This document shows positions 1-64,000 of a DNA stretch of 64,000 nucleotides, in pieces. The translations under genes and the position numbers were made by a program. Positions within the stretch are counted from its first letter, which is position 1, and every line of letters begins with the position of its first letter. The DNA lies in the NCBI RefSeq assembly GCF_000403355.2, contig NZ_KE159646.1:2035561-2099560 (forward strand). The letters are read 5' to 3'. Below the pieces are notes generated by a model, which saw nothing but the letters and a program-made list of their open reading frames with translations, ran no database searches and was not told the DNA's origin. This DNA comes from Adlercreutzia caecimuris B7. GTDB lineage: Bacteria; Actinomycetota; Coriobacteriia; Coriobacteriales; Eggerthellaceae.

Positions 1-205
1 GCATGTACCAGCCGGGGAAGGCCGTGTGGCTGGAAAACAGGCCCGTGGGCACCGGGCACACATCGCAGCCGGCCGCTGACAACACGGGAATGGCTACGCC
101 AAGCGAGCACTTGCCGTAGCCGCACAGGTCATGGATGGCCGCCACGCGGGGAATATAGGCCTCGTGTCGCTCGTAGAGGGCCGTTGCCTGGGGCGCATGG
201 GTCAT
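1..205 (-). CDS. Pyridoxal/pyridoxamine kinase, N-terminal part (runs off the window)
   Basis: Only the first 68 residues are inside the window. They contain the ribokinase-fold start typical of PdxK/PdxY kinases, which phosphorylate pyridoxal and related vitamers to make the B6 cofactor: a conserved AAIHDLCGYGKCSL block (residues about 23-36) followed by VLSAAGCDVCPVPTGLFSSH. The ATG at 203-205 is preceded by a good AAGGAG site. The gene reads leftward out of the window, so the catalytic C-terminal part is not visible. The N-terminal block resembles pyridoxine kinases more than HMP kinases (ThiD), but that distinction rests on about 70 residues. Confidence 0.8.
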   Translation of the reverse strand, partial: MTHAPQATALYERHEAYIPRVAAIHDLCGYGKCSLGVAIPVLSAAGCDVCPVPTGLFSSHTAFPGWYM

Positions 206-435
206 GGGAATGCTCCTTCCACTGGGTAATCGCAACCGATTCTACCCTTTGCGCCGCAGGCACGACCCTAGGTTTTTCCGAACGCCAGCGAACTGTTAGC
301 GACCAGAGGCCAAGGCAGAGCCGCAGTCGCCGCCCCGTCGCGGCGACCGACGGGACCCCAACAGCACATCGGCAGAGCAGACAGCGGAACGGCGGAGCGA
401 ACCGCCGCTCCCCTTCCCGCCCCGTTCGCCCTACC

Positions 436-1095
436 TTAGTCGAGGGCCGTCAGAAACGCCCTTTCGGCAGGAATGTAGGGGGTCATCTGCTTATCGGCTA
501 CGCATTCCACGCAGTCAGACTGCACGAGCCGCAGATAACCCCAGTGGTAGGGAGAGGTCATGTACTTGCCCAGGAACGTAGCGGCCGTATCGAAATCGCA
601 GTCGTAAACATAGTTCCACGGCACCGCGCCGCTGGAGTCGAAAACCTCGGAGATCTGCGTATTCACCAAGCCGGGGACATACTCCCCCACCTGCAGCACC
701 CGTTGGGTCATGGCCTCGACCATCTTGGGAGCCACGCCTTCCACCAGGTGCATGAGCATGATGCGATGGCACGTGCTGTCGCCACCTTTGAGGTTGGCCT
801 GTCCGGGGCCGTAGGCGAGGAACGTGACGTCGGCGGCCAGGGACGAGTCGGACACGGCTTCCCGCAAACTCTCCCACGACGGCGATCCAGCGGCCTCGTC
901 ATAGGCGGTGCGGTCGGCGAAAGCCAACTCGCAGAACAAATCCCCCGCATTGGTCGGAGAATCGTCGGGCACGATGTCGCACAGCCACGCCGGCGCCACA
1001 GCCTCACACGCCGCCCGAGCCTCGTCGCGCATCACCGTCTTCTCTTCAGGGGAGACGCCCTCGTTGAACGTCACCAGATACAGGGCATTAATCAT
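436..1095 (-). CDS. Dabb-like (alpha-beta barrel) cytoplasmic protein, cassette 1
   Basis: A 219-residue protein without signal peptide or membrane segment. It looks like two tandem Dabb/EthD-type ferredoxin-like repeats: one opens MINALYLVTFNEG, the second starts near residue 110 with CHRIMLMHLVEG. Conserved landmarks shared with the paralogue at 58479-59135 are FLGKYM, the CDFD segment and a C-terminal TPYI/TPYL stretch. The start overlaps the stop of the upstream Tat gene by 4 bases (ATGA) and has GGAGG in front, so the two are translationally coupled. Dabb proteins include small-molecule-binding proteins and enzymes acting on aromatic or polyketide compounds; substrate here is unknown. 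The gene belongs to a three-gene unit that is duplicated 58 kb away. Confidence 0.6.
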   Translation of the reverse strand: MINALYLVTFNEGVSPEEKTVMRDEARAACEAVAPAWLCDIVPDDSPTNAGDLFCELAFADRTAYDEAAGSPSWESLREAVSDSSLAADVTFLAYGPGQANLKGGDSTCHRIMLMHLVEGVAPKMVEAMTQRVLQVGEYVPGLVNTQISEVFDSSGAVPWNYVYDCDFDTAATFLGKYMTSPYHWGYLRLVQSDCVECVADKQMTPYIPAERAFLTALD

Positions 1096-1637
1096 CGGTT
1101 CAGCACCTCCACATCAGCCTCGCTGGAGAAATAGGAACGGTCGCGCGATTCAAGCTGCTCCTCAAGCTCGCGCCACCAGGCGGTCACGCTGGGATCGCCG
1201 TAGGCGATGGCCGCCGCCAAGGAGCCATAGCCCTCGAAGGACCAGATGAACTCGAGCGTGTTATTACTCGCCGGATCCGTGAGCCATAGCGGCGGAGCCA
1301 CGATGGCGTGCTCAAGGGCCATGCCCTTCTCGGCAGCAATAGCCTGGAAGCGTTCCAGGTAACGATCGTACACCGCCCGGCCCTGACCCGGTTTCGCCAC
1401 CAAACGGTCGATGAGGTAGATCATCGGCGCGGCGGCCTCTCCGCCAGCAGGGGCCTCGGCCTCCTTCTCGCTCCCCGTTTCCGCAAGCTCCGGCTCTGCT
1501 ACCGGCTCGGGCCCCGGCTCCGGTGCCGTCGTTGTCCCGGCGCAACCGCCGAGCACGCCCAGAGTAGCCGCTGCGCAACCCGCCGCGGCACCGACCTTGA
1601 GAAATCCCCTGCGCGTTACTGTCTGCGTCTTTCCCAT
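1092..1637 (-). CDS. Tat-exported Dabb-like lipoprotein, cassette 1
   Basis: A 181-residue protein with a twin-arginine leader (TRRGFLKVGAAAG, residues 8-20) and a possible lipobox at GGC (about residue 32), then a Pro/Glu/Ala-rich linker to about residue 70. The folded part begins MIYLIDRLVAKPGQGRAVYDRYLERF and resembles one Dabb unit; conserved tryptophans follow at PPLWLTDP and in the TAWWRELEEQL segment. It matches the exported protein at 59128-59667 in order and motifs. It is the first gene of a two-gene operon with the cytoplasmic Dabb protein, behind a GGAGG site, and is divergent from the LuxR gene at 1882. A role as extracytoplasmic ligand-binding partner is inference. Confidence 0.6.
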   Translation of the reverse strand: MGKTQTVTRRGFLKVGAAAGCAAATLGVLGGCAGTTTAPEPGPEPVAEPELAETGSEKEAEAPAGGEAAAPMIYLIDRLVAKPGQGRAVYDRYLERFQAIAAEKGMALEHAIVAPPLWLTDPASNNTLEFIWSFEGYGSLAAAIAYGDPSVTAWWRELEEQLESRDRSYFSSEADVEVLNR

Positions 1638-1881
1638 GCATCCTCCAATCTTTTCTCCAACCCGATTCGCCGGCGCCGGCCATGGCGGCCTGGCATCGCC
1701 TTCGAAAAAGCGCTAGAATCAACGGTCGATGAGGGCTGGGGAGCTTCCCATCACCGGGTCTTCCGCCGACGAATCGGACACCTCGGATGCTACGGCCTGG
1801 GCAGTCGCGCGTCGATCTCGCAAAACTGCTTATAGAGCCGCCAGGGGTCATCCGAAACGGACGATTTTGAACGGAGGGGCC

Positions 1882-3051
1882 ATGCAAGTGCATTTGCAAT
1901 CGAAGAGCGTCGGATTCTCGCACGCGCTCAATATCGCCGCCATCGACGCGGTAATCTGGGTCTGGTTCTACCAGATGTCCCACGCTGCCGGGGCATCCTT
2001 TCTCATGCCGGAAGGCAGCGGGCCGTCCCATCGAGAGCTCTTTGGGCTACTCGCCACAACTATTATCCTGTTCTTGAAATGGGATCGCTTTCCGCGCCGC
2101 TTCCATATCGCAGCGCCCCTCACCACGAGCGCCCTTTGCGGTCTGCTTGTGGCTATCGGCTTCCTCGATCTCCACAGCGATCCTCTGCGCAGCGCCCTCG
2201 TGGGCGCCCTTTCCATCGGATCGTTCTCCTGCCAGCTCCTCCGTTTCGAGAACCTCGAGCGCTCCGACAACATCCACGGGCTCGCCTTGGCGCTAACCGC
2301 GTCCCTCGTGCTGTTCTACGGACTCAACCTTCTGTTCACCCAGTCATCGCCGGCCCTCCAAGGCACCTTCATTATCGCGGCACCCTGCGTGCTTCTCGTG
2401 AACCTGAGGGACAGCGTTGCCCCCACCACCAACCTGCGCCCGCTCTCGCTGCGCTCCCTCGCCGTCGTGCCCAACATCCTCGTCGGCATCTTCGGCGTGG
2501 CCGGCGGCTTCGTGTTCGTAGTCGGCACCCTCAGCACGCCCACGGGACTCGGCGATCTGCTCCAGAACCCCATCCCCACCTACCCGGCTATGCTGCTGCT
2601 TTACATGGCCCTGGCCATCATTGCCGCCTCGGGCCTGCGCTTCCCCAAAGCTGCCTACTTTTCCCTGGTCAACCTCTCGTGGTCTCTGGGAACCTTCCTC
2701 GGAACCACGACGCTGCGCGCAGGATTCCAAGTGCCCGAGACCCTCTCGCTCGTCCTGGCTGCAGCCAGCATGATGAGCTTCTTTCTCTTCCAAAGTACCT
2801 GGATCGACCGGCCGGAGAACAGGTCGACCACGACGGCACAGCGCATCGAGGACGTGGCGGCCCAGCACGGCCTCACCAAGCGGGAGATCGAAGTGGCGGC
2901 GCTCCTCCTGGAGGGTCGCAGCCTGCGCCGCATCCAGGCCCAGCTCTTCATTTCCGAGGGCACGGCAAAGACCCACGTCAAGCACATTTACGCGAAGCTG
3001 GGGGTTCACACGAAGCAGGAGCTGATCGATCGGCTCGGCGCCCCCCGCTAG
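1882..3051 (+). CDS. Membrane-embedded LuxR-family transcriptional regulator, cassette 1
   Basis: A 389-residue protein whose first 310 or so residues form about ten hydrophobic segments and whose last 65 residues are a LuxR helix-turn-helix (AAQHGLTKREIEVAALLLEG through IYAKLGVHTKQELIDRL). There is no REC domain, so the membrane part presumably senses a ligand. This architecture is common in Eggerthellaceae. I chose the ATG at 1882 because it follows GGAGGGG and aligns with the start of the paralogue at 59885 (MQVHL versus MQINL); an in-frame ATG at 1729 has no ribosome site. Divergent from the Tat/Dabb pair, separated by 244 bases that probably hold both promoters. Control of the Dabb genes is inferred from position. 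Confidence 0.85.
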   Translation: MQVHLQSKSVGFSHALNIAAIDAVIWVWFYQMSHAAGASFLMPEGSGPSHRELFGLLATTIILFLKWDRFPRRFHIAAPLTTSALCGLLVAIGFLDLHSDPLRSALVGALSIGSFSCQLLRFENLERSDNIHGLALALTASLVLFYGLNLLFTQSSPALQGTFIIAAPCVLLVNLRDSVAPTTNLRPLSLRSLAVVPNILVGIFGVAGGFVFVVGTLSTPTGLGDLLQNPIPTYPAMLLLYMALAIIAASGLRFPKAAYFSLVNLSWSLGTFLGTTTLRAGFQVPETLSLVLAAASMMSFFLFQSTWIDRPENRSTTTAQRIEDVAAQHGLTKREIEVAALLLEGRSLRRIQAQLFISEGTAKTHVKHIYAKLGVHTKQELIDRLGAPR

Positions 3052-3136
3052 CGGCCAGCCGCAACCGCGGCTCGCGGATGCCCACCCCGTGGGATCTCTC
3101 GATGCCCCCCTAACGCTCGACCGTGCCCCGGATCCC

Positions 3137-4198
3137 CTAGCGGTTCTCGATGGCGCCGATGTTCTTCAGCGCGATCTCGATGCGGCCGTCCGGCGTGCTG
3201 AAGAATTCGATGAAGTCGGGGTTCTCGCCGTACTCGGCCGGAAAGGTCAGCTCGATGCCCGTGTCGGTGCGTATCTTGTGGTTCTTGGTGACCCGCTTCG
3301 CCACGGCCTTCTCCACCACCACGCGCTCGGGAATGGCCCCGGCGTCCACCGCGCGATCGAAGCGCTCCTGGAGCACCGGCTCGTCGGCGAACACCTCGCG
3401 TCCCAGCTCATGGGCGTCCACCTCGTCGGAGTCCTCGGCGTTCTCGGCCACGTAGGACTTCGCGCGGGCGAGCGCCCGGGCCGTGTTCGCCCCGTATTCC
3501 TCGGCCACTTCCTCCACCACGGTGGTCACGGCCTCGAGCACTTCCTTGCTCGAGGCCTCCATGGAGCACTGCAGCAGGCCGTCGGGAATGAGCCAACGCT
3601 TCTCGCCGGCAATCTCGCGCTCCTTGTCCACGAACCACACGGTCATGGCATCGCCGTCGATGAGCGCGAACGACGCCACCTTCTGGGACGGATTCGGCAG
3701 AATGGCATGGTGCCGCGCGATGGTAGTGGCCGCATCGCCGAAATCGTTGGAGCCCACCTCGTGCATGTAGGCCTGACGGGCCTCCAGCAATATGATGGCG
3801 AAGTACCGCGTGCCGCGGCCCTTGAAGGCGGCCTCGGCCTCCTCGTCGGTCATCTCGCGCACCGTTTGGTCCAGGTCGCCCTCGAAGTCGATGACGAGCA
3901 GGTCGCACGAGGGCGTCTTCTCCATACGCGACAACTCGCCCACGAAAAACTCGCCGATCTGCCGGGTAAGCCCCACGAAGTCGCGCTCGCCGCGGAAGTA
4001 GGCCCGCAGCTCCTCGGCGAACAGGCTGTTCTCGGCGAAGGTGCCGCGCTTGCTGTCCAGATTGCCCACGGCCCGCTTGGCCTGGCTCGTCACGTAGCGC
4101 TTCGCCGTCTTGTTGCCCAAGTCCATCTCCGTCTGGGCGAACACGTTCACACAGGACACGAAGTCAAACACATGGAGAATGGCCTTGTTGATGTTCAT
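3137..4198 (-). CDS. Nucleoid-associated protein, NA37/YejK family
   Basis: A 353-residue soluble protein that opens MNINKAILHVFDF, the characteristic start of the NA37 (YejK/NdpA) family, and holds DFVGLTRQIGEFFVGELSRM and a LLVIDFEGD segment typical of it. Length matches the family (about 330-350). Family members bind the nucleoid; their physiological role is poorly defined, and in phages and islands they are sometimes found near defence genes. The ATG follows AGGAG. It lies 24 bases downstream of the GH25 gene stop, on the same strand, so the two may be cotranscribed. Confidence 0.75.
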   Translation of the reverse strand: MNINKAILHVFDFVSCVNVFAQTEMDLGNKTAKRYVTSQAKRAVGNLDSKRGTFAENSLFAEELRAYFRGERDFVGLTRQIGEFFVGELSRMEKTPSCDLLVIDFEGDLDQTVREMTDEEAEAAFKGRGTRYFAIILLEARQAYMHEVGSNDFGDAATTIARHHAILPNPSQKVASFALIDGDAMTVWFVDKEREIAGEKRWLIPDGLLQCSMEASSKEVLEAVTTVVEEVAEEYGANTARALARAKSYVAENAEDSDEVDAHELGREVFADEPVLQERFDRAVDAGAIPERVVVEKAVAKRVTKNHKIRTDTGIELTFPAEYGENPDFIEFFSTPDGRIEIALKNIGAIENR

Positions 4199-4222
4199 GG
4201 AGCTCCTTCTGTTGAGTTTCTT

Positions 4223-5113
4223 CTAGCGGGTCTCGAACCAGATGTTCAGATCGGCGTCGGTGTCGATGCCGGGCACGGTACCCTTGTTGGTGTACTGCCA
4301 CAGGGCGAACGCGTAGGGTGCCGTCGGCGCCTCCACCCCGTATTCTGCCAGCCACAGGGGCCACGCGCGGCGCTCCTCTACGGTCAGACGGCCCAAATCG
4401 CTCTGATTGCCATAGACCATGGGCTCAAACCCCGCTTCGGCCACCGTGTCACAGAAGGCGCGCGCGTTGGCTGCGAACTGCTCCGCCGGCAAGTCGTTGG
4501 CCCGGGCCCCCTCGATATCCACGGGTTCGTGGTCGTAGGCAACGAATTGGAAGGAGGCCCCCTGCTCCATGGCGACGCGCAGCTGCTCGATGGCAAAGGC
4601 CGCCTCTTCACGAGCCTCGTCTTCATTAACCGACTGGGAGAAGAAATAGGCGCTCAGCGGCACACCGGCCCTCGTCGCTCCATCTACATTCTGGAAAAAG
4701 AACTCGTCCACGTCCAGCTTGCCCTCGGTAGCGCCGCGGTTGCCGATGCGCACGAAGGCGAACTGCGCGCCGGCCCCGGCCACCGCCTCCCAATCCATGG
4801 CGCGCTGGTGCTCAGACACATCCACACCCCACCGGGAACGCGCCTGATCTCCTTCGTAATAGACCGGCCGCCCCTCTTCCCACCGCAAATTCGCCCAATC
4901 ATAGGGGCAGGGGATGTCGACCGGAGCCGCCGCGCCCGGCGCTCCGCCCGAGCCGCAGCCCACGAGCAGCGACGCTCCCGCGCACGCCGTCGCCACGGCA
5001 ACCCCCAGAAACGCCCGGCGCGTGAGCAGGGCCGCGACCGGTGCGATCGCGGGTGCCGTCTCCCCTCGCTGCGCGGGGGCGCAGGAGCGCGGAGTCATGG
5101 TTCGTGCCGGCAC
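4223..5113 (-). CDS. Exported GH25 lysozyme-like lipoprotein
   Basis: A 296-residue protein with a Tat-like leader (LTRRAFLGVAVATACAG, about residues 30-46) ending in a lipobox, LLVGC (about residue 53). The mature part is a glycoside hydrolase 25 domain: GVDVSEHQ at its start (the first Asp is the conserved acid), the YDHEPVDI segment with the paired acidic residues of the GH25 active site, then PMVYGNQ and a final WQYTNKGTVPGID. GH25 enzymes are N,O-diacetylmuramidases that cut peptidoglycan. Start is ambiguous: GTG at 5113 has an AAGG site, an in-frame ATG at 5098 has none. Role in wall remodelling or competition is inferred. Confidence 0.85.
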   Translation of the reverse strand: MPARTMTPRSCAPAQRGETAPAIAPVAALLTRRAFLGVAVATACAGASLLVGCGSGGAPGAAAPVDIPCPYDWANLRWEEGRPVYYEGDQARSRWGVDVSEHQRAMDWEAVAGAGAQFAFVRIGNRGATEGKLDVDEFFFQNVDGATRAGVPLSAYFFSQSVNEDEAREEAAFAIEQLRVAMEQGASFQFVAYDHEPVDIEGARANDLPAEQFAANARAFCDTVAEAGFEPMVYGNQSDLGRLTVEERRAWPLWLAEYGVEAPTAPYAFALWQYTNKGTVPGIDTDADLNIWFETR

Positions 5114-5271
5114 GGTAGAGCCTTCTTTCCCAAAGAACTTAAAAACTGACGGCGCCTATTGTAAACCACCTCAGCGCTTCGCAGGCCTCTTCATGCGAAT
5201 CGCGGAAGGAAACGGCCCGCTCATCGCCGCGGCCCGCACGCCCGCCGGGCCTCGGCCGCAGGCAGACCGGC

Positions 5272-6093
5272 TTAGCGTCCCGAGCCCCGGGAGCCGATAT
5301 CGTCGCGCAGGGCAGGGTCGAGGAAGTAGCCCTCGGCCGCGAAGCGCTTCTTGTAGGCAAGGAAGCACATCACGACGATGGACAGCGTAGTGGCCGCCGA
5401 CACCATGAGCAGCACGACGATCTGGTACTTCGCCGCGATGATGGGGTCGGCGCCGGCGAGGATCTGGCCCGACATCATACCGGGAATCTGCACGATGCCC
5501 GCAGCCGATAGCTGGGCGAGCGTCGGGGTCATACCCGCACCCACCGCCGCCTTGATGGAGGGAAACGCCGCCTCGCGCGGCGTGGCGCCCAGGGCCACCA
5601 TGGTGTATATCTCGCTCGCCCGCGAATCCATGGAGGCCAGCAGCCGATCGGTGGCCACGGCCGAGGCGGACAGCGTGTTGCCCAGCATCATGCCCGTTAT
5701 GGGCACGAGCTGCATGGCGTTGTACCACGGATCGGCGTGGATAACGCCTTCCACTACGATGAACGAGATGGCGAGCGAAGACACCGTGATGGAGGCGAAG
5801 GTGTCGGCCCACAGCCCGCCCATGACGTTCTTGGTGCGCCCTGTGGCAATCTGCGCGGCCGCGATGCACATACCCACGAGCACGAGCCCCACGAGCCACC
5901 AGGTCTGATAGCGAAAGAGGTACACGAGCAGAAGCCCCATGGCCAGAAGCTGCACGAAGGCTCGCACCGTGGAGACGGCGATGCGCCGAGTCTGACCAAG
6001 CCGCAGCCGCCACGACACGATACCGGCCACCAGCATGAGCAGGCTCGCCCCTACGAGCTCCCCGTAGCCGATGTTCACCACGCCGCCAGTCAT
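5272..6093 (-). CDS. fetB: ABC transporter permease, FetB/YbbM family (UPF0014)
   Basis: A 273-residue integral membrane protein with about seven hydrophobic segments. The block RLGQTRRIAVSTVRAFVQLLAMGLLLVY (residues about 31-58) and the cytoplasmic ALGATPREAAFPSIKAAVGAGMTPTL segment ending in IPGMMSGQILAGADP are signatures of the UPF0014/FetB family. The start codon overlaps the stop of the ATP-binding gene by 4 bases (ATGA), giving a two-gene transporter operon. In Escherichia coli FetAB exports iron and improves resistance to oxidative stress; the same cargo here is extrapolation. Confidence 0.88.
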   Translation of the reverse strand: MTGGVVNIGYGELVGASLLMLVAGIVSWRLRLGQTRRIAVSTVRAFVQLLAMGLLLVYLFRYQTWWLVGLVLVGMCIAAAQIATGRTKNVMGGLWADTFASITVSSLAISFIVVEGVIHADPWYNAMQLVPITGMMLGNTLSASAVATDRLLASMDSRASEIYTMVALGATPREAAFPSIKAAVGAGMTPTLAQLSAAGIVQIPGMMSGQILAGADPIIAAKYQIVVLLMVSAATTLSIVVMCFLAYKKRFAAEGYFLDPALRDDIGSRGSGR

Positions 6094-6830
6094 CGACTCG
6101 CCCCCTCTAGGATCCCGACCGCGGCCCCCGTCCCCGCCACTGGGGTGTTGTCGGCAGTCACGGGATGGGCCTCGTAGCTGATCGCGCCATCGGCCAAGGT
6201 GAACGTTCCGCAGGCGTAGCCGTCGTCGGCCCGGTGGCGAATGCGCAGGCAGGTGGTGGCGCCGGTCAGCAGCGCCCGGGTCAGGCGGCTCACCGCCACG
6301 GCAGATTCCTCATCGAGGGCCGCCTCCACCTCGTCGAGCAGCATCACGGTCGGGCGCGTGGCGAAGGCCCGCAGCAGCGCCACCCGGGCCTGCTGGCCGC
6401 CCGAGAGCTGGGCCGCACTGTGGTCGAGGGTCACCCCGTTAAGCTGCGCGAGGGCCAGCAGCTCCTCGAGGAACTCATCGCTCGGCGGCTCCGTGCCGGC
6501 ATTCACCTTCAGCGTCCAGGGAAACCGCAGATTGTCCCGCACGGTGCCCGGCACCAAAGCCGAAGCCTGGGGCACCAGGCACACACGCCGGCGCCATTCG
6601 GTGGGATGAAAGCGATCGAAGGGCACGCCGTTCAAGGCAAGGGATCCGCCCGAGCGCGGCAGCATGAGGGCGCAGGCCGCCAGCAGCGTAGACTTCCCCG
6701 ACCCCGACGGGCCGGTGAGGTTGTACATCCGGCCGCCCTCCAAGGCAAGGCTCACGTCCGAGAAAGGGGCGAAGGGCTCTCCGTTGCGCTGGTATTGCAC
6801 GCCGATATGTCGGGCTTCAAACACGGTCAT
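6090..6830 (-). CDS. fetA: ABC transporter ATP-binding protein, FetA/YbbL-like
   Basis: A 246-residue nucleotide-binding subunit with Walker A GPSGSGKST (about residues 39-47), Q-loop in CLVPQASALV, signature AQLSGGQQARVALLRAF and Walker B VMLLDEVEAALDEES. It lacks membrane segments and is followed by the FetB-type permease with a 4-base overlap. The ABC signature is LSGGQ, fully intact. The gene starts at an ATG behind GGGG. The C-terminal 50 residues form an unusual beta-rich tail (CLRIRHRADDGYACGTFTLADGAISYEAHPV), present in FetA-like proteins only variably. Confidence 0.85.
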   Translation of the reverse strand: MTVFEARHIGVQYQRNGEPFAPFSDVSLALEGGRMYNLTGPSGSGKSTLLAACALMLPRSGGSLALNGVPFDRFHPTEWRRRVCLVPQASALVPGTVRDNLRFPWTLKVNAGTEPPSDEFLEELLALAQLNGVTLDHSAAQLSGGQQARVALLRAFATRPTVMLLDEVEAALDEESAVAVSRLTRALLTGATTCLRIRHRADDGYACGTFTLADGAISYEAHPVTADNTPVAGTGAAVGILEGASR

Positions 6831-7164
6831 GGCCCCATGCTACCCGACCCCGCCCGCCATGGGGGCCGCGCACCGCCAACCGTGACCTCCCCGGCAACTG
6901 GCGGCACCGCGCGAACCCCGCAGCTCAGCCGACCACCCGGCCCCTTCCGCCCTTCCTCCCCGGGCCCCGCGCCACTCCTCACGCGGGGCCCGCTCGCAGG
7001 CAGCCCATTCGCTTGATACCGCCGCCGGCCCCCTTCGGCTCTTTCGCAGCCATGCCTGCAAACACCTCTTCGCCCACAATCTCTTGAGGCCCCAGGCCCC
7101 GTCCTATTATTATGGAAACCATCATCGTAACTGCTCGACGGAATCGCACCGAGAAGAGGCTTCC
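6831..7164. other. Intergenic region between divergent fetA and a coiled-coil gene
   Basis: 334 bases between divergent genes. It is very GC-rich on the left and carries TATTATTATGG at about 7105-7115, a candidate -10 area for the rightward gene at 7165. No convincing gene or RNA was found; short ORFs here have the composition of random GC-rich sequence. Confidence 0.5.
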
Positions 7165-8817
7165 ATGCATGATCTGAACAAGACCATGTTCTACAAAACG
7201 GCGTTCGACATTCGCACGACGGATGAGGGCGACGATGCCCTGTGGAGCCTTCTGTGCAGCCTGCGGGCGTGGGCCACGCGCAAGTACCCGGCCCTTCCCC
7301 GGGAAGCAGCCTTCTGGAGCGCCCTCAAGCGAACAGGCCGCGTGCCCTTCCAGGAAGGCTGCCCCGTCCGTTTCCGTTCGGAGCTGTGCCTGGAAGACGG
7401 CGGGAACTACTGGGCCCTCACCATCGAGGAGATCGCCGAGGAGCCTGGTGCGGCCCCGCGTCACTGGACGACCGAGATCTCCTTCGCCTGGACGGCCGTA
7501 GATGCGGGCTCGGTGGCCGTCGCCCTGTCCTATGGCGACACGCCGGGCTTCCTCGGCCCCTGCCAGCCCGAGCCCTCGCTCACTTTCCCCGGCTTCATCC
7601 GGACCATTCTGGAAAACGACCGCCTCATCAGCACCGCCTCGGGCCGGCCTTTGTCCCTTGAGCCCACCTTGCTGCACGTGGGGCAGTTCAAAGATCTGTG
7701 GAACTTCATCGCCGATGGCGAGCGGGAGACGCCCCTCGTCTACATCAGCCCCCGTTTCGAGCCCGGCAGCGACGAACCTTTCTTCGCCGTAGACCCGAAA
7801 CGGGTGGCCGCGGCCTTGGGCCCCTCGGCCTTCGTGTGCTATTCCCAGGACGGGGCATTCACCCAGGAGATGCGCGCGTGCATTCCCGACCTGGCCTTTC
7901 GCTGCTGTCATGGCACCGTGCGCGTATACGCCGGCCGTCCGCGCGTGGAAGAGCCCGGCGACGCGGGCCGCCACCGCTTCTTCCCGGCCCGAGACATCGA
8001 GGCCATGGGCGAGGAGGCCTTCATCGGCATCCTGCGGCGGGCGCTGGCCCAGGACGTGCACTTCTACGAGACCATGCTGCGGGCCGACGGAGTGAAGCGG
8101 CGCCGCGCCTGGCTCATCCACACGAAGCAGGTGAAGGACGAATCCGTCTCGGAAGCCCTGGACATGGTGGAGGCGGCCGAAGAGGAGAAGGCCGTCGCCG
8201 TCGATCTTCTGGAGGAGCTGCACCACGAGAACGACCAACTGAAGGCCCGTAACGACGAGCTCGAAAGCGAGCTGTACCTGGCCCAAGCGAAGGCGACGAC
8301 CCTCGAGGGCCAGCTCAGCCGGGCGGGGCGGCAGACAGAAAGCGCCGACGACCTGCATTGCTGGCCGCTGCCCTATGAAGATATCCTTCGGCTCTTCTGC
8401 GCGCACCACGGCGATCGCGTCGATTTCACCGATCGCGCCTATCAGTCGCTGAGCGATTGCATCACGGAGCCGGCGTTGGTCTGGAACGCCCTGCACGACC
8501 TGTGCGCCATCGCGTACCCCCTCTTCGCCTCTCACGATGCCGGCGACTACGCCAAGAAGTTCAACAGCCAATCGACCTTCGAATTGAAGCGAAGCGCGGG
8601 CAAGATGACCCGCAAGGACAGCCGGCTCATGGCCCAGTACCAGGACACCTACCAGGGCCGCGCCATCAACGCGGAGGCCCACCTGGCGAAGGGAAACGAT
8701 GACGCCAGCCCCAACAGCCTGCGCCTCTACTTCGCCTTCGACGAAGAGACCGGCCGCATCATCGTCTCGCACATCGGCAAGCACCTCGACAACTATTCCA
8801 CCCGCTACCTGAAGTAG
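7165..8817 (+). CDS. Uncharacterised protein with central coiled coil and a small conserved C-terminal domain
   Basis: A 550-residue soluble protein of unrecognised function. Roughly residues 1-320 form an unknown globular part with FYKTAFDIRTTDEGDDALWSLLCSLRAW at the start. Residues about 330-395 are a charged coiled coil (EAAEEEKAVAVDLLEELHHE, then KARNDELESELYLAQAKATTLEGQL). The last 110 residues form a compact domain ending RIIVSHIGKHLDNYSTRYLK, with DTYQGRAINAEAHLAKG before it; this tail recurs, as I remember it, in orphan bacterial proteins and is vaguely like RelE/HigB-type toxins, which I cannot confirm. The ATG at 7165 is preferred over 7084 because GAAGAGGC precedes it. It stands alone, divergent from fetA. 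Confidence 0.5.
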   Translation: MHDLNKTMFYKTAFDIRTTDEGDDALWSLLCSLRAWATRKYPALPREAAFWSALKRTGRVPFQEGCPVRFRSELCLEDGGNYWALTIEEIAEEPGAAPRHWTTEISFAWTAVDAGSVAVALSYGDTPGFLGPCQPEPSLTFPGFIRTILENDRLISTASGRPLSLEPTLLHVGQFKDLWNFIADGERETPLVYISPRFEPGSDEPFFAVDPKRVAAALGPSAFVCYSQDGAFTQEMRACIPDLAFRCCHGTVRVYAGRPRVEEPGDAGRHRFFPARDIEAMGEEAFIGILRRALAQDVHFYETMLRADGVKRRRAWLIHTKQVKDESVSEALDMVEAAEEEKAVAVDLLEELHHENDQLKARNDELESELYLAQAKATTLEGQLSRAGRQTESADDLHCWPLPYEDILRLFCAHHGDRVDFTDRAYQSLSDCITEPALVWNALHDLCAIAYPLFASHDAGDYAKKFNSQSTFELKRSAGKMTRKDSRLMAQYQDTYQGRAINAEAHLAKGNDDASPNSLRLYFAFDEETGRIIVSHIGKHLDNYSTRYLK

Positions 8818-8960
8818 GCGCAGCCCCAGGCTAACGGCTACGTTGCCTTCGCCACGAGCAAGAAGGGCAAGCTGCGAGCGCGACTAGCCCCCTCCCCCTG
8901 CGGCCAACGCTGCGGTATCATGAGGTCCACCACCCCATCGAGAGCGAAGCGAGGCACCCC

Positions 8961-9485
8961 ATGATCTACGACGAGCGCGCCATTCGAGAGGCACAGGCAC
9001 TGGACATCGCCCAGAAGATGCTGGTGGCGGCGCGCACGGCGCCGAAAGGCAAGGGCGTCGACGTGGTGGAATGCGCCGTCGTGGACGGCGACGAGCGGGA
9101 GACGCTGGCCTGCGCCATGGAAGCCATCGGCAAGGAGCGCGGCCACCAGTTCTTCCTGCGCGATGCGGGCTGCGTGCGGCGCAGCCAATGCGTCGTGCTC
9201 GTGGGAACGCGCGCCAAGATGCAGGGTCTGAACTGCGGCTACTGCGGCTTTCCCACCTGCGGCCAGAAGCCCGCGGAAGCCCCTTGCGAGATTAACGCCG
9301 TGGATGTGGGCATCGCTCTCGGCTCCGCTGTGTCCCGCGCCCAGCTGTACGGGGTGGACACCCGCATCATGTTCTCCGCCGGCACCGCCGCCGCCCGCCT
9401 TGGCCTGCTCGGGGAGGAAGTAGGGCAGGTGTACGCTATCCCCGTGAGCATCAGCTCCAAAAGCCCTTTCTTCGACCGAGGCTAA
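8961..9485 (+). CDS. DUF2148 ferredoxin-like domain protein
   Basis: A 174-residue protein with the cysteine pattern of DUF2148: CGYCGFPTCG (about residues 92-101) followed by a further Cys in APCEIN, likely ligands of an iron-sulfur cluster, and an earlier Cys in DAGCVRRSQC. The C-terminal half, AVDVGIALGSAVSRAQLYGVDTRIMFSAG, is typical of the family. Such proteins are widespread in anaerobes; the function is undefined, presumably redox. No partner gene is linked, so its pathway cannot be read from context. It is the last core-like gene before the island. Confidence 0.8.
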   Translation: MIYDERAIREAQALDIAQKMLVAARTAPKGKGVDVVECAVVDGDERETLACAMEAIGKERGHQFFLRDAGCVRRSQCVVLVGTRAKMQGLNCGYCGFPTCGQKPAEAPCEINAVDVGIALGSAVSRAQLYGVDTRIMFSAGTAAARLGLLGEEVGQVYAIPVSISSKSPFFDRG

Positions 9486-9498
9486 AGCCGAGGCGCCG

Positions 9499-9603
9499 CT
9501 ATCGCGCCAGCGCGCCCGCGAGAATCGCGCCAATCGCGCCATAATCGCGCCAATCGCGCCATAATCGCGCCAATCGCGCCATAATCGCGCCATAATCGCG
9601 CCA
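9499..9603. repeat. Tandem AATCGCGCC repeat array upstream of the AlbA_2 gene
   Basis: Eight copies of AATCGCGCC lie in 9523-9602, spaced alternately by 0 or 2 bases (AT), so the region also reads as a roughly 20-base unit repeated about three times. Degenerate copies (ATCGCGCCAG) precede it. The array ends at the ATG at 9603, 27 bases before the chosen start of the next gene. Such a short, direct, regularly phased array before a gene encoding a C-terminal HTH could be an operator array; it could equally be a slippage-grown repeat. Confidence 0.75.
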
Positions 9604-9629
9604 TGGCGCAATTCCGAAAGGACGGATTC

Positions 9630-11090
9630 ATGGACGCACAGGAGCTACAGAACATCATTGCGGCTGGCGAGAATGACCGCGTTGAATTCAAGCGATGCGG
9701 CAACCAGCCTGAGAAGGATCTTTTCGAATCTATCTGCGCCTTCGCCAACACCTTCGGAGGCAGCATTCTTCTCGGCGTAGAAGACAACGGCGGCCTGCGC
9801 GGCATAGCAGCCGACAGCGTGCTGCCCATATCTCGGAACATCCTCAACGTTCTCAACAACCCCAATGCCTTCGACATGCCCATTGCCGTAGAGTTCGAGC
9901 ACATCGAAGTTGGCGGACGTCAGATTCTCAAAGTAGACGTTCCCAATAGTCCCCAAATGCACAGCTACAAGGGCAAGGTCTTCGAACGTCGCGGGGATGC
10001 CGACATCGTCGTACGCGGAAGCGCGCCCTTGGCCGAGCTCTGCATCCGCAAGCAGAGCATTTTCACCGAGCAGCGTATTTTCGAGCATGTCACCTTCGAC
10101 GACCTCAGGGAAGATCTCATCGACAACGCCCGCCGCATGGCGCTCGCAAAGCGCAAGGACCACCCGTGGGCGCACCTATCGAACGAGCAGCTTGTGGAAT
10201 CGGCCGGCCTCTACGGCAAAGACTTCATGACGGGAAAAATCGGATACAACCTGGCAGCCATCGTGCTCCTGGGGAAGGACGCGGTCATTCGCTCCCTCTG
10301 CCCGACCTACAAAACCGACGCCCTCGTCCGCCTCAGCGATACCGAGCGCTACGACGACCGTCTCACCGCGACAACCAACCTGGTGGATGCCTATCAGGAC
10401 CTCGCCGCATTCGGCCGCAAGCATCTGCTCGACCGCTTCCTTATGGAGGGCGACTTCGCCGTAAGCGCTCGCGACGTGATTGTGCGAGAGCTGCTCGTCA
10501 ACTGCCTCATCCACCGCGAGTTCACAAGCCCTTTCCCCGCCAAGATCATCATTGACGCGGAGGGCATCCGTACCGAAAACGCAAGTCGTGCCTCTTTCGA
10601 GGGGCCGCTTGAGCCCAACGCTTTCAGCCCACTGCCCAAAAATCCCCTTATCGCGTCGTTTTTCTCGCACATTGGCCTCGCCGAAGAGCTGGGCAGCGGC
10701 ACCCGCGAGCTGTTCAAGAACTCCCGCCTCTACACCGGGCGCGACCCCGAACTGGAAGAGGGACTGGTGTTCCGGGCCTTCGTGCCGACAGCGCCTTTGA
10801 GCTCTTCTGCCGAAAAGCTTCCCGCTGCCCAGCCCCCCGAGACAGCGGAGAAAGCCCTGGACGACGCCGCACTTGCCTTAGAGTTGGCCGCAAGAAGCGA
10901 AGGCGTGCGAACCTCCGATTTGGTTGACGCGGGAATCTCCCGCCGTACCGCCCAGCGCATCATGCGAGACCTCGTCGAGCAAGGCGTGCTCTTTGCCCAT
11001 GGCAACGGCCCGAGCCGCATCTATCGTCGAGAGTCGCAATCAAGCACCACTTCGAAAAACGGAAGCACCGCAAAAAACTCGCGGCGCTAG
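9630..11090 (+). CDS. AlbA_2 (Schlafen-like) domain ATP-binding protein with C-terminal HTH
   Basis: A 486-residue protein. Residues about 8-130 are an AlbA_2 domain (ENDRVEFKRCGNQ, FANTFGGSILLGVEDNG). The middle matches the helicase-like ATP-binding C-terminal region of this family (RELLVNCLIHREF, then GLAEELGSGTRELFK). After a linker, residues about 410-470 form an HTH (GVRTSDLVDAGISRRTAQRIMRDLVEQG). These proteins are regulators or stress/defence factors and are frequent in mobile islands. I take ATG 9630, which follows AAAGGA, over ATG 9603 inside the repeat array. Regulation by the preceding repeats is plausible because the protein has its own DNA-binding module. Confidence 0.8.
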   Translation: MDAQELQNIIAAGENDRVEFKRCGNQPEKDLFESICAFANTFGGSILLGVEDNGGLRGIAADSVLPISRNILNVLNNPNAFDMPIAVEFEHIEVGGRQILKVDVPNSPQMHSYKGKVFERRGDADIVVRGSAPLAELCIRKQSIFTEQRIFEHVTFDDLREDLIDNARRMALAKRKDHPWAHLSNEQLVESAGLYGKDFMTGKIGYNLAAIVLLGKDAVIRSLCPTYKTDALVRLSDTERYDDRLTATTNLVDAYQDLAAFGRKHLLDRFLMEGDFAVSARDVIVRELLVNCLIHREFTSPFPAKIIIDAEGIRTENASRASFEGPLEPNAFSPLPKNPLIASFFSHIGLAEELGSGTRELFKNSRLYTGRDPELEEGLVFRAFVPTAPLSSSAEKLPAAQPPETAEKALDDAALALELAARSEGVRTSDLVDAGISRRTAQRIMRDLVEQGVLFAHGNGPSRIYRRESQSSTTSKNGSTAKNSRR

Positions 11091-11111
11091 ACACAAACGG
11101 ACGGGGGCTCT

Positions 11112-11582
11112 ATGACCGGCCAAGCACTCGCATGCTTTCAGGCGAAGGACGGAACAGGCACGTGGGAGGTTTTCACCTGGGGAATTGCGGTTAACGGCAA
11201 GTGCTATCACTTCACGAAGCGATCCCACATAGTGTGCGCCGGCCTGCCGGGACGCACCGAGAGACACGTTTATCAAACGGAGGAAAAGGATGACGGGTTC
11301 GGCGCCATTGCGGCGTTGGCCGTCTATCAGGAAACAGGCAGCCTTTCAGATGCCGGCCTCGCCGCCTGGGCCCTAGGCGGCTCGAGCACCAGAACCCATA
11401 TCGACACCCGGGAAATCCCCGGCAACGTGACCCTCTCCATCGGGCACTTACGTGTTGGCCGCAACAGGAATCTTTCCCTGCGCTATCGGGAAGACGGCCG
11501 ATGGGTTCAAGTGGGCGCCATCCAGCACTTCGCCGATGTGACCCTCGCCGCCATCCGGGCCTACCGCACAGGCGCGCTGTAA
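11112..11582 (+). CDS. Hypothetical protein, 156 residues
   Basis: Not recognised. The protein is soluble, beta-rich by appearance, with TWEVFTWGIAVNGKCYHFTKRSHI at the start and a C-terminal GRWVQVGAIQHFADVTLAAIRAY that could be an amphipathic helix. It begins 21 bases after the AlbA_2 gene, behind GGGGG, so it is likely cotranscribed with it. No catalytic motif is evident. An accessory partner of the AlbA_2 protein is one option, from context only. Confidence 0.5.
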   Translation: MTGQALACFQAKDGTGTWEVFTWGIAVNGKCYHFTKRSHIVCAGLPGRTERHVYQTEEKDDGFGAIAALAVYQETGSLSDAGLAAWALGGSSTRTHIDTREIPGNVTLSIGHLRVGRNRNLSLRYREDGRWVQVGAIQHFADVTLAAIRAYRTGAL

Positions 11583-12308
11583 GTGTGCTCTCCTTTTCCT
11601 CCTGATTCCAAATATTTGTAAAAGTGCATATTTAAAACCTTAAATTTCCGAAGCACTGCGCCTGCCCGACGTCAGCGAACCCGACGCCTTCCGCATGGTG
11701 CTTCCTCCGCTGCGTTAACCGATCTCCAGGCTGGCAAGCACACTGGTCCTCCACGCTTTCAACTCGTCGATTTGAGTAGCAAACGTTTTGTGGATCACTT
11801 CCTTTGAAGCGGGAATCGTCTTCGAGGCAACATCGTCCTTGCCGCAAAACCCCGAGCAAGTGACGGCTAAGGCTACATATGGAAATTGGCTGCTCACTTG
11901 CTATCAATGGGGCAGCCTAGCTGCAACTACACTGTCGGCCGAGACGACGAGGAGCTCGAACCAACTTGAACTTACCTTGAGCGACGCAAAACATAGTACT
12001 GGAAAGGCAGGTTAAACTGAGGAGATTGACTCCGGAGGAATTCCAGGGTCAATCCCTATGTGCGGTCTAAGCAGCTAATTGCCCCGTCCAAGAATTGGGA
12101 TACAACTCATCTTCTGGGGCTTTTATTTTGCTCGAAGCCCACCTCCGTCGTCATTACGGACGCTCCGCTGCAAGCAGCCATCAGCAGGCTTTCTGATCTA
12201 CAATCAGAATACGGCAACCTGCAGAGGAACCATCTCGAGTGTCATCATTCTTTCCGCTCAAGCTAAGAATTCCACCGCGCAATTAGTCTCATTCGAGGAT
12301 CAGGTCCC
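11583..12308. other. Low-GC intergenic stretch without a clear gene
   Basis: 726 bases of noticeably lower GC than the flanks. Short ORFs exist on both strands but none has a ribosome site or recognisable content. A minus-strand tail ending near 11715 (KAWRTSVLASLEIG) could be the remnant of a lost gene. At about 12080-12130 a GCCCC/GGGGC pair is followed by TTTTATTTT, which could be a weak terminator in the plus direction. I see no RNA gene or integrase remnant. Confidence 0.4.
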
Positions 12309-13235
12309 TCATCTAGCAAGAATTGCTATAGAGCAGTCGTCGTTCGTTTTGCGCTGAATGACCGACTCGATTGTGTGATGCAACTTTGCTTCCATAATCT
12401 CAGCATCCAGCTCTCTGCACGCCCCAAACAACTTCCCGCAAGCCACAGCCAAAGAATTATCCTTTTTGTCATACAGCGCGACCTCGGGCCCATCCGACAT
12501 CGCAATGAACCCAGTCACATGGCTATTTTTTCCCATTTCTAATTTCCCCGACCTGATGCGAACCTTGTTAGGGGCCTCGCCAGAAGTCACAAAATGAGTT
12601 TCATTCGCAAACTCACCATTCTCGGGTCCGCTTATGACTGAGAGTCTTTTTCTCCCCATAAGCGTATACTCCATTCCGACAACGCCATCACCAAGGTGAA
12701 TTGAAACAAACCTATCCTCCTTGACTGCGACCGCCAAAATAGTGCACGCAAGATCTCTGGCAGCGCATGGAACCAAAGGGAGCTGCTGCCTGCAGGGAAC
12801 ACCGCCAGCTTCACGTTCCTTCTCGGTCAAGTTGATCCCTATCCTAGACAGCTCAATTAGATCCTTTTGGATATACCTAATAAGCTTGCCCGCAAAACTC
12901 TCCTTCTGTTCTTGAGAGCCAAAGGCCTCGCCGAAATGCTCCGACAGTAATCGGAGAGCATCTTTGACAGCCACGAACGCCCCATAATGCGAGTACCGCG
13001 CGGAGCCCGCTCCATCGGCCAAGGCTATTACATGAACCCCATTCTGAAATCGCTCCATTCGAACCTGGTCTTGACAAGGAGCACCTGATCCAAGATGGCT
13101 TGATCCAACATTACAAGCGCACGCCATCCTCCATGGGCGCATGTGAGAGCGGGTGCGCGCGGCAAAACCGCACTGGCTACGAACCGAAGCAGGCCGCCGC
13201 CTTTTAAGCCTCCTGAACTTTAGAGCTCCGCCCAT
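12309..13235 (-). CDS. PP2C-type serine/threonine phosphatase of a TerY-P triad
   Basis: A PP2C_2-like phosphatase: SHLGSGAPCQDQ at the start of the domain, metal-binding ALADGAGS, SIHLGDG, FIAMSDGPE and the final DDCSIAIL all present. It is the last gene of a tight minus-strand operon and overlaps the VWA gene by 16 bases if the start at 13235 is right; later starts (13142, 13127) are possible and lack good ribosome sites. VWA + PP2C + protein kinase is the TerY-P triad described in tellurite-resistance/stress-linked systems, where the phosphatase is thought to reverse the kinase's phosphorylation. Substrates are unknown. Confidence 0.75.
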   Translation of the reverse strand: MGGALKFRRLKRRRPASVRSQCGFAARTRSHMRPWRMACACNVGSSHLGSGAPCQDQVRMERFQNGVHVIALADGAGSARYSHYGAFVAVKDALRLLSEHFGEAFGSQEQKESFAGKLIRYIQKDLIELSRIGINLTEKEREAGGVPCRQQLPLVPCAARDLACTILAVAVKEDRFVSIHLGDGVVGMEYTLMGRKRLSVISGPENGEFANETHFVTSGEAPNKVRIRSGKLEMGKNSHVTGFIAMSDGPEVALYDKKDNSLAVACGKLFGACRELDAEIMEAKLHHTIESVIQRKTNDDCSIAILAR

Positions 13236-13903
13236 CCCTTTAAGCCTTCCACATCGAGAGGTACCTTGTCACCAGGCGTCGACTGAGAAACCTTCGAAAC
13301 CGACTTGCTCAGCCAGGCAAAGAACTCTTTGAAGTTCAACCCCTTTAGTTTGAGAGGAGCTCGGCCCGGTGAAAACCGCGCTAGAACGTTCATATCAGCC
13401 TCGAATCCGATCCCGATAGGAAATACCGTGAGTTTCCTACATTCAACTAGATTTTGAACTCTACGTATCTGCTCATCAAGCATCGTCTGAGACCCGCCGT
13501 ATGGAGTGCCGTCTGTCATCAGCACTAGCCACGGCTGATAGTAGTCAACCCCATTTCGCCGATACTCCTCTTTGCGATTTTCGAGTGAGTCTAGGGATAT
13601 TTTCACAGCCTCGCCCATAGGAGTGGAACCTCCGGCAGTAAGGAAGGGAGGCCGACTGTTTTGATCAAGCGTCTGGAACTCGGTCTCCAGTTGCGCCGGC
13701 CCAAAAGTAACAATGCTAATTTCCGCTGAATAGCGGGCGATCTCGTCGGCGTTTAGGGCCTCATAAAACGTTTTAACGCCCTCGTTGAGTTCGGCGATCG
13801 GCGCCCCGGACATCGACCCAGAACAGTCTAGACACAGGCTAACTGGCACACGCGGAGTCGGATTGTCCACCAAGTCCTCAAGCTCAAGTAAGTTTTCGTT
13901 CAT
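13220..13903 (-). CDS. TerY-like von Willebrand factor A domain protein
   Basis: A 227-residue single-domain VWA protein with a complete MIDAS site: DCSGSMSG (DxSxS, about residues 26-33), the Thr in TAGGSTPMG (about residue 93) and the Asp in LMTDGTPYGG (about residue 130). Closest in form to TerY. It sits between kinase (15 bases away) and phosphatase (overlapping), the exact order of TerY-P triads. In those systems the VWA protein is considered the metal-dependent scaffold or client. The C-terminal tail (VPLDVEGLKGWAEL) has no known motif. Confidence 0.8.
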   Translation of the reverse strand: MNENLLELEDLVDNPTPRVPVSLCLDCSGSMSGAPIAELNEGVKTFYEALNADEIARYSAEISIVTFGPAQLETEFQTLDQNSRPPFLTAGGSTPMGEAVKISLDSLENRKEEYRRNGVDYYQPWLVLMTDGTPYGGSQTMLDEQIRRVQNLVECRKLTVFPIGIGFEADMNVLARFSPGRAPLKLKGLNFKEFFAWLSKSVSKVSQSTPGDKVPLDVEGLKGWAEL

Positions 13904-13918
13904 CCCTAGTCCTCTCTC

Positions 13919-15679
13919 TTATATATCTAGTCCATATTTTGCCCGGATACCCTCAACCATTGCATCCAAGCGTTTTCTCCAAAAATTATTAAACGTGTCA
14001 TAACTCCCAAGCACTTTGACCAAACAGGGGCTAATGCAGTAATACAGCCTGATGAAGAGTCGACCTATGACTCTTTTGGCGAGAACTTCATCCCTATATC
14101 TCCGAAGCAAAATTGTTTGAGGGTGGTCATAAGAACCATAAACGGCAGTCGCTATGTAACAGCCTTCTGAACCTGGCTGTCCCGGTGCTTTCGATTGCTG
14201 AATTTTCGACGTACTTGGGGTTGCCCTTGAGACCGTCGTCGCATGCCTGCACGGATCCTCCGTGCAGCCAGCCTCTTTGCACACATCGCACTGCCTGCGT
14301 TTTGCTCCCCTGCTTTTCTCCCAAGCGTCCAAGCTCACCGTAACGGGAAAGCTCTTATGGCAGTTTACGCATTCACGCTGCGCGACAACCTTGTCCTTAC
14401 AGTCATTGCAATAGCGCCAATGTGAAGGAATCCGAACGCTACCACAGTAAGGACAACGTTTACTGTCGGATGCCGAGTTCGCCCTGTGTCGGGATAGCTC
14501 CGGATTGTTTCTTCTTGGCCAGTTATGTTTTGAGTCGCACACAGGACAATAGGGGGTATAGTTATCCCTGTTCGGAACATACATCTTATGGCATTCCTTG
14601 CATTCTTTCATCTTCTCTCTGGAAGGGAACACTTCGAGTGCCATAGGGTCATTCTGCACCATCCTGTCAATAGCGTACCTATAATCCCTGAAAGCTCCTA
14701 TCCACTGGTCAACGCTGTATCTCGCTTGCGGCGCAAAATGACTCTCTCCCTTTTTGAAGTTTTCGTAAAAGGCAAGCCTAATTTTGTAAGACATGTGACT
14801 CCAAATGTAACCCCACTTCCCGGGCGGGGTTCTATCAGTCTCTGTCTCTTTATGAGGATAGGGAAAAACACCTTCTGCAATATTTTGCTCAGGACTAGCG
14901 CCGCCTACCGCAGAATAAGGAGGCTTACCAGGCAGCATTATCATAAACAATAGAGTCGCTATGGCGAAATTCTCCATTTCTTGGCTTCTTAAGAAGGTCT
15001 TATAATCGCGCCCCTGAACCTCGGGCGCAGTATAGTTCGCCGTCCCCACTGGGCAAGGGTAGCCTGCAACTTGATAGCTATCGCAGTCGACGAAATAGAC
15101 CTCTTCGGGAGAGACAACCAGAATATTTGCAGGGTTTATGTCGCCCATGATCACATTCCGATCATTGAGATATTTGATTTTCTCCAAAATCGTAAGAGAG
15201 AGGTCTATCAGGTCTCGCTTGTTCCATTTTGGGAACTTCTGCAAAAGGAGTTTTGGCTGGAAAACCGATTTGCCCAATTCATGTCCCTTTGCTTCGCGCA
15301 TAAGATAGCCCACGAACTCACTCTGAGAATTGAGTATCAAAGCTTCCGGAAAGCACACACCCCGGCACGAAACCGGCTTACTGATCATAATCTCGAGCTT
15401 TTCCCTGCGGTCACTTGTCAACCGATCTTGAAAATAAATCTTTGCGACATAACCTTTAACGCTCGTCTTATATACTGCCCCCTCGCCGCCTTCGGCGAGT
15501 TTTTGAGTGAGCCATATACTTCGCTCTCGCTGACCGTCTGTCGCCGTCACGGGGATGGACAGCCTCACCCCTTTCCGGGCTCCCTCCCCAGGAAGCTCGC
15601 CGGATAGTTTTAAAACGGATCCAGCTGGCTGAATCCTCTTGGACGGCTTAAACGAATCGGCTGCTCTTGATTTTGTCAT
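13919..15679 (-). CDS. Ser/Thr protein kinase with zinc ribbons and C-terminal CYIATAVYG domain
   Basis: A 586-residue protein. The kinase domain (about residues 45-330) has a glycine loop (EGGEGAVYKT), the lysine in VAKIY, a catalytic loop VIMGDINPANILV and DCD in place of DFG (VDCDSYQV), a form usual in TerY-P kinases. About residues 355-490 hold several CxxC pairs (CKECHKMYV, YCPVCDSK, CPYCGS, YCNDCKDK, CVNCHK, CDVCKE), i.e. zinc ribbons. The last 80 residues begin CYIATAVYGS and match the small domain found at the end of many such proteins. I prefer ATG 15679 (GGTGGAA upstream) over TTG 15697. Operon partner of the VWA and PP2C genes. Confidence 0.82.
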   Translation of the reverse strand: MTKSRAADSFKPSKRIQPAGSVLKLSGELPGEGARKGVRLSIPVTATDGQRERSIWLTQKLAEGGEGAVYKTSVKGYVAKIYFQDRLTSDRREKLEIMISKPVSCRGVCFPEALILNSQSEFVGYLMREAKGHELGKSVFQPKLLLQKFPKWNKRDLIDLSLTILEKIKYLNDRNVIMGDINPANILVVSPEEVYFVDCDSYQVAGYPCPVGTANYTAPEVQGRDYKTFLRSQEMENFAIATLLFMIMLPGKPPYSAVGGASPEQNIAEGVFPYPHKETETDRTPPGKWGYIWSHMSYKIRLAFYENFKKGESHFAPQARYSVDQWIGAFRDYRYAIDRMVQNDPMALEVFPSREKMKECKECHKMYVPNRDNYTPYCPVCDSKHNWPRRNNPELSRHRANSASDSKRCPYCGSVRIPSHWRYCNDCKDKVVAQRECVNCHKSFPVTVSLDAWEKSRGAKRRQCDVCKEAGCTEDPCRHATTVSRATPSTSKIQQSKAPGQPGSEGCYIATAVYGSYDHPQTILLRRYRDEVLAKRVIGRLFIRLYYCISPCLVKVLGSYDTFNNFWRKRLDAMVEGIRAKYGLDI

Positions 15680-15681
15680 AG

Positions 15682-16299
15682 TTATGCATTCCACCAATTC
15701 AAACCAGCGACTTGATCAGCTCTATCGTTTGTGCTTTTTTTTCGGGATCCAACATGCCCGCGCATACCCCCAAACGCACGATGAGGCTCTACTGCGCCAC
15801 TTCTCGCAACACGCCTAATTTTTATGTCATACCCTTTTCGAGGCGAAACCGATCTAAAGCGCCTAATTGATTCAAGATCCTCGGCTAAATTTCTATCTTG
15901 CGTAATAAATATCATGTTTCGCTGAGTGCGAAACTTTAACGCCACTGAGAGCAAAATGGCATCTGCAAAAGGATCATTGGGGTCTCCGACCACCTCGACT
16001 CTTCCTTCTGCGCTTAGCAACCTTATACGATTCAAAATCACTTTCGCTCGTTGCGACAGATCAAGCTTCTCCAGGTTATTGGCGTGCTTATTAAGCTCGT
16101 CGTAATTCCGCTTGGGAATAATTACTTTCCCCGCGGTCTCAAGCGACCGGAACTCTGTTCCCCAAAACCGATCTGCTTTCGCTTGCGAAAACTCAAACCT
16201 CTCTGCACCAGAAACCCCATCGGCTTTGTTCCAGCACGATTCGAGAAGACTACACGTATCGATAAAAGTGAAGATCTCCAAAGTCCTTCTTGCGCCCAT
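15682..16299 (-). CDS. PIN-like domain protein in the TerY-P operon
   Basis: About 205 residues with a PIN-type layout: the N-terminal TFIDTCSLL (first acidic residue), an acidic DPNDPFADAILLSVAL in the middle, and FITQDRNLAEDL near residue 150. PIN domains are metal-dependent RNases. The sequence ends with a basic tail rich in Arg/Lys. Its stop lies 2 bases before the kinase start, and its own start touches or overlaps the preceding gene: ATG 16299 is preceded by GGGG; a TTG at 16329 is also possible. Placement suggests a nuclease effector controlled by the kinase/phosphatase triad, which is inference. Confidence 0.6.
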   Translation of the reverse strand: MGARRTLEIFTFIDTCSLLESCWNKADGVSGAERFEFSQAKADRFWGTEFRSLETAGKVIIPKRNYDELNKHANNLEKLDLSQRAKVILNRIRLLSAEGRVEVVGDPNDPFADAILLSVALKFRTQRNMIFITQDRNLAEDLESIRRFRSVSPRKGYDIKIRRVARSGAVEPHRAFGGMRGHVGSRKKSTNDRADQVAGLNWWNA

Positions 16300-16321
16300 C
16301 AGATCACATGCCCCGCATGAA

Positions 16322-16975
16322 TCAAACAAGCCCTTGAGACTTTTCGTCTATAAAGGTAGTTAGCTCTTGCAAATGCGGTGCCGCACCTCTTTTTGTGCGA
16401 GGATACTCGTCATCGTGACTCCGGAAACGTTGCTCGCTGATTTCGAGCAAAGCAAGGGATATTTGAAAGTAGTCGAGATCTTCCACCTTAGCGGCCTGAT
16501 TTATCAACGATTTGACACCGTCCATTTCGGCATGCGAGATGTCGTAATAGACGTCGCCAAACCTTTCCTTGATCCACGCAAATCGTAGTTTTTCTAGAGC
16601 CTGAATAATCTTTGCCTCATACGGCCTGTCGACAACGGCGCCCCCTGAGCGTAAATTGCTAGAAACTGATGCCATATCTTCGCGAGGACGACAGCGCAAC
16701 TCCAGCATGCAGCCCGAGACAGGCGCCTCCTCCGCTTCGAAAAGACTCGTCTCCTTTAGGGAAGAGGGTGAATTAGAATACGATTGAGCGGGAAGGTCTT
16801 CAGATCCGGCCAAACCCCGCAATTCTCTGTCCTCAAAGCCGCTCATCTCCGCTAGAGGAACCTCATACAGCGAGTTGCACTCCTCGCTCGGAATGACCTT
16901 GACTGCTTCGTTTGCTTCGACTCTCTTGGGGTCAGAATCCATAACAGAAGCGCCCCACCCAACAATTTTCCTCAT
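16322..16975 (-). CDS. Hypothetical protein, first gene of the TerY-P operon
   Basis: 217 residues, not recognised. The first 100 or so residues are low-complexity and acidic (no obvious fold); residues about 115-205 look alpha-helical (KIIQALEKLRFAWIKERFGD, then DYFQISLALLEISEQRFR). No membrane segment. It leads the operon that continues with the PIN, kinase, VWA and PP2C genes, and diverges from the TIR gene at 17111 over 135 bases. Start is uncertain; no strong ribosome site precedes either ATG 16975 or ATG 16942. A phosphorylation substrate or adaptor would fit, but nothing shows it. Confidence 0.45.
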   Translation of the reverse strand: MRKIVGWGASVMDSDPKRVEANEAVKVIPSEECNSLYEVPLAEMSGFEDRELRGLAGSEDLPAQSYSNSPSSLKETSLFEAEEAPVSGCMLELRCRPREDMASVSSNLRSGGAVVDRPYEAKIIQALEKLRFAWIKERFGDVYYDISHAEMDGVKSLINQAAKVEDLDYFQISLALLEISEQRFRSHDDEYPRTKRGAAPHLQELTTFIDEKSQGLV

Positions 16976-18525
16976 ACTATCTGCCTTTTCGCTCTCAGCC
17001 GAATCTCCTAGCTGAACGAATGCTACGCCTAGACGCTTTTACCGATTGCCCAATGAGAAGCCGTAGCAGCTCAACTGCACTCCAACAGCCGCCACGCTAT
17101 AATTGTTCGCATGAATCGTCCCCTCCACCATAGCCTCTCTCCCGATGGTGCCGTGCATTGTGTGCGGCGCGGAGAGTCGCTGCCTGAGTATGAGGAGCCG
17201 AGTAGTTTCACCTACGCCGCCTTTATCAGCTATCGGCATTTACCCCGAGACACCGAGGTTGCCCAGCAGGTGCAGAAAGCCATCGAGACTTATCGTCTGC
17301 CGCGCGGAGTCGTCGCTAAACAGCCCGGCGACGAGGGCAACAGTGCAGCGCGATCCATCCGCTCAAAGACCAGCAGCTCCCTCGGTAAATGCTTCCGTGA
17401 CGAGGACGAGCTCGCGGCCTCCCCTTCGCTACCTGACAGCATCCAAGAGGCGTTAGCTCAATCACGTTCGCTCATCGTTGTCTGTTCGCCGGAAACGCAA
17501 GAAAGCGCCTGGATCCAGAGGGAAATCGAGACATTCATAGCCCTTCACGGCCGCGAGCGCATCATCTGCGTGCTGGCTGCGGGCAGTTCGGAGGAAAGCA
17601 TCCCTCCCATCCTGAAAACTCGCATGATGCCCGATGCCGCAGGCATCATGCGCGAAATGCCCGCCGAGCCCCTCGCAGCCGACTTACGTCCCGAATCCAA
17701 AAACAAGCGCAAGGCCGAGCTTCTGCGTATCATAGCCGCCGTCGCCAACTGCAACTATGACGACCTGCGCCGACGTCACCGCAATCGAAAACGTAGGCTC
17801 ATCACAGCTGCAGCATTTGCCATCCTAGCCCTCATTGCACTTATAAGTGTACTAGTCCACCAAACTGCACGCTCTTCCGAGGAGGCGCTCATCGCTGAAT
17901 CGAAATACCTCGCAGCCCGATCGCAGGAACAACTCGCACGCGGCGAGCGCCTGCAAGCCATCCAGTCTGCCTTGGACGCTCTTCCAAGCTCGGAAGCGGA
18001 TCGTAGCAGGCCCCTTGTTCCCGAAGCTCAAGAGGCGCTTGAAAACGCACTTCTTGTGTATCCAGATCCCGATCAGACTTGGCGCCCTCTCTATGCAATT
18101 GACTCCGATTCAGATATTGTCTCAGTCGCCCACGATGTCGATGGCGACTGGTTTGCCACGCTCAACGACTCTGGACTCATTGAATTCCGCAGCTTATCTA
18201 AGGGCGCGCTCACAGCTACAGCTCATCTCGGTGACTACGCTGAGCATCCAGAAGAATTAACACCTTCAGAATGGTCCTTAGAAGCAACGGGGGATCGGCA
18301 TCTTTTGTTGATGAGCCAGCAGGCCAATGGAAGCATGGTCTGCTTCGACGCCTTAACGGGAACCCTGGTATGGGAACACGAACAGGTTTGCGCTGACTCT
18401 TTCGCCTCCGCTCAAGATGAAGATACCTTTGGCCTTACAACATTTATGGGAGACGGTAATCTGGATGTTGCCGTTATAGATGCCGCAACAAGTAACGTCA
18501 GGGAATGCCAGAGCCTAGACCTAGG

Positions 18526-19591
18526 TGTTTAGTGCCAAGACGTTGTTTACATCCGGGTGGCGACAAATAGGGAGGCCTCCGCCAAGCTGTGAGTTGTCTA
18601 GATTCGCAGCGAAGGGGGCCTCCCATGCCATCGCATCCTAACGCAAAGCTGACCCCGAGGGGGCGGGAAACCCTCGTTTCCCGCATAGAATCCGGCGTCG
18701 GCGTGGCCGACGCCGCCCGCCAGATGGGCGTCAGCCGCCAGACCGCGTGCAAGTGGCTGCGCCGCAGCCGGCGCGGCGAGGGGCTGGCGGACCGCAGCAG
18801 CCGGCCGCGCAGGCTCGCCAGGCTCACGCCGCCCGACGCCGAGGAGCGCGTCGCCGAGGCCCGCGCGTCCATGCTGCTCGCGCCGCTCGCGCTGGCGGCG
18901 GCCACCGGCGTCCCCGCCCGCACCTGCGCCAGGATAGTGGCCCGCCGCGGGATGCCGCGCCTCGCCGACGTCGACCGTGTGACCGGCGAGGTCCGGCGCC
19001 GCGGCCCCGCGACGCCGGTGCGCTACGAGCGCGAGGCCCCCGGCGAGCTGCTGCACGTCGACGTCAAGAAGGTGGCCCGCGTCCCCGACGGCGGGGGCTG
19101 GCGGGCGCGCGGCCGCGCCGGCCGGCCGAGGCCGGGGGCGGGCACGGCGTGCCTGCACGTCGCCGTCGACGACTTCAGCCGCGTGGCCTACGCCGAGCTG
19201 CTGCCCGACGAGCGCAAGGGCACCTGCGCGGCCTTCATGGGCCGCTGCCTGGGCTTCTTCGGGGAGATGGGCGTCTCGGTCGAGCGCGTGATGACCGACA
19301 ACGGGCCGGGCTACCGCAGCGGCGAGTTCAACGCGCTGCTCGAGGGGCGCGGGGTCCGCCACGTCTACACGAGGCCCTTCAGCCCCTGGCAGAACGGCAA
19401 GGTCGAGCGCATGAACCGCACGCTCGCCCAGGAGTGGCAGTACGGCAGGGCGTGGGAGAGCGAGGCGGGGAGGGGCGCCGCCCTCCCCGCCTTCATCGAG
19501 CATTATAATTGGGACAGGCCGCACAGCGCCTGCGGGGGCCTGCCGCCCATGTCGCGCATCGTCGGCGTAAACAACCTATTGGCACACAACA
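18526..19591 (+). mobile_element. IS481-type insertion sequence, copy 1 (1066 bp)
   Basis: Ends were set by comparison with copy 2 at 30434-31499: sequence identity begins and ends at these bases. Terminal inverted repeats of 25 bases match at 21 positions (IRL 18526-18550, IRR 19567-19591) and begin TGTT, as in the IS481 group. A 6-base duplication CCTAGG flanks it (18520-18525 and 19592-19597). It carries one transposase gene in the plus direction. The two copies appear to differ at one base only (G at 19475, C at 31383). Confidence 0.92.
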
Positions 19592-19596
19592 CCTAG
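18625..19596 (+). CDS. IS481-type DDE transposase, copy 1
   Basis: A 323-residue integrase-core transposase. An N-terminal HTH (GVADAARQMGVSRQTACKWLRR) is followed by a second helix-rich DNA-binding part and an rve core with HVDVKKV, AVDDFSR, VMTDNGPGY and NGKVERMNRTL supplying the acidic residues. ATG 18625 follows GAAGGGGGCC and is preferred over the upstream frame. The stop TAG at 19594-19596 is not inside the element: it is formed by the CCTAG target duplication. So insertion into CCTAG targets closes the reading frame. Confidence 0.92.
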   Translation: MPSHPNAKLTPRGRETLVSRIESGVGVADAARQMGVSRQTACKWLRRSRRGEGLADRSSRPRRLARLTPPDAEERVAEARASMLLAPLALAAATGVPARTCARIVARRGMPRLADVDRVTGEVRRRGPATPVRYEREAPGELLHVDVKKVARVPDGGGWRARGRAGRPRPGAGTACLHVAVDDFSRVAYAELLPDERKGTCAAFMGRCLGFFGEMGVSVERVMTDNGPGYRSGEFNALLEGRGVRHVYTRPFSPWQNGKVERMNRTLAQEWQYGRAWESEAGRGAALPAFIEHYNWDRPHSACGGLPPMSRIVGVNNLLAHNT

Positions 19597-20543
19597 GGTT
19601 CGATTCCGTCCCTGAAGTCTCGTTGCCGAGCTGGTTTGCCTCAAAAAGTAACCAGATCTTCCTTGGAATACCAGGCGGAGTTCTTGGCTTTGACCTAAAC
19701 GCAGAAACCTGCACCGCCTACAAGCTCAATCCCTTGAAAAGCATCACATATTCCGTCCGCGAATTCGGCGGCATTCTATTCTGCGCTTCGGCCTCCCTCC
19801 CCGAGGAAGGAAGCGGGGGAACGGTCCCCTATGGATTCACCGCTTGGAATACCCATGAGCATAGCGAGCCACTCTGGCATGACGAGGGGAATTACACGTT
19901 TTCCGTTGCGGGCACTTCCTCGAACCTCATTGGCTTCAACGGAACACCAAATTTGCCTTGCTTTGTCTTTTCCGATGGCAATCTGGCCATCGTATGCACT
20001 GCGGGAGCAATACTTTCTGTACGTGACCCCCTTTCGGGGGATGAAATCTATCGGGAAGAGCTTCCAGCCTCCATCGTCGCAGCAAGTGAAGCTTACCTAA
20101 CTGAAAATTCCGACTGTCTTCTCCTCGTCCTCAATGACGGAACACTCGCACTACGATTCCTGGAACTCTCTCCAACAATGAATGGTAACGCGAACGAGCT
20201 GCATATCCCCTACCAAATCGACAAAGCCGCCGTCGGCATGAGGAGCAATGGGGAAGCGATCGCTCTCATCCACGCCGCAAACCAACCCGAACGCATGCTT
20301 GCCTATCGCTTCGATATCGTATCCGACGATCAAAGAACTGAGTTCACTCTGGATGAATTATTGGAACAAGCATGCTCCACTCTCGCAGACAGCTATTAAG
20401 AGAGCTCTGATCATTATCTCTCCGCTTTCCATAGCGCCACCCCTCATTGCCCAACGGAGTGCTCGCCAGCGGGTATCATAGGCAGCATATCGTTTGGGAA
20501 ACGGCAGATTTGCGCTTTCGAGGAAAGGAGGGATTGGCCAACG

Positions 20544-22082
20544 ATGGCTTGCAAAAGACGCTCGGTGGCCAATCGCCCCGTAGACGCTGTGGCAGCAGCC
20601 CTCAAACGCGAGGCGGCGAAGCGCGGCGATGCCCTCAAGCCCATCGAGGTCGTCAAAGTGGCTCTGGCGACCTATCTGTCCCTTACCTTCCGTGAAGAGC
20701 GCGACGAGGAGCTAGCCGGCACCCCGCGCCTTGAGTCAGCCGACGCTGCGGGACTGCGTCGCGGCACACAGGCGGCCGTCGATCGGCTGCTGTTCAACGC
20801 CAACTACTGGCGCGCCGCTTACGAAACGCGCATCATCGCTGCTTGCACGCATCCGGAAAGCGCCCGGGCCTGCCTCGATGCCGTCTCGGTGTGGACCGCT
20901 CACACCCTGAAGCTGAACACGCTCTCGCCCGACGAGACGGTGGCTACTTTCGAGCGCTTCTGTCCGCCTTTCGCCCTCAACCGCCGCCGGGGCTCCCACG
21001 AGCGCACGCGCGCGGGCAAAGGGCCGCTGCCTGACTTCCGAACAACCATCGAGCAGCTAGAGCAACACGGGGAAGAACCCTCCGAGAGCATCGCCGACTT
21101 GCGCTTCCTCCTGCAAACCATGGAAACCGAAGCGGCTGCCTACGAAACGCTCAGTACGGCAAGCCCCGTCGCGCTTACCGTACTGTTCTCCATTCTGCCC
21201 GCCTGGTGCCTGCAGAATCGCATAGACCTCGTCAGCGGCCCTTGGTGGGACGATTGCGACGTCATGAGCGCCATCATCGATGCGCTTCATGATCGCTTCC
21301 TTGAGCTTGGTTTCAACGATGCCGTCTGCCAGTACTTTCACGACTCCTGCTACGAGGCGCTCGACGCCTACCACCGCGACCTCTCGAGCGACCCCAGCCC
21401 CTTCGCCGATTTCGCCATCCCCCAGCTTATTGCCCTGGTGCAGCAGGCCCGCGAGGATTGTCCCAACTTCGAGACCGACGGCTACGGCGGCACACTGCCA
21501 CCATGGCTCATCAGCAAGGAGCAGCTCATCTGGAATATCCTCGTCTGCTCCCTCTACGGCCCGGCCAGCGCCCGGCCGCTGCTGGTAGATTCGCCCGATC
21601 TGCTGTCGCTGCAAGGCTATGCCGGGAAGACCGACGCCATCACGGAGCTGGCCCAGACCTCGTTCATGCGCTACACCGCCGACCGCATCGCCTCCCAGGC
21701 CGACCAGGAGTTCGCCACTTTTGCCAGCCTTCCTGCCGACCTGCGCGATTCATCCATCGCCTACATCAGCAGCATCCACCGCAAGCTGGACACCCTCGGC
21801 TACGAGGTGCTCCCCGCCGGCAGCTGCTATCCCGATCGCTGCGTGGCCGCCTTCACGGCCAGCGAAGTGGAATGCCTCGCTATTCTGGAGCATCGCCGTT
21901 GGCTGCGCGAGCGGCAGAAGGCCGGCTGGCGCTACGGTTCTTCCAAAGACGTGGAGCATAAGCGCAGCCCCTACCTGGTGCCCTGGGAGGAGCTACCCGA
22001 CCGCGCCAAGGAATGGAACCGCTCCGCCGTGCGCAGCATCCCCGGCCTGCTCGCCAGCGTGAACCTCGCCGTGGTGAAGTAA
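20544..22082 (+). CDS. RyR-domain protein
   Basis: A 512-residue protein without signal or membrane segment. The last 90 residues match a RyR domain (about residues 440-505: CLAILEHRRWLRERQKAGWR, KRSPYLVPWEELPDRAKEWNR). The rest is helix-rich and unrecognised, with several Cys and acidic patches. RyR domains in bacteria occur in predicted nucleotide-signalling and conflict systems, often as sensors in proteins tied to TIR, SLOG or similar effectors. It lies 144 bases after the TIR gene on the same strand, behind AAAGGAGGG, so the pair may be one system. Ligand and output are unknown. Confidence 0.65.
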   Translation: MACKRRSVANRPVDAVAAALKREAAKRGDALKPIEVVKVALATYLSLTFREERDEELAGTPRLESADAAGLRRGTQAAVDRLLFNANYWRAAYETRIIAACTHPESARACLDAVSVWTAHTLKLNTLSPDETVATFERFCPPFALNRRRGSHERTRAGKGPLPDFRTTIEQLEQHGEEPSESIADLRFLLQTMETEAAAYETLSTASPVALTVLFSILPAWCLQNRIDLVSGPWWDDCDVMSAIIDALHDRFLELGFNDAVCQYFHDSCYEALDAYHRDLSSDPSPFADFAIPQLIALVQQAREDCPNFETDGYGGTLPPWLISKEQLIWNILVCSLYGPASARPLLVDSPDLLSLQGYAGKTDAITELAQTSFMRYTADRIASQADQEFATFASLPADLRDSSIAYISSIHRKLDTLGYEVLPAGSCYPDRCVAAFTASEVECLAILEHRRWLRERQKAGWRYGSSKDVEHKRSPYLVPWEELPDRAKEWNRSAVRSIPGLLASVNLAVVK

Positions 22083-22167
22083 GTTCCTTCCCATACCTTG
22101 GATCCGCGTTGCATCGCCTCCGTGCCGCGTCACTGCGGTGGGGGTGTCTGCAAATTCGCAAGCGCGC

Positions 22168-23018
22168 CTACCAGCTGATATCCTCCATGATCGCCACAAC
22201 TGTCTCGCACGCCTCAGCGAGGGTCATGCTTCCCACATACGGATACCTATGGGCATACGCCGTCCATCGATCCTGCATGACAGCGTCAGAAGTTACCTCA
22301 GCCATCACCTCACGGTAGCGACCCATCCCGCCAAATGAGCCGCGCTTCTCAGACGTAGCCGCAAGGGCATCCCGGAGCACACCCAGTTCCACCTCCGCCT
22401 TCCTTGTGAGCCAGAGCGTGCGCAGGTCGTAGTAGTCGCGCGGCCGCGTGTTCGCGATACCGCGGCTCACAACCGTCTCCAGCTTTTCCGCCAGCGTAGT
22501 AGGGAGCGGGTAGGCCATGAGCGAGAGCGAGCGGTTGTCAAACATGAGTGGGTAGCTGTACTCAACAGCATCGGGCGTGATCTTGTCTCCTGTAGTCACA
22601 TCGACGGTGACAGGCGAACGCATCTTGTCATAGCTGGCCAATAGGTGCACGCGTATACCTGGGTAGTCGTCGGCCTCGCGAATATCCTCAGTGCGGACGA
22701 ACTCAAACGAAAAGTCGTCATCAGCCTCTACGGCTGCAATCTCGCGGAATGCCCTCTCTGCGCTCTCGTGGGCAAGCGGGAAGCCGCGAACTGTCGCGTC
22801 GAGGTCCTTGGTACTTCGCCTATCAACCCCCACCAGCGAGCTGATGAGCATGCCCCCCCTTTTGACGACGACCTTGTTCCGCCACAATGAGAGAGAGATA
22901 TCCGCTCGAGCAACCTCTCGAGCAGATAGTTCTGCATCACCAACTGCGGCGGTACCCCGCTCTCCTTGGCGCGATTGCCAATAATAGCCTTGAGCTGCAT
23001 TGCATTTTTGGTCCTCAC
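22168..23018 (-). pseudogene. AbiEii-like nucleotidyltransferase toxin gene, frameshifted
   Basis: Type IV toxin of the AbiE family, a nucleotidyltransferase-fold protein. Two overlapping frames carry it: residues from GTG 23018 (NAMQLKAIIGNRAKESGVPP, LERLLERISLS) and from about 22887 (WRNKVVVKRGGMLISSLVG, STKDLDATV with the conserved acidic pair). The break lies in a (TC)5 tract read on the minus strand (22889-22898); losing one TC unit gives ISLSLWRNK and a continuous protein of about 280 residues. Its GTG overlaps the abiEi stop and has GGAGG. The defect may be a real mutation, a phase-variable tract or a sequencing error. Confidence 0.75.
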
Positions 23019-23605
23019 AGCAGCACCTCCAAGTAGTTGCGTATCTTTTTCTCTACACCGAGTGCTTGCGCGTAATCCAGCAGCTTCTGAACGTCCTTCC
23101 CCCCGCTGCGGGCGTACTGCTTCATCGCCGGATTGACCACCTGCACGTCAACGACACGACGTCCCCGGACGATGTCGCAGAGCGTGCGCTCCAGATCGTA
23201 GGCGCTCACCTCGTTACCGTACGGGGTCCTGATCGCCGTGAGTCCCAGACCGAGCACCTCATCCGCACACGTGCGCACCTCGATGCCCGCCTCGCGCGCC
23301 TTGGTCGCCCCGTACGAGCGCGGGAAGGTCATCGTGAGTTGAAACGGCACGCGATCGGCGTAACCGTGGAGATAGAGCGCAGTTCCGTCCGAGAGGATGC
23401 CTTTGGGGAAGCGGAGTTGGGTGGCAAGGAATTCGTCCTCCCATGCGCCTGCCAAACAGTAGACACCGCGCTGCACACGCTCAAGATCGCCCGTCTTCAC
23501 CATGTCCGAGATTCGCGCTCGGGGAATCCCAGCGCCCACAACCTGCGCCGTCGTCACCAGACCGCCGTTCGATTCCGCCAAGTCGACGATAGCTTGCACG
23601 CCCAT
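23015..23605 (-). CDS. AbiEi-type antitoxin / transcriptional regulator
   Basis: 196 residues from ATG 23605. The N-terminal winged HTH (AQVVGAGIPRARISDMVKTGDLERVQRGVYCL) and the C-terminal antitoxin domain (TALYLHGYADRVPFQLTMTFP, YDLERTLCDIVRGR, VVNPAMKQYARSGG) match AbiEi. In the family this protein both neutralises AbiEii by controlling it and represses its own operon by binding inverted repeats. A longer ORF from 23701 exists, but an inverted repeat at 23612-23663 would then lie inside the gene, so the shorter start (AAAGGGG just upstream) fits better. With the toxin frameshifted, the antitoxin may be an orphan. Confidence 0.82.
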   Translation of the reverse strand: MGVQAIVDLAESNGGLVTTAQVVGAGIPRARISDMVKTGDLERVQRGVYCLAGAWEDEFLATQLRFPKGILSDGTALYLHGYADRVPFQLTMTFPRSYGATKAREAGIEVRTCADEVLGLGLTAIRTPYGNEVSAYDLERTLCDIVRGRRVVDVQVVNPAMKQYARSGGKDVQKLLDYAQALGVEKKIRNYLEVLL

Positions 23606-23611
23606 CACCCC

Positions 23612-23663
23612 TTTTGTCCGTTTACGCTGAATATCTTCCCATATTAAGTCGATACGGACAATA
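23612..23663. promoter_or_regulatory. Inverted-repeat operator candidate upstream of abiEi
   Basis: Two inverted arms, with core TTGTCCGT at 23614-23621 and its exact reverse complement at 23654-23661; including flanks, 11 of 13 positions match. They lie a few bases upstream of the chosen abiEi start, where the known AbiEi autorepressor sites occur. Assignment is by position and symmetry only. Confidence 0.6.
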
Positions 23664-23689
23664 GGAGAATCGGAAGAACGCACCTGCCT

Positions 23690-23929
23690 TCCATCCATCA
23701 AGATTCAGTTGAACTCTCCTCGTCAGCACCGTCCAGCCTCTCGCTCAAATTCCAACAGGCAGCTGCCGGCCGTAACGCACGAGAACGGGCAATCCTTGAG
23801 GTCGCTGCGAAGCTTGAAATCAGCGAGCTAACACCGCGACGCTTGATCCCTCAATTTGCTGATGACGGGCTGCTCATCGCTGAAGGCTCAGCCACTAATC
23901 GTATCCACTGCACACCAAGCAAGCCCTGA
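23690..23929 (+). pseudogene. C-terminal fragment of a winged-helix protein
   Basis: A plus-strand reading frame without a start, ending at TGA 23927-23929. It translates to a helix-rich, plausible protein end (RERAILEVAAKLEISELTPR followed by RLIPQFADDGLLIAEGS), resembling the C-terminal wHTH seen in AlbA_2-type or related regulators. The upstream part is missing and the frame runs into the abiEi promoter. It looks like the leftover of a gene removed by rearrangement in the island. Confidence 0.45.
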
Positions 23930-23995
23930 GAAGAACGGCTCCCCACGCTCGCAGCTTGGACGAGGCGGGGAAGGCGATCATAAGAATAAGACGAG

Positions 23996-24919
23996 TTAAT
24001 CGCTATCCGTATCGTCCTCCACCAAGCACTTAACGATGTCAACACAAGTGAAATTCGAATCGCGGGTCTTAATCTCGCTATCAATAAATCTAAGCTTATC
24101 AATGCCATCGCGGTAAAGCGCAAGATTGAATGCATTGCTTGTTATCCCGGCGGTTTCCACCGGCACATAACACGAACTGTAACGAATGCCGCAAGGATTG
24201 CTTTTCTTCAGAACATCACACAGCTCATTGGTCAACTCATGCAATTGGTCTCGCTGGTTCATAACGGCAAATTTGAAAGGCAGTTCCAGCCCACCACGCT
24301 CGCGAGCGAGGTCGATCCCACACAAATCCTCAAGCCTAATGCGTCCGTAACGACCATCTAAATAGTCAAACAAATCACTGTTTCGTTCGCTGCGCGAGGG
24401 CGCTATAAGGAAGGCATTCAGAATCAGGCCAGCCACATCATGAAGAGCGTTGGATTGACTCCCTTTTACAAAACCGCCTACCGTTATGTCTCCGGCGCAT
24501 TCATAACGCGCAAGCGCGTACTTTGCGCCAGGAGCCGTATGAGTCTCGAGCAAGCAAATAAATTCTTGGCTAGCGACGTAAAGAGACTCTTCACCCTGAT
24601 GGTTGGCTCTACCGCGATTGCGCATAGGAGGAGCGCTCCACGCCGAGGGATGCGAATAATTCGCGCCTTCCTTATAATCGCGCACACGATAGAGAACGGT
24701 CCCCTTCTTTATCGTGCTTGAACCAAAGTCGAAATGGCAACCAGCGCGCTCCAAAGTAAGATAGTTAACAACGACGCCCAAAAGGCTAACACTATCGAGA
24801 AGCGCCTTGTACTGAGCCTCTTCGATGCGCTGTGCATCACCGCTCAGCACAGCCTCATTCAGTATATCAATGCTCTTGCGAGTGAAGCCATCAGTCTCAC
24901 CTTGCATGTCAGTCAACAT
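23996..24919 (-). CDS. RES-like domain protein linked to hsdS
   Basis: A 307-residue protein. Between residues about 70 and 125 it shows TVLYRVRDYKEG, PPMRNRGRANHQGEESLYVA and SQEFICLLETH, the arrangement of RES domains (an Arg near the N-terminus, G-R-x-N-x-x-G, then LYxA). RES toxins degrade NAD+. The N-terminal 60 residues are helical. Its ATG overlaps the last 11 bases of hsdS, so it is translated with the restriction operon. No antitoxin of the usual Xre/DUF2384 type is adjacent. The assignment is motif-level; a divergent RES-like fold without enzymatic activity is possible. Confidence 0.55.
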   Translation of the reverse strand: MLTDMQGETDGFTRKSIDILNEAVLSGDAQRIEEAQYKALLDSVSLLGVVVNYLTLERAGCHFDFGSSTIKKGTVLYRVRDYKEGANYSHPSAWSAPPMRNRGRANHQGEESLYVASQEFICLLETHTAPGAKYALARYECAGDITVGGFVKGSQSNALHDVAGLILNAFLIAPSRSERNSDLFDYLDGRYGRIRLEDLCGIDLARERGGLELPFKFAVMNQRDQLHELTNELCDVLKKSNPCGIRYSSCYVPVETAGITSNAFNLALYRDGIDKLRFIDSEIKTRDSNFTCVDIVKCLVEDDTDSD

Positions 24920-26096
24920 GAACCTGTCCGTTCACAAGCATAGGCAGTAGCCAATCACGCAAAGCAGATAGCCGATCAACTGCTTTTGCAACCAAAATCA
25001 ACTGATTGAAAATTGGGGCAACTTTATCGTAATACCGCGCTAAAATCAATTCGGTTGGCATGCTGAAGCAAGTTTCAGAAACGGTCACTTTGTTGATGTG
25101 CGGTTGCTGAGCGCCAGTTCTTAGCGTGAGATACCGAGGAACTTGAGATTGTACGAACGGATACAAAAACTCTGTATGCAAAGTCCGGTTCTCAAGAATT
25201 GCAACGACCGATTGGTTAAAACACGCATCTATAGCAAGGATGGAAGGACGTATATAACGAGTTATCGAGAGCAAGACCGACCCAGCGGGAGCGAAGGACG
25301 TTGCCGAATTCTCTACACCGGCCTTCGTAATGTTTTTCTCGGCCCTGAGAATCGGAGATACCGCAACCTCGGCCGAGTTCAGCCAAGGCATACCCCCGCC
25401 CCAAAACTCTCGAACTGAAGTGTCAGGGGTTCCACCCAGTCTAAGCTCGCACTGCTTCCCTATTTTTGTCACTTCCCATCCCTCAGGGATTTCGCGGTTG
25501 AGGGTTTCGTCGTAGACCATCTTGCCGCCGCTGGAGCGGTAGGGCTTGCCGTTCTCGTCGGGGAAATCGAACTGTGTGAACCAGTAATCGTAGATGAGAC
25601 GAGCGGTATCCTCCAACTCCGTCATTATCTTCTTGTTCAGCGCGATCTTGTCGTCGATGGAGCGAAGCACCTCTGCTATCTTTACCTGGGCCTCTCTGCC
25701 TGGAAGCTCAAGCTCAAAAGAAGCGAGATTCTCTTGGTTGAGTTTGGGCTGAGCGCTGCCAGTAATCAAGCCTCGTAGGTCAGAGGCCATCAGGTAATAA
25801 TAAACGTAACGAATATCGGCAGTGCCATTACCCCCGATAATATGCGCATGGTTGTTAACCCAAAACCGGCCTGTAGCCCATGTAACTATGGGTTCACTTA
25901 AAGTCTTTAAGTTGTTGCCGTCTTCGGCAACAAGGACATACTCCCCGTCAAAGATATAATCATCAATATAGTCGACTACACCTTGCGCGCCGTAATAGGG
26001 GTAAACCTTTTCACGATTAGCTCGTTCAGCGGAAGAAACTGGTATGCGCTTGTAATCGAGGATATCGACCGCTTGACCCAGTTTCACCTTATTCAT
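24909..26096 (-). CDS. hsdS: Type I restriction-modification specificity subunit HsdS
   Basis: A 395-residue S subunit with two target-recognition domains and two long helical conserved regions: first TRD about residues 1-140 (KLGQAVDILDYKRIPV, ending LNQENLASFELELPGREAQ), spacer helix AEVLRSIDDKIALNKKIMTELEDTARLIYDYWF, second TRD about 205-345 (GWEVTKIGKQCELRLGGTPD), then a final helix with VDRLSALRDWLLPMLVNGQV. It sets the DNA sequence read by the HsdM/HsdR complex. ATG 26096 overlaps hsdM by 8 bases. It appears intact. Confidence 0.92.
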   Translation of the reverse strand: MNKVKLGQAVDILDYKRIPVSSAERANREKVYPYYGAQGVVDYIDDYIFDGEYVLVAEDGNNLKTLSEPIVTWATGRFWVNNHAHIIGGNGTADIRYVYYYLMASDLRGLITGSAQPKLNQENLASFELELPGREAQVKIAEVLRSIDDKIALNKKIMTELEDTARLIYDYWFTQFDFPDENGKPYRSSGGKMVYDETLNREIPEGWEVTKIGKQCELRLGGTPDTSVREFWGGGMPWLNSAEVAVSPILRAEKNITKAGVENSATSFAPAGSVLLSITRYIRPSILAIDACFNQSVVAILENRTLHTEFLYPFVQSQVPRYLTLRTGAQQPHINKVTVSETCFSMPTELILARYYDKVAPIFNQLILVAKAVDRLSALRDWLLPMLVNGQVHVD

Positions 26097-27747
26097 AGCG
26101 CAAGCCCTTAAGCTGCTCCATGATACTTGCTTGCAGCTTCTCACCTTGAGCAAACATATCCTGCAGGTTGGTCATGTGCTCGGAAAGCTTTGCATCAAAC
26201 TCATCCGGCGTGAGATCGACGTAGTCAATCTTCACCTCGAAGTACTGGCCCGCACTGAAAGAGTAATTTTTCTCCTTGATTGTGTCGTAATCGACGAGAA
26301 CACTGAAATCCTCCTGCGTCTCTGCGGCATTAAAGGTCTCCACGATGCGCTCGACCTCCGCGTCGGAAAGGAAGGTGCGCTGGTTCTTGCCGTCGACCTT
26401 CTTCTTCTCTCCCAGCTTGGAAGCGTCCATGAGGATTGCTTTCTCGTGCTTGCTGGAAGCGTCCAAAAACACGATGCTCACGTTGGTGCCCGTGTTGGCG
26501 AAGATGTTCGACGGCATGCTCACCACGCCGCGCAGCATCCCCTCGTCCACCATACGCTTGCGGATGGCCAACGGAATCTTGCCCTTGGCCGTGAGAAAGC
26601 CCGTGGGCACGACCATGGCAGCGCAGCCACTCTCCTCCATGCTCGCAACGATGTGTTGTAGGAACATGAGGTAGATTTCCATCTTCTCGGGCTTGCTCGT
26701 GATGTTGGGTACGCCCGCCCAGAAGCGCTTCTGGTAAGCGTCACCCGCCAGCTTGTTGCGAGTATCGGAGAAGTCAGCCTTGAAGGGTGGATTGCTCACG
26801 ACGTAATCGAACTTGCGGATGCTGTTGCCACCAACGGCAAGATGGCGGGGGCTCTCCAACGTGTCGTCGTGCACCACATTGGGCAGGCTGTGCACCAAGT
26901 TGTTCAGGATGAGGTTTAGACGCATGAACTCGTTTGCCTTCTGGCTGCGGTCCTGCGTGTAGATGGTGCAGTTCTGCTCGCCAATGCGGTGCGCCGCCGC
27001 CAGCACCAGCGTACCCGTGCCTGCGGCAGGATCGTACACCGCCACATCGCGGGTGCCCTCGGGCACCAAGATCCTCGCGATGATGTTGGCGATGGAATGT
27101 GGCGTGAAGTACTCGCCGTAGGTGCCGCTGTCCTTGTTGTAGTCACTGATAAGGTATTCGAACACCGCCGCGAAAAAGTCATACTTTTGGGCGAAGGCGC
27201 GTTCGAACGAGAACGCCGCCAGCTTGGTCACCAGCTGCGCGCAGAAGCTGTCGCGCTTGCCCTCCTCCACGATAAAGCGCGAAACGCCTCCGAACAGGCG
27301 GATGGACTGCCCTTGCCCGGTCTTCACGCTGAACACGTCTACGTTGTCGTCAGCGATACCAGCCAAAGCACTGTCGAGTAGCTCAGCGAAGCCGCCCTTC
27401 TCACTACGCTCCATATCCTTGCGCTGGAACAGGCAGGAGATCAGATATTCGGGTTTAAGCAATGCCGTACCCTCAGGGAGCCCCATCAAAGCGAGTTCGC
27501 GATCATTCTCGTCCATGACGCTGTAGGCGCGCTCCACGTTCTCCACGCCCTTGAACTCGTCGAGCTGCCTCAGCTCGTGCAGGAACTTGTCGTTTAGAAA
27601 CTTATACAGAAACGCTTCGGTGATGATCTTGTACTCCGAGCTGTCGTTGGCCAGGCCGGCATTGGCACATACGGTTTTCAGGCCATCGATCATGGCCTTG
27701 GTGTCAGCCAAGGTGTCGGTTCCGGGAAGGCGGTTCTCTTCTGCCAT
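26089..27747 (-). CDS. hsdM: Type I restriction-modification methyltransferase HsdM
   Basis: A 552-residue N6-adenine methyltransferase. An N-terminal HsdM helical domain (residues about 15-180) precedes the catalytic domain with YGEYFTPHSIA, SAM-binding DPAAGTG (about 239-245) and catalytic NPPF (319-322). It starts directly after the hsdR stop, with no gap. With HsdS it forms a stand-alone modification enzyme; because hsdR is interrupted, methylation could persist without cleavage. Confidence 0.94.
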   Translation of the reverse strand: MAEENRLPGTDTLADTKAMIDGLKTVCANAGLANDSSEYKIITEAFLYKFLNDKFLHELRQLDEFKGVENVERAYSVMDENDRELALMGLPEGTALLKPEYLISCLFQRKDMERSEKGGFAELLDSALAGIADDNVDVFSVKTGQGQSIRLFGGVSRFIVEEGKRDSFCAQLVTKLAAFSFERAFAQKYDFFAAVFEYLISDYNKDSGTYGEYFTPHSIANIIARILVPEGTRDVAVYDPAAGTGTLVLAAAHRIGEQNCTIYTQDRSQKANEFMRLNLILNNLVHSLPNVVHDDTLESPRHLAVGGNSIRKFDYVVSNPPFKADFSDTRNKLAGDAYQKRFWAGVPNITSKPEKMEIYLMFLQHIVASMEESGCAAMVVPTGFLTAKGKIPLAIRKRMVDEGMLRGVVSMPSNIFANTGTNVSIVFLDASSKHEKAILMDASKLGEKKKVDGKNQRTFLSDAEVERIVETFNAAETQEDFSVLVDYDTIKEKNYSFSAGQYFEVKIDYVDLTPDEFDAKLSEHMTNLQDMFAQGEKLQASIMEQLKGLRYE

Positions 27748-30433
27748 TTAAGCGGCACGTCCTCTCTCGTCTACGTATTCCTTTGAGACGCAATCGGCAA
27801 CGCTCTTTACCTGAACGGCATTGTATTTCACGCCCGCGTCCTTGCAGGCGCCCACCACCAAGCGAAGCACCTGTCTGGCAAAAAAGGCAGCATTGCCCAA
27901 CACGTTGCGGTTGTTCATAACGGCCTCGTCGGCCTCTCGCTTCACACTGCTCAAAATGCCGAACATCGTGGCAGGGCTCGTGGTTAAGGGCGGCGGTGTT
28001 CGCATGGCCTGTTTGTGGACGCGCGCGAACTTCTCGTCGCCGTCGTACTTTTTAGCAAGAGCGGCGTTGCGCCGGTTGAGGTCATTCATCTTCGCACGAA
28101 GAGAATCGAGCTCCTTCGTGCTCTCCACCATGTCAGCGCTCGCCATCTCCTCAATGTTCACCTTTTCAAAGCGGCTCCTCAGCTCTTCAAGCAGGTTCAC
28201 ATACTCGGGATCTTTGACATCAAAGTTGTGAGCGAACGACTCATAGGTGCGCTTAAGTTTATCCTGGAATTCGTCGGCCAACTCTAGCTCCTCGCTGCCG
28301 ATGTTGCGGAAATGGAACTCCATCTTGCTCAGCAGTAGATTCACCGCGCCGGTCGACATATCCTCAAGCGCCAGGGCTTCTTTGTTGTTAATGGTCTGGA
28401 TGCGCAGGCTCACCTCACCCAGCATCTCACGGGCGCGCTCCACGTCGAACTTGTCGTAAAACTCTTCGCGGCCCTGCTGTTTGACCATGTTTCGCAAGTC
28501 CTTGTAACGGGCCAGCGCCGCGCGCAGCTCGTAAAGTATGGCCTTGTCATCGATGGTGCTTATCTCAGTCTTGAACTCCACCATGTTGTCGGTAGTGTAG
28601 GAGAACAGCAGGTCTTTGATCTTCGCCAGGTCGGTCTTGATGGTCTCGGGGTCCTCGAACAGACTGCTGTAATCTTTGGCGGCGTCGCCCAACTCCTCGG
28701 TGAGCTCGGCCAGGTAGGCCCGGTTAGTCTTGTCGTACTCTTCGGTAATGTCGGCGAAGTCCACCACGTAGCCGAAAGCCATATCCTTGTAGGGACGGTT
28801 CACGCGCGTGAGCGCCTGCAAGAGATTGTGCGCCCTGATGGTTCGGCACAGGTAGAGCTTCTTCAGTCGGTGCGCGTCGAAGCCCGTGAGCAACATGTTG
28901 AACACCACGAGGATGTTGATAGGGCTGTCGTCTTTCTTGAAGTTGTCGCAGATGGCGCGCCGAGTCTCCTTAGTGCCCTCATCGTGCAGGATCAGCTCGG
29001 AGTCAAGCCGGTGGCGCGATTCGGTCTCTCCGTTGATCACCAGCTCGGTGGAAACATCGGGGTCGAGCTCGGCCAAACGTGCGTAGATGGCGCGAGCCTG
29101 TGCGGAACTGCGCGCCACCACCATGGCGCCGATGCTCTCGTCGCCCAGGGTGATTTGGCTTTTCAGGTAGTCATCAACTATATAGTCGCACAAGGGATCC
29201 ACGTAGCTCTTGTGCGCGTACACCCTCTCCATGTCGACAAGCTTCTTCACCTCTTTAAGGTCTTTCAAAACCTCCTGCATCTTTAAACGGAACTCGGTCT
29301 TCACGGGCTCGCGCAGTAGCTTCAACGTATGGCCGTCGGCAATGGACTGGTTATAGAAGTACTTGTGTATGTAGGGTCCAAACACTTGCTTAGTGTCATT
29401 TCGGCCATCCTTGGTGTTTACCAACGGCGTGCCCGTAAGGGCGATGCGCACGGCCTCGCGGTCGGATGTGACCAGATTGGTCAAAAACGCGCCCCCATGC
29501 TTGTAGTCTCGGTGCGCCTCATCGATGAAGTAGACGCGCTGCACGTCCAGGTCGTAGTCGAAGTCGGCGACGACGGCTCCCTCATCGAACTTCTGAATGT
29601 TCACCACCGTGATTGCGGGCACGCGCCCAGCGCTCACCACACTCGTGTCTTCACCGATGCCCTTGAGCGAGCGGGCGAACTCCTCCTTGCTGTTTGCAAG
29701 GGTCACTACCGCGCCGCGCGCCTCGAACTCACCTTTAGCTTGGTCGGCCAGGTCGAGCCTATCGACGATGAAGAAAAAACGCGCAGCATGATTTTTCGCC
29801 TGGTAGTAATCGCGCAGGTAGCGCGTTAGGAAAAACGAGAGTGCCGTCTTGCCGCTGCCCTGCGTGTGCCAAACGACACCTTTAGTGCGCCCCTCTTCCA
29901 AGGCGCGGCGCACCGCCATGGTGGCGAAGAGCTGCGGGTAGCGCATGACGTGCTTCTCGGTATGCTTAATGCCCTCGTCGCTCACCTTCTCCACATAGGC
30001 GATGCCATAGTGCAGCAGGAACAGGAATCGCGCAGGCGAGAAGACAGATGTGATGATTCGGTTCGCGGGAGTCGTAGGGTTGATGGAGCTCTCAAGCTCC
30101 GCCGTACCGTAGATACTCGCCATATTGTTGTCGCGCAGGACGAACTTTTCTATCGCCGAATCGCGATCGGCCACAAGGCGCGCCATCCCCTCAGGATCCT
30201 CCTCGCGAAAACGGTTGAACTTCAGGCGCCCATAGGCGCTCGCCGCATAGAAGGAGCCTTGTATGGGCTTACGCTCCTCGTCGTCATATTCCTGGTTGTT
30301 GGAGAACACCATGATCTGCACGATGTTCGCGAAGTGATGGTAGGCCTCGTTCTTGAAGCGCACGTGCATCCGATCATGCTCGGCTAGAATGCCGTCCTTG
30401 TTGTTTTCGCGCTTCACTTCCATGAAGCCTAGA

Positions 30434-31499
30434 TGTTTAGTGCCAAGACGTTGTTTACATCCGGGTGGCGACAAATAGGGAGGCCTCCGCCAAGCTGTGA
30501 GTTGTCTAGATTCGCAGCGAAGGGGGCCTCCCATGCCATCGCATCCTAACGCAAAGCTGACCCCGAGGGGGCGGGAAACCCTCGTTTCCCGCATAGAATC
30601 CGGCGTCGGCGTGGCCGACGCCGCCCGCCAGATGGGCGTCAGCCGCCAGACCGCGTGCAAGTGGCTGCGCCGCAGCCGGCGCGGCGAGGGGCTGGCGGAC
30701 CGCAGCAGCCGGCCGCGCAGGCTCGCCAGGCTCACGCCGCCCGACGCCGAGGAGCGCGTCGCCGAGGCCCGCGCGTCCATGCTGCTCGCGCCGCTCGCGC
30801 TGGCGGCGGCCACCGGCGTCCCCGCCCGCACCTGCGCCAGGATAGTGGCCCGCCGCGGGATGCCGCGCCTCGCCGACGTCGACCGTGTGACCGGCGAGGT
30901 CCGGCGCCGCGGCCCCGCGACGCCGGTGCGCTACGAGCGCGAGGCCCCCGGCGAGCTGCTGCACGTCGACGTCAAGAAGGTGGCCCGCGTCCCCGACGGC
31001 GGGGGCTGGCGGGCGCGCGGCCGCGCCGGCCGGCCGAGGCCGGGGGCGGGCACGGCGTGCCTGCACGTCGCCGTCGACGACTTCAGCCGCGTGGCCTACG
31101 CCGAGCTGCTGCCCGACGAGCGCAAGGGCACCTGCGCGGCCTTCATGGGCCGCTGCCTGGGCTTCTTCGGGGAGATGGGCGTCTCGGTCGAGCGCGTGAT
31201 GACCGACAACGGGCCGGGCTACCGCAGCGGCGAGTTCAACGCGCTGCTCGAGGGGCGCGGGGTCCGCCACGTCTACACGAGGCCCTTCAGCCCCTGGCAG
31301 AACGGCAAGGTCGAGCGCATGAACCGCACGCTCGCCCAGGAGTGGCAGTACGGCAGGGCGTGGGAGAGCGAGGCGGGGAGGGCCGCCGCCCTCCCCGCCT
31401 TCATCGAGCATTATAATTGGGACAGGCCGCACAGCGCCTGCGGGGGCCTGCCGCCCATGTCGCGCATCGTCGGCGTAAACAACCTATTGGCACACAACA
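30434..31499 (+). mobile_element. IS481-type insertion sequence, copy 2 (1066 bp)
   Basis: Same length and ends as copy 1, offset by 11908 bases and in the same orientation. The target duplication is CCTAGA (30428-30433 and 31500-31505), differing from CCTAGG at copy 1 only at the last base. It inserts antisense to hsdR. Near identity between copies points to recent activity. Confidence 0.92.
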
Positions 31500-31504
31500 C
31501 CTAG
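30533..31504 (+). CDS. IS481-type DDE transposase, copy 2
   Basis: 323 residues, identical to copy 1 except that one glycine is replaced by alanine (AGRAAALPAF). The HTH, the rve core acidic residues and the ribosome site are intact. As in copy 1, the stop codon TAG (31502-31504) comes from the target duplication rather than from the element. Confidence 0.92.
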   Translation: MPSHPNAKLTPRGRETLVSRIESGVGVADAARQMGVSRQTACKWLRRSRRGEGLADRSSRPRRLARLTPPDAEERVAEARASMLLAPLALAAATGVPARTCARIVARRGMPRLADVDRVTGEVRRRGPATPVRYEREAPGELLHVDVKKVARVPDGGGWRARGRAGRPRPGAGTACLHVAVDDFSRVAYAELLPDERKGTCAAFMGRCLGFFGEMGVSVERVMTDNGPGYRSGEFNALLEGRGVRHVYTRPFSPWQNGKVERMNRTLAQEWQYGRAWESEAGRAAALPAFIEHYNWDRPHSACGGLPPMSRIVGVNNLLAHNT

Positions 31505-32070
31505 AGGCATGCCATTCACCAAGAACGTGATGTCGGGCCTGAAGCTATCCTCGCCGTTGGCGTAGGGCAGCTCGGCAACCACGGTAAAATCGTTGTTAGC
31601 GGGGTTTTCGAAGTCGATAAGGCGGTAGCCCTCCACACTCGACTGAAGGGAGGCGAAGAACGTGCAGCCCAAGTCGTTGCCCAAGAGCTTGAGCTTCAAC
31701 TGGCTTACCAGGTGATGGGCTTTGTCGACATCAACAGGCTTGCCGTTGATGCGCTCAAGCGCCGCGCGAAACGGCTCGAAGAAGATATTCGTGTCAGCAT
31801 CGTAATCGATGCCTGAAACATCGCCCTTGATGGAGCGATAACGGTACCCAATGCGCGTGGCATGAATAATCGCAGGAAGCTTTACATATTTGTCTTCTGG
31901 CCTGCCCACAATTTCACCACCTTACCCGCAAATCCTTATTCATAAATTATATAGCTTGTGGTCAATCAGGCCTATATGCAGCAAAGCTCGGTGATCCTGC
32001 ATCGGGGCAATGGCTAGCCTTCAAGCTCTGGCAGGCTGCCCCTCTCGCTCTGTTCGCTTCGGCTCGTCAA

Positions 32071-33057
32071 CTACTTCTCCCAAAAGGAGAGCTGCTTGAT
32101 GGCTCTATCAAAATCGCTTTCAAGCTGCTTCATCTCTCGGTCGCGGTATATCTCGAATTCGCGCTGTGCCTTCTCCAACGCCTGCTCGTGCGATATGCTC
32201 CCATTTCCTTCTAATAGCTTTCGCCTTAAGCGCACAATCAGATCATCGAGTGCTTGAATCCAGTCTTCCATCTTCATAGGAACTTGTTCAAGCGCTTGGA
32301 ATTCTGCGTAGTCGAGAAACTGCGACACCAATAGATTAAGACGCTGTAATTCCGCTTCGCTAAGATAGTTCTTCGCTATCTTCACATCGTCCTCGGTAAC
32401 ATAAGAACCCTTGAAGTTAGTCATGCCCACACAGGGTTTCTCATTGTCCACCCTTCGGTATATCACCTCGGCAGCGGTGTTCTCATGAACGGCATAGTGC
32501 AGCTTATTTTGCACGGTCGCAAAAAAATTCCTCGTCGTAAGAGATCGCGGATCGTAATCAATGGAGGTGGCGTAAATGTCTGTCACCTGTTGATAGAAAT
32601 TGCGCTCGCTCGATCGAATATCACGAATGCGCTGAAGAAGTTCTCGGAAGTACCGCGCTCCACCCTGTTTGAGGCGCTCGTCATCAAGCGCAAATCCTTT
32701 CTGGATGTACTCGTGCAACCTCGCGGTCGCCCATCGGCGAAAACGGGTGGCGACGGGAGATTGGACGCGATAGCCTACGGCAATGATCATGTCGAGATTA
32801 TAGTGCTCGATCTCTCTGCGCACCTCGCGCATGCCTTCAGCTCGAACTCGAAAGAATTTCTTTCGAGTTGCCACGGGAAGTTCTTCATCCCGCAAAATAC
32901 CTTTGATGTGCTGTCCGATATTTTGACGCGTCGTTTGATAAACTTCAGCCAACTGGTTCTGAGTCAGCCAGACATCTTCATCGCTGAACAGCACTGAAAC
33001 GTTGGTTTCTCCATCTTCGTCACGATAGAGCAGTAACGTATTCTCCGGCTTCGCCAC
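32071..33057 (-). CDS. RhuM-family virulence/phage-derived protein
   Basis: A 328-residue protein of the RhuM family: the N-terminal segment VWLTQNQLAEVYQTTRQNIGQHI, DMIIAVGYRVQSPVATRFRRWAT and RLHEYIQKGFALDDERLKQ are typical. RhuM proteins are common in mobile islands next to restriction systems and tRNA genes; their function is not settled. I take GTG 33057 behind a G-rich site instead of the longer frame from 33078. It lies between hsdR and the tRNA on the island's right edge. Confidence 0.8.
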   Translation of the reverse strand: MAKPENTLLLYRDEDGETNVSVLFSDEDVWLTQNQLAEVYQTTRQNIGQHIKGILRDEELPVATRKKFFRVRAEGMREVRREIEHYNLDMIIAVGYRVQSPVATRFRRWATARLHEYIQKGFALDDERLKQGGARYFRELLQRIRDIRSSERNFYQQVTDIYATSIDYDPRSLTTRNFFATVQNKLHYAVHENTAAEVIYRRVDNEKPCVGMTNFKGSYVTEDDVKIAKNYLSEAELQRLNLLVSQFLDYAEFQALEQVPMKMEDWIQALDDLIVRLRRKLLEGNGSISHEQALEKAQREFEIYRDREMKQLESDFDRAIKQLSFWEK

Positions 33058-33100
33058 AATACCCCCCCCAACGCCCACAACTTCGCAGGATATAACAAAA

Positions 33101-33128
33101 AGGCCTCCGAGCTTTCACTCGGAGGCCT
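33101..33128 (-). terminator. Intrinsic terminator of the initiator tRNA gene
   Basis: A perfect 11-base stem (33101-33111 with 33118-33128) with a 6-base loop, followed on the minus strand by a TTTTT run. It is 10 bases beyond the encoded tRNA 3' end. Confidence 0.88.
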
Positions 33129-33137
33129 ATAAGTTCT

Positions 33138-33215
33138 TGGTCGCGGGGGGCGGATTTGAACCACCGACCTTCGGGTTATGAGCCCGACGAGCTGACCAGA
33201 CTGCTCCACCCCGCA
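33138..33215 (-). tRNA. Initiator tRNA-Met (CAT anticodon), with encoded CCA
   Basis: The minus strand folds as an initiator tRNA: anticodon CAT within GGGCTCATAACCC, giving the three stacked G-C pairs that mark the initiator; D-stem GGAGCAG, T-loop GTTCAAATCC and a genomic CCA (33138-33140). The first acceptor pair is T-G rather than a Watson-Crick pair, consistent with an initiator, where positions 1 and 72 are mispaired. About 78 nucleotides including CCA. It bounds the accessory island on its right side. Confidence 0.93.
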
Positions 33216-33243
33216 ATGGGTTGCCTCTCAAAGGCAAGGATAT

Positions 33244-33271
33244 ATATTACTCTGATCCCAGCCAATTGCAA
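33244..33271 (-). promoter_or_regulatory. Promoter of the initiator tRNA gene
   Basis: On the minus strand TTGCAA (33266-33271) and TAATAT (33244-33249) are separated by 16 bases, placing the start about 22 bases before the tRNA 5' end. Good match to a housekeeping sigma promoter. Confidence 0.65.
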
Positions 33272-33360
33272 GAAAAAAATTCCCTACGCCAATGACAGCA
33301 CAATTCCTGCACACAAAAGCTTCCGCTTGATCTTTGGAGATGAGCAGAATCAGCTTTGCT

Positions 33361-33519
33361 GGACAAAAAGGCCTCGAGTGAGCTCGTTTTTGCGATATTT
33401 TCTCTTGAAATATCTGTTATTCGTTAATTTCAACCGATGCGGCAGCCCATATTCCTTCTTTTACGCCCGAAAATCAGCCCAAAAACAGCGCGCGCCGCTC
33501 ACTCGAGGCCTTTTTGTCC
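33361..33519. repeat. 159-bp element bounded by 23-bp perfect inverted repeats
   Basis: Arms at 33361-33383 and 33497-33519 are perfect reverse complements of 23 bases, each beginning GGACAAAAAGG when read inward. The 113-base interior is AT-rich with a small inner hairpin (GATATTT/AAATATC). No clear target duplication flanks it. It sits in the 346-base gap between the tRNA and the transporter gene; nothing else was found in that gap. It could be a miniature transposable element, a large RNA hairpin in the leader region, or a regulator site. Confidence 0.7.
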
Positions 33520-33546
33520 CAAAATCTGGAAACTGCTCGCCCGTGC

Positions 33547-33552
33547 TATGAT
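33547..33552 (+). promoter_or_regulatory. Candidate -10 element for a leaderless transporter mRNA
   Basis: TATGAT ends 10 bases before the ATG at 33562, and no Shine-Dalgarno sequence precedes that ATG. A transcript starting around 33559 would be leaderless. The -35 box is poor, so this is tentative. Confidence 0.35.
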
Positions 33553-33561
33553 GCAACAGCT

Positions 33562-34593
33562 ATGGTTTCCCTCATGCGACATACTAACGTGCCCCCGTGG
33601 GTCTACAAGGCCGCGCTGCTCCTGTCGGCAGCCATTTGGGGCATGGGCACCGTGGTCATCAAGTCCACCGTCGACGCCTTCCCGCCCTCGTGGCTCGTCG
33701 GCGTGCGCTTCCTGGGGGCCGGCCTCATCTTAGGAGCCGTCACCCTGCCGCGCATCCGCCAGGCCTACGCCCGCAACAAGCGCGGGCACCTGCGCGACGG
33801 CGCCGTGCTCGGCGCGCTCCTGTTCGCCTCCTACTGGTGCAACTCCACCGGGCTTACCGACACCACAGCCTCCAACAGCTCGTTTCTCACCACGCTCTAT
33901 GTGGTCATCATCCCGTTCCTCGGCTGGATCATCATCGCGAAGCGGCCCACCCGGTTCAACATCGCCGCCGCCCTGCTCTGCGTTGCAGGCGTTGCCTGCG
34001 TGGCCTACGGCGGCGACGGCGCCTTCTCGCTGCGCTTCGGCGACCTCATCACCCTGGCCTCGGCGTTCTTCCTCAGCCTGCACGTGCTGTACACGGCGAA
34101 GTACGCCCCGGGCCGCTCCATGACGCTGCTCACGGTCATCCAGTTCGTCACCGCCGGCATCCTCGGCCTCATCGTCGGCGCTGTCACCGAGCCCACGCCG
34201 CGCTTCGCCGCCCTCGGCGCCGACACGTGGATCAGCCTTGTCTACATCACGGTATTCGCCAGCTGTGTGGCCCTGGGCCTCCAGAACATGGCCGTGGCCC
34301 GGGTCGATCCCGCCCAGGCGTCGCTGTTTCTGGCCACCGAATCGATCTTCGGCGTCACGTTCTCCATCCTGCTGCTCGGCGAAGTGCTCACCCTCTCGTC
34401 GTTCGCCGGCTTCGCCCTCATCTTCGCCGGCATCGTTATCAGCGAATACCTGCCCCTGCGAGCCGAGAAGAAAGCTGCGGAACGGGATGAAGGCCTCACC
34501 GCTCCAGCCAGCCAGGATTATACCCTCCAAGCAAAAGCGGCAGCCGAAGCCGCCGCCCTCGAACTTGACGAAGCCGACACTGCCCTAAGATAG
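33562..34593 (+). CDS. DMT-superfamily (EamA) transporter
   Basis: A 343-residue membrane protein with about ten hydrophobic segments in two EamA repeats (AAIWGMGTVVIKSTVDAFPP early, and a second unit with QNMAVARVDPAQASLFLATESIFG). EamA/DMT proteins export metabolites or amino acids; cargo cannot be told from the sequence. The last 45 residues are a soluble tail rich in Ala/Glu. The start may be 33562 or ATG 33574; neither has a ribosome site. Confidence 0.85.
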   Translation: MVSLMRHTNVPPWVYKAALLLSAAIWGMGTVVIKSTVDAFPPSWLVGVRFLGAGLILGAVTLPRIRQAYARNKRGHLRDGAVLGALLFASYWCNSTGLTDTTASNSSFLTTLYVVIIPFLGWIIIAKRPTRFNIAAALLCVAGVACVAYGGDGAFSLRFGDLITLASAFFLSLHVLYTAKYAPGRSMTLLTVIQFVTAGILGLIVGAVTEPTPRFAALGADTWISLVYITVFASCVALGLQNMAVARVDPAQASLFLATESIFGVTFSILLLGEVLTLSSFAGFALIFAGIVISEYLPLRAEKKAAERDEGLTAPASQDYTLQAKAAAEAAALELDEADTALR

Positions 34594-34664
34594 GGCACGC
34601 AAGTCAACGAACAAGGGCCGATCACGGCACAGGCGGTGCGATATTCCGGCCGCTCTCGAAATTA

Positions 34665-34726
34665 CTCTCTATTCACTCTCGAAGTCGCACCCTCTATCGA
34701 GAGCATTTTCGAGAGTGAATAGAGAG
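34665..34726. repeat. 18-bp perfect inverted repeat with TCGAGAG motifs
   Basis: Arms 34665-34682 and 34709-34726 are exact reverse complements over 18 bases, with a 26-base loop. The motif TCGAGAG (either strand) occurs about five times in 34650-34740. It lies between convergent genes (transporter and purF-like), so it may serve as a transcript end or be a repeat relic; there is no U-run next to it. Confidence 0.65.
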
Positions 34727-34743
34727 CGGATCGAGAGTGCTGC

Positions 34744-34774
34744 AAAAAAGGAGCCAACCTGGGTCGGCTCCTTT
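34744..34774 (-). terminator. Intrinsic terminator after the purF-like gene
   Basis: On the minus strand an AAAGGAGCC stem pairs with GGCTCCTTT (34747-34755 with 34766-34774) and ends in TTTTTT. It is about 40 bases past the stop of the purF-like gene. Confidence 0.85.
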
Positions 34775-34812
34775 GAGAACAGCACTACGGTCGTGAATGC
34801 AGAAATGAACTT

Positions 34813-36249
34813 TTACTCCCGGCCGTCCCAGCAGTAGGTGCAGATCTTCTCCGGGTCGATGCCGATGGCCTCGATCATACCCTGGAGGCTCTGGTAGCTC
34901 AAAGAGTCGAAGCCCATGTCCTCGCAGATGGTCTTCAGCAGGCACGCTCCGCGCTCGGTGGTGGCGTCGGCGTACTCGTCCAGATGCGCCACGCCCTCTT
35001 CGCCTTCCAACTGGTCCACTACACGGCGGGCGATGAGGTCCATGTCCGATTTGCTCGACGAGAAGCTCAGGTATTTGCAGCTGTACATGATGGGCGGGCA
35101 GGCGCTGCGCATGTGCACCTCGGCCGCACCCGAATCGTACAGGAAGTTCACCGTCTCGCGCAGCTGGGTACCGCGCACAATGGAATCGTCCACGAACAGC
35201 AGCTTCTTGTCGCGGATGAGCTCGGGCACCGGCACCTGCTTCATGTTGGCAATCTTGTTGCGCAGGTCCTGGTTGGCCGGCATGAAGGAGCGCGGCCAGG
35301 TGGGCGTGTACTTGATGAAGGGGCGCCCGAAGGGCATGCCGCTTTCCGTGGAGTACCCGATGGCATGGGGCACGCCGGAGTCGGGCACGCCGGCCACGTA
35401 ATCAACCTGGGGCTGAGTGCCGCGGGCGGCCTCGTCGCGGGCCATGATGGCGCCGTTGCGATAGCGCATAACTTCCACGTTCATGCCCTCGTAGTTGGAA
35501 TTGGGGTAGCCGTAGTACACCCACATGAAGGCGCACATCTTCATCTCGTCACGGGCTGGGGCGAGCACCTCCACCGCATCGGGCGTCAGCCGCACGATCT
35601 CGGCCGGCCCCAGCTCGTACTCATCGTGGTAGCCCAGCTTGTGGTACGCGAAGCTCTCGAAGGCCACGCAATGGCCGTTCTCGTCGCGCCCCACCAGCAC
35701 GGGCAGGCGCCCCATGAAGTCACGGGCCGCAATGAGATCGCCCGCATCGGTCATGATGAGCAGCGTGAGCGACCCGTCCACCTTCGACTGGGCGTACTGA
35801 ATACCGCTGACCAGGTCGTCCTTCTGGTTGATGAGGGCCGCCACCAGCTCGGTGGAGTTCACCGCGCCGGAGCTCAAGGCCATAAACTGGGTCGTACGTC
35901 CCGAGAAGTACTCCTCTACCAGCTCCTCGGCATTGTTGATGGCGCCGATGGTGGTGATGGCGAAGGTGCCCAAGTGCGAGCGCACCAGCAGCGGCTGGGG
36001 GTCGGCATCGGAGATGCAGCCGATGGCGCTCGTGCCGTGGAAGCGCACGATATCGTCCTCGAACTTCGTGCGGAACGGCGTGTTCTCGATGGAATGAATC
36101 TGGCGCTGGAACCCATCGGCGTGATCGCGCACGATCATACCCGCCCGTCGCGTACCCAAATGGGAATGGTAGTCCACACCGAAAAACACATCCAGCACCA
36201 CGTCGCGCTGGGAAACCGCACCGAAGAAGCCGCCCACGAAATCCTCCAT
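34813..36249 (-). CDS. purF: Amidophosphoribosyltransferase (PurF) homologue without the glutaminase cysteine
   Basis: A 478-residue class II amidotransferase/phosphoribosyltransferase. The PRPP loop LLFVDDSIVRGTQLRETV (about residues 365-382) and VPDSGVPHAIGYS are intact, and the C-terminus ends CTYCWDGRE. At the N-terminus the usual C-G-x-x-G start is replaced by GGFFGAVSQRD, so the nucleophilic Cys that hydrolyses glutamine is absent; DYHSHLGTRRAGM follows. Such GGxFG forms form a distinct PurF-like group. It may use ammonia or another donor, or have another role. ATG 36249 is preferred; no strong ribosome site. It is followed by a terminator and not clustered with purine genes. Confidence 0.8.
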   Translation of the reverse strand: MEDFVGGFFGAVSQRDVVLDVFFGVDYHSHLGTRRAGMIVRDHADGFQRQIHSIENTPFRTKFEDDIVRFHGTSAIGCISDADPQPLLVRSHLGTFAITTIGAINNAEELVEEYFSGRTTQFMALSSGAVNSTELVAALINQKDDLVSGIQYAQSKVDGSLTLLIMTDAGDLIAARDFMGRLPVLVGRDENGHCVAFESFAYHKLGYHDEYELGPAEIVRLTPDAVEVLAPARDEMKMCAFMWVYYGYPNSNYEGMNVEVMRYRNGAIMARDEAARGTQPQVDYVAGVPDSGVPHAIGYSTESGMPFGRPFIKYTPTWPRSFMPANQDLRNKIANMKQVPVPELIRDKKLLFVDDSIVRGTQLRETVNFLYDSGAAEVHMRSACPPIMYSCKYLSFSSSKSDMDLIARRVVDQLEGEEGVAHLDEYADATTERGACLLKTICEDMGFDSLSYQSLQGMIEAIGIDPEKICTYCWDGRE

Positions 36250-36355
36250 CTCAGAAAGATTGCCTAACACAGCCAGTATAAATGGTGCGACTGCGCGAAT
36301 GTTGCCCGCCTGTTAAACGGACGAAAGAATCTACGAGGACGATGTCGGGGCAATG

Positions 36356-39079
<2,724 letters not shown>

Positions 39080-39094
39080 CGGGCCGAGGAGATC

Positions 39095-39934
39095 CTACGG
39101 AAACTTCGGGAACTGGGTGAAGTCGGGAGCGCGCTTCTCCTTGAAGGCGTCGCGGCCCTCCTTGGCCTCATCGGTGGTGTAGTACAGAAGCGTGGCGTCG
39201 CCGGCCAGCTGCTGAATGCCCGCAAGCCCGTCGGTGGCGGCGTTGAACGAGGCCTTCATGAAGCGCAGGGCGGTCGGCGAGAACTGCATCATCTCGGCAG
39301 CCCAATCCATACACTCCCGCTCCAGGTCGTCGAAGGGCACTACCTTGTTCACCAGGCCCATCTCCAGCGCCTCGGCGGCCGTGTACTGGCGGCAGAGGTA
39401 CCAGATCTCGCGGGCCTTCTTCTGACCCACGATGGCGGCCAGATACCCCGCGCCGTAGCCAGCGTCGAAGGAGCCCACCTTAGGGCCGGTCTGGCCGAAC
39501 TTCGCCGTATCGGCGGCAATGGTGAGGTCGCACAGGATGGAGAGCACGTGCCCCCCGCCGATGGCGTAGCCATTCACCATGGCGATGACGGGCTTGGGCA
39601 CCACGCGGATGAGCCGCTGCAAATCGAGCACGTTCAAGCGCGGGATGGAGTCCTCGCCCACATAGCCGCCGTTGCCGCGGATCTTCTGGTCGCCGCCGGA
39701 GCAGAACGCCTCGTCCTCGTGGGCACCGCCGTGGTTCACGCCGGTGAGCAGGATAACCCCCACGCTCGCATCGTCGCGCGCCTCGGAGAAGGCGTCGTAC
39801 ATCTCCATAACCGTCAGCGGCGTAAAGGCATTGCGCCGCTCGGGCCGGTTGATGGAGATTTTCGCCACGCCGTCGCACAGCTCGTAGCGAATCTCGCGAT
39901 ACTCCTTGCCGACCTTCCAATCGTAGGTGCTCAA
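39095..39934 (-). CDS. menB: 1,4-dihydroxy-2-naphthoyl-CoA synthase
   Basis: A 279-residue crotonase-fold MenB, closing the second ring of menaquinone from O-succinylbenzoyl-CoA. Landmarks: [26 protein letters not shown] (oxyanion part), [34 protein letters not shown], then KARE and a C-terminus [13 protein letters not shown] use TTG 39934 ([18 protein letters not shown] upstream), giving normal MenB length; the frame is open further to 39973. Forms an operon with menE-menC. Confidence 0.92.
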
Positions 39935-40138
39935 ATTCTCATCCTTCCCGCAAGCGCCCGAAAAGAGGCGCATTTATCTAACCAGTCATAATACCGCAGA
40001 AACCTGTTACGAGCGGGAGAAGCAACTGCGCTTTAGAGAAAGCGTCCCCATGAAAACCCCGACGGCAACGCCCCGACGAGCGGCCCTTCCCTCAACCAAG
40101 CGACCCACATCAAAGAGAATCCCGCTGATCCCGAGAAC

Positions 40139-40168
40139 GAAGAGGGCGCTCAAAGGGGCGCCCTCTTC
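40139..40168. terminator. Hairpin between menB and the pilT cluster
   Basis: An 11-base stem GAAGAGGGCGC (40139-40149) with its complement (40158-40168), loop of 8. There is no long T-run, so terminator function for the leftward pilus operon is likely but weak. Confidence 0.5.
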
Positions 40169-40240
40169 TCATTGGCTTAAGCGCTCGTCTCGATGGCCAC
40201 CCCGGGCGAAGTCGGCGGCGCGAAGGGAATATCTTGTCGC

Positions 40241-41314
40241 CTACAGGCCCTCGGACTCGAAGCGCTTCTTCAGGGCCTCCTGGTGGATGGCGTGCTGCAG
40301 GGCCACGTCCTTGGACACCGTACCCTCCTTCACGAGGCGGTGCAGGCTCTGGTCCATGGTGCGCATGCCGGCGCGGGACGAGCTGGCGATAACCGAGTCG
40401 ATCTGGTGCGTCTTCTCCTCGCGGATGAGGTTGCGGATGGCCGGCGTGGCCGTCATGATCTCGAACACGGGCACAATGCCGCCGGTCACCGTCGGCACGA
40501 GCTGCTGGCTCACAACCGCCTGCAGCACGAGGGACAGCTGCATGCGGATCTGGCGCTGCTGGTTGGCCGGGAACGCATCGATGATGCGGTCGATGGTGCT
40601 GGCCGCGCCGGTGGTATGCAGCGTGGAGAACAGAAGCTGCGCCATTTCGGCGGCAGTCATGGCCGTGCCGATGGTCTCCTGGTCGCGCATCTCGCCGAGC
40701 AGGATCACATCGGGGCTCTCGCGCATGGCGCTTCGCAGCGCCTCGGCGTAGGTGGCCACATCGGAGGGAATCTCACGCTGGGTGACGATGCATCCCTCGT
40801 GGCGATGCACGTACTCGATGGGGTCTTCCATGGTGATAATGTGCCCCGTACGGTTCTTGTTCAGCTTGTCGATAATGCAGGCGAGCGTGGTAGACTTGCC
40901 GGCGCCGGCCGGGCCCGTCACCAGCACGAGGCCCTTCTGGAAGTCGGCGCAAGCCATCACGTCTTCGGGGATGTGGTAGTCGGCGGGGTTGGGCAGCGTG
41001 AAGGGAATGACGCGAATAACAGCGCCCAGGCTGCCGCGCTGGCGGAACACGTTCACGCGGAAACGGCCCATGCCGGCCACGGCGAAGGAGAAGTCGTCGT
41101 CGTGGTTGTGGCCGTCCAGGAAGATGGCCACATCGCGACCAGATAAACGGTAGATAGCCTCCACGAGCTCCTTGGTGTTCGCAGGCATGAGCGGTGCCAT
41201 GTCCAGGCGCACCTGGCGGCCGTCGGCAGTGTAGGTGAGCGGCAGACCGGCCACGATGAACACGTCGGAAGCCTTCTGGTTGATCATTTCCTGCAGCAGT
41301 GTCTTCAGTTCCAT
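40241..41314 (-). CDS. pilT: PilT-type twitching/retraction ATPase
   Basis: A 357-residue secretion ATPase. Walker A is GPAGAGKST (about residues 134-142), ASP-box residues are in ITMEDPIEYVHRHEG, Walker B in ILLGEMRDQET, and the PilT signature AQLLFSTLHTTGAASTIDRIIDAFP is present. It starts MELKTLLQEMINQKASDVFI at ATG 41314; upstream frame is not coding. PilT depolymerises type IV pili. No PilB-type extension ATPase is in the window. First four minor pilin-like genes and a PilC platform follow upstream on the same strand. Confidence 0.9.
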   Translation of the reverse strand: MELKTLLQEMINQKASDVFIVAGLPLTYTADGRQVRLDMAPLMPANTKELVEAIYRLSGRDVAIFLDGHNHDDDFSFAVAGMGRFRVNVFRQRGSLGAVIRVIPFTLPNPADYHIPEDVMACADFQKGLVLVTGPAGAGKSTTLACIIDKLNKNRTGHIITMEDPIEYVHRHEGCIVTQREIPSDVATYAEALRSAMRESPDVILLGEMRDQETIGTAMTAAEMAQLLFSTLHTTGAASTIDRIIDAFPANQQRQIRMQLSLVLQAVVSQQLVPTVTGGIVPVFEIMTATPAIRNLIREEKTHQIDSVIASSSRAGMRTMDQSLHRLVKEGTVSKDVALQHAIHQEALKKRFESEGL

Positions 41315-41334
41315 AGGTTCGCTTTCTCCTCGCT

Positions 41335-41925
41335 CTACCCGAGCCACAGGTTCTCGCCTGTGCCGTCGTCGGTCCATTGGGTCGTCATCTTCCATTGCTC
41401 GATGCGATAGGTGTCGTTGTCGTTGATGCGCAGGGCCACCGCCAAGGAACGGCCGCTTTCCAGCGAGAACGTGGCGGTGATGAGGCTCCCGTCGAAGGAG
41501 CCCGTCACGGTAACTGGGTCTCCGGCCGGGCACTCGATCACCATGAGGCTGCCGCCCTCATCGGCGGTCGCGCCCGAAACGCCCTCGTCCTCGATGGTCT
41601 CGCCGGCAGCCGGGGCAGCCTCGCTCGCATCGGCAGCCGCTTCCGCATCGGCGGCGGCCTCGGTCACGCCATAGGTGCTCAGCACCTCGTCCAGCGCGGA
41701 TGACCCGCCCTCGGCCAGGGCCGCATCCACCGCTGCCACGAACTCCTGCCCCGCCGTTTCCAGCGCATAGGTCTCGGTGGTCGTTTGCGCTTGGCGCTCG
41801 GTAATGGACAGCTCGGCCCGGGCCGTGGTAAGCGAGAGCACCGCCAGCACCGCCAGACACAAGATAATGATCAGAGTGAACAGGCTGATGGGGCCGATGC
41901 GCACCGATCCATGGGGCTTAGCCAC
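41335..41925 (-). CDS. Pseudopilin-like single-span membrane protein
   Basis: About 196 residues, one hydrophobic N-terminal helix (ISLFTLIIILCLAVLAVLSL) then an Ala/Asp-rich linker and a small beta-rich domain (DPVTVTGSFDGSLITATFSL). Start GTG 41925 overlaps the upstream stop by 8 bases and follows a GGGGG site. No prepilin peptidase motif is obvious. Position between PilT and other pilus genes suggests a minor pilus or assembly component. Confidence 0.55.
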   Translation of the reverse strand: MAKPHGSVRIGPISLFTLIIILCLAVLAVLSLTTARAELSITERQAQTTTETYALETAGQEFVAAVDAALAEGGSSALDEVLSTYGVTEAAADAEAAADASEAAPAAGETIEDEGVSGATADEGGSLMVIECPAGDPVTVTGSFDGSLITATFSLESGRSLAVALRINDNDTYRIEQWKMTTQWTDDGTGENLWLG

Positions 41926-42559
41926 GGGACACCACCCCCTCACCGCCGGGCACATAGGCCGCCGTCTCCAAGGTGTACACCGGCGCCTCATCCCACCGCT
42001 GGAAGCACAGGCCGCCCGGCCCCTCCACCATGACGCCCTCTTCCATCATCTGGGCAGGATCGGACAGCACGCGCTCCTGCCATACTTCCAGCGTCAGGTA
42101 GTGCATCGCGCCGGCACCTGTCTCCTCTTCGATGAAATCGCAGCTGATCCTGAGAACGCTCTCACCATTGGGAACGGCATCGAGCGAAGCCGAGAACCAG
42201 CGGTCGGACTCAGGGTCGGAGGCATAGGCCTGCTCGAACGCCACGGGATCGGCGGAGTACTCCTCGGCCGCATTCGAGGCCAGCACGATGGCGTCCAGAA
42301 GGTCGGCACTCTGCCGCCCCGCCCGATCGGCGTCGGCGTTCAGCTCCATGAGCACGGCGAGCGAGCCGGTCAGAAACACCAGCAAGAGCAGGGCTTCCAC
42401 GATGAATGCCGCACCGGGCCATACGCGCCGCTCCGCACGGCGACGGCCCACGTACTGGTGGTAGCGCTCCATGCGCCCATCGGCGGCCGATGTGCCCTGA
42501 GCATGGGCGGCCACCGAGTAATCGCTCATGGTGCGGCGCTTCCTGCTTCCCTCGGCCAT
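41918..42559 (-). CDS. Pilus-cluster membrane protein
   Basis: 213 residues: a charged N-terminal 45 residues, one membrane helix (GAAFIVEALLLLVFLTGSLAVL), then an extracytoplasmic domain with a Cys (CDFIEE). The PxAFIVEALLLL start is reminiscent of pseudopilins (Glu in the helix). TAATG overlap with the upstream gene. Exact role is unknown. Confidence 0.55.
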   Translation of the reverse strand: MAEGSRKRRTMSDYSVAAHAQGTSAADGRMERYHQYVGRRRAERRVWPGAAFIVEALLLLVFLTGSLAVLMELNADADRAGRQSADLLDAIVLASNAAEEYSADPVAFEQAYASDPESDRWFSASLDAVPNGESVLRISCDFIEEETGAGAMHYLTLEVWQERVLSDPAQMMEEGVMVEGPGGLCFQRWDEAPVYTLETAAYVPGGEGVVSRG

Positions 42560-43194
42560 TACTGCTCACCTCCCGCGCTGCGCAGGGCCACGGATGCCTC
42601 GCCGGCATCGGTGACAATGGTCAGAAGGCCGTCTCTATAGGAGAAATCGAACACCGAGGAGCGCACGATGGGCGTGGCCTTTCCCGGCTCGTAGGGCGCG
42701 TCGGCCAGCGTGTACTCTTCCATAATGACGCCGTCGTAGCGATACAGACGCGTCTCATACACGCCGGAAGGAAGCGTCTCCCGCAGCACGAGAGCGGGGC
42801 CGTCCAGCTTGTTGCCCTCCACCTCGCGCACCTCGGCTGCAAGGGACATCGCACCGCCAGCCCCGGCTACGGCCTCCTCAATCTCGATGGCCTCGTCGGT
42901 CACCCAGGCCCGGACCACCGCCCCGACCTGGTCGTTGGCGCGCACATCGTTGGCCAGAAGCGTCAGCGCGAGGCGCTGGTAGTCGGCCACTTCCCCTTCC
43001 TGGTGCAGGGCGCGGTACACCCCCGTGCCGACGAGGATGGCAATAAGCAGCGCGATGACGAACAACGCGAAGAGGATGCCCGTGAACACACGCCCGAAAT
43101 CGCGCTCGGCGCGGCGCCGTGGGTTGCCGCCGTAGGCCTTGGCTCCCCCCTCGGAGACAGCCGCCAGCGCCACGGTCTTTTCCTGCGCGCTCAT
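42559..43194 (-). CDS. Pilus-cluster membrane protein (DUF4860-like)
   Basis: 211 residues with an N-terminal cytoplasmic part, a membrane helix (VFTGILFALFVIALLIAILVG) and a C-terminal beta-rich domain (YETRLYRYDGVIMEEYTLAD). It has the form of DUF4860 proteins in actinobacterial tight-adherence or type IV pilus clusters. Overlaps its neighbours by a few bases on both sides, so it is translated with them. Confidence 0.5.
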   Translation of the reverse strand: MSAQEKTVALAAVSEGGAKAYGGNPRRRAERDFGRVFTGILFALFVIALLIAILVGTGVYRALHQEGEVADYQRLALTLLANDVRANDQVGAVVRAWVTDEAIEIEEAVAGAGGAMSLAAEVREVEGNKLDGPALVLRETLPSGVYETRLYRYDGVIMEEYTLADAPYEPGKATPIVRSSVFDFSYRDGLLTIVTDAGEASVALRSAGGEQ

Positions 43195-43514
43195 CGGGGC
43201 ACCACCACCACGCTGGGCGGCACATTCGACGCGAAGGCCTCGTAGGTCACCGCGTAGTCGCTGTGGTTCACGATAAGCCCGTAATGCTCTTCCAGATATT
43301 TCAGCGATGCCGGGTAGGCCCCCTCAACAGCCGCGCACTGCATGGCAGCCTCCATCACCGCGTTGCGCACCGACAGTGCGCTCTGGGCCTCGGCCTGCAC
43401 GTTCGCCGAATCCCAGGCGAACCACAGCGCGCCGGCCAGCACGCAGGCCACCAGCGCCAGCGCCACACGCCAGCGCCGGCGTCGCTTCATCTGGGCCGTC
43501 TTCCCGTGAATCAT
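43191..43514 (-). CDS. Small single-span pilus-cluster protein
   Basis: 107 residues: a short basic start (MKRRRRWR), one membrane helix (VALALVACVLAGALWFAW) and an external part with a Cys (AMQCAAVEGAYP) that resembles minor pilin A-segments. ATG 43514 or TTG 43526; the latter has GGGA in front and overlaps the PilC stop. Confidence 0.5.
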   Translation of the reverse strand: MIHGKTAQMKRRRRWRVALALVACVLAGALWFAWDSANVQAEAQSALSVRNAVMEAAMQCAAVEGAYPASLKYLEEHYGLIVNHSDYAVTYEAFASNVPPSVVVVPR

Positions 43515-43518
43515 AATG

Positions 43519-44571
43519 CTAGCCAATCGATCCCATGATGCCGATGAGGGGCATCATGACCGAGATGAGCGTGGCGCCTACCGCCACGGTGAGGAAGGCC
43601 GCCAGAGCTGGCTCGATATTGTCGATAGCGCCATCGATCTGCAGAATAGCGTCGTCGAAGAAGTTGGCCGACAACCGATCGAGGGCCGCATCGAGAGAAC
43701 CGGAGCGCGTGCCGATGGTGAGCATGCGCGCGTGAATCTGCTCGAACACCTCGGCCTCGCTGATAGCCTGAGCGAGAGAGCGCGGCTCGGAGGAGTCGAT
43801 CATGAGCGCGTAGGCGCGCGTGGCCTTGGCCCGCAAGCCCGCGTGCTCCACCACCTCCAGCGCCTCCTTCATAGCCGTGTCGGTATTCACGCCCGAAGCC
43901 GTGTAGGCGGCCAGGGCCGAGGCAAAGCGCGAGACAGCCAGCTGCTCCATAGCGCCGCGCGTACCCGGGAACTTCTCGAACAGGCGCATTACCGCCATGC
44001 GGCCGGTCTCCGAGCGGCAGGCGATAACACCGCCGAGGGCCACCACCGTGCAGATGAGCGTGACGCCCAGAGCCACCCACCCGATGCCGACCGACAGCCC
44101 TACAGCCCCGAAGGAGCCCTCAGTGAGCGAGCCGGCGATGGAGGCGTACACGTCGTCGAACACCGGCAGGATAACCATGACCGTGAAGGCCAGGATGAGC
44201 GACATCACGCACAGAAGCGCTGCCGGATAGCCCACCGACGAGCGGATCTTCGCGAACAGACGGTCCTCCTCGTCGTAGTAGACGCCGAGAGACCGTAGCA
44301 CCTCTTCGGTGCGACCGGCCGTTTCGCCCACACGCACCATATCCACCGCATAGCGGGGGAACGCACCGACCGCCTGCATGGCATCAGCCAGCGTAGAGCC
44401 GCCGTTAAGGTGCCCATACACCGCAGCGCAGGTGGCCTGCAGACCCGCATCGCCCATATCCTCCGAGAGCATGCCCACTGCCTCGTCGGTTTGAATGCCC
44501 GCCGCCAGCATCATGGCGACGCTCTCGCAGAAAAGGCTGATGCCCGCGCTGTCGAGTTTCGGTTTGGCCAT
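43519..44571 (-). CDS. pilC: Type II/IV secretion platform protein (PilC/GspF family)
   Basis: 350 residues in two T2SSF domains: the first at about 15-135 (FCESVAMMLAAGIQTDEAVGML), the second at about 215-340 (RFASALAAYTASGVNTDTAMKEA), with three membrane helices. PilC is the inner-membrane platform joined to PilT and the extension ATPase. It is the first visible gene of the pilus operon; the leader lies upstream of the window region shown by gene 44588, which is separate. Confidence 0.88.
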   Translation of the reverse strand: MAKPKLDSAGISLFCESVAMMLAAGIQTDEAVGMLSEDMGDAGLQATCAAVYGHLNGGSTLADAMQAVGAFPRYAVDMVRVGETAGRTEEVLRSLGVYYDEEDRLFAKIRSSVGYPAALLCVMSLILAFTVMVILPVFDDVYASIAGSLTEGSFGAVGLSVGIGWVALGVTLICTVVALGGVIACRSETGRMAVMRLFEKFPGTRGAMEQLAVSRFASALAAYTASGVNTDTAMKEALEVVEHAGLRAKATRAYALMIDSSEPRSLAQAISEAEVFEQIHARMLTIGTRSGSLDAALDRLSANFFDDAILQIDGAIDNIEPALAAFLTVAVGATLISVMMPLIGIMGSIG

Positions 44572-44587
44572 GTCCTCTCGCCTCTCC

Positions 44588-45592
44588 CTAGTACGTGTAT
44601 CGATCGGTGTAACTGGTTCCGTCGCCGATGGTGCCGGCCGCTCCGCTTGCGGCGAAGGTCAGGTCCACCCGCGTCCAGCTGTTCGGTTTTATGCTAATTT
44701 CCACGCTCACCCATTCCCCATCAATATATACCATGTTCCACGCGTGGTATACATCATCGGGGGAAACATAACCCGTCACGACCTTGCATGGTATGCCGAG
44801 CGAACGCAGCATGGCCGCGCCGAGCGAGGCGTAGTCGAAGCAGATGCCCGTGCCGGAGGCCAGGGTGGCATCGGGGTCGGGCACGTAGCCGGTAGTCGAG
44901 GCGAGCTCGGCGGCCTTGTCGTGATCGTAGGCGATATTGTCTACCACCCACTCGTAAATGTTTCGCACCACGTCGCCCTGGTTGGCCGCACCCTGGGCCA
45001 ACTCGCGGGCCTTGGCCACCACCGCCGACGACTCGTCGTAATCCGTGAACATATTAGGCACCAAAAACGGCGCCATCTCGCTGGAGAGCTTCACGTTCTC
45101 CGTCACACTGAACAGCTCGACGTAGTTGCTGCCGGAGGTGTTCTGCATGACGCGGAAGCTGTAGGGGCCATCCCCCATGTTCACCGGCACCACGATGGGC
45201 GTGTTGTCGCCGGGCAGATCGTAGTTGTAGCTCATCTCGCCCTTGCTGACCTGGAACTTCAGGCGGCTGTCGCTCTGGGCCGCCGCACCCACGTAGCCCT
45301 CGGCCACCGCCGAGGTATCGATAGCGCAGCCGTTGCCCGTCTGGGCGGCATCGCTGTGGAAAGCCGAAAGAGTCACCGAGTCGGGCACGGTGAACGCCGG
45401 ACCCGAGGTGGAGCCGCCGTCGTCACCGCCGGCCCCCTCGCCACCGGGTGCGCCGCCTCCGCCCGATCCCCCGGAGGCGCCGGCCGCACCCCCGCAGCTG
45501 GCAAGCAAAAGCATGCTGAGAAGCGCGCTTACGAGCACGATCCACCGTCGGGATGGGCGGCCTCGCCGCCGGCACTGCCGCATCACGCGCAT
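44588..45592 (-). CDS. Transglutaminase-like lipoprotein
   Basis: A 334-residue protein with a lipoprotein signal (LLSMLLLASC, about residue 29), a Gly-rich linker and a transglutaminase-core domain: SGTGICFDYASLGAAMLRSLGIPCKVVTGY supplies the Cys, YHAWNMVYIDGEWVSVE the His and the next acidic residue. Such exported proteins act as cysteine proteases or crosslinkers; substrate is unknown. ATG 45592 follows GGAGG. It lies between the pilus operon and the signalling genes. Confidence 0.82.
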   Translation of the reverse strand: MRVMRQCRRRGRPSRRWIVLVSALLSMLLLASCGGAAGASGGSGGGGAPGGEGAGGDDGGSTSGPAFTVPDSVTLSAFHSDAAQTGNGCAIDTSAVAEGYVGAAAQSDSRLKFQVSKGEMSYNYDLPGDNTPIVVPVNMGDGPYSFRVMQNTSGSNYVELFSVTENVKLSSEMAPFLVPNMFTDYDESSAVVAKARELAQGAANQGDVVRNIYEWVVDNIAYDHDKAAELASTTGYVPDPDATLASGTGICFDYASLGAAMLRSLGIPCKVVTGYVSPDDVYHAWNMVYIDGEWVSVEISIKPNSWTRVDLTFAASGAAGTIGDGTSYTDRYTY

Positions 45593-45646
45593 CTCACCTC
45601 CTTCAGCCAAATGACCCTGCAGCCCGTCGCGCAATGCGCAAACGGC

Positions 45647-48640
45647 TTACAGCCACTCCTTCAGCGTCTTCACCAACAGCTCGATCTCCATGGGCTTGGA
45701 CATATGGGCGTTCATGCCCACCGCGCGAGCCCGGGCCACATCGTCGGCGAAGGCATCGGCGGTGAGCGCCACCACCGGAATAGTGCCCAGGTCGGGACGC
45801 GGATCGATGGCTTCGCCGTCGGGGCCCTTCCCTTCGGCGGCGGCGCGGATGGCGGCGGCCGCCTCATATCCGTTCATCACCGGCATCTGAATGTCCATGA
45901 ACACCAGCTCGTAGTAGCCCGGCTCCGCGTTCAGCAGCATGTCCACAGCCACGCGCCCGTTCTCGGCATGATCGACCTCGAGCCCGGTCATACCCATGAT
46001 ATCGAGCGCAATGGCCGCAGCGATGGAGTTGTCTTCGGTGAGCAAGATGCGATGGCCGCTGAAATCGCTTTGCTGAAGCACCTCGTACTCGCTGGCCGGC
46101 TCGGGCTCATCGCTGGCGATAAGCCCCTTCATCACGTGCACGAGACGGCTACGGAACAGCGGCTTGGCAATGAAGGCGTCGACGCCCACCGAGCGCGCCT
46201 CCTGCTCCACGGCGGTCCAGTCGTAGGCCGACAGAATGATGATGGGCATGTCCTCGGACACGATCTCGCGAATCTCACGGGCCGCCTCGATGCCGCTTTT
46301 GCCGGGCATCTTCCAGTCCAGGATGATAGCCACGTAGCTGCGGCCGTTCTTCTCGGAATCGCGCACGGCGGCCACGGCGTCGTCGCCCGACATCACGTAG
46401 TCAGGCTCCATGCCGATGGAACGCAGCACCTCGCAGGCGCTCTCGCAGGCCGCTTCCTCGTCGTCGGCCACCAGCACGCGCAAGCCCTCCAGCGGCGTCA
46501 GATCGTGCTCGTCGCCCTCGCGCAGCTTCATGTACACCGTTACCGTGAAGGTGGTGCCCTCGCCGAGCTTGCTCTTCACGTCGATGGTGCCGTTCATGAG
46601 GTTTACCACCGAGCGCACGATGGACATGCCAAGGCCGGTGCCCTCCACTTTCGTCACGCGCGAGTCGTTGGCGCGGGTGAACGGCTCGAACACCGTCTTC
46701 ACGAAGTCCTCGGACATGCCGCAGCCCGTATCGGAGAAGGTGAACTCGTAGCAGCCCGAGCCCTTCACACGGCTCTGCAGTTCCTTGATGCGCAGGCTCA
46801 CGGTACCGCCCTCGGGCGTGAACTTCACCGAGTTGCCCATGATGTTCACGAACACCTGCTGCAGGCGCATGGGGTCGCCCACCACGTGCTCGTGCTTGAT
46901 GTCGGCAATTTCCACCTTGAGGTTCAGCTTCTTGTCGTTGATCTGCGGCGTCATGATGGACAGCAGGCTCTCCACCGTCTCGGGCAGATCGAAGTCCTCC
47001 TCCGACAGGCCCAAGTTGCCGCTCTCGATCTTCGCCATATCGAGCACCTCGTTGATGAGGCCGAGCAGATGCCGGCTCGACGTGGTGATCTTCGTGAGGC
47101 AGTCCTTCACCCGCTCCGGGTCGTTCACGTACATAGAGGCGATGGCCGTCAGCCCCATGATGGAGTTCATGGGCGTGCGGATGTCGTGACTCATGGAGTT
47201 CAAGAAGTCGGTTTTGGCACGACTGGCCCGCTCGGCTTCGTTGAAAGCGTCCTGCAGCGCGTTGTGCTGGGCAATCTCGCGCTCCTTCACGTCGGTCACA
47301 TCCTGAACCGACAGAAGCACGCTCGTCACCACCCCGGCGGAATCGCGCTGCAGCGGGATCATGGAGGCCTGGTTCCACTTCACCTCGCCGGTTTCCTGAT
47401 CGTGCAGGCGGTACTCCAGATGCAGGTAGGGCATCTCGGGCGTCAAGTGCTCGCGAATGTACTCGGGCGTCAGCTCCACCTTCATGCGGTCGCGCTCGCC
47501 GTCGTCGCAGAAGCGCGTTTCCCAGTAGTAGCGGAACATATGATACTCGCCGTTACGGGGCAGATCGTCCTTGATGCCCTCGTCCTTCAAGTACTCGTAG
47601 GTGTTCTTCTCCAGATCGATCACGGCGAAGCGCTGGAAGAGCGCCAGCGACGAGTTCACAATGCTCGTCACGTGCTCGCTCTCGCTGATGAGCTTCGAGC
47701 GCTGACGCATAGTCTGCACGAGCAGAAAGCCCGCCAGCAGGGCCAACGCCCCGCCCACCAGGGCTACCAGTACGAGACCGGCCAGATTGGCGCGGGCCTG
47801 CATGGCATCGGTAATGGAGGCGGGGAACGTGCGCATGAGCATCCAGTCGTAGTTGGCCACCTGCATCACATAGGCCGTGCCAGAGCCGGAGTCGCCCTGG
47901 TAGATGAAGGTGACCGAGGTGCCGTTGCGGAAGGCCTCCTCCAGCTCAGTGCGCGAAATGTTGCCCGAGCCGTCCTCTTCCAGGTACAGGTCGACGGCGT
48001 TGTGCACGTTGTTGCTGTAGGTGGTAGAGGAATGGGCCACCACCGCGCCGTCGCGCTCAACAAGGTAGGTGTTGGTCTGCTCGTCGAAGATATAGGTGCG
48101 CAGGAACTCCTCCATGGAGCCCTCGCGGTAGGCGCCGCTGATAACGCCGACCACCTCGCCCTGGAAGTACAGGGGCGTGTAGAAGATCACGGACAGATCG
48201 TCGTAGAACAGCGAGTGGTCGGTGGCGCACACTCCCGAGGCGCCCTCCATGCCCTGCAGATAGTACTCGCGGTCGGAGGCGTCCCCCTCCTTGCCTGTGT
48301 TGTCGAAGGTGCGACCGCCGGACAGGGAGATGGTCGTGTAGTCGAACTTCGTGTACTCGGCCAGCTGCTTGATGCTGTCGACATCGATATCCTCCACGCT
48401 CCCAAGCGTGCTCTCGTACATGGAGGCCAGCAGCTTCACCTCGGTCTGGGAGTCGGTCATCCACTCGTTGATGCGGCGGGCCGACTGCTCGGTGGAGCCT
48501 TGGAGATACTTGGCGTTCTGCTCGGAGATACGCTCGTTGTTCATGGTGATGAACAGGAAGAACGCGATGATCACCAAGGCCAGGGCGACCAGGGATATGA
48601 GAATGCGTCCGCGTCTCGTTTTGTTATCTGTTTCCATCAT
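45647..48640 (-). CDS. Hybrid sensor histidine kinase (Cache sensor, PAS, kinase, two receivers)
   Basis: 997 residues. A membrane helix at about 12-32, a periplasmic double-Cache sensor to about 310, a second helix (LAGLVLVALVGGALALLAGF), a PAS-like stretch, HisKA with NSMSHDIRTPMNS (His about 483), HATPase motifs (MGNSVKFTPEGG, DTGCGMSEDF, GTGLGMSIV), then REC1 (LVADDEE, LDWKMPG) and REC2 (LTEDNSIAA, MDIQMPVMNG). It needs an HPt protein to pass phosphate, supplied by the next upstream gene. The start has AAAGGA in front. It is the last gene of a three-gene phosphorelay. Confidence 0.92.
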   Translation of the reverse strand: MMETDNKTRRGRILISLVALALVIIAFFLFITMNNERISEQNAKYLQGSTEQSARRINEWMTDSQTEVKLLASMYESTLGSVEDIDVDSIKQLAEYTKFDYTTISLSGGRTFDNTGKEGDASDREYYLQGMEGASGVCATDHSLFYDDLSVIFYTPLYFQGEVVGVISGAYREGSMEEFLRTYIFDEQTNTYLVERDGAVVAHSSTTYSNNVHNAVDLYLEEDGSGNISRTELEEAFRNGTSVTFIYQGDSGSGTAYVMQVANYDWMLMRTFPASITDAMQARANLAGLVLVALVGGALALLAGFLLVQTMRQRSKLISESEHVTSIVNSSLALFQRFAVIDLEKNTYEYLKDEGIKDDLPRNGEYHMFRYYWETRFCDDGERDRMKVELTPEYIREHLTPEMPYLHLEYRLHDQETGEVKWNQASMIPLQRDSAGVVTSVLLSVQDVTDVKEREIAQHNALQDAFNEAERASRAKTDFLNSMSHDIRTPMNSIMGLTAIASMYVNDPERVKDCLTKITTSSRHLLGLINEVLDMAKIESGNLGLSEEDFDLPETVESLLSIMTPQINDKKLNLKVEIADIKHEHVVGDPMRLQQVFVNIMGNSVKFTPEGGTVSLRIKELQSRVKGSGCYEFTFSDTGCGMSEDFVKTVFEPFTRANDSRVTKVEGTGLGMSIVRSVVNLMNGTIDVKSKLGEGTTFTVTVYMKLREGDEHDLTPLEGLRVLVADDEEAACESACEVLRSIGMEPDYVMSGDDAVAAVRDSEKNGRSYVAIILDWKMPGKSGIEAAREIREIVSEDMPIIILSAYDWTAVEQEARSVGVDAFIAKPLFRSRLVHVMKGLIASDEPEPASEYEVLQQSDFSGHRILLTEDNSIAAAIALDIMGMTGLEVDHAENGRVAVDMLLNAEPGYYELVFMDIQMPVMNGYEAAAAIRAAAEGKGPDGEAIDPRPDLGTIPVVALTADAFADDVARARAVGMNAHMSKPMEIELLVKTLKEWL

Positions 48641-48742
48641 GCGTTCGTTCCTTTGTCGAAGTCATCGTGCGGGTGCGGGACATCGGGTCGGCGGTCTCGG
48701 GCGCCGTCGCGCAGCCGCGCTCGCTCGTCTCTCGCGCAGCTC

Positions 48743-49105
48743 CTAGATGATGGCGATGGAGTCGACCACCAGGGTGTAGGCGTCGCGCACCGCGGGCAGA
48801 AGCTCGGGCACCGCCGCCAGATTCGCCGGCGTGCCGGCATCGTCCAGACGCAGAGCGTCGGACAGGGCGCAGGCAGCCTCGAACAGCGGGGTGAAGCCCA
48901 AATCGCGGCTTACGCCCTTCAAGGTGTGGGCGCCACGGTAGGCTTCGGAGAAGTCGCCCGCCTCAAGGGCATTCTCCAGCGTCTGCATCGAAGTGTCCTG
49001 CAGGAATATCTTCGCGAACTTCTCGATGCGCTCGTCGGTCATCAGGCGGCCACGTACCGTTTCCAGATCGCCCCCCATGGCGGCGTAGGCAATTTCCAGT
49101 GACAT
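48743..49105 (-). CDS. HPt phosphotransfer protein
   Basis: A 120-residue four-helix HPt domain with the phospho-acceptor histidine in GAHTLKGVSRDLGF (about residue 59). It lies between the hybrid kinase and the HD-GYP/GGDEF regulator on the same strand, so it is the obvious relay between them. GGAG precedes the start. Confidence 0.92.
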   Translation of the reverse strand: MSLEIAYAAMGGDLETVRGRLMTDERIEKFAKIFLQDTSMQTLENALEAGDFSEAYRGAHTLKGVSRDLGFTPLFEAACALSDALRLDDAGTPANLAAVPELLPAVRDAYTLVVDSIAII

Positions 49106-49117
49106 AATCTCGCTCCT

Positions 49118-51301
49118 TTATCGGTCGGCGGGGGACGCATCCCCCTCTTCATCGGCGTCGATGCCCGAAAGGGCCGTGTGCTCGCATTCCAGCAGAGAGC
49201 CGCGCTCCTCGTCGGTCAGATCGCCGTAGAACACAAACCCGCTTCGACCGCCGCGCTTCTTGTGGTACAGCGCCACATCGGCCCGGCGGAACAGCTCGTC
49301 GTAATCGCGCACGCCGTCGTCGGTCGTGGCCACGCCCATAGAGACCGACAGCGGGAAACCCTCGAACTCGCCCTCAAGCGAGCCGTGGATACGCTCGATG
49401 AGGGGGCGCGGGTCTACGGGGCAATCCATGCATACGAGGAACTCATCGCCGCCCACGCGGGCCACCACGTCTTGGCCACGCACGCTTTCCTGCAGCTGCG
49501 AGGCGAAGTGCTGGAGCACCCTGTCTCCGAACTGATGGCCCCGGGTGTCGTTGGCCTGCTTGAAGAAGTCCAGGTCGCACAGCAGAAGTACATGTCGATC
49601 GGTATCCCGGTCGCACTCATCTCCTTCGCCTAAACGCTCGGTAATGACCTTGCGGGCGAACGCGCCGTTCACCACCTCGGTCAGCGGGTCGTGGTAAGCC
49701 TTGAACTGCAAGTCGCGCAGCTCGGCCTGACGATCGTCGATGTCGATGAACTTGCCGATAGAGCCCAGGTAGACCGGCTCGGCATCCTCCGACCACAGGG
49801 CGCGCACAAGCGCGTGCAGCCAACGCGTCTCGCCCTCAACGGTCACCTCCACCTCCATGTCGATGACCGGGTTCTCCGGAGTGGTGGCGCGCAGAAGCCG
49901 ATTGAGCTTCTCCAGATTCTCCCGACCAAACACAGCGCAGAATCCCTCGTCATGGTAGGGATCCATCACGATCTCGGGTAACCCGAGCTTGCGATCCCCC
50001 CAGTCGGAAAGCACGATCATAGGCGGCTCTTCGGTGAACTCGAACTGCACCTCATTGCTCATGGAGGCGAAGAAGTGGTACTTCATGCGCTCGTAATCCA
50101 GCAGCTCCAAGGTACGGCTGGAAGCGGTGGCCGAGCCCTCGTCCACATCGGTTCCGCGCGGGCGCAGGGCGTCAACGGAGATCTCGCGCCCCGTGACCCC
50201 GCGGTTCAGGCGGCTCTCCAAGTCGCCGGCCACGGCAGTGAGGCACTCCAGAATGAGCGGGTTGAAGGAGCCGCACTCCCCCTCGCGGATCATGCGCAGG
50301 GCCTCTTCATGGCTGAAGGGGGGCTTGTACACGCGCGGGCTCGTAAGGGCATCGTACACGTCGGCCAAAGCCACCACCTGGGCGGATATGGGAATCTCCT
50401 CGCCGGCCAGACCGTCGGGGTAGCCCCTCCCATCCCAGCGCTCGTGGTGCCAGCGGCAGATGTCGCGAGCCACGCGTACCAGCTTCTCGTCCTTGTACAG
50501 TTCCAAGTCGTCCAACATGTCGCTACCCACCGCCGAGTGGGTTTTCATGATGGCGAATTCCTCGTCGGTAAAGCGGCCCGGCTTGTTCAGGATTTCCTCG
50601 GGAATGGCAATCTTGCCGATGTCGTGCAGGCTGGACGCCATGGTGATGAGCGATATGTCCTCGGCCGTCAGCGGGTACTGGTCGGTCATGGACACCAGCT
50701 GGGTGAGGATCATCTCGGTCATGGCCTGCACGTTCAGCACGTGCATGCCGCTCTCGCCGTTGCGGAACTCCACGATGTGGGACAGGATGTACACCATGAG
50801 GTTGTTCGACTTCTCACGCTCGTAGATCTGATCGGCCACCATGCCCATGAGGGTGCGCTGCTTCTGATACAGCATGAGGGTGTTCATAACGCGGCGGCGC
50901 ACGATGTTCACATCGTAGGGGCGGTTGATGAAGTCGGTCACGCCCAACTCGTAGGCGCGCTCGATATAGGCGGCGTCGGACTCGGCGGACACCATGATGA
51001 CCGGGATGTCCTTGATCCAGCCGTTCCGGTTCATCACTTCCAGCACGTCGAAGCCGTTCATCTGCGGCATGACGTAGTCCAGCAGCACGAGCGAGATGCC
51101 CGTGCCTTCCTTCTGAAGCGCGGCCACGGCCTGCTTGCCGTCCTCGGCTTCCACAATGCGATAGGCGTCGCCGATCATATCAGCCAGAAGCGCCCGATTC
51201 AGCATGGAGTCGTCCACGATGAGAATCGTCTGCTTCTCGTTCAAGCTCGTAATGATGGCTTTCTCCTTCCATCCCGGGCTCGCCGGCGGCTCCGTCCCCA
51301 C
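49118..51301 (-). CDS. Response regulator with HD-GYP and GGDEF domains
   Basis: A 727-residue output protein. Receiver with ILIVDDSMLNRA and acceptor Asp in LLDYVMPQMNG (about residue 73); HD-GYP domain with HDIGK (about 226) and GRGYPDG (about 294); a PAS-like part; GGDEF with RVGGDEFLVCMD (about 618), intact. The two catalytic types would make and degrade cyclic di-GMP; either activity may be lost in practice, though both motifs are complete. Start is unclear: GTG 51301 is used, yet an AAGGAG site lies nearer to residue 17. Leads the relay operon. Confidence 0.88.
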   Translation of the reverse strand: MGTEPPASPGWKEKAIITSLNEKQTILIVDDSMLNRALLADMIGDAYRIVEAEDGKQAVAALQKEGTGISLVLLDYVMPQMNGFDVLEVMNRNGWIKDIPVIMVSAESDAAYIERAYELGVTDFINRPYDVNIVRRRVMNTLMLYQKQRTLMGMVADQIYEREKSNNLMVYILSHIVEFRNGESGMHVLNVQAMTEMILTQLVSMTDQYPLTAEDISLITMASSLHDIGKIAIPEEILNKPGRFTDEEFAIMKTHSAVGSDMLDDLELYKDEKLVRVARDICRWHHERWDGRGYPDGLAGEEIPISAQVVALADVYDALTSPRVYKPPFSHEEALRMIREGECGSFNPLILECLTAVAGDLESRLNRGVTGREISVDALRPRGTDVDEGSATASSRTLELLDYERMKYHFFASMSNEVQFEFTEEPPMIVLSDWGDRKLGLPEIVMDPYHDEGFCAVFGRENLEKLNRLLRATTPENPVIDMEVEVTVEGETRWLHALVRALWSEDAEPVYLGSIGKFIDIDDRQAELRDLQFKAYHDPLTEVVNGAFARKVITERLGEGDECDRDTDRHVLLLCDLDFFKQANDTRGHQFGDRVLQHFASQLQESVRGQDVVARVGGDEFLVCMDCPVDPRPLIERIHGSLEGEFEGFPLSVSMGVATTDDGVRDYDELFRRADVALYHKKRGGRSGFVFYGDLTDEERGSLLECEHTALSGIDADEEGDASPADR

Positions 51302-51401
51302 GAACCCGCCGGCCTTTCCTTCTCAGGCGCCCCCGCGCCTGTCGTTCCTTCTCGTATGGGAGAGCTGAAGCCCTCCCTTCATCCTGCGACCCCCGACAGC
51401 C

Positions 51402-52637
51402 CTAGTAGCGGCTGTCGAAGATGCGCTTGGTCTTCTTCTCGGACCGGGGCAGCTCGCCCATGGCCACACCCTTGGCCTCGGGCGTGCAGCCGAGCTTCGC
51501 CTTGAAGATGAGCGCGAGCTCCTCCTCGCAGCGGGCGAGCGCCTCGCCTTCAAGCGGCGTCTCGAACAGCACGGTGAGCACGTCGTGGCCGTTCACAGCC
51601 TCGATCATCACCTGGTATTCGGAGCTGGTGCCGTCGGTGGCCTTGATGACCTCCTCCACCTGGGCCGGGAACATGTTGCAGCCCTTCACCTTGAACATGT
51701 CGTCGGTGCGGCCGGTGAGCGTATCGATGCGCGGATGGCGGCTGCCGCAGGGGCAGGTACCGGGGATGATACGCGTGAGGTCGTGGGTGCGGTAGCGGAT
51801 AAGCGGGGCGCCCTGCTTGCGCAGCGTAGTGAGCACCAGCTCGCCTACCTCGCCGTCGGGCAGGTTCTCGCCGGTTTCCGGATCCACGATCTCGATGTAG
51901 ACGAAGTCGTCCCAGATGTGCATGCCGGCGTGGGCATCGCAGGAGATGCCGATGCCGGGGCCGTACACCTCGGTGAGGCCGTAGATGTCGTAGATCTCGA
52001 TGCCCAGCTCGTTTTGGATGCGGTTGCGCATCTTCTCGCCCCAGCGCTCCGACCCGATGACCCCCTTCTTCAGGTGAATCTTGTCGCGCAGGCCGCGCTT
52101 GGAGATTTCCTCGGCCAAAAGCAGGGCGTAGGAGCTGGTGGCGGTAATGACCGTGGATTTCAGATCCTGCATCATCTGGAGCTGCTTGTCGGTGTTGCCC
52201 GGACCCATAGGGATGGCCATGGCGCCCAAGCGCTCGGCGCCCAGTTGGAAGCCGATGCCGGCGGTCCACAGGCCGTAGCCCGGGGTGATCTGGATGCGGT
52301 CGAGGGGCGTGATGCCGGCCATCTCGTAGCAGCGGGCGAACTGGGTGGCCCAGTCGACGACGTCCTGCTGGGTGTAGGGGATGATGACGGGCGTGCCCGT
52401 GGTGCCAGAGGAGGAGTGGATGCGCACCACTTCCTCGTCGGGCACGGCCTGCAGGCCGAGCGGGTACACACCTCGCAGGTCGTCCTTCTCGGAGAAGGGC
52501 AGGCGTTCGAAGTCGGCCTGGGTGCGCACGGCGGCCACGTCGATACCTTCGAACTTCTTCGCGTAGAACGGCGAGCGTTCCTTGATGGTGGCCAGCTCGC
52601 TGGTGATAAGGTCGAGCTGTTCGGTCGTCATTTCCAT
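51402..52637 (-). CDS. Phenylacetate-CoA ligase-like enzyme (PaaK family)
   Basis: A 411-residue adenylate-forming enzyme: SSSGTTGTPVIIPYT (ATP loop), SERWGEKMRNRI, GLTEVYGPGIGISC, RTHDLTRIIPGTCPCGS and RTDDMFKVKGCNMFP. This family activates phenylacetate and related aryl acids (and indole acetate) as CoA esters, a common route in amino-acid fermenters. It stands alone; ATG 52637 has AAGGAG upstream. Substrate is not established. Confidence 0.88.
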   Translation of the reverse strand: MEMTTEQLDLITSELATIKERSPFYAKKFEGIDVAAVRTQADFERLPFSEKDDLRGVYPLGLQAVPDEEVVRIHSSSGTTGTPVIIPYTQQDVVDWATQFARCYEMAGITPLDRIQITPGYGLWTAGIGFQLGAERLGAMAIPMGPGNTDKQLQMMQDLKSTVITATSSYALLLAEEISKRGLRDKIHLKKGVIGSERWGEKMRNRIQNELGIEIYDIYGLTEVYGPGIGISCDAHAGMHIWDDFVYIEIVDPETGENLPDGEVGELVLTTLRKQGAPLIRYRTHDLTRIIPGTCPCGSRHPRIDTLTGRTDDMFKVKGCNMFPAQVEEVIKATDGTSSEYQVMIEAVNGHDVLTVLFETPLEGEALARCEEELALIFKAKLGCTPEAKGVAMGELPRSEKKTKRIFDSRY

Positions 52638-52948
52638 AGGTGCGCGTCTCTCCTTGGGCACAGTTTTTCGAGTATGCTCCATTCTAACAAATCGGCAACA
52701 AAAGAAACGCGTGATTCACCACAATCTCGCAAGGGAAAAACGCAAGGTCGCAAGCGGAAAGCTGACCTTGACGGTTGGGATTAGGACGCGGCGACGGAAG
52801 CGTTAGAGCTCCCGAGAGAAACCGAGAGACGTCAATAGCCCAGACATCCTATTCTGCCGCGAGCTTGTAGCCGACGCGCCAGACGGTGAGCAGATAGCGG
52901 GACTCGCAAGGCCTCGACCTCCTAGCGAGCCGAGACCGAAGAGCGAGC
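52638..52948. other. Intergenic region with a relic of an OmpR-type regulator gene
   Basis: 311 bases. Most is featureless, but 52863-52902 matches 56639-56678 (36 of the first 38 bases) and its minus strand encodes RYLLTVWRVGYKLAAE, the very end of an OmpR-family winged helix. See the finding on the flanked cassette. Confidence 0.6.
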
Positions 52949-53482
52949 TTACTTGAGCAAATCTGCGAGAGAGAATTCCCCTTTGGGAATGCGAGCAAGA
53001 GCGGCATAAGAGCGGATTGCCTGCACAAGCGATTCTGCTGTCCAATAGCTCTCGAGAAATGTCCTCGATTTCACATCCCCGAATTTCAATTTCTGCATAC
53101 AGTATTCGCTCGGCTTCATCGAGGACTTGTGATGTTTGCTGTAATCAGCGAAGCAGTCCTCACGCACGATAATTAGCATCTCTATCTCGGGATGAGTGTA
53201 GAAGTTGAACACGGGGTAGCGCTCGCGATACAAGCGGCCCAACGCAAAATTCTCACGCCGAGAATCAAGCACTCGCAGAATTACCAGAGGCCAGTCGTAA
53301 TCGTAGTTTAGATACTGCTCTTGAATTTGCGCCGCACTCCTCGTGCGAGTTACACCTATCACGGCGTCTGACGCAACGATAAGCCTGTTCTCGTTCAACA
53401 ACGTCTCAACAAGATACTGTTTGAACGTTCCTTCGCAAACGAACAGAACATGCGCCCGATCAGGAAGGGCCAGATCACTCAT
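52949..53482 (-). CDS. Small TOPRIM/RloB-like partner of an ATPase
   Basis: 177 residues. The start HVLFVCEGTFKQYLVETLL resembles the TOPRIM-type acidic motif (VCEG), followed by VILRVLDSRRENF and HPEIEMLIIV, in positions where RloB/AbiLii-like proteins have DxD and their conserved hydrophobic strand. Similarity is at motif level only. It overlaps the preceding ATPase gene by 8 bases, so the two are coupled. ATPase plus small nuclease-like partner is the layout of RloAB/AbiL-type defence pairs. Confidence 0.5.
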   Translation of the reverse strand: MSDLALPDRAHVLFVCEGTFKQYLVETLLNENRLIVASDAVIGVTRTRSAAQIQEQYLNYDYDWPLVILRVLDSRRENFALGRLYRERYPVFNFYTHPEIEMLIIVREDCFADYSKHHKSSMKPSEYCMQKLKFGDVKSRTFLESYWTAESLVQAIRSYAALARIPKGEFSLADLLK

Positions 53483-54659
53483 GATGCAAGCCCCCAGTTA
53501 TCGATTTCGCATAGCTTCTCAGGGCAGCAACGTCCGCGAAGCGCGGTGCCGTCCCTTTGATGTAGTTCGAAAGGAACACTTCGCTCTTTTTGTTTTCGAT
53601 GCGATCGACGCGGTCGCTGTACTTAACGATGCATGTTCTTCCATCAGCTTCACGGGCAAGAAAGTATACACAGTCTTTACGGTGAATAGAATCGAGTATC
53701 TCAGGGTAATGGGTGGTAAAAATAAGAACAGCCCCATAGGGGTTTGACTCCTTGCACACGAAAAGGTCTACGATGACATGTACCAGCTGCTTGTTGAGGT
53801 GGTTCTCGATCTCATCAAGTAAAAAATAACCCCCGCAAGCAAGGGAGAAAACAGCCGACTGAACGAGGCTGAGTCCACGCAATGTGCCTGAAGACAAGAC
53901 GTGCTCCAGTTCCTTGCGTGACAACAGCGCCGGCCGCTCATCGCGTTTGAACTTCAGTTCGAATAGATTCCCGTCCTCCTGCACCCGAAGAAATTCGATA
54001 TCGGCGTCAAATGCTCGAAGAATATCGGTCACATCGAGGAGATTGTCACTGGTAGGTAGCGGCGCGTCTCCCGACGCGTGATATGCAGAAGCGATCGTTC
54101 CAGATTGTGAGGTCATGATGCTTACGCTATCAGCAAGAAACATCTTGCTGGCATGGTCAAGCGTACTTCTGCGCATGATTTCTTCCGAATGGTCAATGAG
54201 CGCATCAGCCCCCTGCCTAAAAAGCGCTTTCGTGGGAGCTCCCTTAAAACGATAAAGTACCTCCTCCTCAAAAATGAAGTTTCCCCGTGCCAATCTAGGC
54301 GCGGAGTCACGATAGGCCAAAACGGAGTCGAGAATAAAAACCTGTCCCTCCTCCCACAGTACCGCTTTCATGCGGGGCGGAGCGTCGAACAGGTCTTCGA
54401 CGTGGCCGGCAAAAGGAGAGTGCAACGTAAGGCCTCCTTGGACCACCGAGAGGGCAAGGGCCATGAGCCGAAGCGCCGTCGTTTTGCCCGAGGCATTAAT
54501 GCCAGCCAAAGCAACAACATTATTGATGGCAAGCGGCTTTTCCAAAAGCGTCACCGATTCATCACTAGCAGGCACTTTGTCGCTGGCGAACAGATCGAGT
54601 TCGAATATTCCATTTTCGAACAGTTTTACATGGTTAAAAGATACAGATAGCAGCTTCAT
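53475..54659 (-). CDS. AAA-type ATPase (SMC/OLD-like) of a two-gene system
   Basis: A 394-residue ATPase with Walker A AGINASGKTTALRL (about residues 51-64), a signature-like region near LSSGTLRGLSLVQS, Walker B GGYFLLDEIENHLNK (about residue 290) and a His-switch FTTHYPEILD. This is the AAA_15/AAA_21 type used in OLD, RloA, Septu and AbiLi systems. Its ATG lies one base after a 25-bp hairpin that includes the ribosome site. The partner gene downstream overlaps by 8 bases. Low GC compared with the core. Confidence 0.8.
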   Translation of the reverse strand: MKLLSVSFNHVKLFENGIFELDLFASDKVPASDESVTLLEKPLAINNVVALAGINASGKTTALRLMALALSVVQGGLTLHSPFAGHVEDLFDAPPRMKAVLWEEGQVFILDSVLAYRDSAPRLARGNFIFEEEVLYRFKGAPTKALFRQGADALIDHSEEIMRRSTLDHASKMFLADSVSIMTSQSGTIASAYHASGDAPLPTSDNLLDVTDILRAFDADIEFLRVQEDGNLFELKFKRDERPALLSRKELEHVLSSGTLRGLSLVQSAVFSLACGGYFLLDEIENHLNKQLVHVIVDLFVCKESNPYGAVLIFTTHYPEILDSIHRKDCVYFLAREADGRTCIVKYSDRVDRIENKKSEVFLSNYIKGTAPRFADVAALRSYAKSITGGLHHE

Positions 54660-54660
54660 G

Positions 54661-54717
54661 AGGGCTCCAGATTGTATTTTGAACATTTTTTCTGTTCAAA
54701 ATACAATCTGGAGCCCT
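54661..54717 (-). promoter_or_regulatory. Perfect 25-bp hairpin overlapping the ATPase ribosome site
   Basis: Arms 54661-54685 and 54693-54717 are exact reverse complements with a 7-base loop. On the transcript (minus strand) the stem ends one base before the start codon, and the GGAG Shine-Dalgarno motif is part of its 3' arm, so the site would be sequestered. The same palindrome could be a DNA operator. Confidence 0.75.
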
Positions 54718-54814
54718 TGCTGTCAAGCCGGGTTAGCAAATCGAGCAGATGAGAATACCCATTCGTTCTTTTCTTTTTCTTTAAATTGACTTTAAAAAAT
54801 CTTTCAGAATACTA

Positions 54815-54842
54815 TTGACAGTAAAGTTGTTGTATAGATAAT
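54815..54842 (+). promoter_or_regulatory. Promoter of the NYN gene
   Basis: TTGACA (54815-54820) and GATAAT (54837-54842), spacer 16 bases. The start of transcription would be near 54849, about 34 bases before the ATG. Confidence 0.7.
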
Positions 54843-54882
54843 AGAGTCATCAGGTAAATACTGAATAAAGAAAGGTTCTACA

Positions 54883-55377
54883 ATGAATAAGCGGTTTGAG
54901 CTCATGATGAAAAAGGAACAGCGAAAGCTCGTTGTCGTAGACATCGAAAACGTTGTCGGAACGGGCATGCTCACCAAAGAAACCGTTGCGCGCCATATGC
55001 GACACATCGCATCAAAGTGCCACTTGTCAGACAAAGATATCCTGGTGATCGGCGTCAGCCATTCGAAGAACGCTTTCGTAGTGGCCCTCCAAGTTCCGAA
55101 CGCTCGCATCGTTCTGCGCAATGGAAAAGACGGCGCTGACCTTGCACTTAAAACTGTGCTCCGCAAAGAGCGCGTAGAGGAACGTTTCCAAGAAGTTGTC
55201 ATTGTTTCCGGCGATCATGCTTTTGCCGAAGAGGCCCAGGCGCTCGAGAACAAGGGGACACACGTCACAATTGTCGCGCGGCGCGGAACGCTTTCCCGCA
55301 AGCTCGCCCATAGCGCCTCTCGTTTGCTGCGCCTACGCTATCGACACGACAACGTGTCTCAGGAAAAGGCGGCTTAG
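54883..55377 (+). CDS. NYN-domain (PIN-like) nuclease
   Basis: A 164-residue NYN domain: VVVDIENVVG (first Asp about residue 20), VLRNGKDGADLALKTVL (acidic pair) and EVVIVSGDHAFAEEAQ. NYN proteins are metal-dependent RNases related to PIN. It has its own promoter and an AAAGG site and is divergent from the ATPase pair across 223 bases. It may act as an additional effector of that cassette; no antitoxin is adjacent. Confidence 0.72.
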   Translation: MNKRFELMMKKEQRKLVVVDIENVVGTGMLTKETVARHMRHIASKCHLSDKDILVIGVSHSKNAFVVALQVPNARIVLRNGKDGADLALKTVLRKERVEERFQEVVIVSGDHAFAEEAQALENKGTHVTIVARRGTLSRKLAHSASRLLRLRYRHDNVSQEKAA

Positions 55378-55508
55378 ATGCAAGCCGGCAAGACAAACTT
55401 CCCCCTCTTCCCCGAGAGCATGATTCGGCCTCCTCCAGTCCTTAAAATTGTTGTTCTTTATATTGTATTGAAAAAGTATTTATTCATAACTATAATCAAG
55501 GAGCTTTA

Positions 55509-56504
55509 ATGAGCACTTCATCTCCTATTCGCACTACCCAGAACACGATGAGTCCCGTCGGCGAAACAAAACATCTCAATGGAAGGCTTGCAATGGCAGA
55601 GCGCAACGAACAGAGCTTGGTGAATTTCAAAATCGACGTAGTAGTAAAAGAAGCCGCTGAGGCAACTCTATCCAGCATGGGCATCAGCACCTCAGCCTAC
55701 CTTGGCATGTGCTTGCGCCAGCTCGCGCAAGAGAGGAAACTGCCCTTTTCCTTCGAGGCAGACCCAGAGTTCTGGATTGCGGAAGCCCAAGTGGGCAGAG
55801 CAGCAGAGCTTTTACGCTCAGGCCTTTTCGAAAAAACGATAGAACTAAGGAAGCGAGTGGGCGAACACATAATCGCCGAGACCAAGAAGATCCGCCCTCG
55901 ACTCGTTGAAGATCTGCAGGCTTGCAGGCCCTCCATGAATCCCGACGACGACCTCGAGCGCACCTGTATGGAGGGTTTTACAGCCTTCTACGTAAGCTTC
56001 GACGCTGAAATTGGCAGCAAGAACTTTAATGAGCTGGTTCGATATTTCTCAAACCGCGAAATGACATCCTTTTTGGAAATCATCCCTTCTCCTTATCCCT
56101 GGGTCAAAGCTGTGCAAGAAACTCTCTCCACACTTTGCTCTGAGGAAAGTCGTTTCCTTGTTCAAAGCATTGTTGATTTCTGCACCGCAGAAGAAATCGA
56201 CAGCAGCAGCACAGGAAAGATGCCGGCACAAGAAGCGGTCCTCGATCTCGCTAGCAAGTTGGACGAAATAATCGACACCGTTCTTGACGAATACGAAGAA
56301 CATGGGAGCAGCTTTTCCCTCAGATTTGTTGGCGCCGAATCTTACATCACCATCGTGCAGAAGGCTCTTGCCGACAAAAAGGAAGCCCTCGAACGCTGGG
56401 AGGAGTGCGGTATGGCTGCAAAACTGGAAGAGCAGCTGGAAGAGCGAAAACAAAAAGCTGACGAAGACTTCAAGAAACTCCTAGCCCTTATGGACAGAAA
56501 CTAA
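55509..56504 (+). CDS. RelB/DinJ-like N-terminal domain fused to a long helical region
   Basis: 331 residues. About residues 33-85 look like a RelB/DinJ antitoxin ribbon-helix-helix unit: SLVNFKIDVVVKEAAEATLS, SSMGISTSAYLGMCLRQL, then LPFSFEADP. The remaining 240 residues are helix-rich and end in a charged coiled coil (RWEECGMAAKLEEQLEERKQ). Normal RelB/DinJ antitoxins have about 90 residues, so this is a large extension. No toxin gene is next to it. ATG 55509 follows AAGGAG (55497-55502). Function is unknown; a repressor or orphan antitoxin is plausible. Confidence 0.55.
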   Translation: MSTSSPIRTTQNTMSPVGETKHLNGRLAMAERNEQSLVNFKIDVVVKEAAEATLSSMGISTSAYLGMCLRQLAQERKLPFSFEADPEFWIAEAQVGRAAELLRSGLFEKTIELRKRVGEHIIAETKKIRPRLVEDLQACRPSMNPDDDLERTCMEGFTAFYVSFDAEIGSKNFNELVRYFSNREMTSFLEIIPSPYPWVKAVQETLSTLCSEESRFLVQSIVDFCTAEEIDSSSTGKMPAQEAVLDLASKLDEIIDTVLDEYEEHGSSFSLRFVGAESYITIVQKALADKKEALERWEECGMAAKLEEQLEERKQKADEDFKKLLALMDRN

Positions 56505-56624
56505 CGTCCGAAAACCTCCTTAGCCCAGAAGTGCCGGTGAAGTTTAACCTCACCGGCACATTGCTTTTCCCAGCATTCCGTGGCTCTGAGCTACGGCGTA
56601 GGCTTCCACAGCAGAGGCCTCGGT

Positions 56625-56935
56625 TTACCCGCCTGCGGGCTTGTAGCCGACGCGCCAGACGGCGAGAAGATAGCGGAGCTCGCTGGGGCTGTCCTCGATT
56701 TTCTCGCGAATTTTTCGCATGAACACCGTGATGGAGTTCTCGTCCACCTCGGAGGCCTCTCCCCACAGATGCTCGTAAATGCGGCGACGCGTGAAAACCT
56801 CGCCAGGGCTCTCGGCCAAAAGGGAGAGGATTTCGAACTCCTTGGCAGTGAGCGGCACCAACTCGCCCCGCAGACGCACCTCAATTTCCCCTGGGACACG
56901 CGGGGTGCCGGGACGAGCCGAAGGGCATACAATCT
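56625..56935 (-). pseudogene. OmpR-family response regulator, C-terminal fragment
   Basis: An open frame without start encoding a winged-helix DNA-binding domain only (VPLTAKEFEILSLLAESPGE, RRIYEHLWGEASEVDENSIT, YLLAVWRVGYKPAGG). The receiver and linker are missing; the frame begins after a stop near 56935. The 3' end sequence is repeated at 52863-52902. It is a remnant, with no promoter or ribosome site. Confidence 0.75.
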
Positions 56936-57233
56936 ATCAACCGTTTCGGCTGCCAGTTGGAGCCCTAAACGAAGAATCCCCGAGATCAGCCAAATTTCCC
57001 AGGTAGGCCCTCGCTTTGCGCTCGTTTCCCTAGCCGCCTGAAAGGCTGCCTTACCGGGGCCGTCATACGCGTGCGCCTTGCTCCGTAGAGTGCCACTGCG
57101 CGCCCGTTCCATCCTATTGAACTTAATAAGGTGGAACGTTAACCGCAAGAGAGGGAATCATCGGTCTTATCAACTCTATATACTATACGCTATACTTTCT
57201 TGTATCTTTACGCAAGCTGATAAGGTGATCGCC

Positions 57234-57722
57234 ATGGCAACAGCAACATTGGAAAAACCGAAGAAGGCGAAGAGCGCGAAAAAGGCCCCGAGCAAGGCCG
57301 CACCCAAGCGAGCAGCGGCGAAAAAGAATGTTTCGAATGTAGGCGTGCTTTCCCCGGCGAAAACCGTGCAGATGAACGTGCGCATCGATGCCGCCCTGAA
57401 AAAGCAGGGCGATCGCGCCTTCGAGCGCATCGGGAGCTCCCCCTCGGAAATGGTACGCGCCTTGTGGCGCTATGCGAGCCGCCATGCCAATGAACCAGAG
57501 ACGCTTCGACACTTGATGGAAGAACTCGAAGGAGAAAGCGAAGCGCAGGACGTCATCTTGGAGCCGACGCGCCGAGGATGGGAAATTATGGAGGAAGCAT
57601 ATCACGCCCTGGGTATAGCCCCGGCACCTTTGCCCGAGGATGATGAGGAGCGCCTTGCCTACTACGACGAGCTGAAGGAAGAAGCATGGCTAGATCGCCA
57701 GAGAGAACGGGGGCTCCGATGA
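57234..57722 (+). CDS. RelB/DinJ-like antitoxin with a basic N-terminal tail
   Basis: 162 residues. The first 45 are rich in Lys and Ala (KAKSAKKAPSKAAPKRAAAK), like a histone-tail or DNA-binding extension; the RelB unit follows (QMNVRIDAALKKQGDRAFERIG, SEMVRALWRYAS). Its TGA overlaps the ATG of the PIN toxin, and AAGGTG precedes the start. Antitoxins of this kind repress their own operon. A TATACT box lies at 57191-57196 with palindromic TATAC repeats around it. Confidence 0.72.
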   Translation: MATATLEKPKKAKSAKKAPSKAAPKRAAAKKNVSNVGVLSPAKTVQMNVRIDAALKKQGDRAFERIGSSPSEMVRALWRYASRHANEPETLRHLMEELEGESEAQDVILEPTRRGWEIMEEAYHALGIAPAPLPEDDEERLAYYDELKEEAWLDRQRERGLR

Positions 57723-58219
57723 TACAAGCCCCATCCTCAATTCTCATCGATACCAATGTATGCCTTGACAATTTTCTCGCAGATCGCGATGGCTCGCAAA
57801 CCTCACAAGTGCTCATAGACGCTTGCCGGGAAAAGGGCGTCGACGTTCTCTTCTCCATCTTCACCTTACGCGATGTTTACTACCACGTTGGAGCCCATCT
57901 CAAACGGCAAATTCGCGAAGCGGGCGAGGACGTTACTTCTGAGCGCTCGGCCATCGCAGAACAGTTCGCGTGGCAGGCAATGCTCAGCCTGAACGAACAG
58001 GGGACAGCAGTTCCCGCCGACACCTCCGACGTAACGGTCGCCCGATATTTCCACCAAGTCCATCGCGATTTTGAAGACGATCTCGTTTTGGCGGCCGTGG
58101 AACGATCGGGAGCCGACTACCTCATCACGAACGACAAAAAGCTCCGCGCCCATGCGCCCGTGGCGGCGATCACCCCCGCCGACATGCTCACCTTGTTGAA
58201 GGCCGCCGACGATGCATAA
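57719..58219 (+). CDS. PIN-domain toxin
   Basis: 166 residues, PIN fold: SILIDTNVCLDNFL with the first Asp, an acidic residue in FEDDLVLAAVERSGADYLIT, and NDKKL. Toxins of this type cleave RNA. ATG 57719 overlaps the antitoxin stop by 4 bases and has GGGGG, so antitoxin-toxin order and coupling are standard for a type II system. All three acidic active-site residues seem present. Confidence 0.78.
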   Translation: MIQAPSSILIDTNVCLDNFLADRDGSQTSQVLIDACREKGVDVLFSIFTLRDVYYHVGAHLKRQIREAGEDVTSERSAIAEQFAWQAMLSLNEQGTAVPADTSDVTVARYFHQVHRDFEDDLVLAAVERSGADYLITNDKKLRAHAPVAAITPADMLTLLKAADDA

Positions 58220-58478
58220 GAGTTTGCCCCTCCAATATGGAAGAGGCAAACTACGCGAGACCATCACCCTTCAATAGCGGCGTGGCCAATAGAGGGGTAC
58301 CTGCACCGATCGACACACCGCGTCGTTCAGAAGAATCGGGCGAAATCGAAGCATCTGATAGAGAGATACGCAGGGGCAGTTCTGAGCATTCAGCACCGCC
58401 CCTAGCGCCTCATGGCTACTCGAAGCCTTCCCCAGGCCTCAGGCTCCGGCGGCCGCGGGGGAGAGCGGAATTGACCTC

Positions 58479-59135
58479 TTACTCGAAGCTCGCGAGGAAG
58501 GGCTTCTCCTGGGCGAGATAGGGGGTGCACAAGTTGGGGTTGGCCACCCACTCGCCGCAAGCCGGCTCGAAGAACTTGTCGATGTAGAGGAAGTGGAACG
58601 GCGTGGACATGTACTTGCCCAAGAAACTTGTGGGCTCGTCGAAGTCGCACTCGTAGGCGTAGGCCCACTCATCGGTGCCGGAGCTTTCCACCACCGGGGC
58701 GAACTTGCAGTTGCGCAGGCCGGGCACATGGGCGCACATATCGTTCATGTGAGCCTCCATCTTCTCCACCATGGCCGGATCGGCCCCCTCGCGAATGCTG
58801 AAGAACAACACGCGATGGCAGGTGGATTTCTCCTTCTCCTGAAGGGTGAGGGTACCCTCGCCGAAAGCGATGAACTCGCAGTTGGCCACCGATGCGCTGT
58901 CGTTCATGAGCGCCGTAAGCGCACCCCAGGCCTCGCCGTCCTTGGCCGCCTCGTAGGCGGCCTGATCGGCAAAGCCCACCTCGCAGAAGAAGTTGCCGCC
59001 GGGCATGGGAGGCTCGAGCACCATATCGGCCAGAAACACCGGGCTCACGGCCTCGGCGGCCGCCTTGGCATCGGCCACGTACTGCTCGGCGTTGGCCCCC
59101 TCGGCGAGGGTCACCGAAAATACCGCATTAAACAT
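58479..59135 (-). CDS. Dabb-like cytoplasmic protein, cassette 2
   Basis: 218 residues, paralogue of 436-1095: MFNAVFSVTLAEG, a second unit from CHRVLFFSIREG, CDFDEPTSFLGKYM and a final TPYLAQEKPFLASFE. The ATG overlaps the preceding Tat gene by 8 bases; the frame is open further upstream but that part is not coding. Cytoplasmic; substrate unknown. Confidence 0.6.
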   Translation of the reverse strand: MFNAVFSVTLAEGANAEQYVADAKAAAEAVSPVFLADMVLEPPMPGGNFFCEVGFADQAAYEAAKDGEAWGALTALMNDSASVANCEFIAFGEGTLTLQEKEKSTCHRVLFFSIREGADPAMVEKMEAHMNDMCAHVPGLRNCKFAPVVESSGTDEWAYAYECDFDEPTSFLGKYMSTPFHFLYIDKFFEPACGEWVANPNLCTPYLAQEKPFLASFE

Positions 59136-59667
59136 TGTTGAGCACCTCCATGTAGCCTTCGGGAGCCGAATAGACGCGATCGTTGGACACCAGGCGATCG
59201 CGGATGTCGGTCCACCACTGCACGTACTCGGGGTTGTAGCGCGTACCCGACGAGTAGGCCCATGCCTCCTGCACGATGTCGCCCATGGTCCACTCGATCT
59301 CGATGATGTTGCTGTCGGTGTCGAGCCACATGGCCGGTGCCACGGTAGCACGCTTGAACCGCCAGCCCGCGCCCTCGATGAGCGGCTTCATGTTGGCCAT
59401 AAAGTCGTCCAGCACGGCCTTCCCCTCGCCAGGCTTGGCCACCAGGCGGTCCACGATGTAGATGACGCTCTCCTCCCCGGTATCGGCCAGATCGGCCGCG
59501 GGCTCAGACGCAGGTTCGGGCGCGGACTCGGGCGCCTCCTCCTTCGGCTCCGGTGCGGCAGCCGTCTCGGTGGCGCATCCGGCCAGAACGCCGAGGGAGG
59601 CCACCGTAGCGCAGGCTCCGGCGGCCACGAACGAGCGGCGCGAGAGCTGCGATGGGAGTTGTCTCAT
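59128..59667 (-). CDS. Tat-exported Dabb-like lipoprotein, cassette 2
   Basis: 179 residues with a Tat leader (SRRSFVAAGACATVASLGVLAGC) that ends in a lipobox, a Glu/Pro/Ala linker, and a Dabb-like part (IYIVDRLVAKPGEGKAVLDDFM, MWLDTDSNIIEIEWTMGD). Same gene order and motifs as 1092-1637. ATG 59667 has AAAGGGG upstream; the longer frame to 59730 is not coding. Divergent from the LuxR gene at 59885. Confidence 0.62.
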   Translation of the reverse strand: MRQLPSQLSRRSFVAAGACATVASLGVLAGCATETAAAPEPKEEAPESAPEPASEPAADLADTGEESVIYIVDRLVAKPGEGKAVLDDFMANMKPLIEGAGWRFKRATVAPAMWLDTDSNIIEIEWTMGDIVQEAWAYSSGTRYNPEYVQWWTDIRDRLVSNDRVYSAPEGYMEVLNNV

Positions 59668-59884
59668 AGCATATCCCCTTTCTTGACAAACAAACCTCCA
59701 ACAGATAGGCTCGGCCCCAGGTTTTCGCACTATCTTTCTTCCACAAACATACTGCTGAGACCCAGGACCGAACCTACTGGAAGCATATCCAGCGGGCCGG
59801 AAAATGTCTGTCTCACGAAAGCGGGTACTTCAGCGTTTTCCCTCGTCCAAAAGATATGATTTGCTGATTTCAAGGGAGGGAACG

Positions 59885-61081
59885 ATGCAAATCAACCTAC
59901 GGGCCCACGGGGTCAACCGCATGCAGGCGGCGAAAATCGCCCTGGCCGATGCCATTATCTGGCTATGGCTGCACCAAGCAAACTACGACAGCCTCTTCAC
60001 CGCGTCCTTCATCGAGCCGGCCATGCTGGCGCTGCCGAGCTTCGTGCTCAGCGGCGCCCTCGTCATTGGCATCACCTGGGCCCGATGGGATCGCATCCCC
60101 CGGACACTGCGCGTGGGAACCGCCTTGGCAGCCGCGGCCGTGGGGCTTGGGCTCACCTTGCTGCCCCAGCTGCCCGCCGCCCCGGAGTTCGCCCACGCGG
60201 CCCTGGTTCTGGGCTTGGCCGTGCTGTGCGGTTTTGCAGCCCTGCTGCGCTTGGAAACTCTCGCGAAATGCGATGATTTCTCCACCCTGTCTGTGGCGCT
60301 TTCGGGCTCATTGCTGCTGTTCTATCTGTTGAACCTGGTGCTCTTACTCGTCCCCCGGCCTGTCTACGACTTCCTCGTCGTTATGGCGCCCCTGGCCATG
60401 CTCTTCGGCACGAATACGCCTGCGCCGTCCTGCAAGCGCCTCGGACCTCTGCCCAAGAAAGTGCGCCTGTCGCCCCCGAGCATCGCGCCCTGCCTGACCG
60501 GCGCCGCGACGGGCCTGGTGGTGGCCCTCGGCACGGTGTCCATGGCCACATCCCCCGGCCAGCTGTTTGCGCATCCCGCGCCCTTGTTTCTCATCTCCCA
60601 GCTGCTGTTCATCATGCTCGGCGTCATAACAGCCTTCGGGATCGACCTGCGCAAGGCCAGCTACTTTGCCCTGCTGAACTTTAGCTGGGGCTTCGGCATC
60701 GTGGCGGGAACCCTTGTCCGCGACCAGTTCCCCCTGATCCCCGAAGCTTTTCTCGTAGACCTGTCGTCCTTCGTCTGCCTGCTGACCCTGGTAGGGTTCT
60801 TCGCCTTCTCCGGTGTGTGGATCAATACCTTGGGGCGCACGGCCAGCATGGGGCAGGAGATGGCCCTGGAAGAGGTGGCGCAGGAAGCCGGGCTCACCAA
60901 GCGGGAGACCGAGGTGACGGCCCTGCTGCTAGAGGGCCGCTCCCTGCGCATCGTGCAGCAGGAGCTGTTCATCTCCGAGGGCACGGCCCGCACCCACGCC
61001 AAGCGCATCTACGCGAAGCTGGGCGTCCATTCCAAGCAGGAACTTATCGACTATTTCAAGCGTCACCTGGCGGAAAGGTAG
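59885..61081 (+). CDS. Membrane-embedded LuxR-family regulator, cassette 2
   Basis: 398 residues: about ten membrane segments, then a LuxR HTH (VAQEAGLTKRETEVTALLLE, EGTARTHAKRIYAKLGVH). Paralogue of 1882-3051, with which it shares the MQ(I/V)(N/H)L start, and the HTH end KQELID. ATG 59885 behind GGGAGGG. It is followed, on the opposite strand, by the flavin reductase gene and two hairpins. Confidence 0.86.
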   Translation: MQINLRAHGVNRMQAAKIALADAIIWLWLHQANYDSLFTASFIEPAMLALPSFVLSGALVIGITWARWDRIPRTLRVGTALAAAAVGLGLTLLPQLPAAPEFAHAALVLGLAVLCGFAALLRLETLAKCDDFSTLSVALSGSLLLFYLLNLVLLLVPRPVYDFLVVMAPLAMLFGTNTPAPSCKRLGPLPKKVRLSPPSIAPCLTGAATGLVVALGTVSMATSPGQLFAHPAPLFLISQLLFIMLGVITAFGIDLRKASYFALLNFSWGFGIVAGTLVRDQFPLIPEAFLVDLSSFVCLLTLVGFFAFSGVWINTLGRTASMGQEMALEEVAQEAGLTKRETEVTALLLEGRSLRIVQQELFISEGTARTHAKRIYAKLGVHSKQELIDYFKRHLAER

Positions 61082-61240
61082 AAAGCGGTTCTGCGAGCGT
61101 GAGGGCCTTCGGGCGAGAGGTCTTTCGGGAAAACACCTCTCGGGGAGGGGCCTTGTGCCCAAAGAGTCCCTCGGACCAGGGCCCGAACCCGAAGCGCACC
61201 CGCGGACCGGGGGCCCGCGGCTGAAGCACCCTGGGGACTA

Positions 61241-61292
61241 GGCCCTGCACCTGAAGCGCCCATTGGGCAAAGGGCGCTTCAGGTGCAGGGCC
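61241..61292. repeat. 21-bp perfect hairpin after the LuxR gene
   Basis: Arms 61241-61261 and 61272-61292, loop 10. It lies in the 308-base gap between convergent genes. GC-rich, no U-run, so a terminator role is uncertain. The rest of the gap contains repeated GAAGCRCCC-like stretches and nothing coding. Confidence 0.65.
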
Positions 61293-61300
61293 CGTTACGC

Positions 61301-61330
61301 AGATCGGCCCCGCAAAAGCGGGGCCGATCT
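61301..61330. terminator. 13-bp hairpin between convergent genes
   Basis: Arms 61301-61313 and 61318-61330 with an AAAA loop; perfect. It stands 60 bases beyond the stop of the reductase gene (minus) and after the LuxR gene (plus). No T-run, but position between convergent genes suits a bidirectional terminator. Confidence 0.55.
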
Positions 61331-61389
61331 ATGAAAGAGGGGTCGGCGACGGTGGGAGGGGGGCCGGCGCCGACCCGCGACAGAAGCAC

Positions 61390-63114
61390 TTAGGCAGTGG
61401 CGCCCATCGCGTGGTTCACGGCCACCCAGCTCATAACGCCGCCGGAACCCAGGCTGATGCCGCCGTGCACGTAGGTGCCGCCGGACACGCCTGAAGAGCA
61501 GTTGCCCACGGCGTACAGGTGCTCGATGGGCTCGCCAGCCGTGTTTACGACCTGGGCATTCTCGTTAATGGTAAGGCCGCCGGCCGTGCCGCAGGTGCCC
61601 GGCACGTAGATGGCGCCGTAGAACGGGCCGGTGGCCAGAGGCGCGAGCACCGGGTTGGCCAGGTCGGTACGGCTGCCGGCCATAACGCCCGTGGTGTTGA
61701 TGTCCAGGTGTTTCTCGCCGCGGTGGTACACCGGGTCTGCGCCCTTGACGGCGTTCTCGTTGAAGGCAGCAATCTCGGCGGTCAGGCCGGCCGGGTCGAT
61801 GCCCAGCTTTCCGGCCAGCTCTTCCAAGGTGTCGGCCTGCACGAAGTGGGCGGGCACCTCGGCGGGATCGGTGGCCTCGCCGCCGTAGGTCTCGTCGAAG
61901 TAGCTGCCGTCGCCTTCGCCCACGGCGCCCACGGTGTGCCCCGGCAGAGAATAGGTGGCCCAGCAGGCGGCATCGCAGATGAAGTAGGCGGGGATGTTCA
62001 CATGGCCCGGCTCGCCGGTGTCATAGTAGGCGAAAGCCTGGTTGAACAGGTCGTAGGGACCGGCCTCGTTACCGATGCGGCGGCCCTTCTTGTTCACTAC
62101 CACAGCACCGGGCAGGCCGCGGTACATGGCCCAGTCGGTGCCGGCGATCTCCTGGGCAATGGTGCCCTCGGCGATGAGCGTGGCCGGATCGTCGCCCGTG
62201 GTGAGGATGGCCGGGGCGCCCCAGCAGCGGTCCATGTAGGACACATTGGCGCCGATGGCCATGCCCATGAGCTGGCCGTCGCCGGTGTTGGTGGGCACGG
62301 CATTGGTGGCCATGATCTTGAAGGGGTGGTACTTCGCGCGCATCTCGTCGTTGTGGTCGAAGCCGCCCGTGGCCACGATGACCGAGCCGGCCTTGATGTT
62401 CTGGCCGCCGCAAACCGCGCCGAGCACCGCGCCCGCGCCATCGGTAATGAGCTCGGTAGCCTCGGTACCCATAAGAATCTCGACGCCGTAGCCCTCCATC
62501 TTCGCCTTCATTTCCTCCCACATTTGGGAGGCGATCATGGGGCCGTCGGCGTTGGCCGCGCCCAGGCTGCCGCGACCCATGGGAATCCAGCCCTCCATGG
62601 GCTCGTAGTAGTCGCCGAACAGCGGGGAGGCCACGAACTTCCAGCCCATCTCCTCGGAGATCCAGTCGATGAAGTCGCTGCCGTTGTCGATGAAGGAGTT
62701 CAGCACGGCCTCGTCAACGCGGCCATCGGAGGCGTTCTTGAAGTACTTGACGATCTCCTCCTTGCTGTCGGAGACGCCCGCATCTGCGGCAGCGTAGGTC
62801 AGGGGTACGGCCAAGCCGCCGCCCGAGGTGGCCGCCGTGCCGCCCCACATGGTGCCCTTCTCCACCAGGCACACCGAGCCTGCGCCCTTGGCCGCGGCCA
62901 CCAGCGCGGCGAACGCGCCCGTGCCGGAGCCCAGAACGAGCACGTCCACTTCCTTATCCCAGGCAATGTCGCCGGTGCTGCTCAGCGCGGCGCCGCCATC
63001 GGTGCTCGCCGCCGGGGCGCAGCCGGCCAGGGCCGCAGCCCCGCCCAGCGCCAGACTTGAAAATGCAGCGGTCTTCAGAAAGCCGCGGCGATCCATTCCC
63101 TTGTTGTCTCCCAT
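61390..63114 (-). CDS. Tat-exported FAD-dependent reductase (fumarate reductase/flavocytochrome c family)
   Basis: 574 residues. A Tat leader (MDRRGFLKTAAFSSLALGGAA) with a lipobox-like AGC (about residue 32), then an FAD-binding domain 2: DVLVLGSGTGAFAALVAAAKGA, VEKGTMWGGTAATSGGG, and C-terminal GTAGGLTINENAQVVN, YAVGNCSSGVSGGTYVHGG. No heme-binding or FMN-binding domain is fused, so it must take electrons from partners, perhaps via the NapH-like protein. Related enzymes reduce fumarate, urocanate, cinnamates and steroids in gut Coriobacteriia. ATG 63114 follows AAGGAGG. Substrate is not deducible. Confidence 0.88.
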   Translation of the reverse strand: MGDNKGMDRRGFLKTAAFSSLALGGAAALAGCAPAASTDGGAALSSTGDIAWDKEVDVLVLGSGTGAFAALVAAAKGAGSVCLVEKGTMWGGTAATSGGGLAVPLTYAAADAGVSDSKEEIVKYFKNASDGRVDEAVLNSFIDNGSDFIDWISEEMGWKFVASPLFGDYYEPMEGWIPMGRGSLGAANADGPMIASQMWEEMKAKMEGYGVEILMGTEATELITDGAGAVLGAVCGGQNIKAGSVIVATGGFDHNDEMRAKYHPFKIMATNAVPTNTGDGQLMGMAIGANVSYMDRCWGAPAILTTGDDPATLIAEGTIAQEIAGTDWAMYRGLPGAVVVNKKGRRIGNEAGPYDLFNQAFAYYDTGEPGHVNIPAYFICDAACWATYSLPGHTVGAVGEGDGSYFDETYGGEATDPAEVPAHFVQADTLEELAGKLGIDPAGLTAEIAAFNENAVKGADPVYHRGEKHLDINTTGVMAGSRTDLANPVLAPLATGPFYGAIYVPGTCGTAGGLTINENAQVVNTAGEPIEHLYAVGNCSSGVSGGTYVHGGISLGSGGVMSWVAVNHAMGATA

Positions 63115-63377
63115 GAAATTCCTCCTTATTTCAGCGGGGCGACCCCATGCCGCCACGCACGAGGAACATGCTAGGGAACAGGCGCCGCCCCGTCTGTCCC
63201 ACAAAGGCGACGATCTGGTGAAATAGGCTCATCCGAAAGGTATTATTTTGGGAACGGAGCGCCGCGAAGCCTCGTCAAAAAGCGCGAGGGGCAGCGAGAG
63301 GGACGCCAAGGGAGGGAGCAGCCGCGAAGGCCGACATGCTCACGCCGCTGGAAAGCGCTTATGCGGTCCGGGAACGC

Positions 63378-64000
63378 CTACCTCATCGGCAAGGTGATGG
63401 CTCCGGCGGGGCAGTTTACCGCGCAGTCGCGGCATTTGGAGCACTCGTGCATGGCCGCATCGCCGTGGGGGTCAAGGCCCTCGGAGCAGACGCCGGAACA
63501 CACCTGGCAGTCAATGCCCTTGGAGCGAAGGCACTTCGACTCATCCACCTTGGGCCGGAACGCGCGGTTCGGCTTTGCGAACAGGGACATGAGGGCGCCC
63601 ATCGGACAAAAGCGAGAACACCACGTGCGCAATACCGTCAGCTCGAGAATCAGGAAGAGTGGGAATAGGACCAGGCCCCATGAAAGAGTCTGCGTGCCGA
63701 ACAGCTGCACCAGGGCAATAATGGACGCGAAGGTAAGCCCGATGGGGCACACGAGGCAGAACACGGGGAATCCGAAAATGGCCGCGGAGAGCAGCGAGCC
63801 GCCCAGCACCACGTGGCGGGAATCCAGGACAGGCCGGCTCGCGCTCGCGCAACCCGACACGCAGCTGGCGCATGCAGAGGGGGTGCCCGCACCAGCCGCG
63901 GAGTCAGCAGAAGAGGAGGAGCAGGCGGCCTTGAGGGCACGCTGCTCGCGACGGGAAAGGGGCTTGGCCACGGAAAGGGACGTCGTCACCTCGCCGTCGG
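63378..64000 (-). CDS. NapH-like 4Fe-4S membrane protein (partial)
   Basis: The frame is open to the window edge, so the N-terminus is missing. The visible part has two membrane segments (HVVLGGSLLSAAIFGFPVFC and LFPLFLILELTVL), the motif CLVCPIG, RTWCSRFCPMGAL and C-terminal clusters CSGVC, CSKCRDCAVNCP for two 4Fe-4S centres. NapH-type proteins pass electrons from menaquinol to periplasmic acceptors. It lies just upstream of the Tat-exported flavin reductase gene on the same strand, so it is a likely electron donor. GTG 63989 is only an internal codon. Confidence 0.82.
   Translation of the reverse strand, partial: DGEVTTSLSVAKPLSRREQRALKAACSSSSADSAAGAGTPSACASCVSGCASASRPVLDSRHVVLGGSLLSAAIFGFPVFCLVCPIGLTFASIIALVQLFGTQTLSWGLVLFPLFLILELTVLRTWCSRFCPMGALMSLFAKPNRAFRPKVDESKCLRSKGIDCQVCSGVCSEGLDPHGDAAMHECSKCRDCAVNCPAGAITLPMR

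Follow-up and report, generated by a model that had tools for sequence, protein, structure and literature searches.

Gene content and setting of the cassette

The window, by which we mean the whole stretch of 64,000 nucleotides analysed here from Adlercreutzia caecimuris B7, contains a 3.8-kb cassette of four genes lying between two copies of the 3' end of an OmpR-type regulator gene (Table 1). Its low G+C, pointed out in the preliminary description, is borne out by the values of 0.499 inside versus 0.624 and 0.642 on the two outer sides, and the run of lower G+C and accessory genes extends rightward past the cassette to about 58.2 kb. The cassette looks foreign and was probably acquired horizontally.

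Table 1. Features of the cassette and its flanks, with positions in the window (G002 and G005 are congeneric genomes)
Feature	Positions	Strand	Remarks
Left copy, regulator 3' end (last ~16 codons)	52859..52907	-	Ends GYKLAAE-stop; adjoins paaK
177-aa partner, predicted effector	52949..53482	-	EG, D73 and THPEIEML motifs
ABC/AAA_21 ATPase, AbiLi/AriA-like	53475..54659	-	8-nt overlap with the partner gene
Perfect 25-bp inverted repeat, 7-nt loop	54661..54717	-	From the sequence
NYN-domain protein (164 aa), predicted RNase, probable passenger	54883..55377	+	NYN 2.8e-6
RelB/DinJ-domain protein with long C-terminal extension (331 aa), probable passenger	55509..56504	+	RelB 7.6e-7
Right copy, truncated OmpR-type regulator, C-terminal part	56625..56883	-	Ends GYKPAGG-stop
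Stretch upstream of the molybdopterin oxidoreductase in the G005 locus	56930..57055	.	From comparison with G005
Second RelB-like/PIN toxin-antitoxin pair	57234..58219	+	Belongs to this variable locus; G+C 0.574; related sequence in G005 and G002

The flanking repeats and the regulator gene

The two flanking segments (52863-52900 and 56639-56676), described beforehand as near-identical, agree in 36 of their 38 bases, and the wider aligned repeat (52859-52914 versus 56635-56690) at 48 of 56 (86%); the family at 52863/56639 is the longest among the direct repeats listed for 50000-60000. Both segments encode, as had been proposed, the last codons of an OmpR-type regulator at the end of its winged helix. 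An 84-aa frame with a Trans_reg_C domain (PF00486, 2.9e-24), a regulator piece that is itself truncated, contains the right copy, while the tail of the left copy, read by eye, resembles the regulators of the congeners G005 and G003. Read against these orthologues, the repeat is homologous coding sequence.

In G005 and G003 a single intact and uninterrupted regulator stands beside paaK, and the flanks of the window, once joined, align to both with no gap at the junction; the insertion at the 3' end of a regulator gene, suggested from the first inspection, is thereby upheld. The right flank of the window aligns with the other side of this paaK-regulator locus in G005, so that both flanks map to one locus in that genome (the G003 contig ends too early to judge). 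Because the flanks join in this way and G005 and G003 keep an intact regulator, it is very probable that the cassette lies within a single regulator gene, now decayed, at a variable locus bounded by paaK and a Dabb-domain gene. The content of this locus differs among congeners: in G002 and G004 the aligned ends of paaK and the Dabb gene are 51 and 54 bases apart, and, compared with G005, the window has lost what else belongs to the regulator locus, the stretch upstream of the molybdopterin oxidoreductase marking a deletion in the window lineage. The insertion is an ordinary case of accessory genes coming and going at a variable locus.

It is unlikely that the two segments belong to independent pseudogenes of different regulators, since both sides fall in one G005 locus. 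A related proposition is that tandem regulator paralogues flanked the cassette and each decayed to its 3' end, the repeat then reflecting paralogy rather than insertion. The C-terminal tails do differ, the left and right copies are no more similar to each other (44/49) than the left copy is to G005 (also 44/49), and the genome encodes two further regulator paralogues that are 72-80% identical where they match. We nevertheless regard this history as improbable, given the one regulator found at this place in G005 and G003, the single G005 locus that receives both flanks and the gap-free junction.

The repeats had also been taken for attachment sites. An integrase, since lost or acting from elsewhere, would then have inserted the cassette at the 3' end of the regulator, leaving attL and attR. 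Direct repeats at a gene's 3' end, as looked for in integrase islands, are present, and the right tail is changed (GYKPAGG) while the left tail and its flank are of the usual kind, as if the gene-side tail had come with the element. Against this, family scans detected no integrase, relaxase or excisionase among the four cassette genes (the other frames of at least 60 aa overlap these or are short), and the copies are degenerate. In addition, homology of the left copy possibly resumes beyond a 5-base gap, at a marginal score met by 29 of 2000 shuffles against G007 and by 178 and 168 of 2000 against G005 and the right copy, respectively; such weak homology would suit a decayed piece of gene better than a sharp core. 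Attachment sites are not claimed here because the copies show no excess identity within the window, and we consider this origin rather doubtful, though slightly less so than the paralogue history.

The ATPase and its partner form a recurrent pair

The cassette ATPase matches Pfam AAA_21 (2.4e-13) and the PADLOC models AbiLi (1.4e-32) and AriA (1.3e-14), both of the latter being matched by all 36 ATPase sequences scanned. The ATPase and the 177-aa partner constitute a real unit: they are adjacent and in the same order, with the ATPase first, in 83 of 88 loci, comprising the best 80 of 171 confirmed relatives and 8 distinct viral loci. Among the five loci lacking an intact pair, the partner lies within 150 bases of the sequence end in L090 and L126, the ATPase is 1.5 kb from the partner in L151 and was not found in L157, and the frames are shortened in L160. 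Prophage-like settings include L091, where the pair has an HNH gene on one side and a small-terminase gene on the other, and L090, the partner being followed there by a tyrosine integrase gene. The distribution is patchy (4 of 100 genomes, the present one included). Among the matches listed, defence or mobile genes make up only part of the neighbours of the pair's relatives. In phage records the ATPase was matched in one Klebsiella prophage (two records; 24% identity over 56%) and the partner had no match.

For the alignments, 62 loci were chosen by length, adjacency to the ATPase and mutual difference. The partner alignment (A4) comprised 61 of them and the window, with L143 left out, the ATPase alignment (A5) 35 sequences and the window, and the set of neighbouring proteins (A6) 140 of the 148 picked from 50 loci, most of the eight omitted lying at locus ends.

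The NYN and RelB-fusion genes

The RelB-fusion protein exceeds the cut-off of PF04221 and remains below that of TIGR02384 (41.6 bits, cut-off 45.65), and its single-sequence model, with a pLDDT of 43, says nothing useful about the fold. No RelE/YafQ-type toxin gene adjoins it, the upstream gene being that of the NYN protein and the downstream one the regulator remnant. The four genes had been presented together as a possible defence module. In such a module the NYN protein might be a further nuclease, with the RelB-fusion protein as its antitoxin. These two genes are indeed co-oriented with 131 bases between them, and the NYN protein keeps its acidic motifs when read by eye. However, no relative of either was found in 94 loci of the ATPase pair, and neither ATPase nor partner occurred in 12 NYN and 3 RelB-fusion loci searched up to about 1.5 kb on each side; the window itself, used as a control, was positive for all four genes. 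NYN matches occur in 13 of 395 genomes. At E up to 0.001 the RelB-fusion protein is matched in 78 of the 395, four of them better than 1e-20, and the 13 and these four share only the present genome, included in both counts; G141, G162 and G165 carry NYN on one contig and, on another, a weak match to RelB only. Moreover, on two of the three plasmids looked at, NYN relatives adjoin N-6 DNA methylase genes. The RelB-fusion protein had no match on plasmids, and neither protein had a relative in viral contigs in a single-protein scan, which reaches close relatives only. A four-gene module is rejected because co-occurrence is lacking, and we hold it to be very improbable; the distribution of their relatives suggests that the NYN and RelB-fusion genes are probably passengers separate from the ATPase pair.

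The partner protein as a candidate effector

The residues E17, G18, D73, T96, P98, E99, I100 and E101 are invariant in all 62 aligned partners, and the second motif reads D-S-R, not D-x-D. At position 21 the window copy has K where 61 of the 62 have E, so that this particular copy could be altered. The window partner matches no Pfam family at E up to 1 and no PADLOC family. The AbiLii model is matched by none of the 62 partners (full PADLOC list of 11 families, E up to 1) versus five of five RloB proteins used as a control, and PF13707 is reached by a single partner, at 0.018. DUF4435, a model run without a positive control, is not among 25 of the 27 Pfam families listed for the 62 partners; none was found in 120 related genomes either, and there is therefore no DUF4435 comparison set.

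The structure model of the partner is confident, with a pLDDT of 94. Foldseek searches of PDB and BFVD gave no match at E up to 0.001, and solved structures searched by sequence gave nothing significant. The best structural Z score, 7.5, is to an uncharacterised protein, with receiver-like folds up to 6.6, and the value for the OLD Toprim 6nk8 (Z 6.2, 144 aligned, rmsd 4.5) is within the range of unrelated folds; the 50 structural matches listed contain no AriB or RloB chain, which excludes nothing. Compared with the RloB profile (12 of 14 loci, leaving out L186, which contains a stop, and L177, whose extracted sequence was out of frame), the partner profile gives an E of 0.12 and a probability of 0.5%, and three motifs line up across 96 columns. 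In 150 column shuffles this score was reached twice, never across as many columns, and at least three of the first 60 shuffles reached the same probability, up to 2.4%. The profile of OLD Toprims (13 of 14 loci, L204 left out) aligned at the first motif only, over 19 columns, and is not used as evidence because shuffled controls scored higher. A Toprim assignment thus has weak backing from the profile and structure comparisons; given its E, D and PEIE positions, ordered as in RloB, the partner is a candidate, and likely, Toprim-type nuclease effector.

Relation to known systems and proposed function

The pair resembles AbiL (AbiLi/AbiLii, the latter RloB-like, PF13707) in having the ATPase gene first and a small effector gene second with a short overlap or gap, in the fit of its ATPase to AbiLi and in the E, D and P-x-x-E motif order of the partner, as in RloB; it differs in that the partners escape the AbiLii model. 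With PARIS (AriA/AriB) it shares an ABC ATPase, here matching AriA, and a separate small predicted Toprim-type effector, but the effector of the window has no DUF4435 match. AriB is longer than the 177-aa effector. Among the Toprim-type effectors that accompany ABC ATPases, one, AriB, is a known tRNA cutter. Gabija and OLD (GajA, P2 Old) are described as combining an ABC ATPase with a Toprim nuclease (PMC10568477), a similar logic, but the cassette has two separate genes and no helicase among its genes. AAA-neutralised TOPRIM_OLD toxin-antitoxin pairs (NetFlax D29 with D44, D60 and M70; PMC10440598) are likened to the pair by their two-gene logic.

We propose that the ABC-type ATPase would keep the partner inactive and would sense a phage protein; the partner so freed, a probable metal-dependent Toprim-type nuclease using E17, D73 and E99/E101, may then cut a host nucleic acid, RNA and perhaps tRNA as AriB does, and stop growth before the phage matures. 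The NYN and RelB-fusion genes would be accessory genes in their own right that came to rest at this site. AriA/AriB offers a published mechanism of a related kind (PMC12409363). For AbiL, the reported experiments include a Fusobacterium nucleatum AbiLii toxic in E. coli, a Fusobacterium AbiLi that failed to neutralise it and Lactococcus AbiL proteins that were non-toxic in the same host (PMC3985639).

It could be argued instead that the pair maintains a plasmid or prophage as a toxin-antitoxin system, or is a housekeeping OLD-like pair, with no part in defence. AAA proteins are reported to neutralise two TOPRIM_OLD toxins, such pairs acting as toxin-antitoxin systems in E. coli (PMC10440598), and an archaeal class of OLD ATPases to act in the cell cycle (PMC12796447). 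The patchy spread, the prophage-like positions beside integrase or terminase genes and the AbiLi/AriA kinship of the ATPase speak against these roles, which we judge unlikely. The same kinship and contexts support a defence role, and from its sequence the pair is probably an AbiL/PARIS-like abortive-infection system with an effector family outside the Pfam and PADLOC models. The suggestion of an undescribed defence module therefore survives for the ATPase pair and not for the four genes as one. Taken as a whole, we favour, with reasonable though not strong confidence, an acquired cassette in the 3' end of a regulator gene whose core is such a pair, the NYN and RelB-fusion genes being separate. 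Since neither the AbiLii model nor Pfam recognises the effector, model-based defence finders may miss or half-annotate this widespread pair in gut bacteria. The pair also offers a small, testable effector.

The hairpin upstream of the ATPase gene

The inverted repeat ends 1 nt before the start codon of the ATPase and covers a GGAG, likely its ribosome-binding site; no such hairpin was seen by eye in six upstream stretches of relatives. Tentatively, and with less confidence than we place in the defence pair itself, it can be hypothesised that the PEIEML partner represents an undescribed effector family of AbiLi/AriA-type ATPases, distinct from RloB, DUF4435 and OLD Toprims, present in Actinobacteria, Clostridia, spirochaetes and other groups, with prophages among its carriers, the 25-bp hairpin over the ribosome-binding site being an additional translational switch here. 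If this is true, the hairpin could tip the balance between ATPase and effector in this copy.

Distribution of the ATPase pair

The ATPase gene lies directly upstream of the gene of its 177-aa partner, on the same strand, in 83 of 88 loci with partner relatives, namely the best 80 of 171 places confirmed across a collection of species genomes and eight distinct viral contigs (six and seven in two scans). Partner relatives occur in four of 100 related genomes, its own included, and on three plasmids, two from Bifidobacterium and one from Ligilactobacillus, each with an adjoining ATPase gene. The PADLOC matches of the ATPase are AbiLi (1.4e-32) and AriA (1.3e-14), and pairs of an ABC/AAA ATPase and a small nuclease are of an already known kind. 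Among 140 neighbouring proteins, for which the first 25 of 77 PADLOC and the first 25 of 142 Pfam families were considered, the matches listed include phage integrases and resolvases (at least four each), large terminases (at least two), at least one each of BrxL, AbiEi, a defence reverse transcriptase and a type IIG enzyme, and also metabolic and transport families. In one locus (L091) the pair is flanked by an HNH gene on one side and a small-terminase gene on the other; in another (L090) the partner lies at the contig end, followed by a tyrosine integrase gene. The inverted repeat before the ATPase gene of the window contains GGAG, the likely ribosome-binding site of that gene, and the 101-nt stretch with this hairpin has an RNA energy of -49.8 kcal/mol (z -10.1); a comparable repeat was not evident upstream of six relatives.

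Features in and around the cassette (window coordinates)
Feature	Position	Strand	Remarks
Left repeat copy	52863-52900	minus	wider repeat 52859-52914
Partner	52949-53482	minus	8-nt overlap with ATPase gene
ATPase	53475-54659	minus	AAA_21, 2.4e-13
Inverted repeat	54661-54717		perfect, 25 bp, 7-nt loop; ends one base before ATPase start codon
NYN gene	54883-55377		
RelB-fusion gene	55509-56504		
Right repeat copy	56639-56676	minus	wider repeat 56635-56690
Jump relative to G005	56930-57055		
Counterpart of RelB-like/PIN pair	57234-58219		
Insertion-sequence-like element, two copies	18526-19596; 30434-31504		335-aa transposase-like frame
Stretches of lower G+C	11000-17000; 24000-30000		~0.49-0.58

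Passenger genes

The preliminary description had suggested that the ATPase pair, the NYN gene and the RelB fusion could be a single defence module, a view that is not borne out: a direct search found relatives of neither passenger in 94 ATPase-pair loci, and in 12 NYN loci and three RelB-fusion loci (2.1-3.7 kb each) neither the ATPase, nor the partner, nor the other passenger was present. As a positive control, the co-occurrence search recovered all four genes in the window. Of 395 genomes from the order, 13 contain NYN relatives, the own genome counted, and a frame of ~480 aa follows the NYN gene in both matched genomic loci whose frames were read. Ten plasmids carry an NYN match; on two of the three examined, from Gordonia (L206, 3106-5624) and Corynebacterium (L207, 2971-5425), the NYN gene is directly upstream of an N-6 DNA methylase gene, possibly as a two-gene unit. 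The RelB-fusion protein has matches in 78 of the 395 genomes, nearly all being short ones to the RelB domain only; three strong matches were found besides the own one, with identities of 53%, 31% and 55% in the aligned regions. The gene of one RelB-fusion relative (383 aa; L046, 670-2987) is immediately preceded by a gene with a Fic domain.

Nature of the partner and proposed mode of action

Neither Pfam nor PADLOC gave anything above weak scores for the partner or its 62-member alignment, and in these searches the family lies beyond what the AbiLii model and Pfam recognise. Eight residues (E17, G18, D73, T96, P98, E99, I100 and E101) are invariant in all 62 members, and residue 21, four positions after E17, is K in the window partner vs E in the other 61. 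In the RloB proteins used for comparison the motif order is E-G, D, N-P-x-F-E, and a weak profile alignment (E 0.12, probability 0.5%) places the motifs in register over 96 columns; two of 150 column shuffles equalled or exceeded it by score, none spanning as many columns, and at least three of 60 equalled or exceeded its probability, with values up to 2.4%. AlphaFold2 gave a confident model (pLDDT 94) whose Foldseek matches are weak (best E 0.0097; the OLD Toprim chain 6nk8 fifth at 0.051), and the VIA-align Z scores of 7.5 for 2p62 and 6.2 for 6nk8 are both within the range that the tool calls common. From the order of its motifs and its partnership with the ATPase, the partner is probably an effector of the Toprim type. 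Among the papers listed in literature searches, none dealt with such an effector family; the NetFlax data sets, which possibly contain it, were outside their scope.

The action of the pair can be modelled on known systems. In PARIS, AriB is kept inactive by AriA, is freed when a phage protein is sensed, and then cuts tRNA (PMC12409363); AbiL and AAA-neutralised TOPRIM toxins are further analogues (PMC3985639 and PMC10440598). By this analogy, we propose that the pair would sense a phage protein, as AriA does, that the partner would then be released from the ATPase, and that the freed partner may act as a nuclease, on a substrate that could resemble the tRNA cut by AriB. PMC3985639 also reports that Lactococcus AbiL proteins are non-toxic in E. 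coli and that Fusobacterium AbiLii is not neutralised by Fusobacterium AbiLi.

Probable insertion at the regulator locus

The near-identical 38-bp segments that had been described at the cassette ends were confirmed, with 36 of 38 positions identical (48/56, 86%, over the wider pair), as was the low G+C, which is 0.499 between the copies vs 0.624 and 0.642 in the flanks. This pair is the longest direct-repeat family among those listed for 50000-60000, and each copy codes for the end of a winged helix of OmpR type, with the right one lying in an 84-aa frame (Trans_reg_C, 2.9e-24). Two genomes of the same genus, G005 and G003, have a single intact regulator gene directly adjoining paaK. In G005 it is preceded by frames resembling, by eye, a histidine kinase and an Fe-S protein, and by a molybdopterin oxidoreductase, with a RelB-like/PIN pair beyond. 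To the right of the cassette, the window retains only the last ~250 bases of the regulator and then jumps to sequence located in G005 on the other side of the oxidoreductase; therefore, the cassette likely split a G005-like locus at the regulator 3' end, and the middle of that locus was lost in the window lineage in a separate event. Between the aligned ends of paaK and of the Dabb-gene stretch lie 51 bases in G002 and 54 in G004, and from these differences among congeners the locus is variable within the genus.

When the flanks were joined (up to 52907 and from 56684, a point that we chose inside the repeat), the alignments to G005 and G003 had zero gap at the junction, with 43/48 and 42/48 identities on the left and 166/207 and 169/207 on the right; one single-base gap in the G005 alignment lies further from the junction. 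Of the earlier reading, insertion at a gene end with the repeats as attachment sites, the insertion itself is thus likely from the gap-free joined sequence. The differing tails, GYKLAAE-stop (the usual tail) on the left vs GYKPAGG-stop on the right, form a pattern that could result from integration at the end of a gene. That the repeats served as attachment sites is possible but less likely: family searches found no integrase among the cassette genes, and the left copy agrees with the right at 44/49 positions, exactly as it does with G005.

Elsewhere in the window, the transposase-like frames in the two copies of an insertion-sequence-like element share 1007 of 1008 bases, and the two stretches of lower G+C, vs 0.62-0.67 in much of the window, are possibly other islands.
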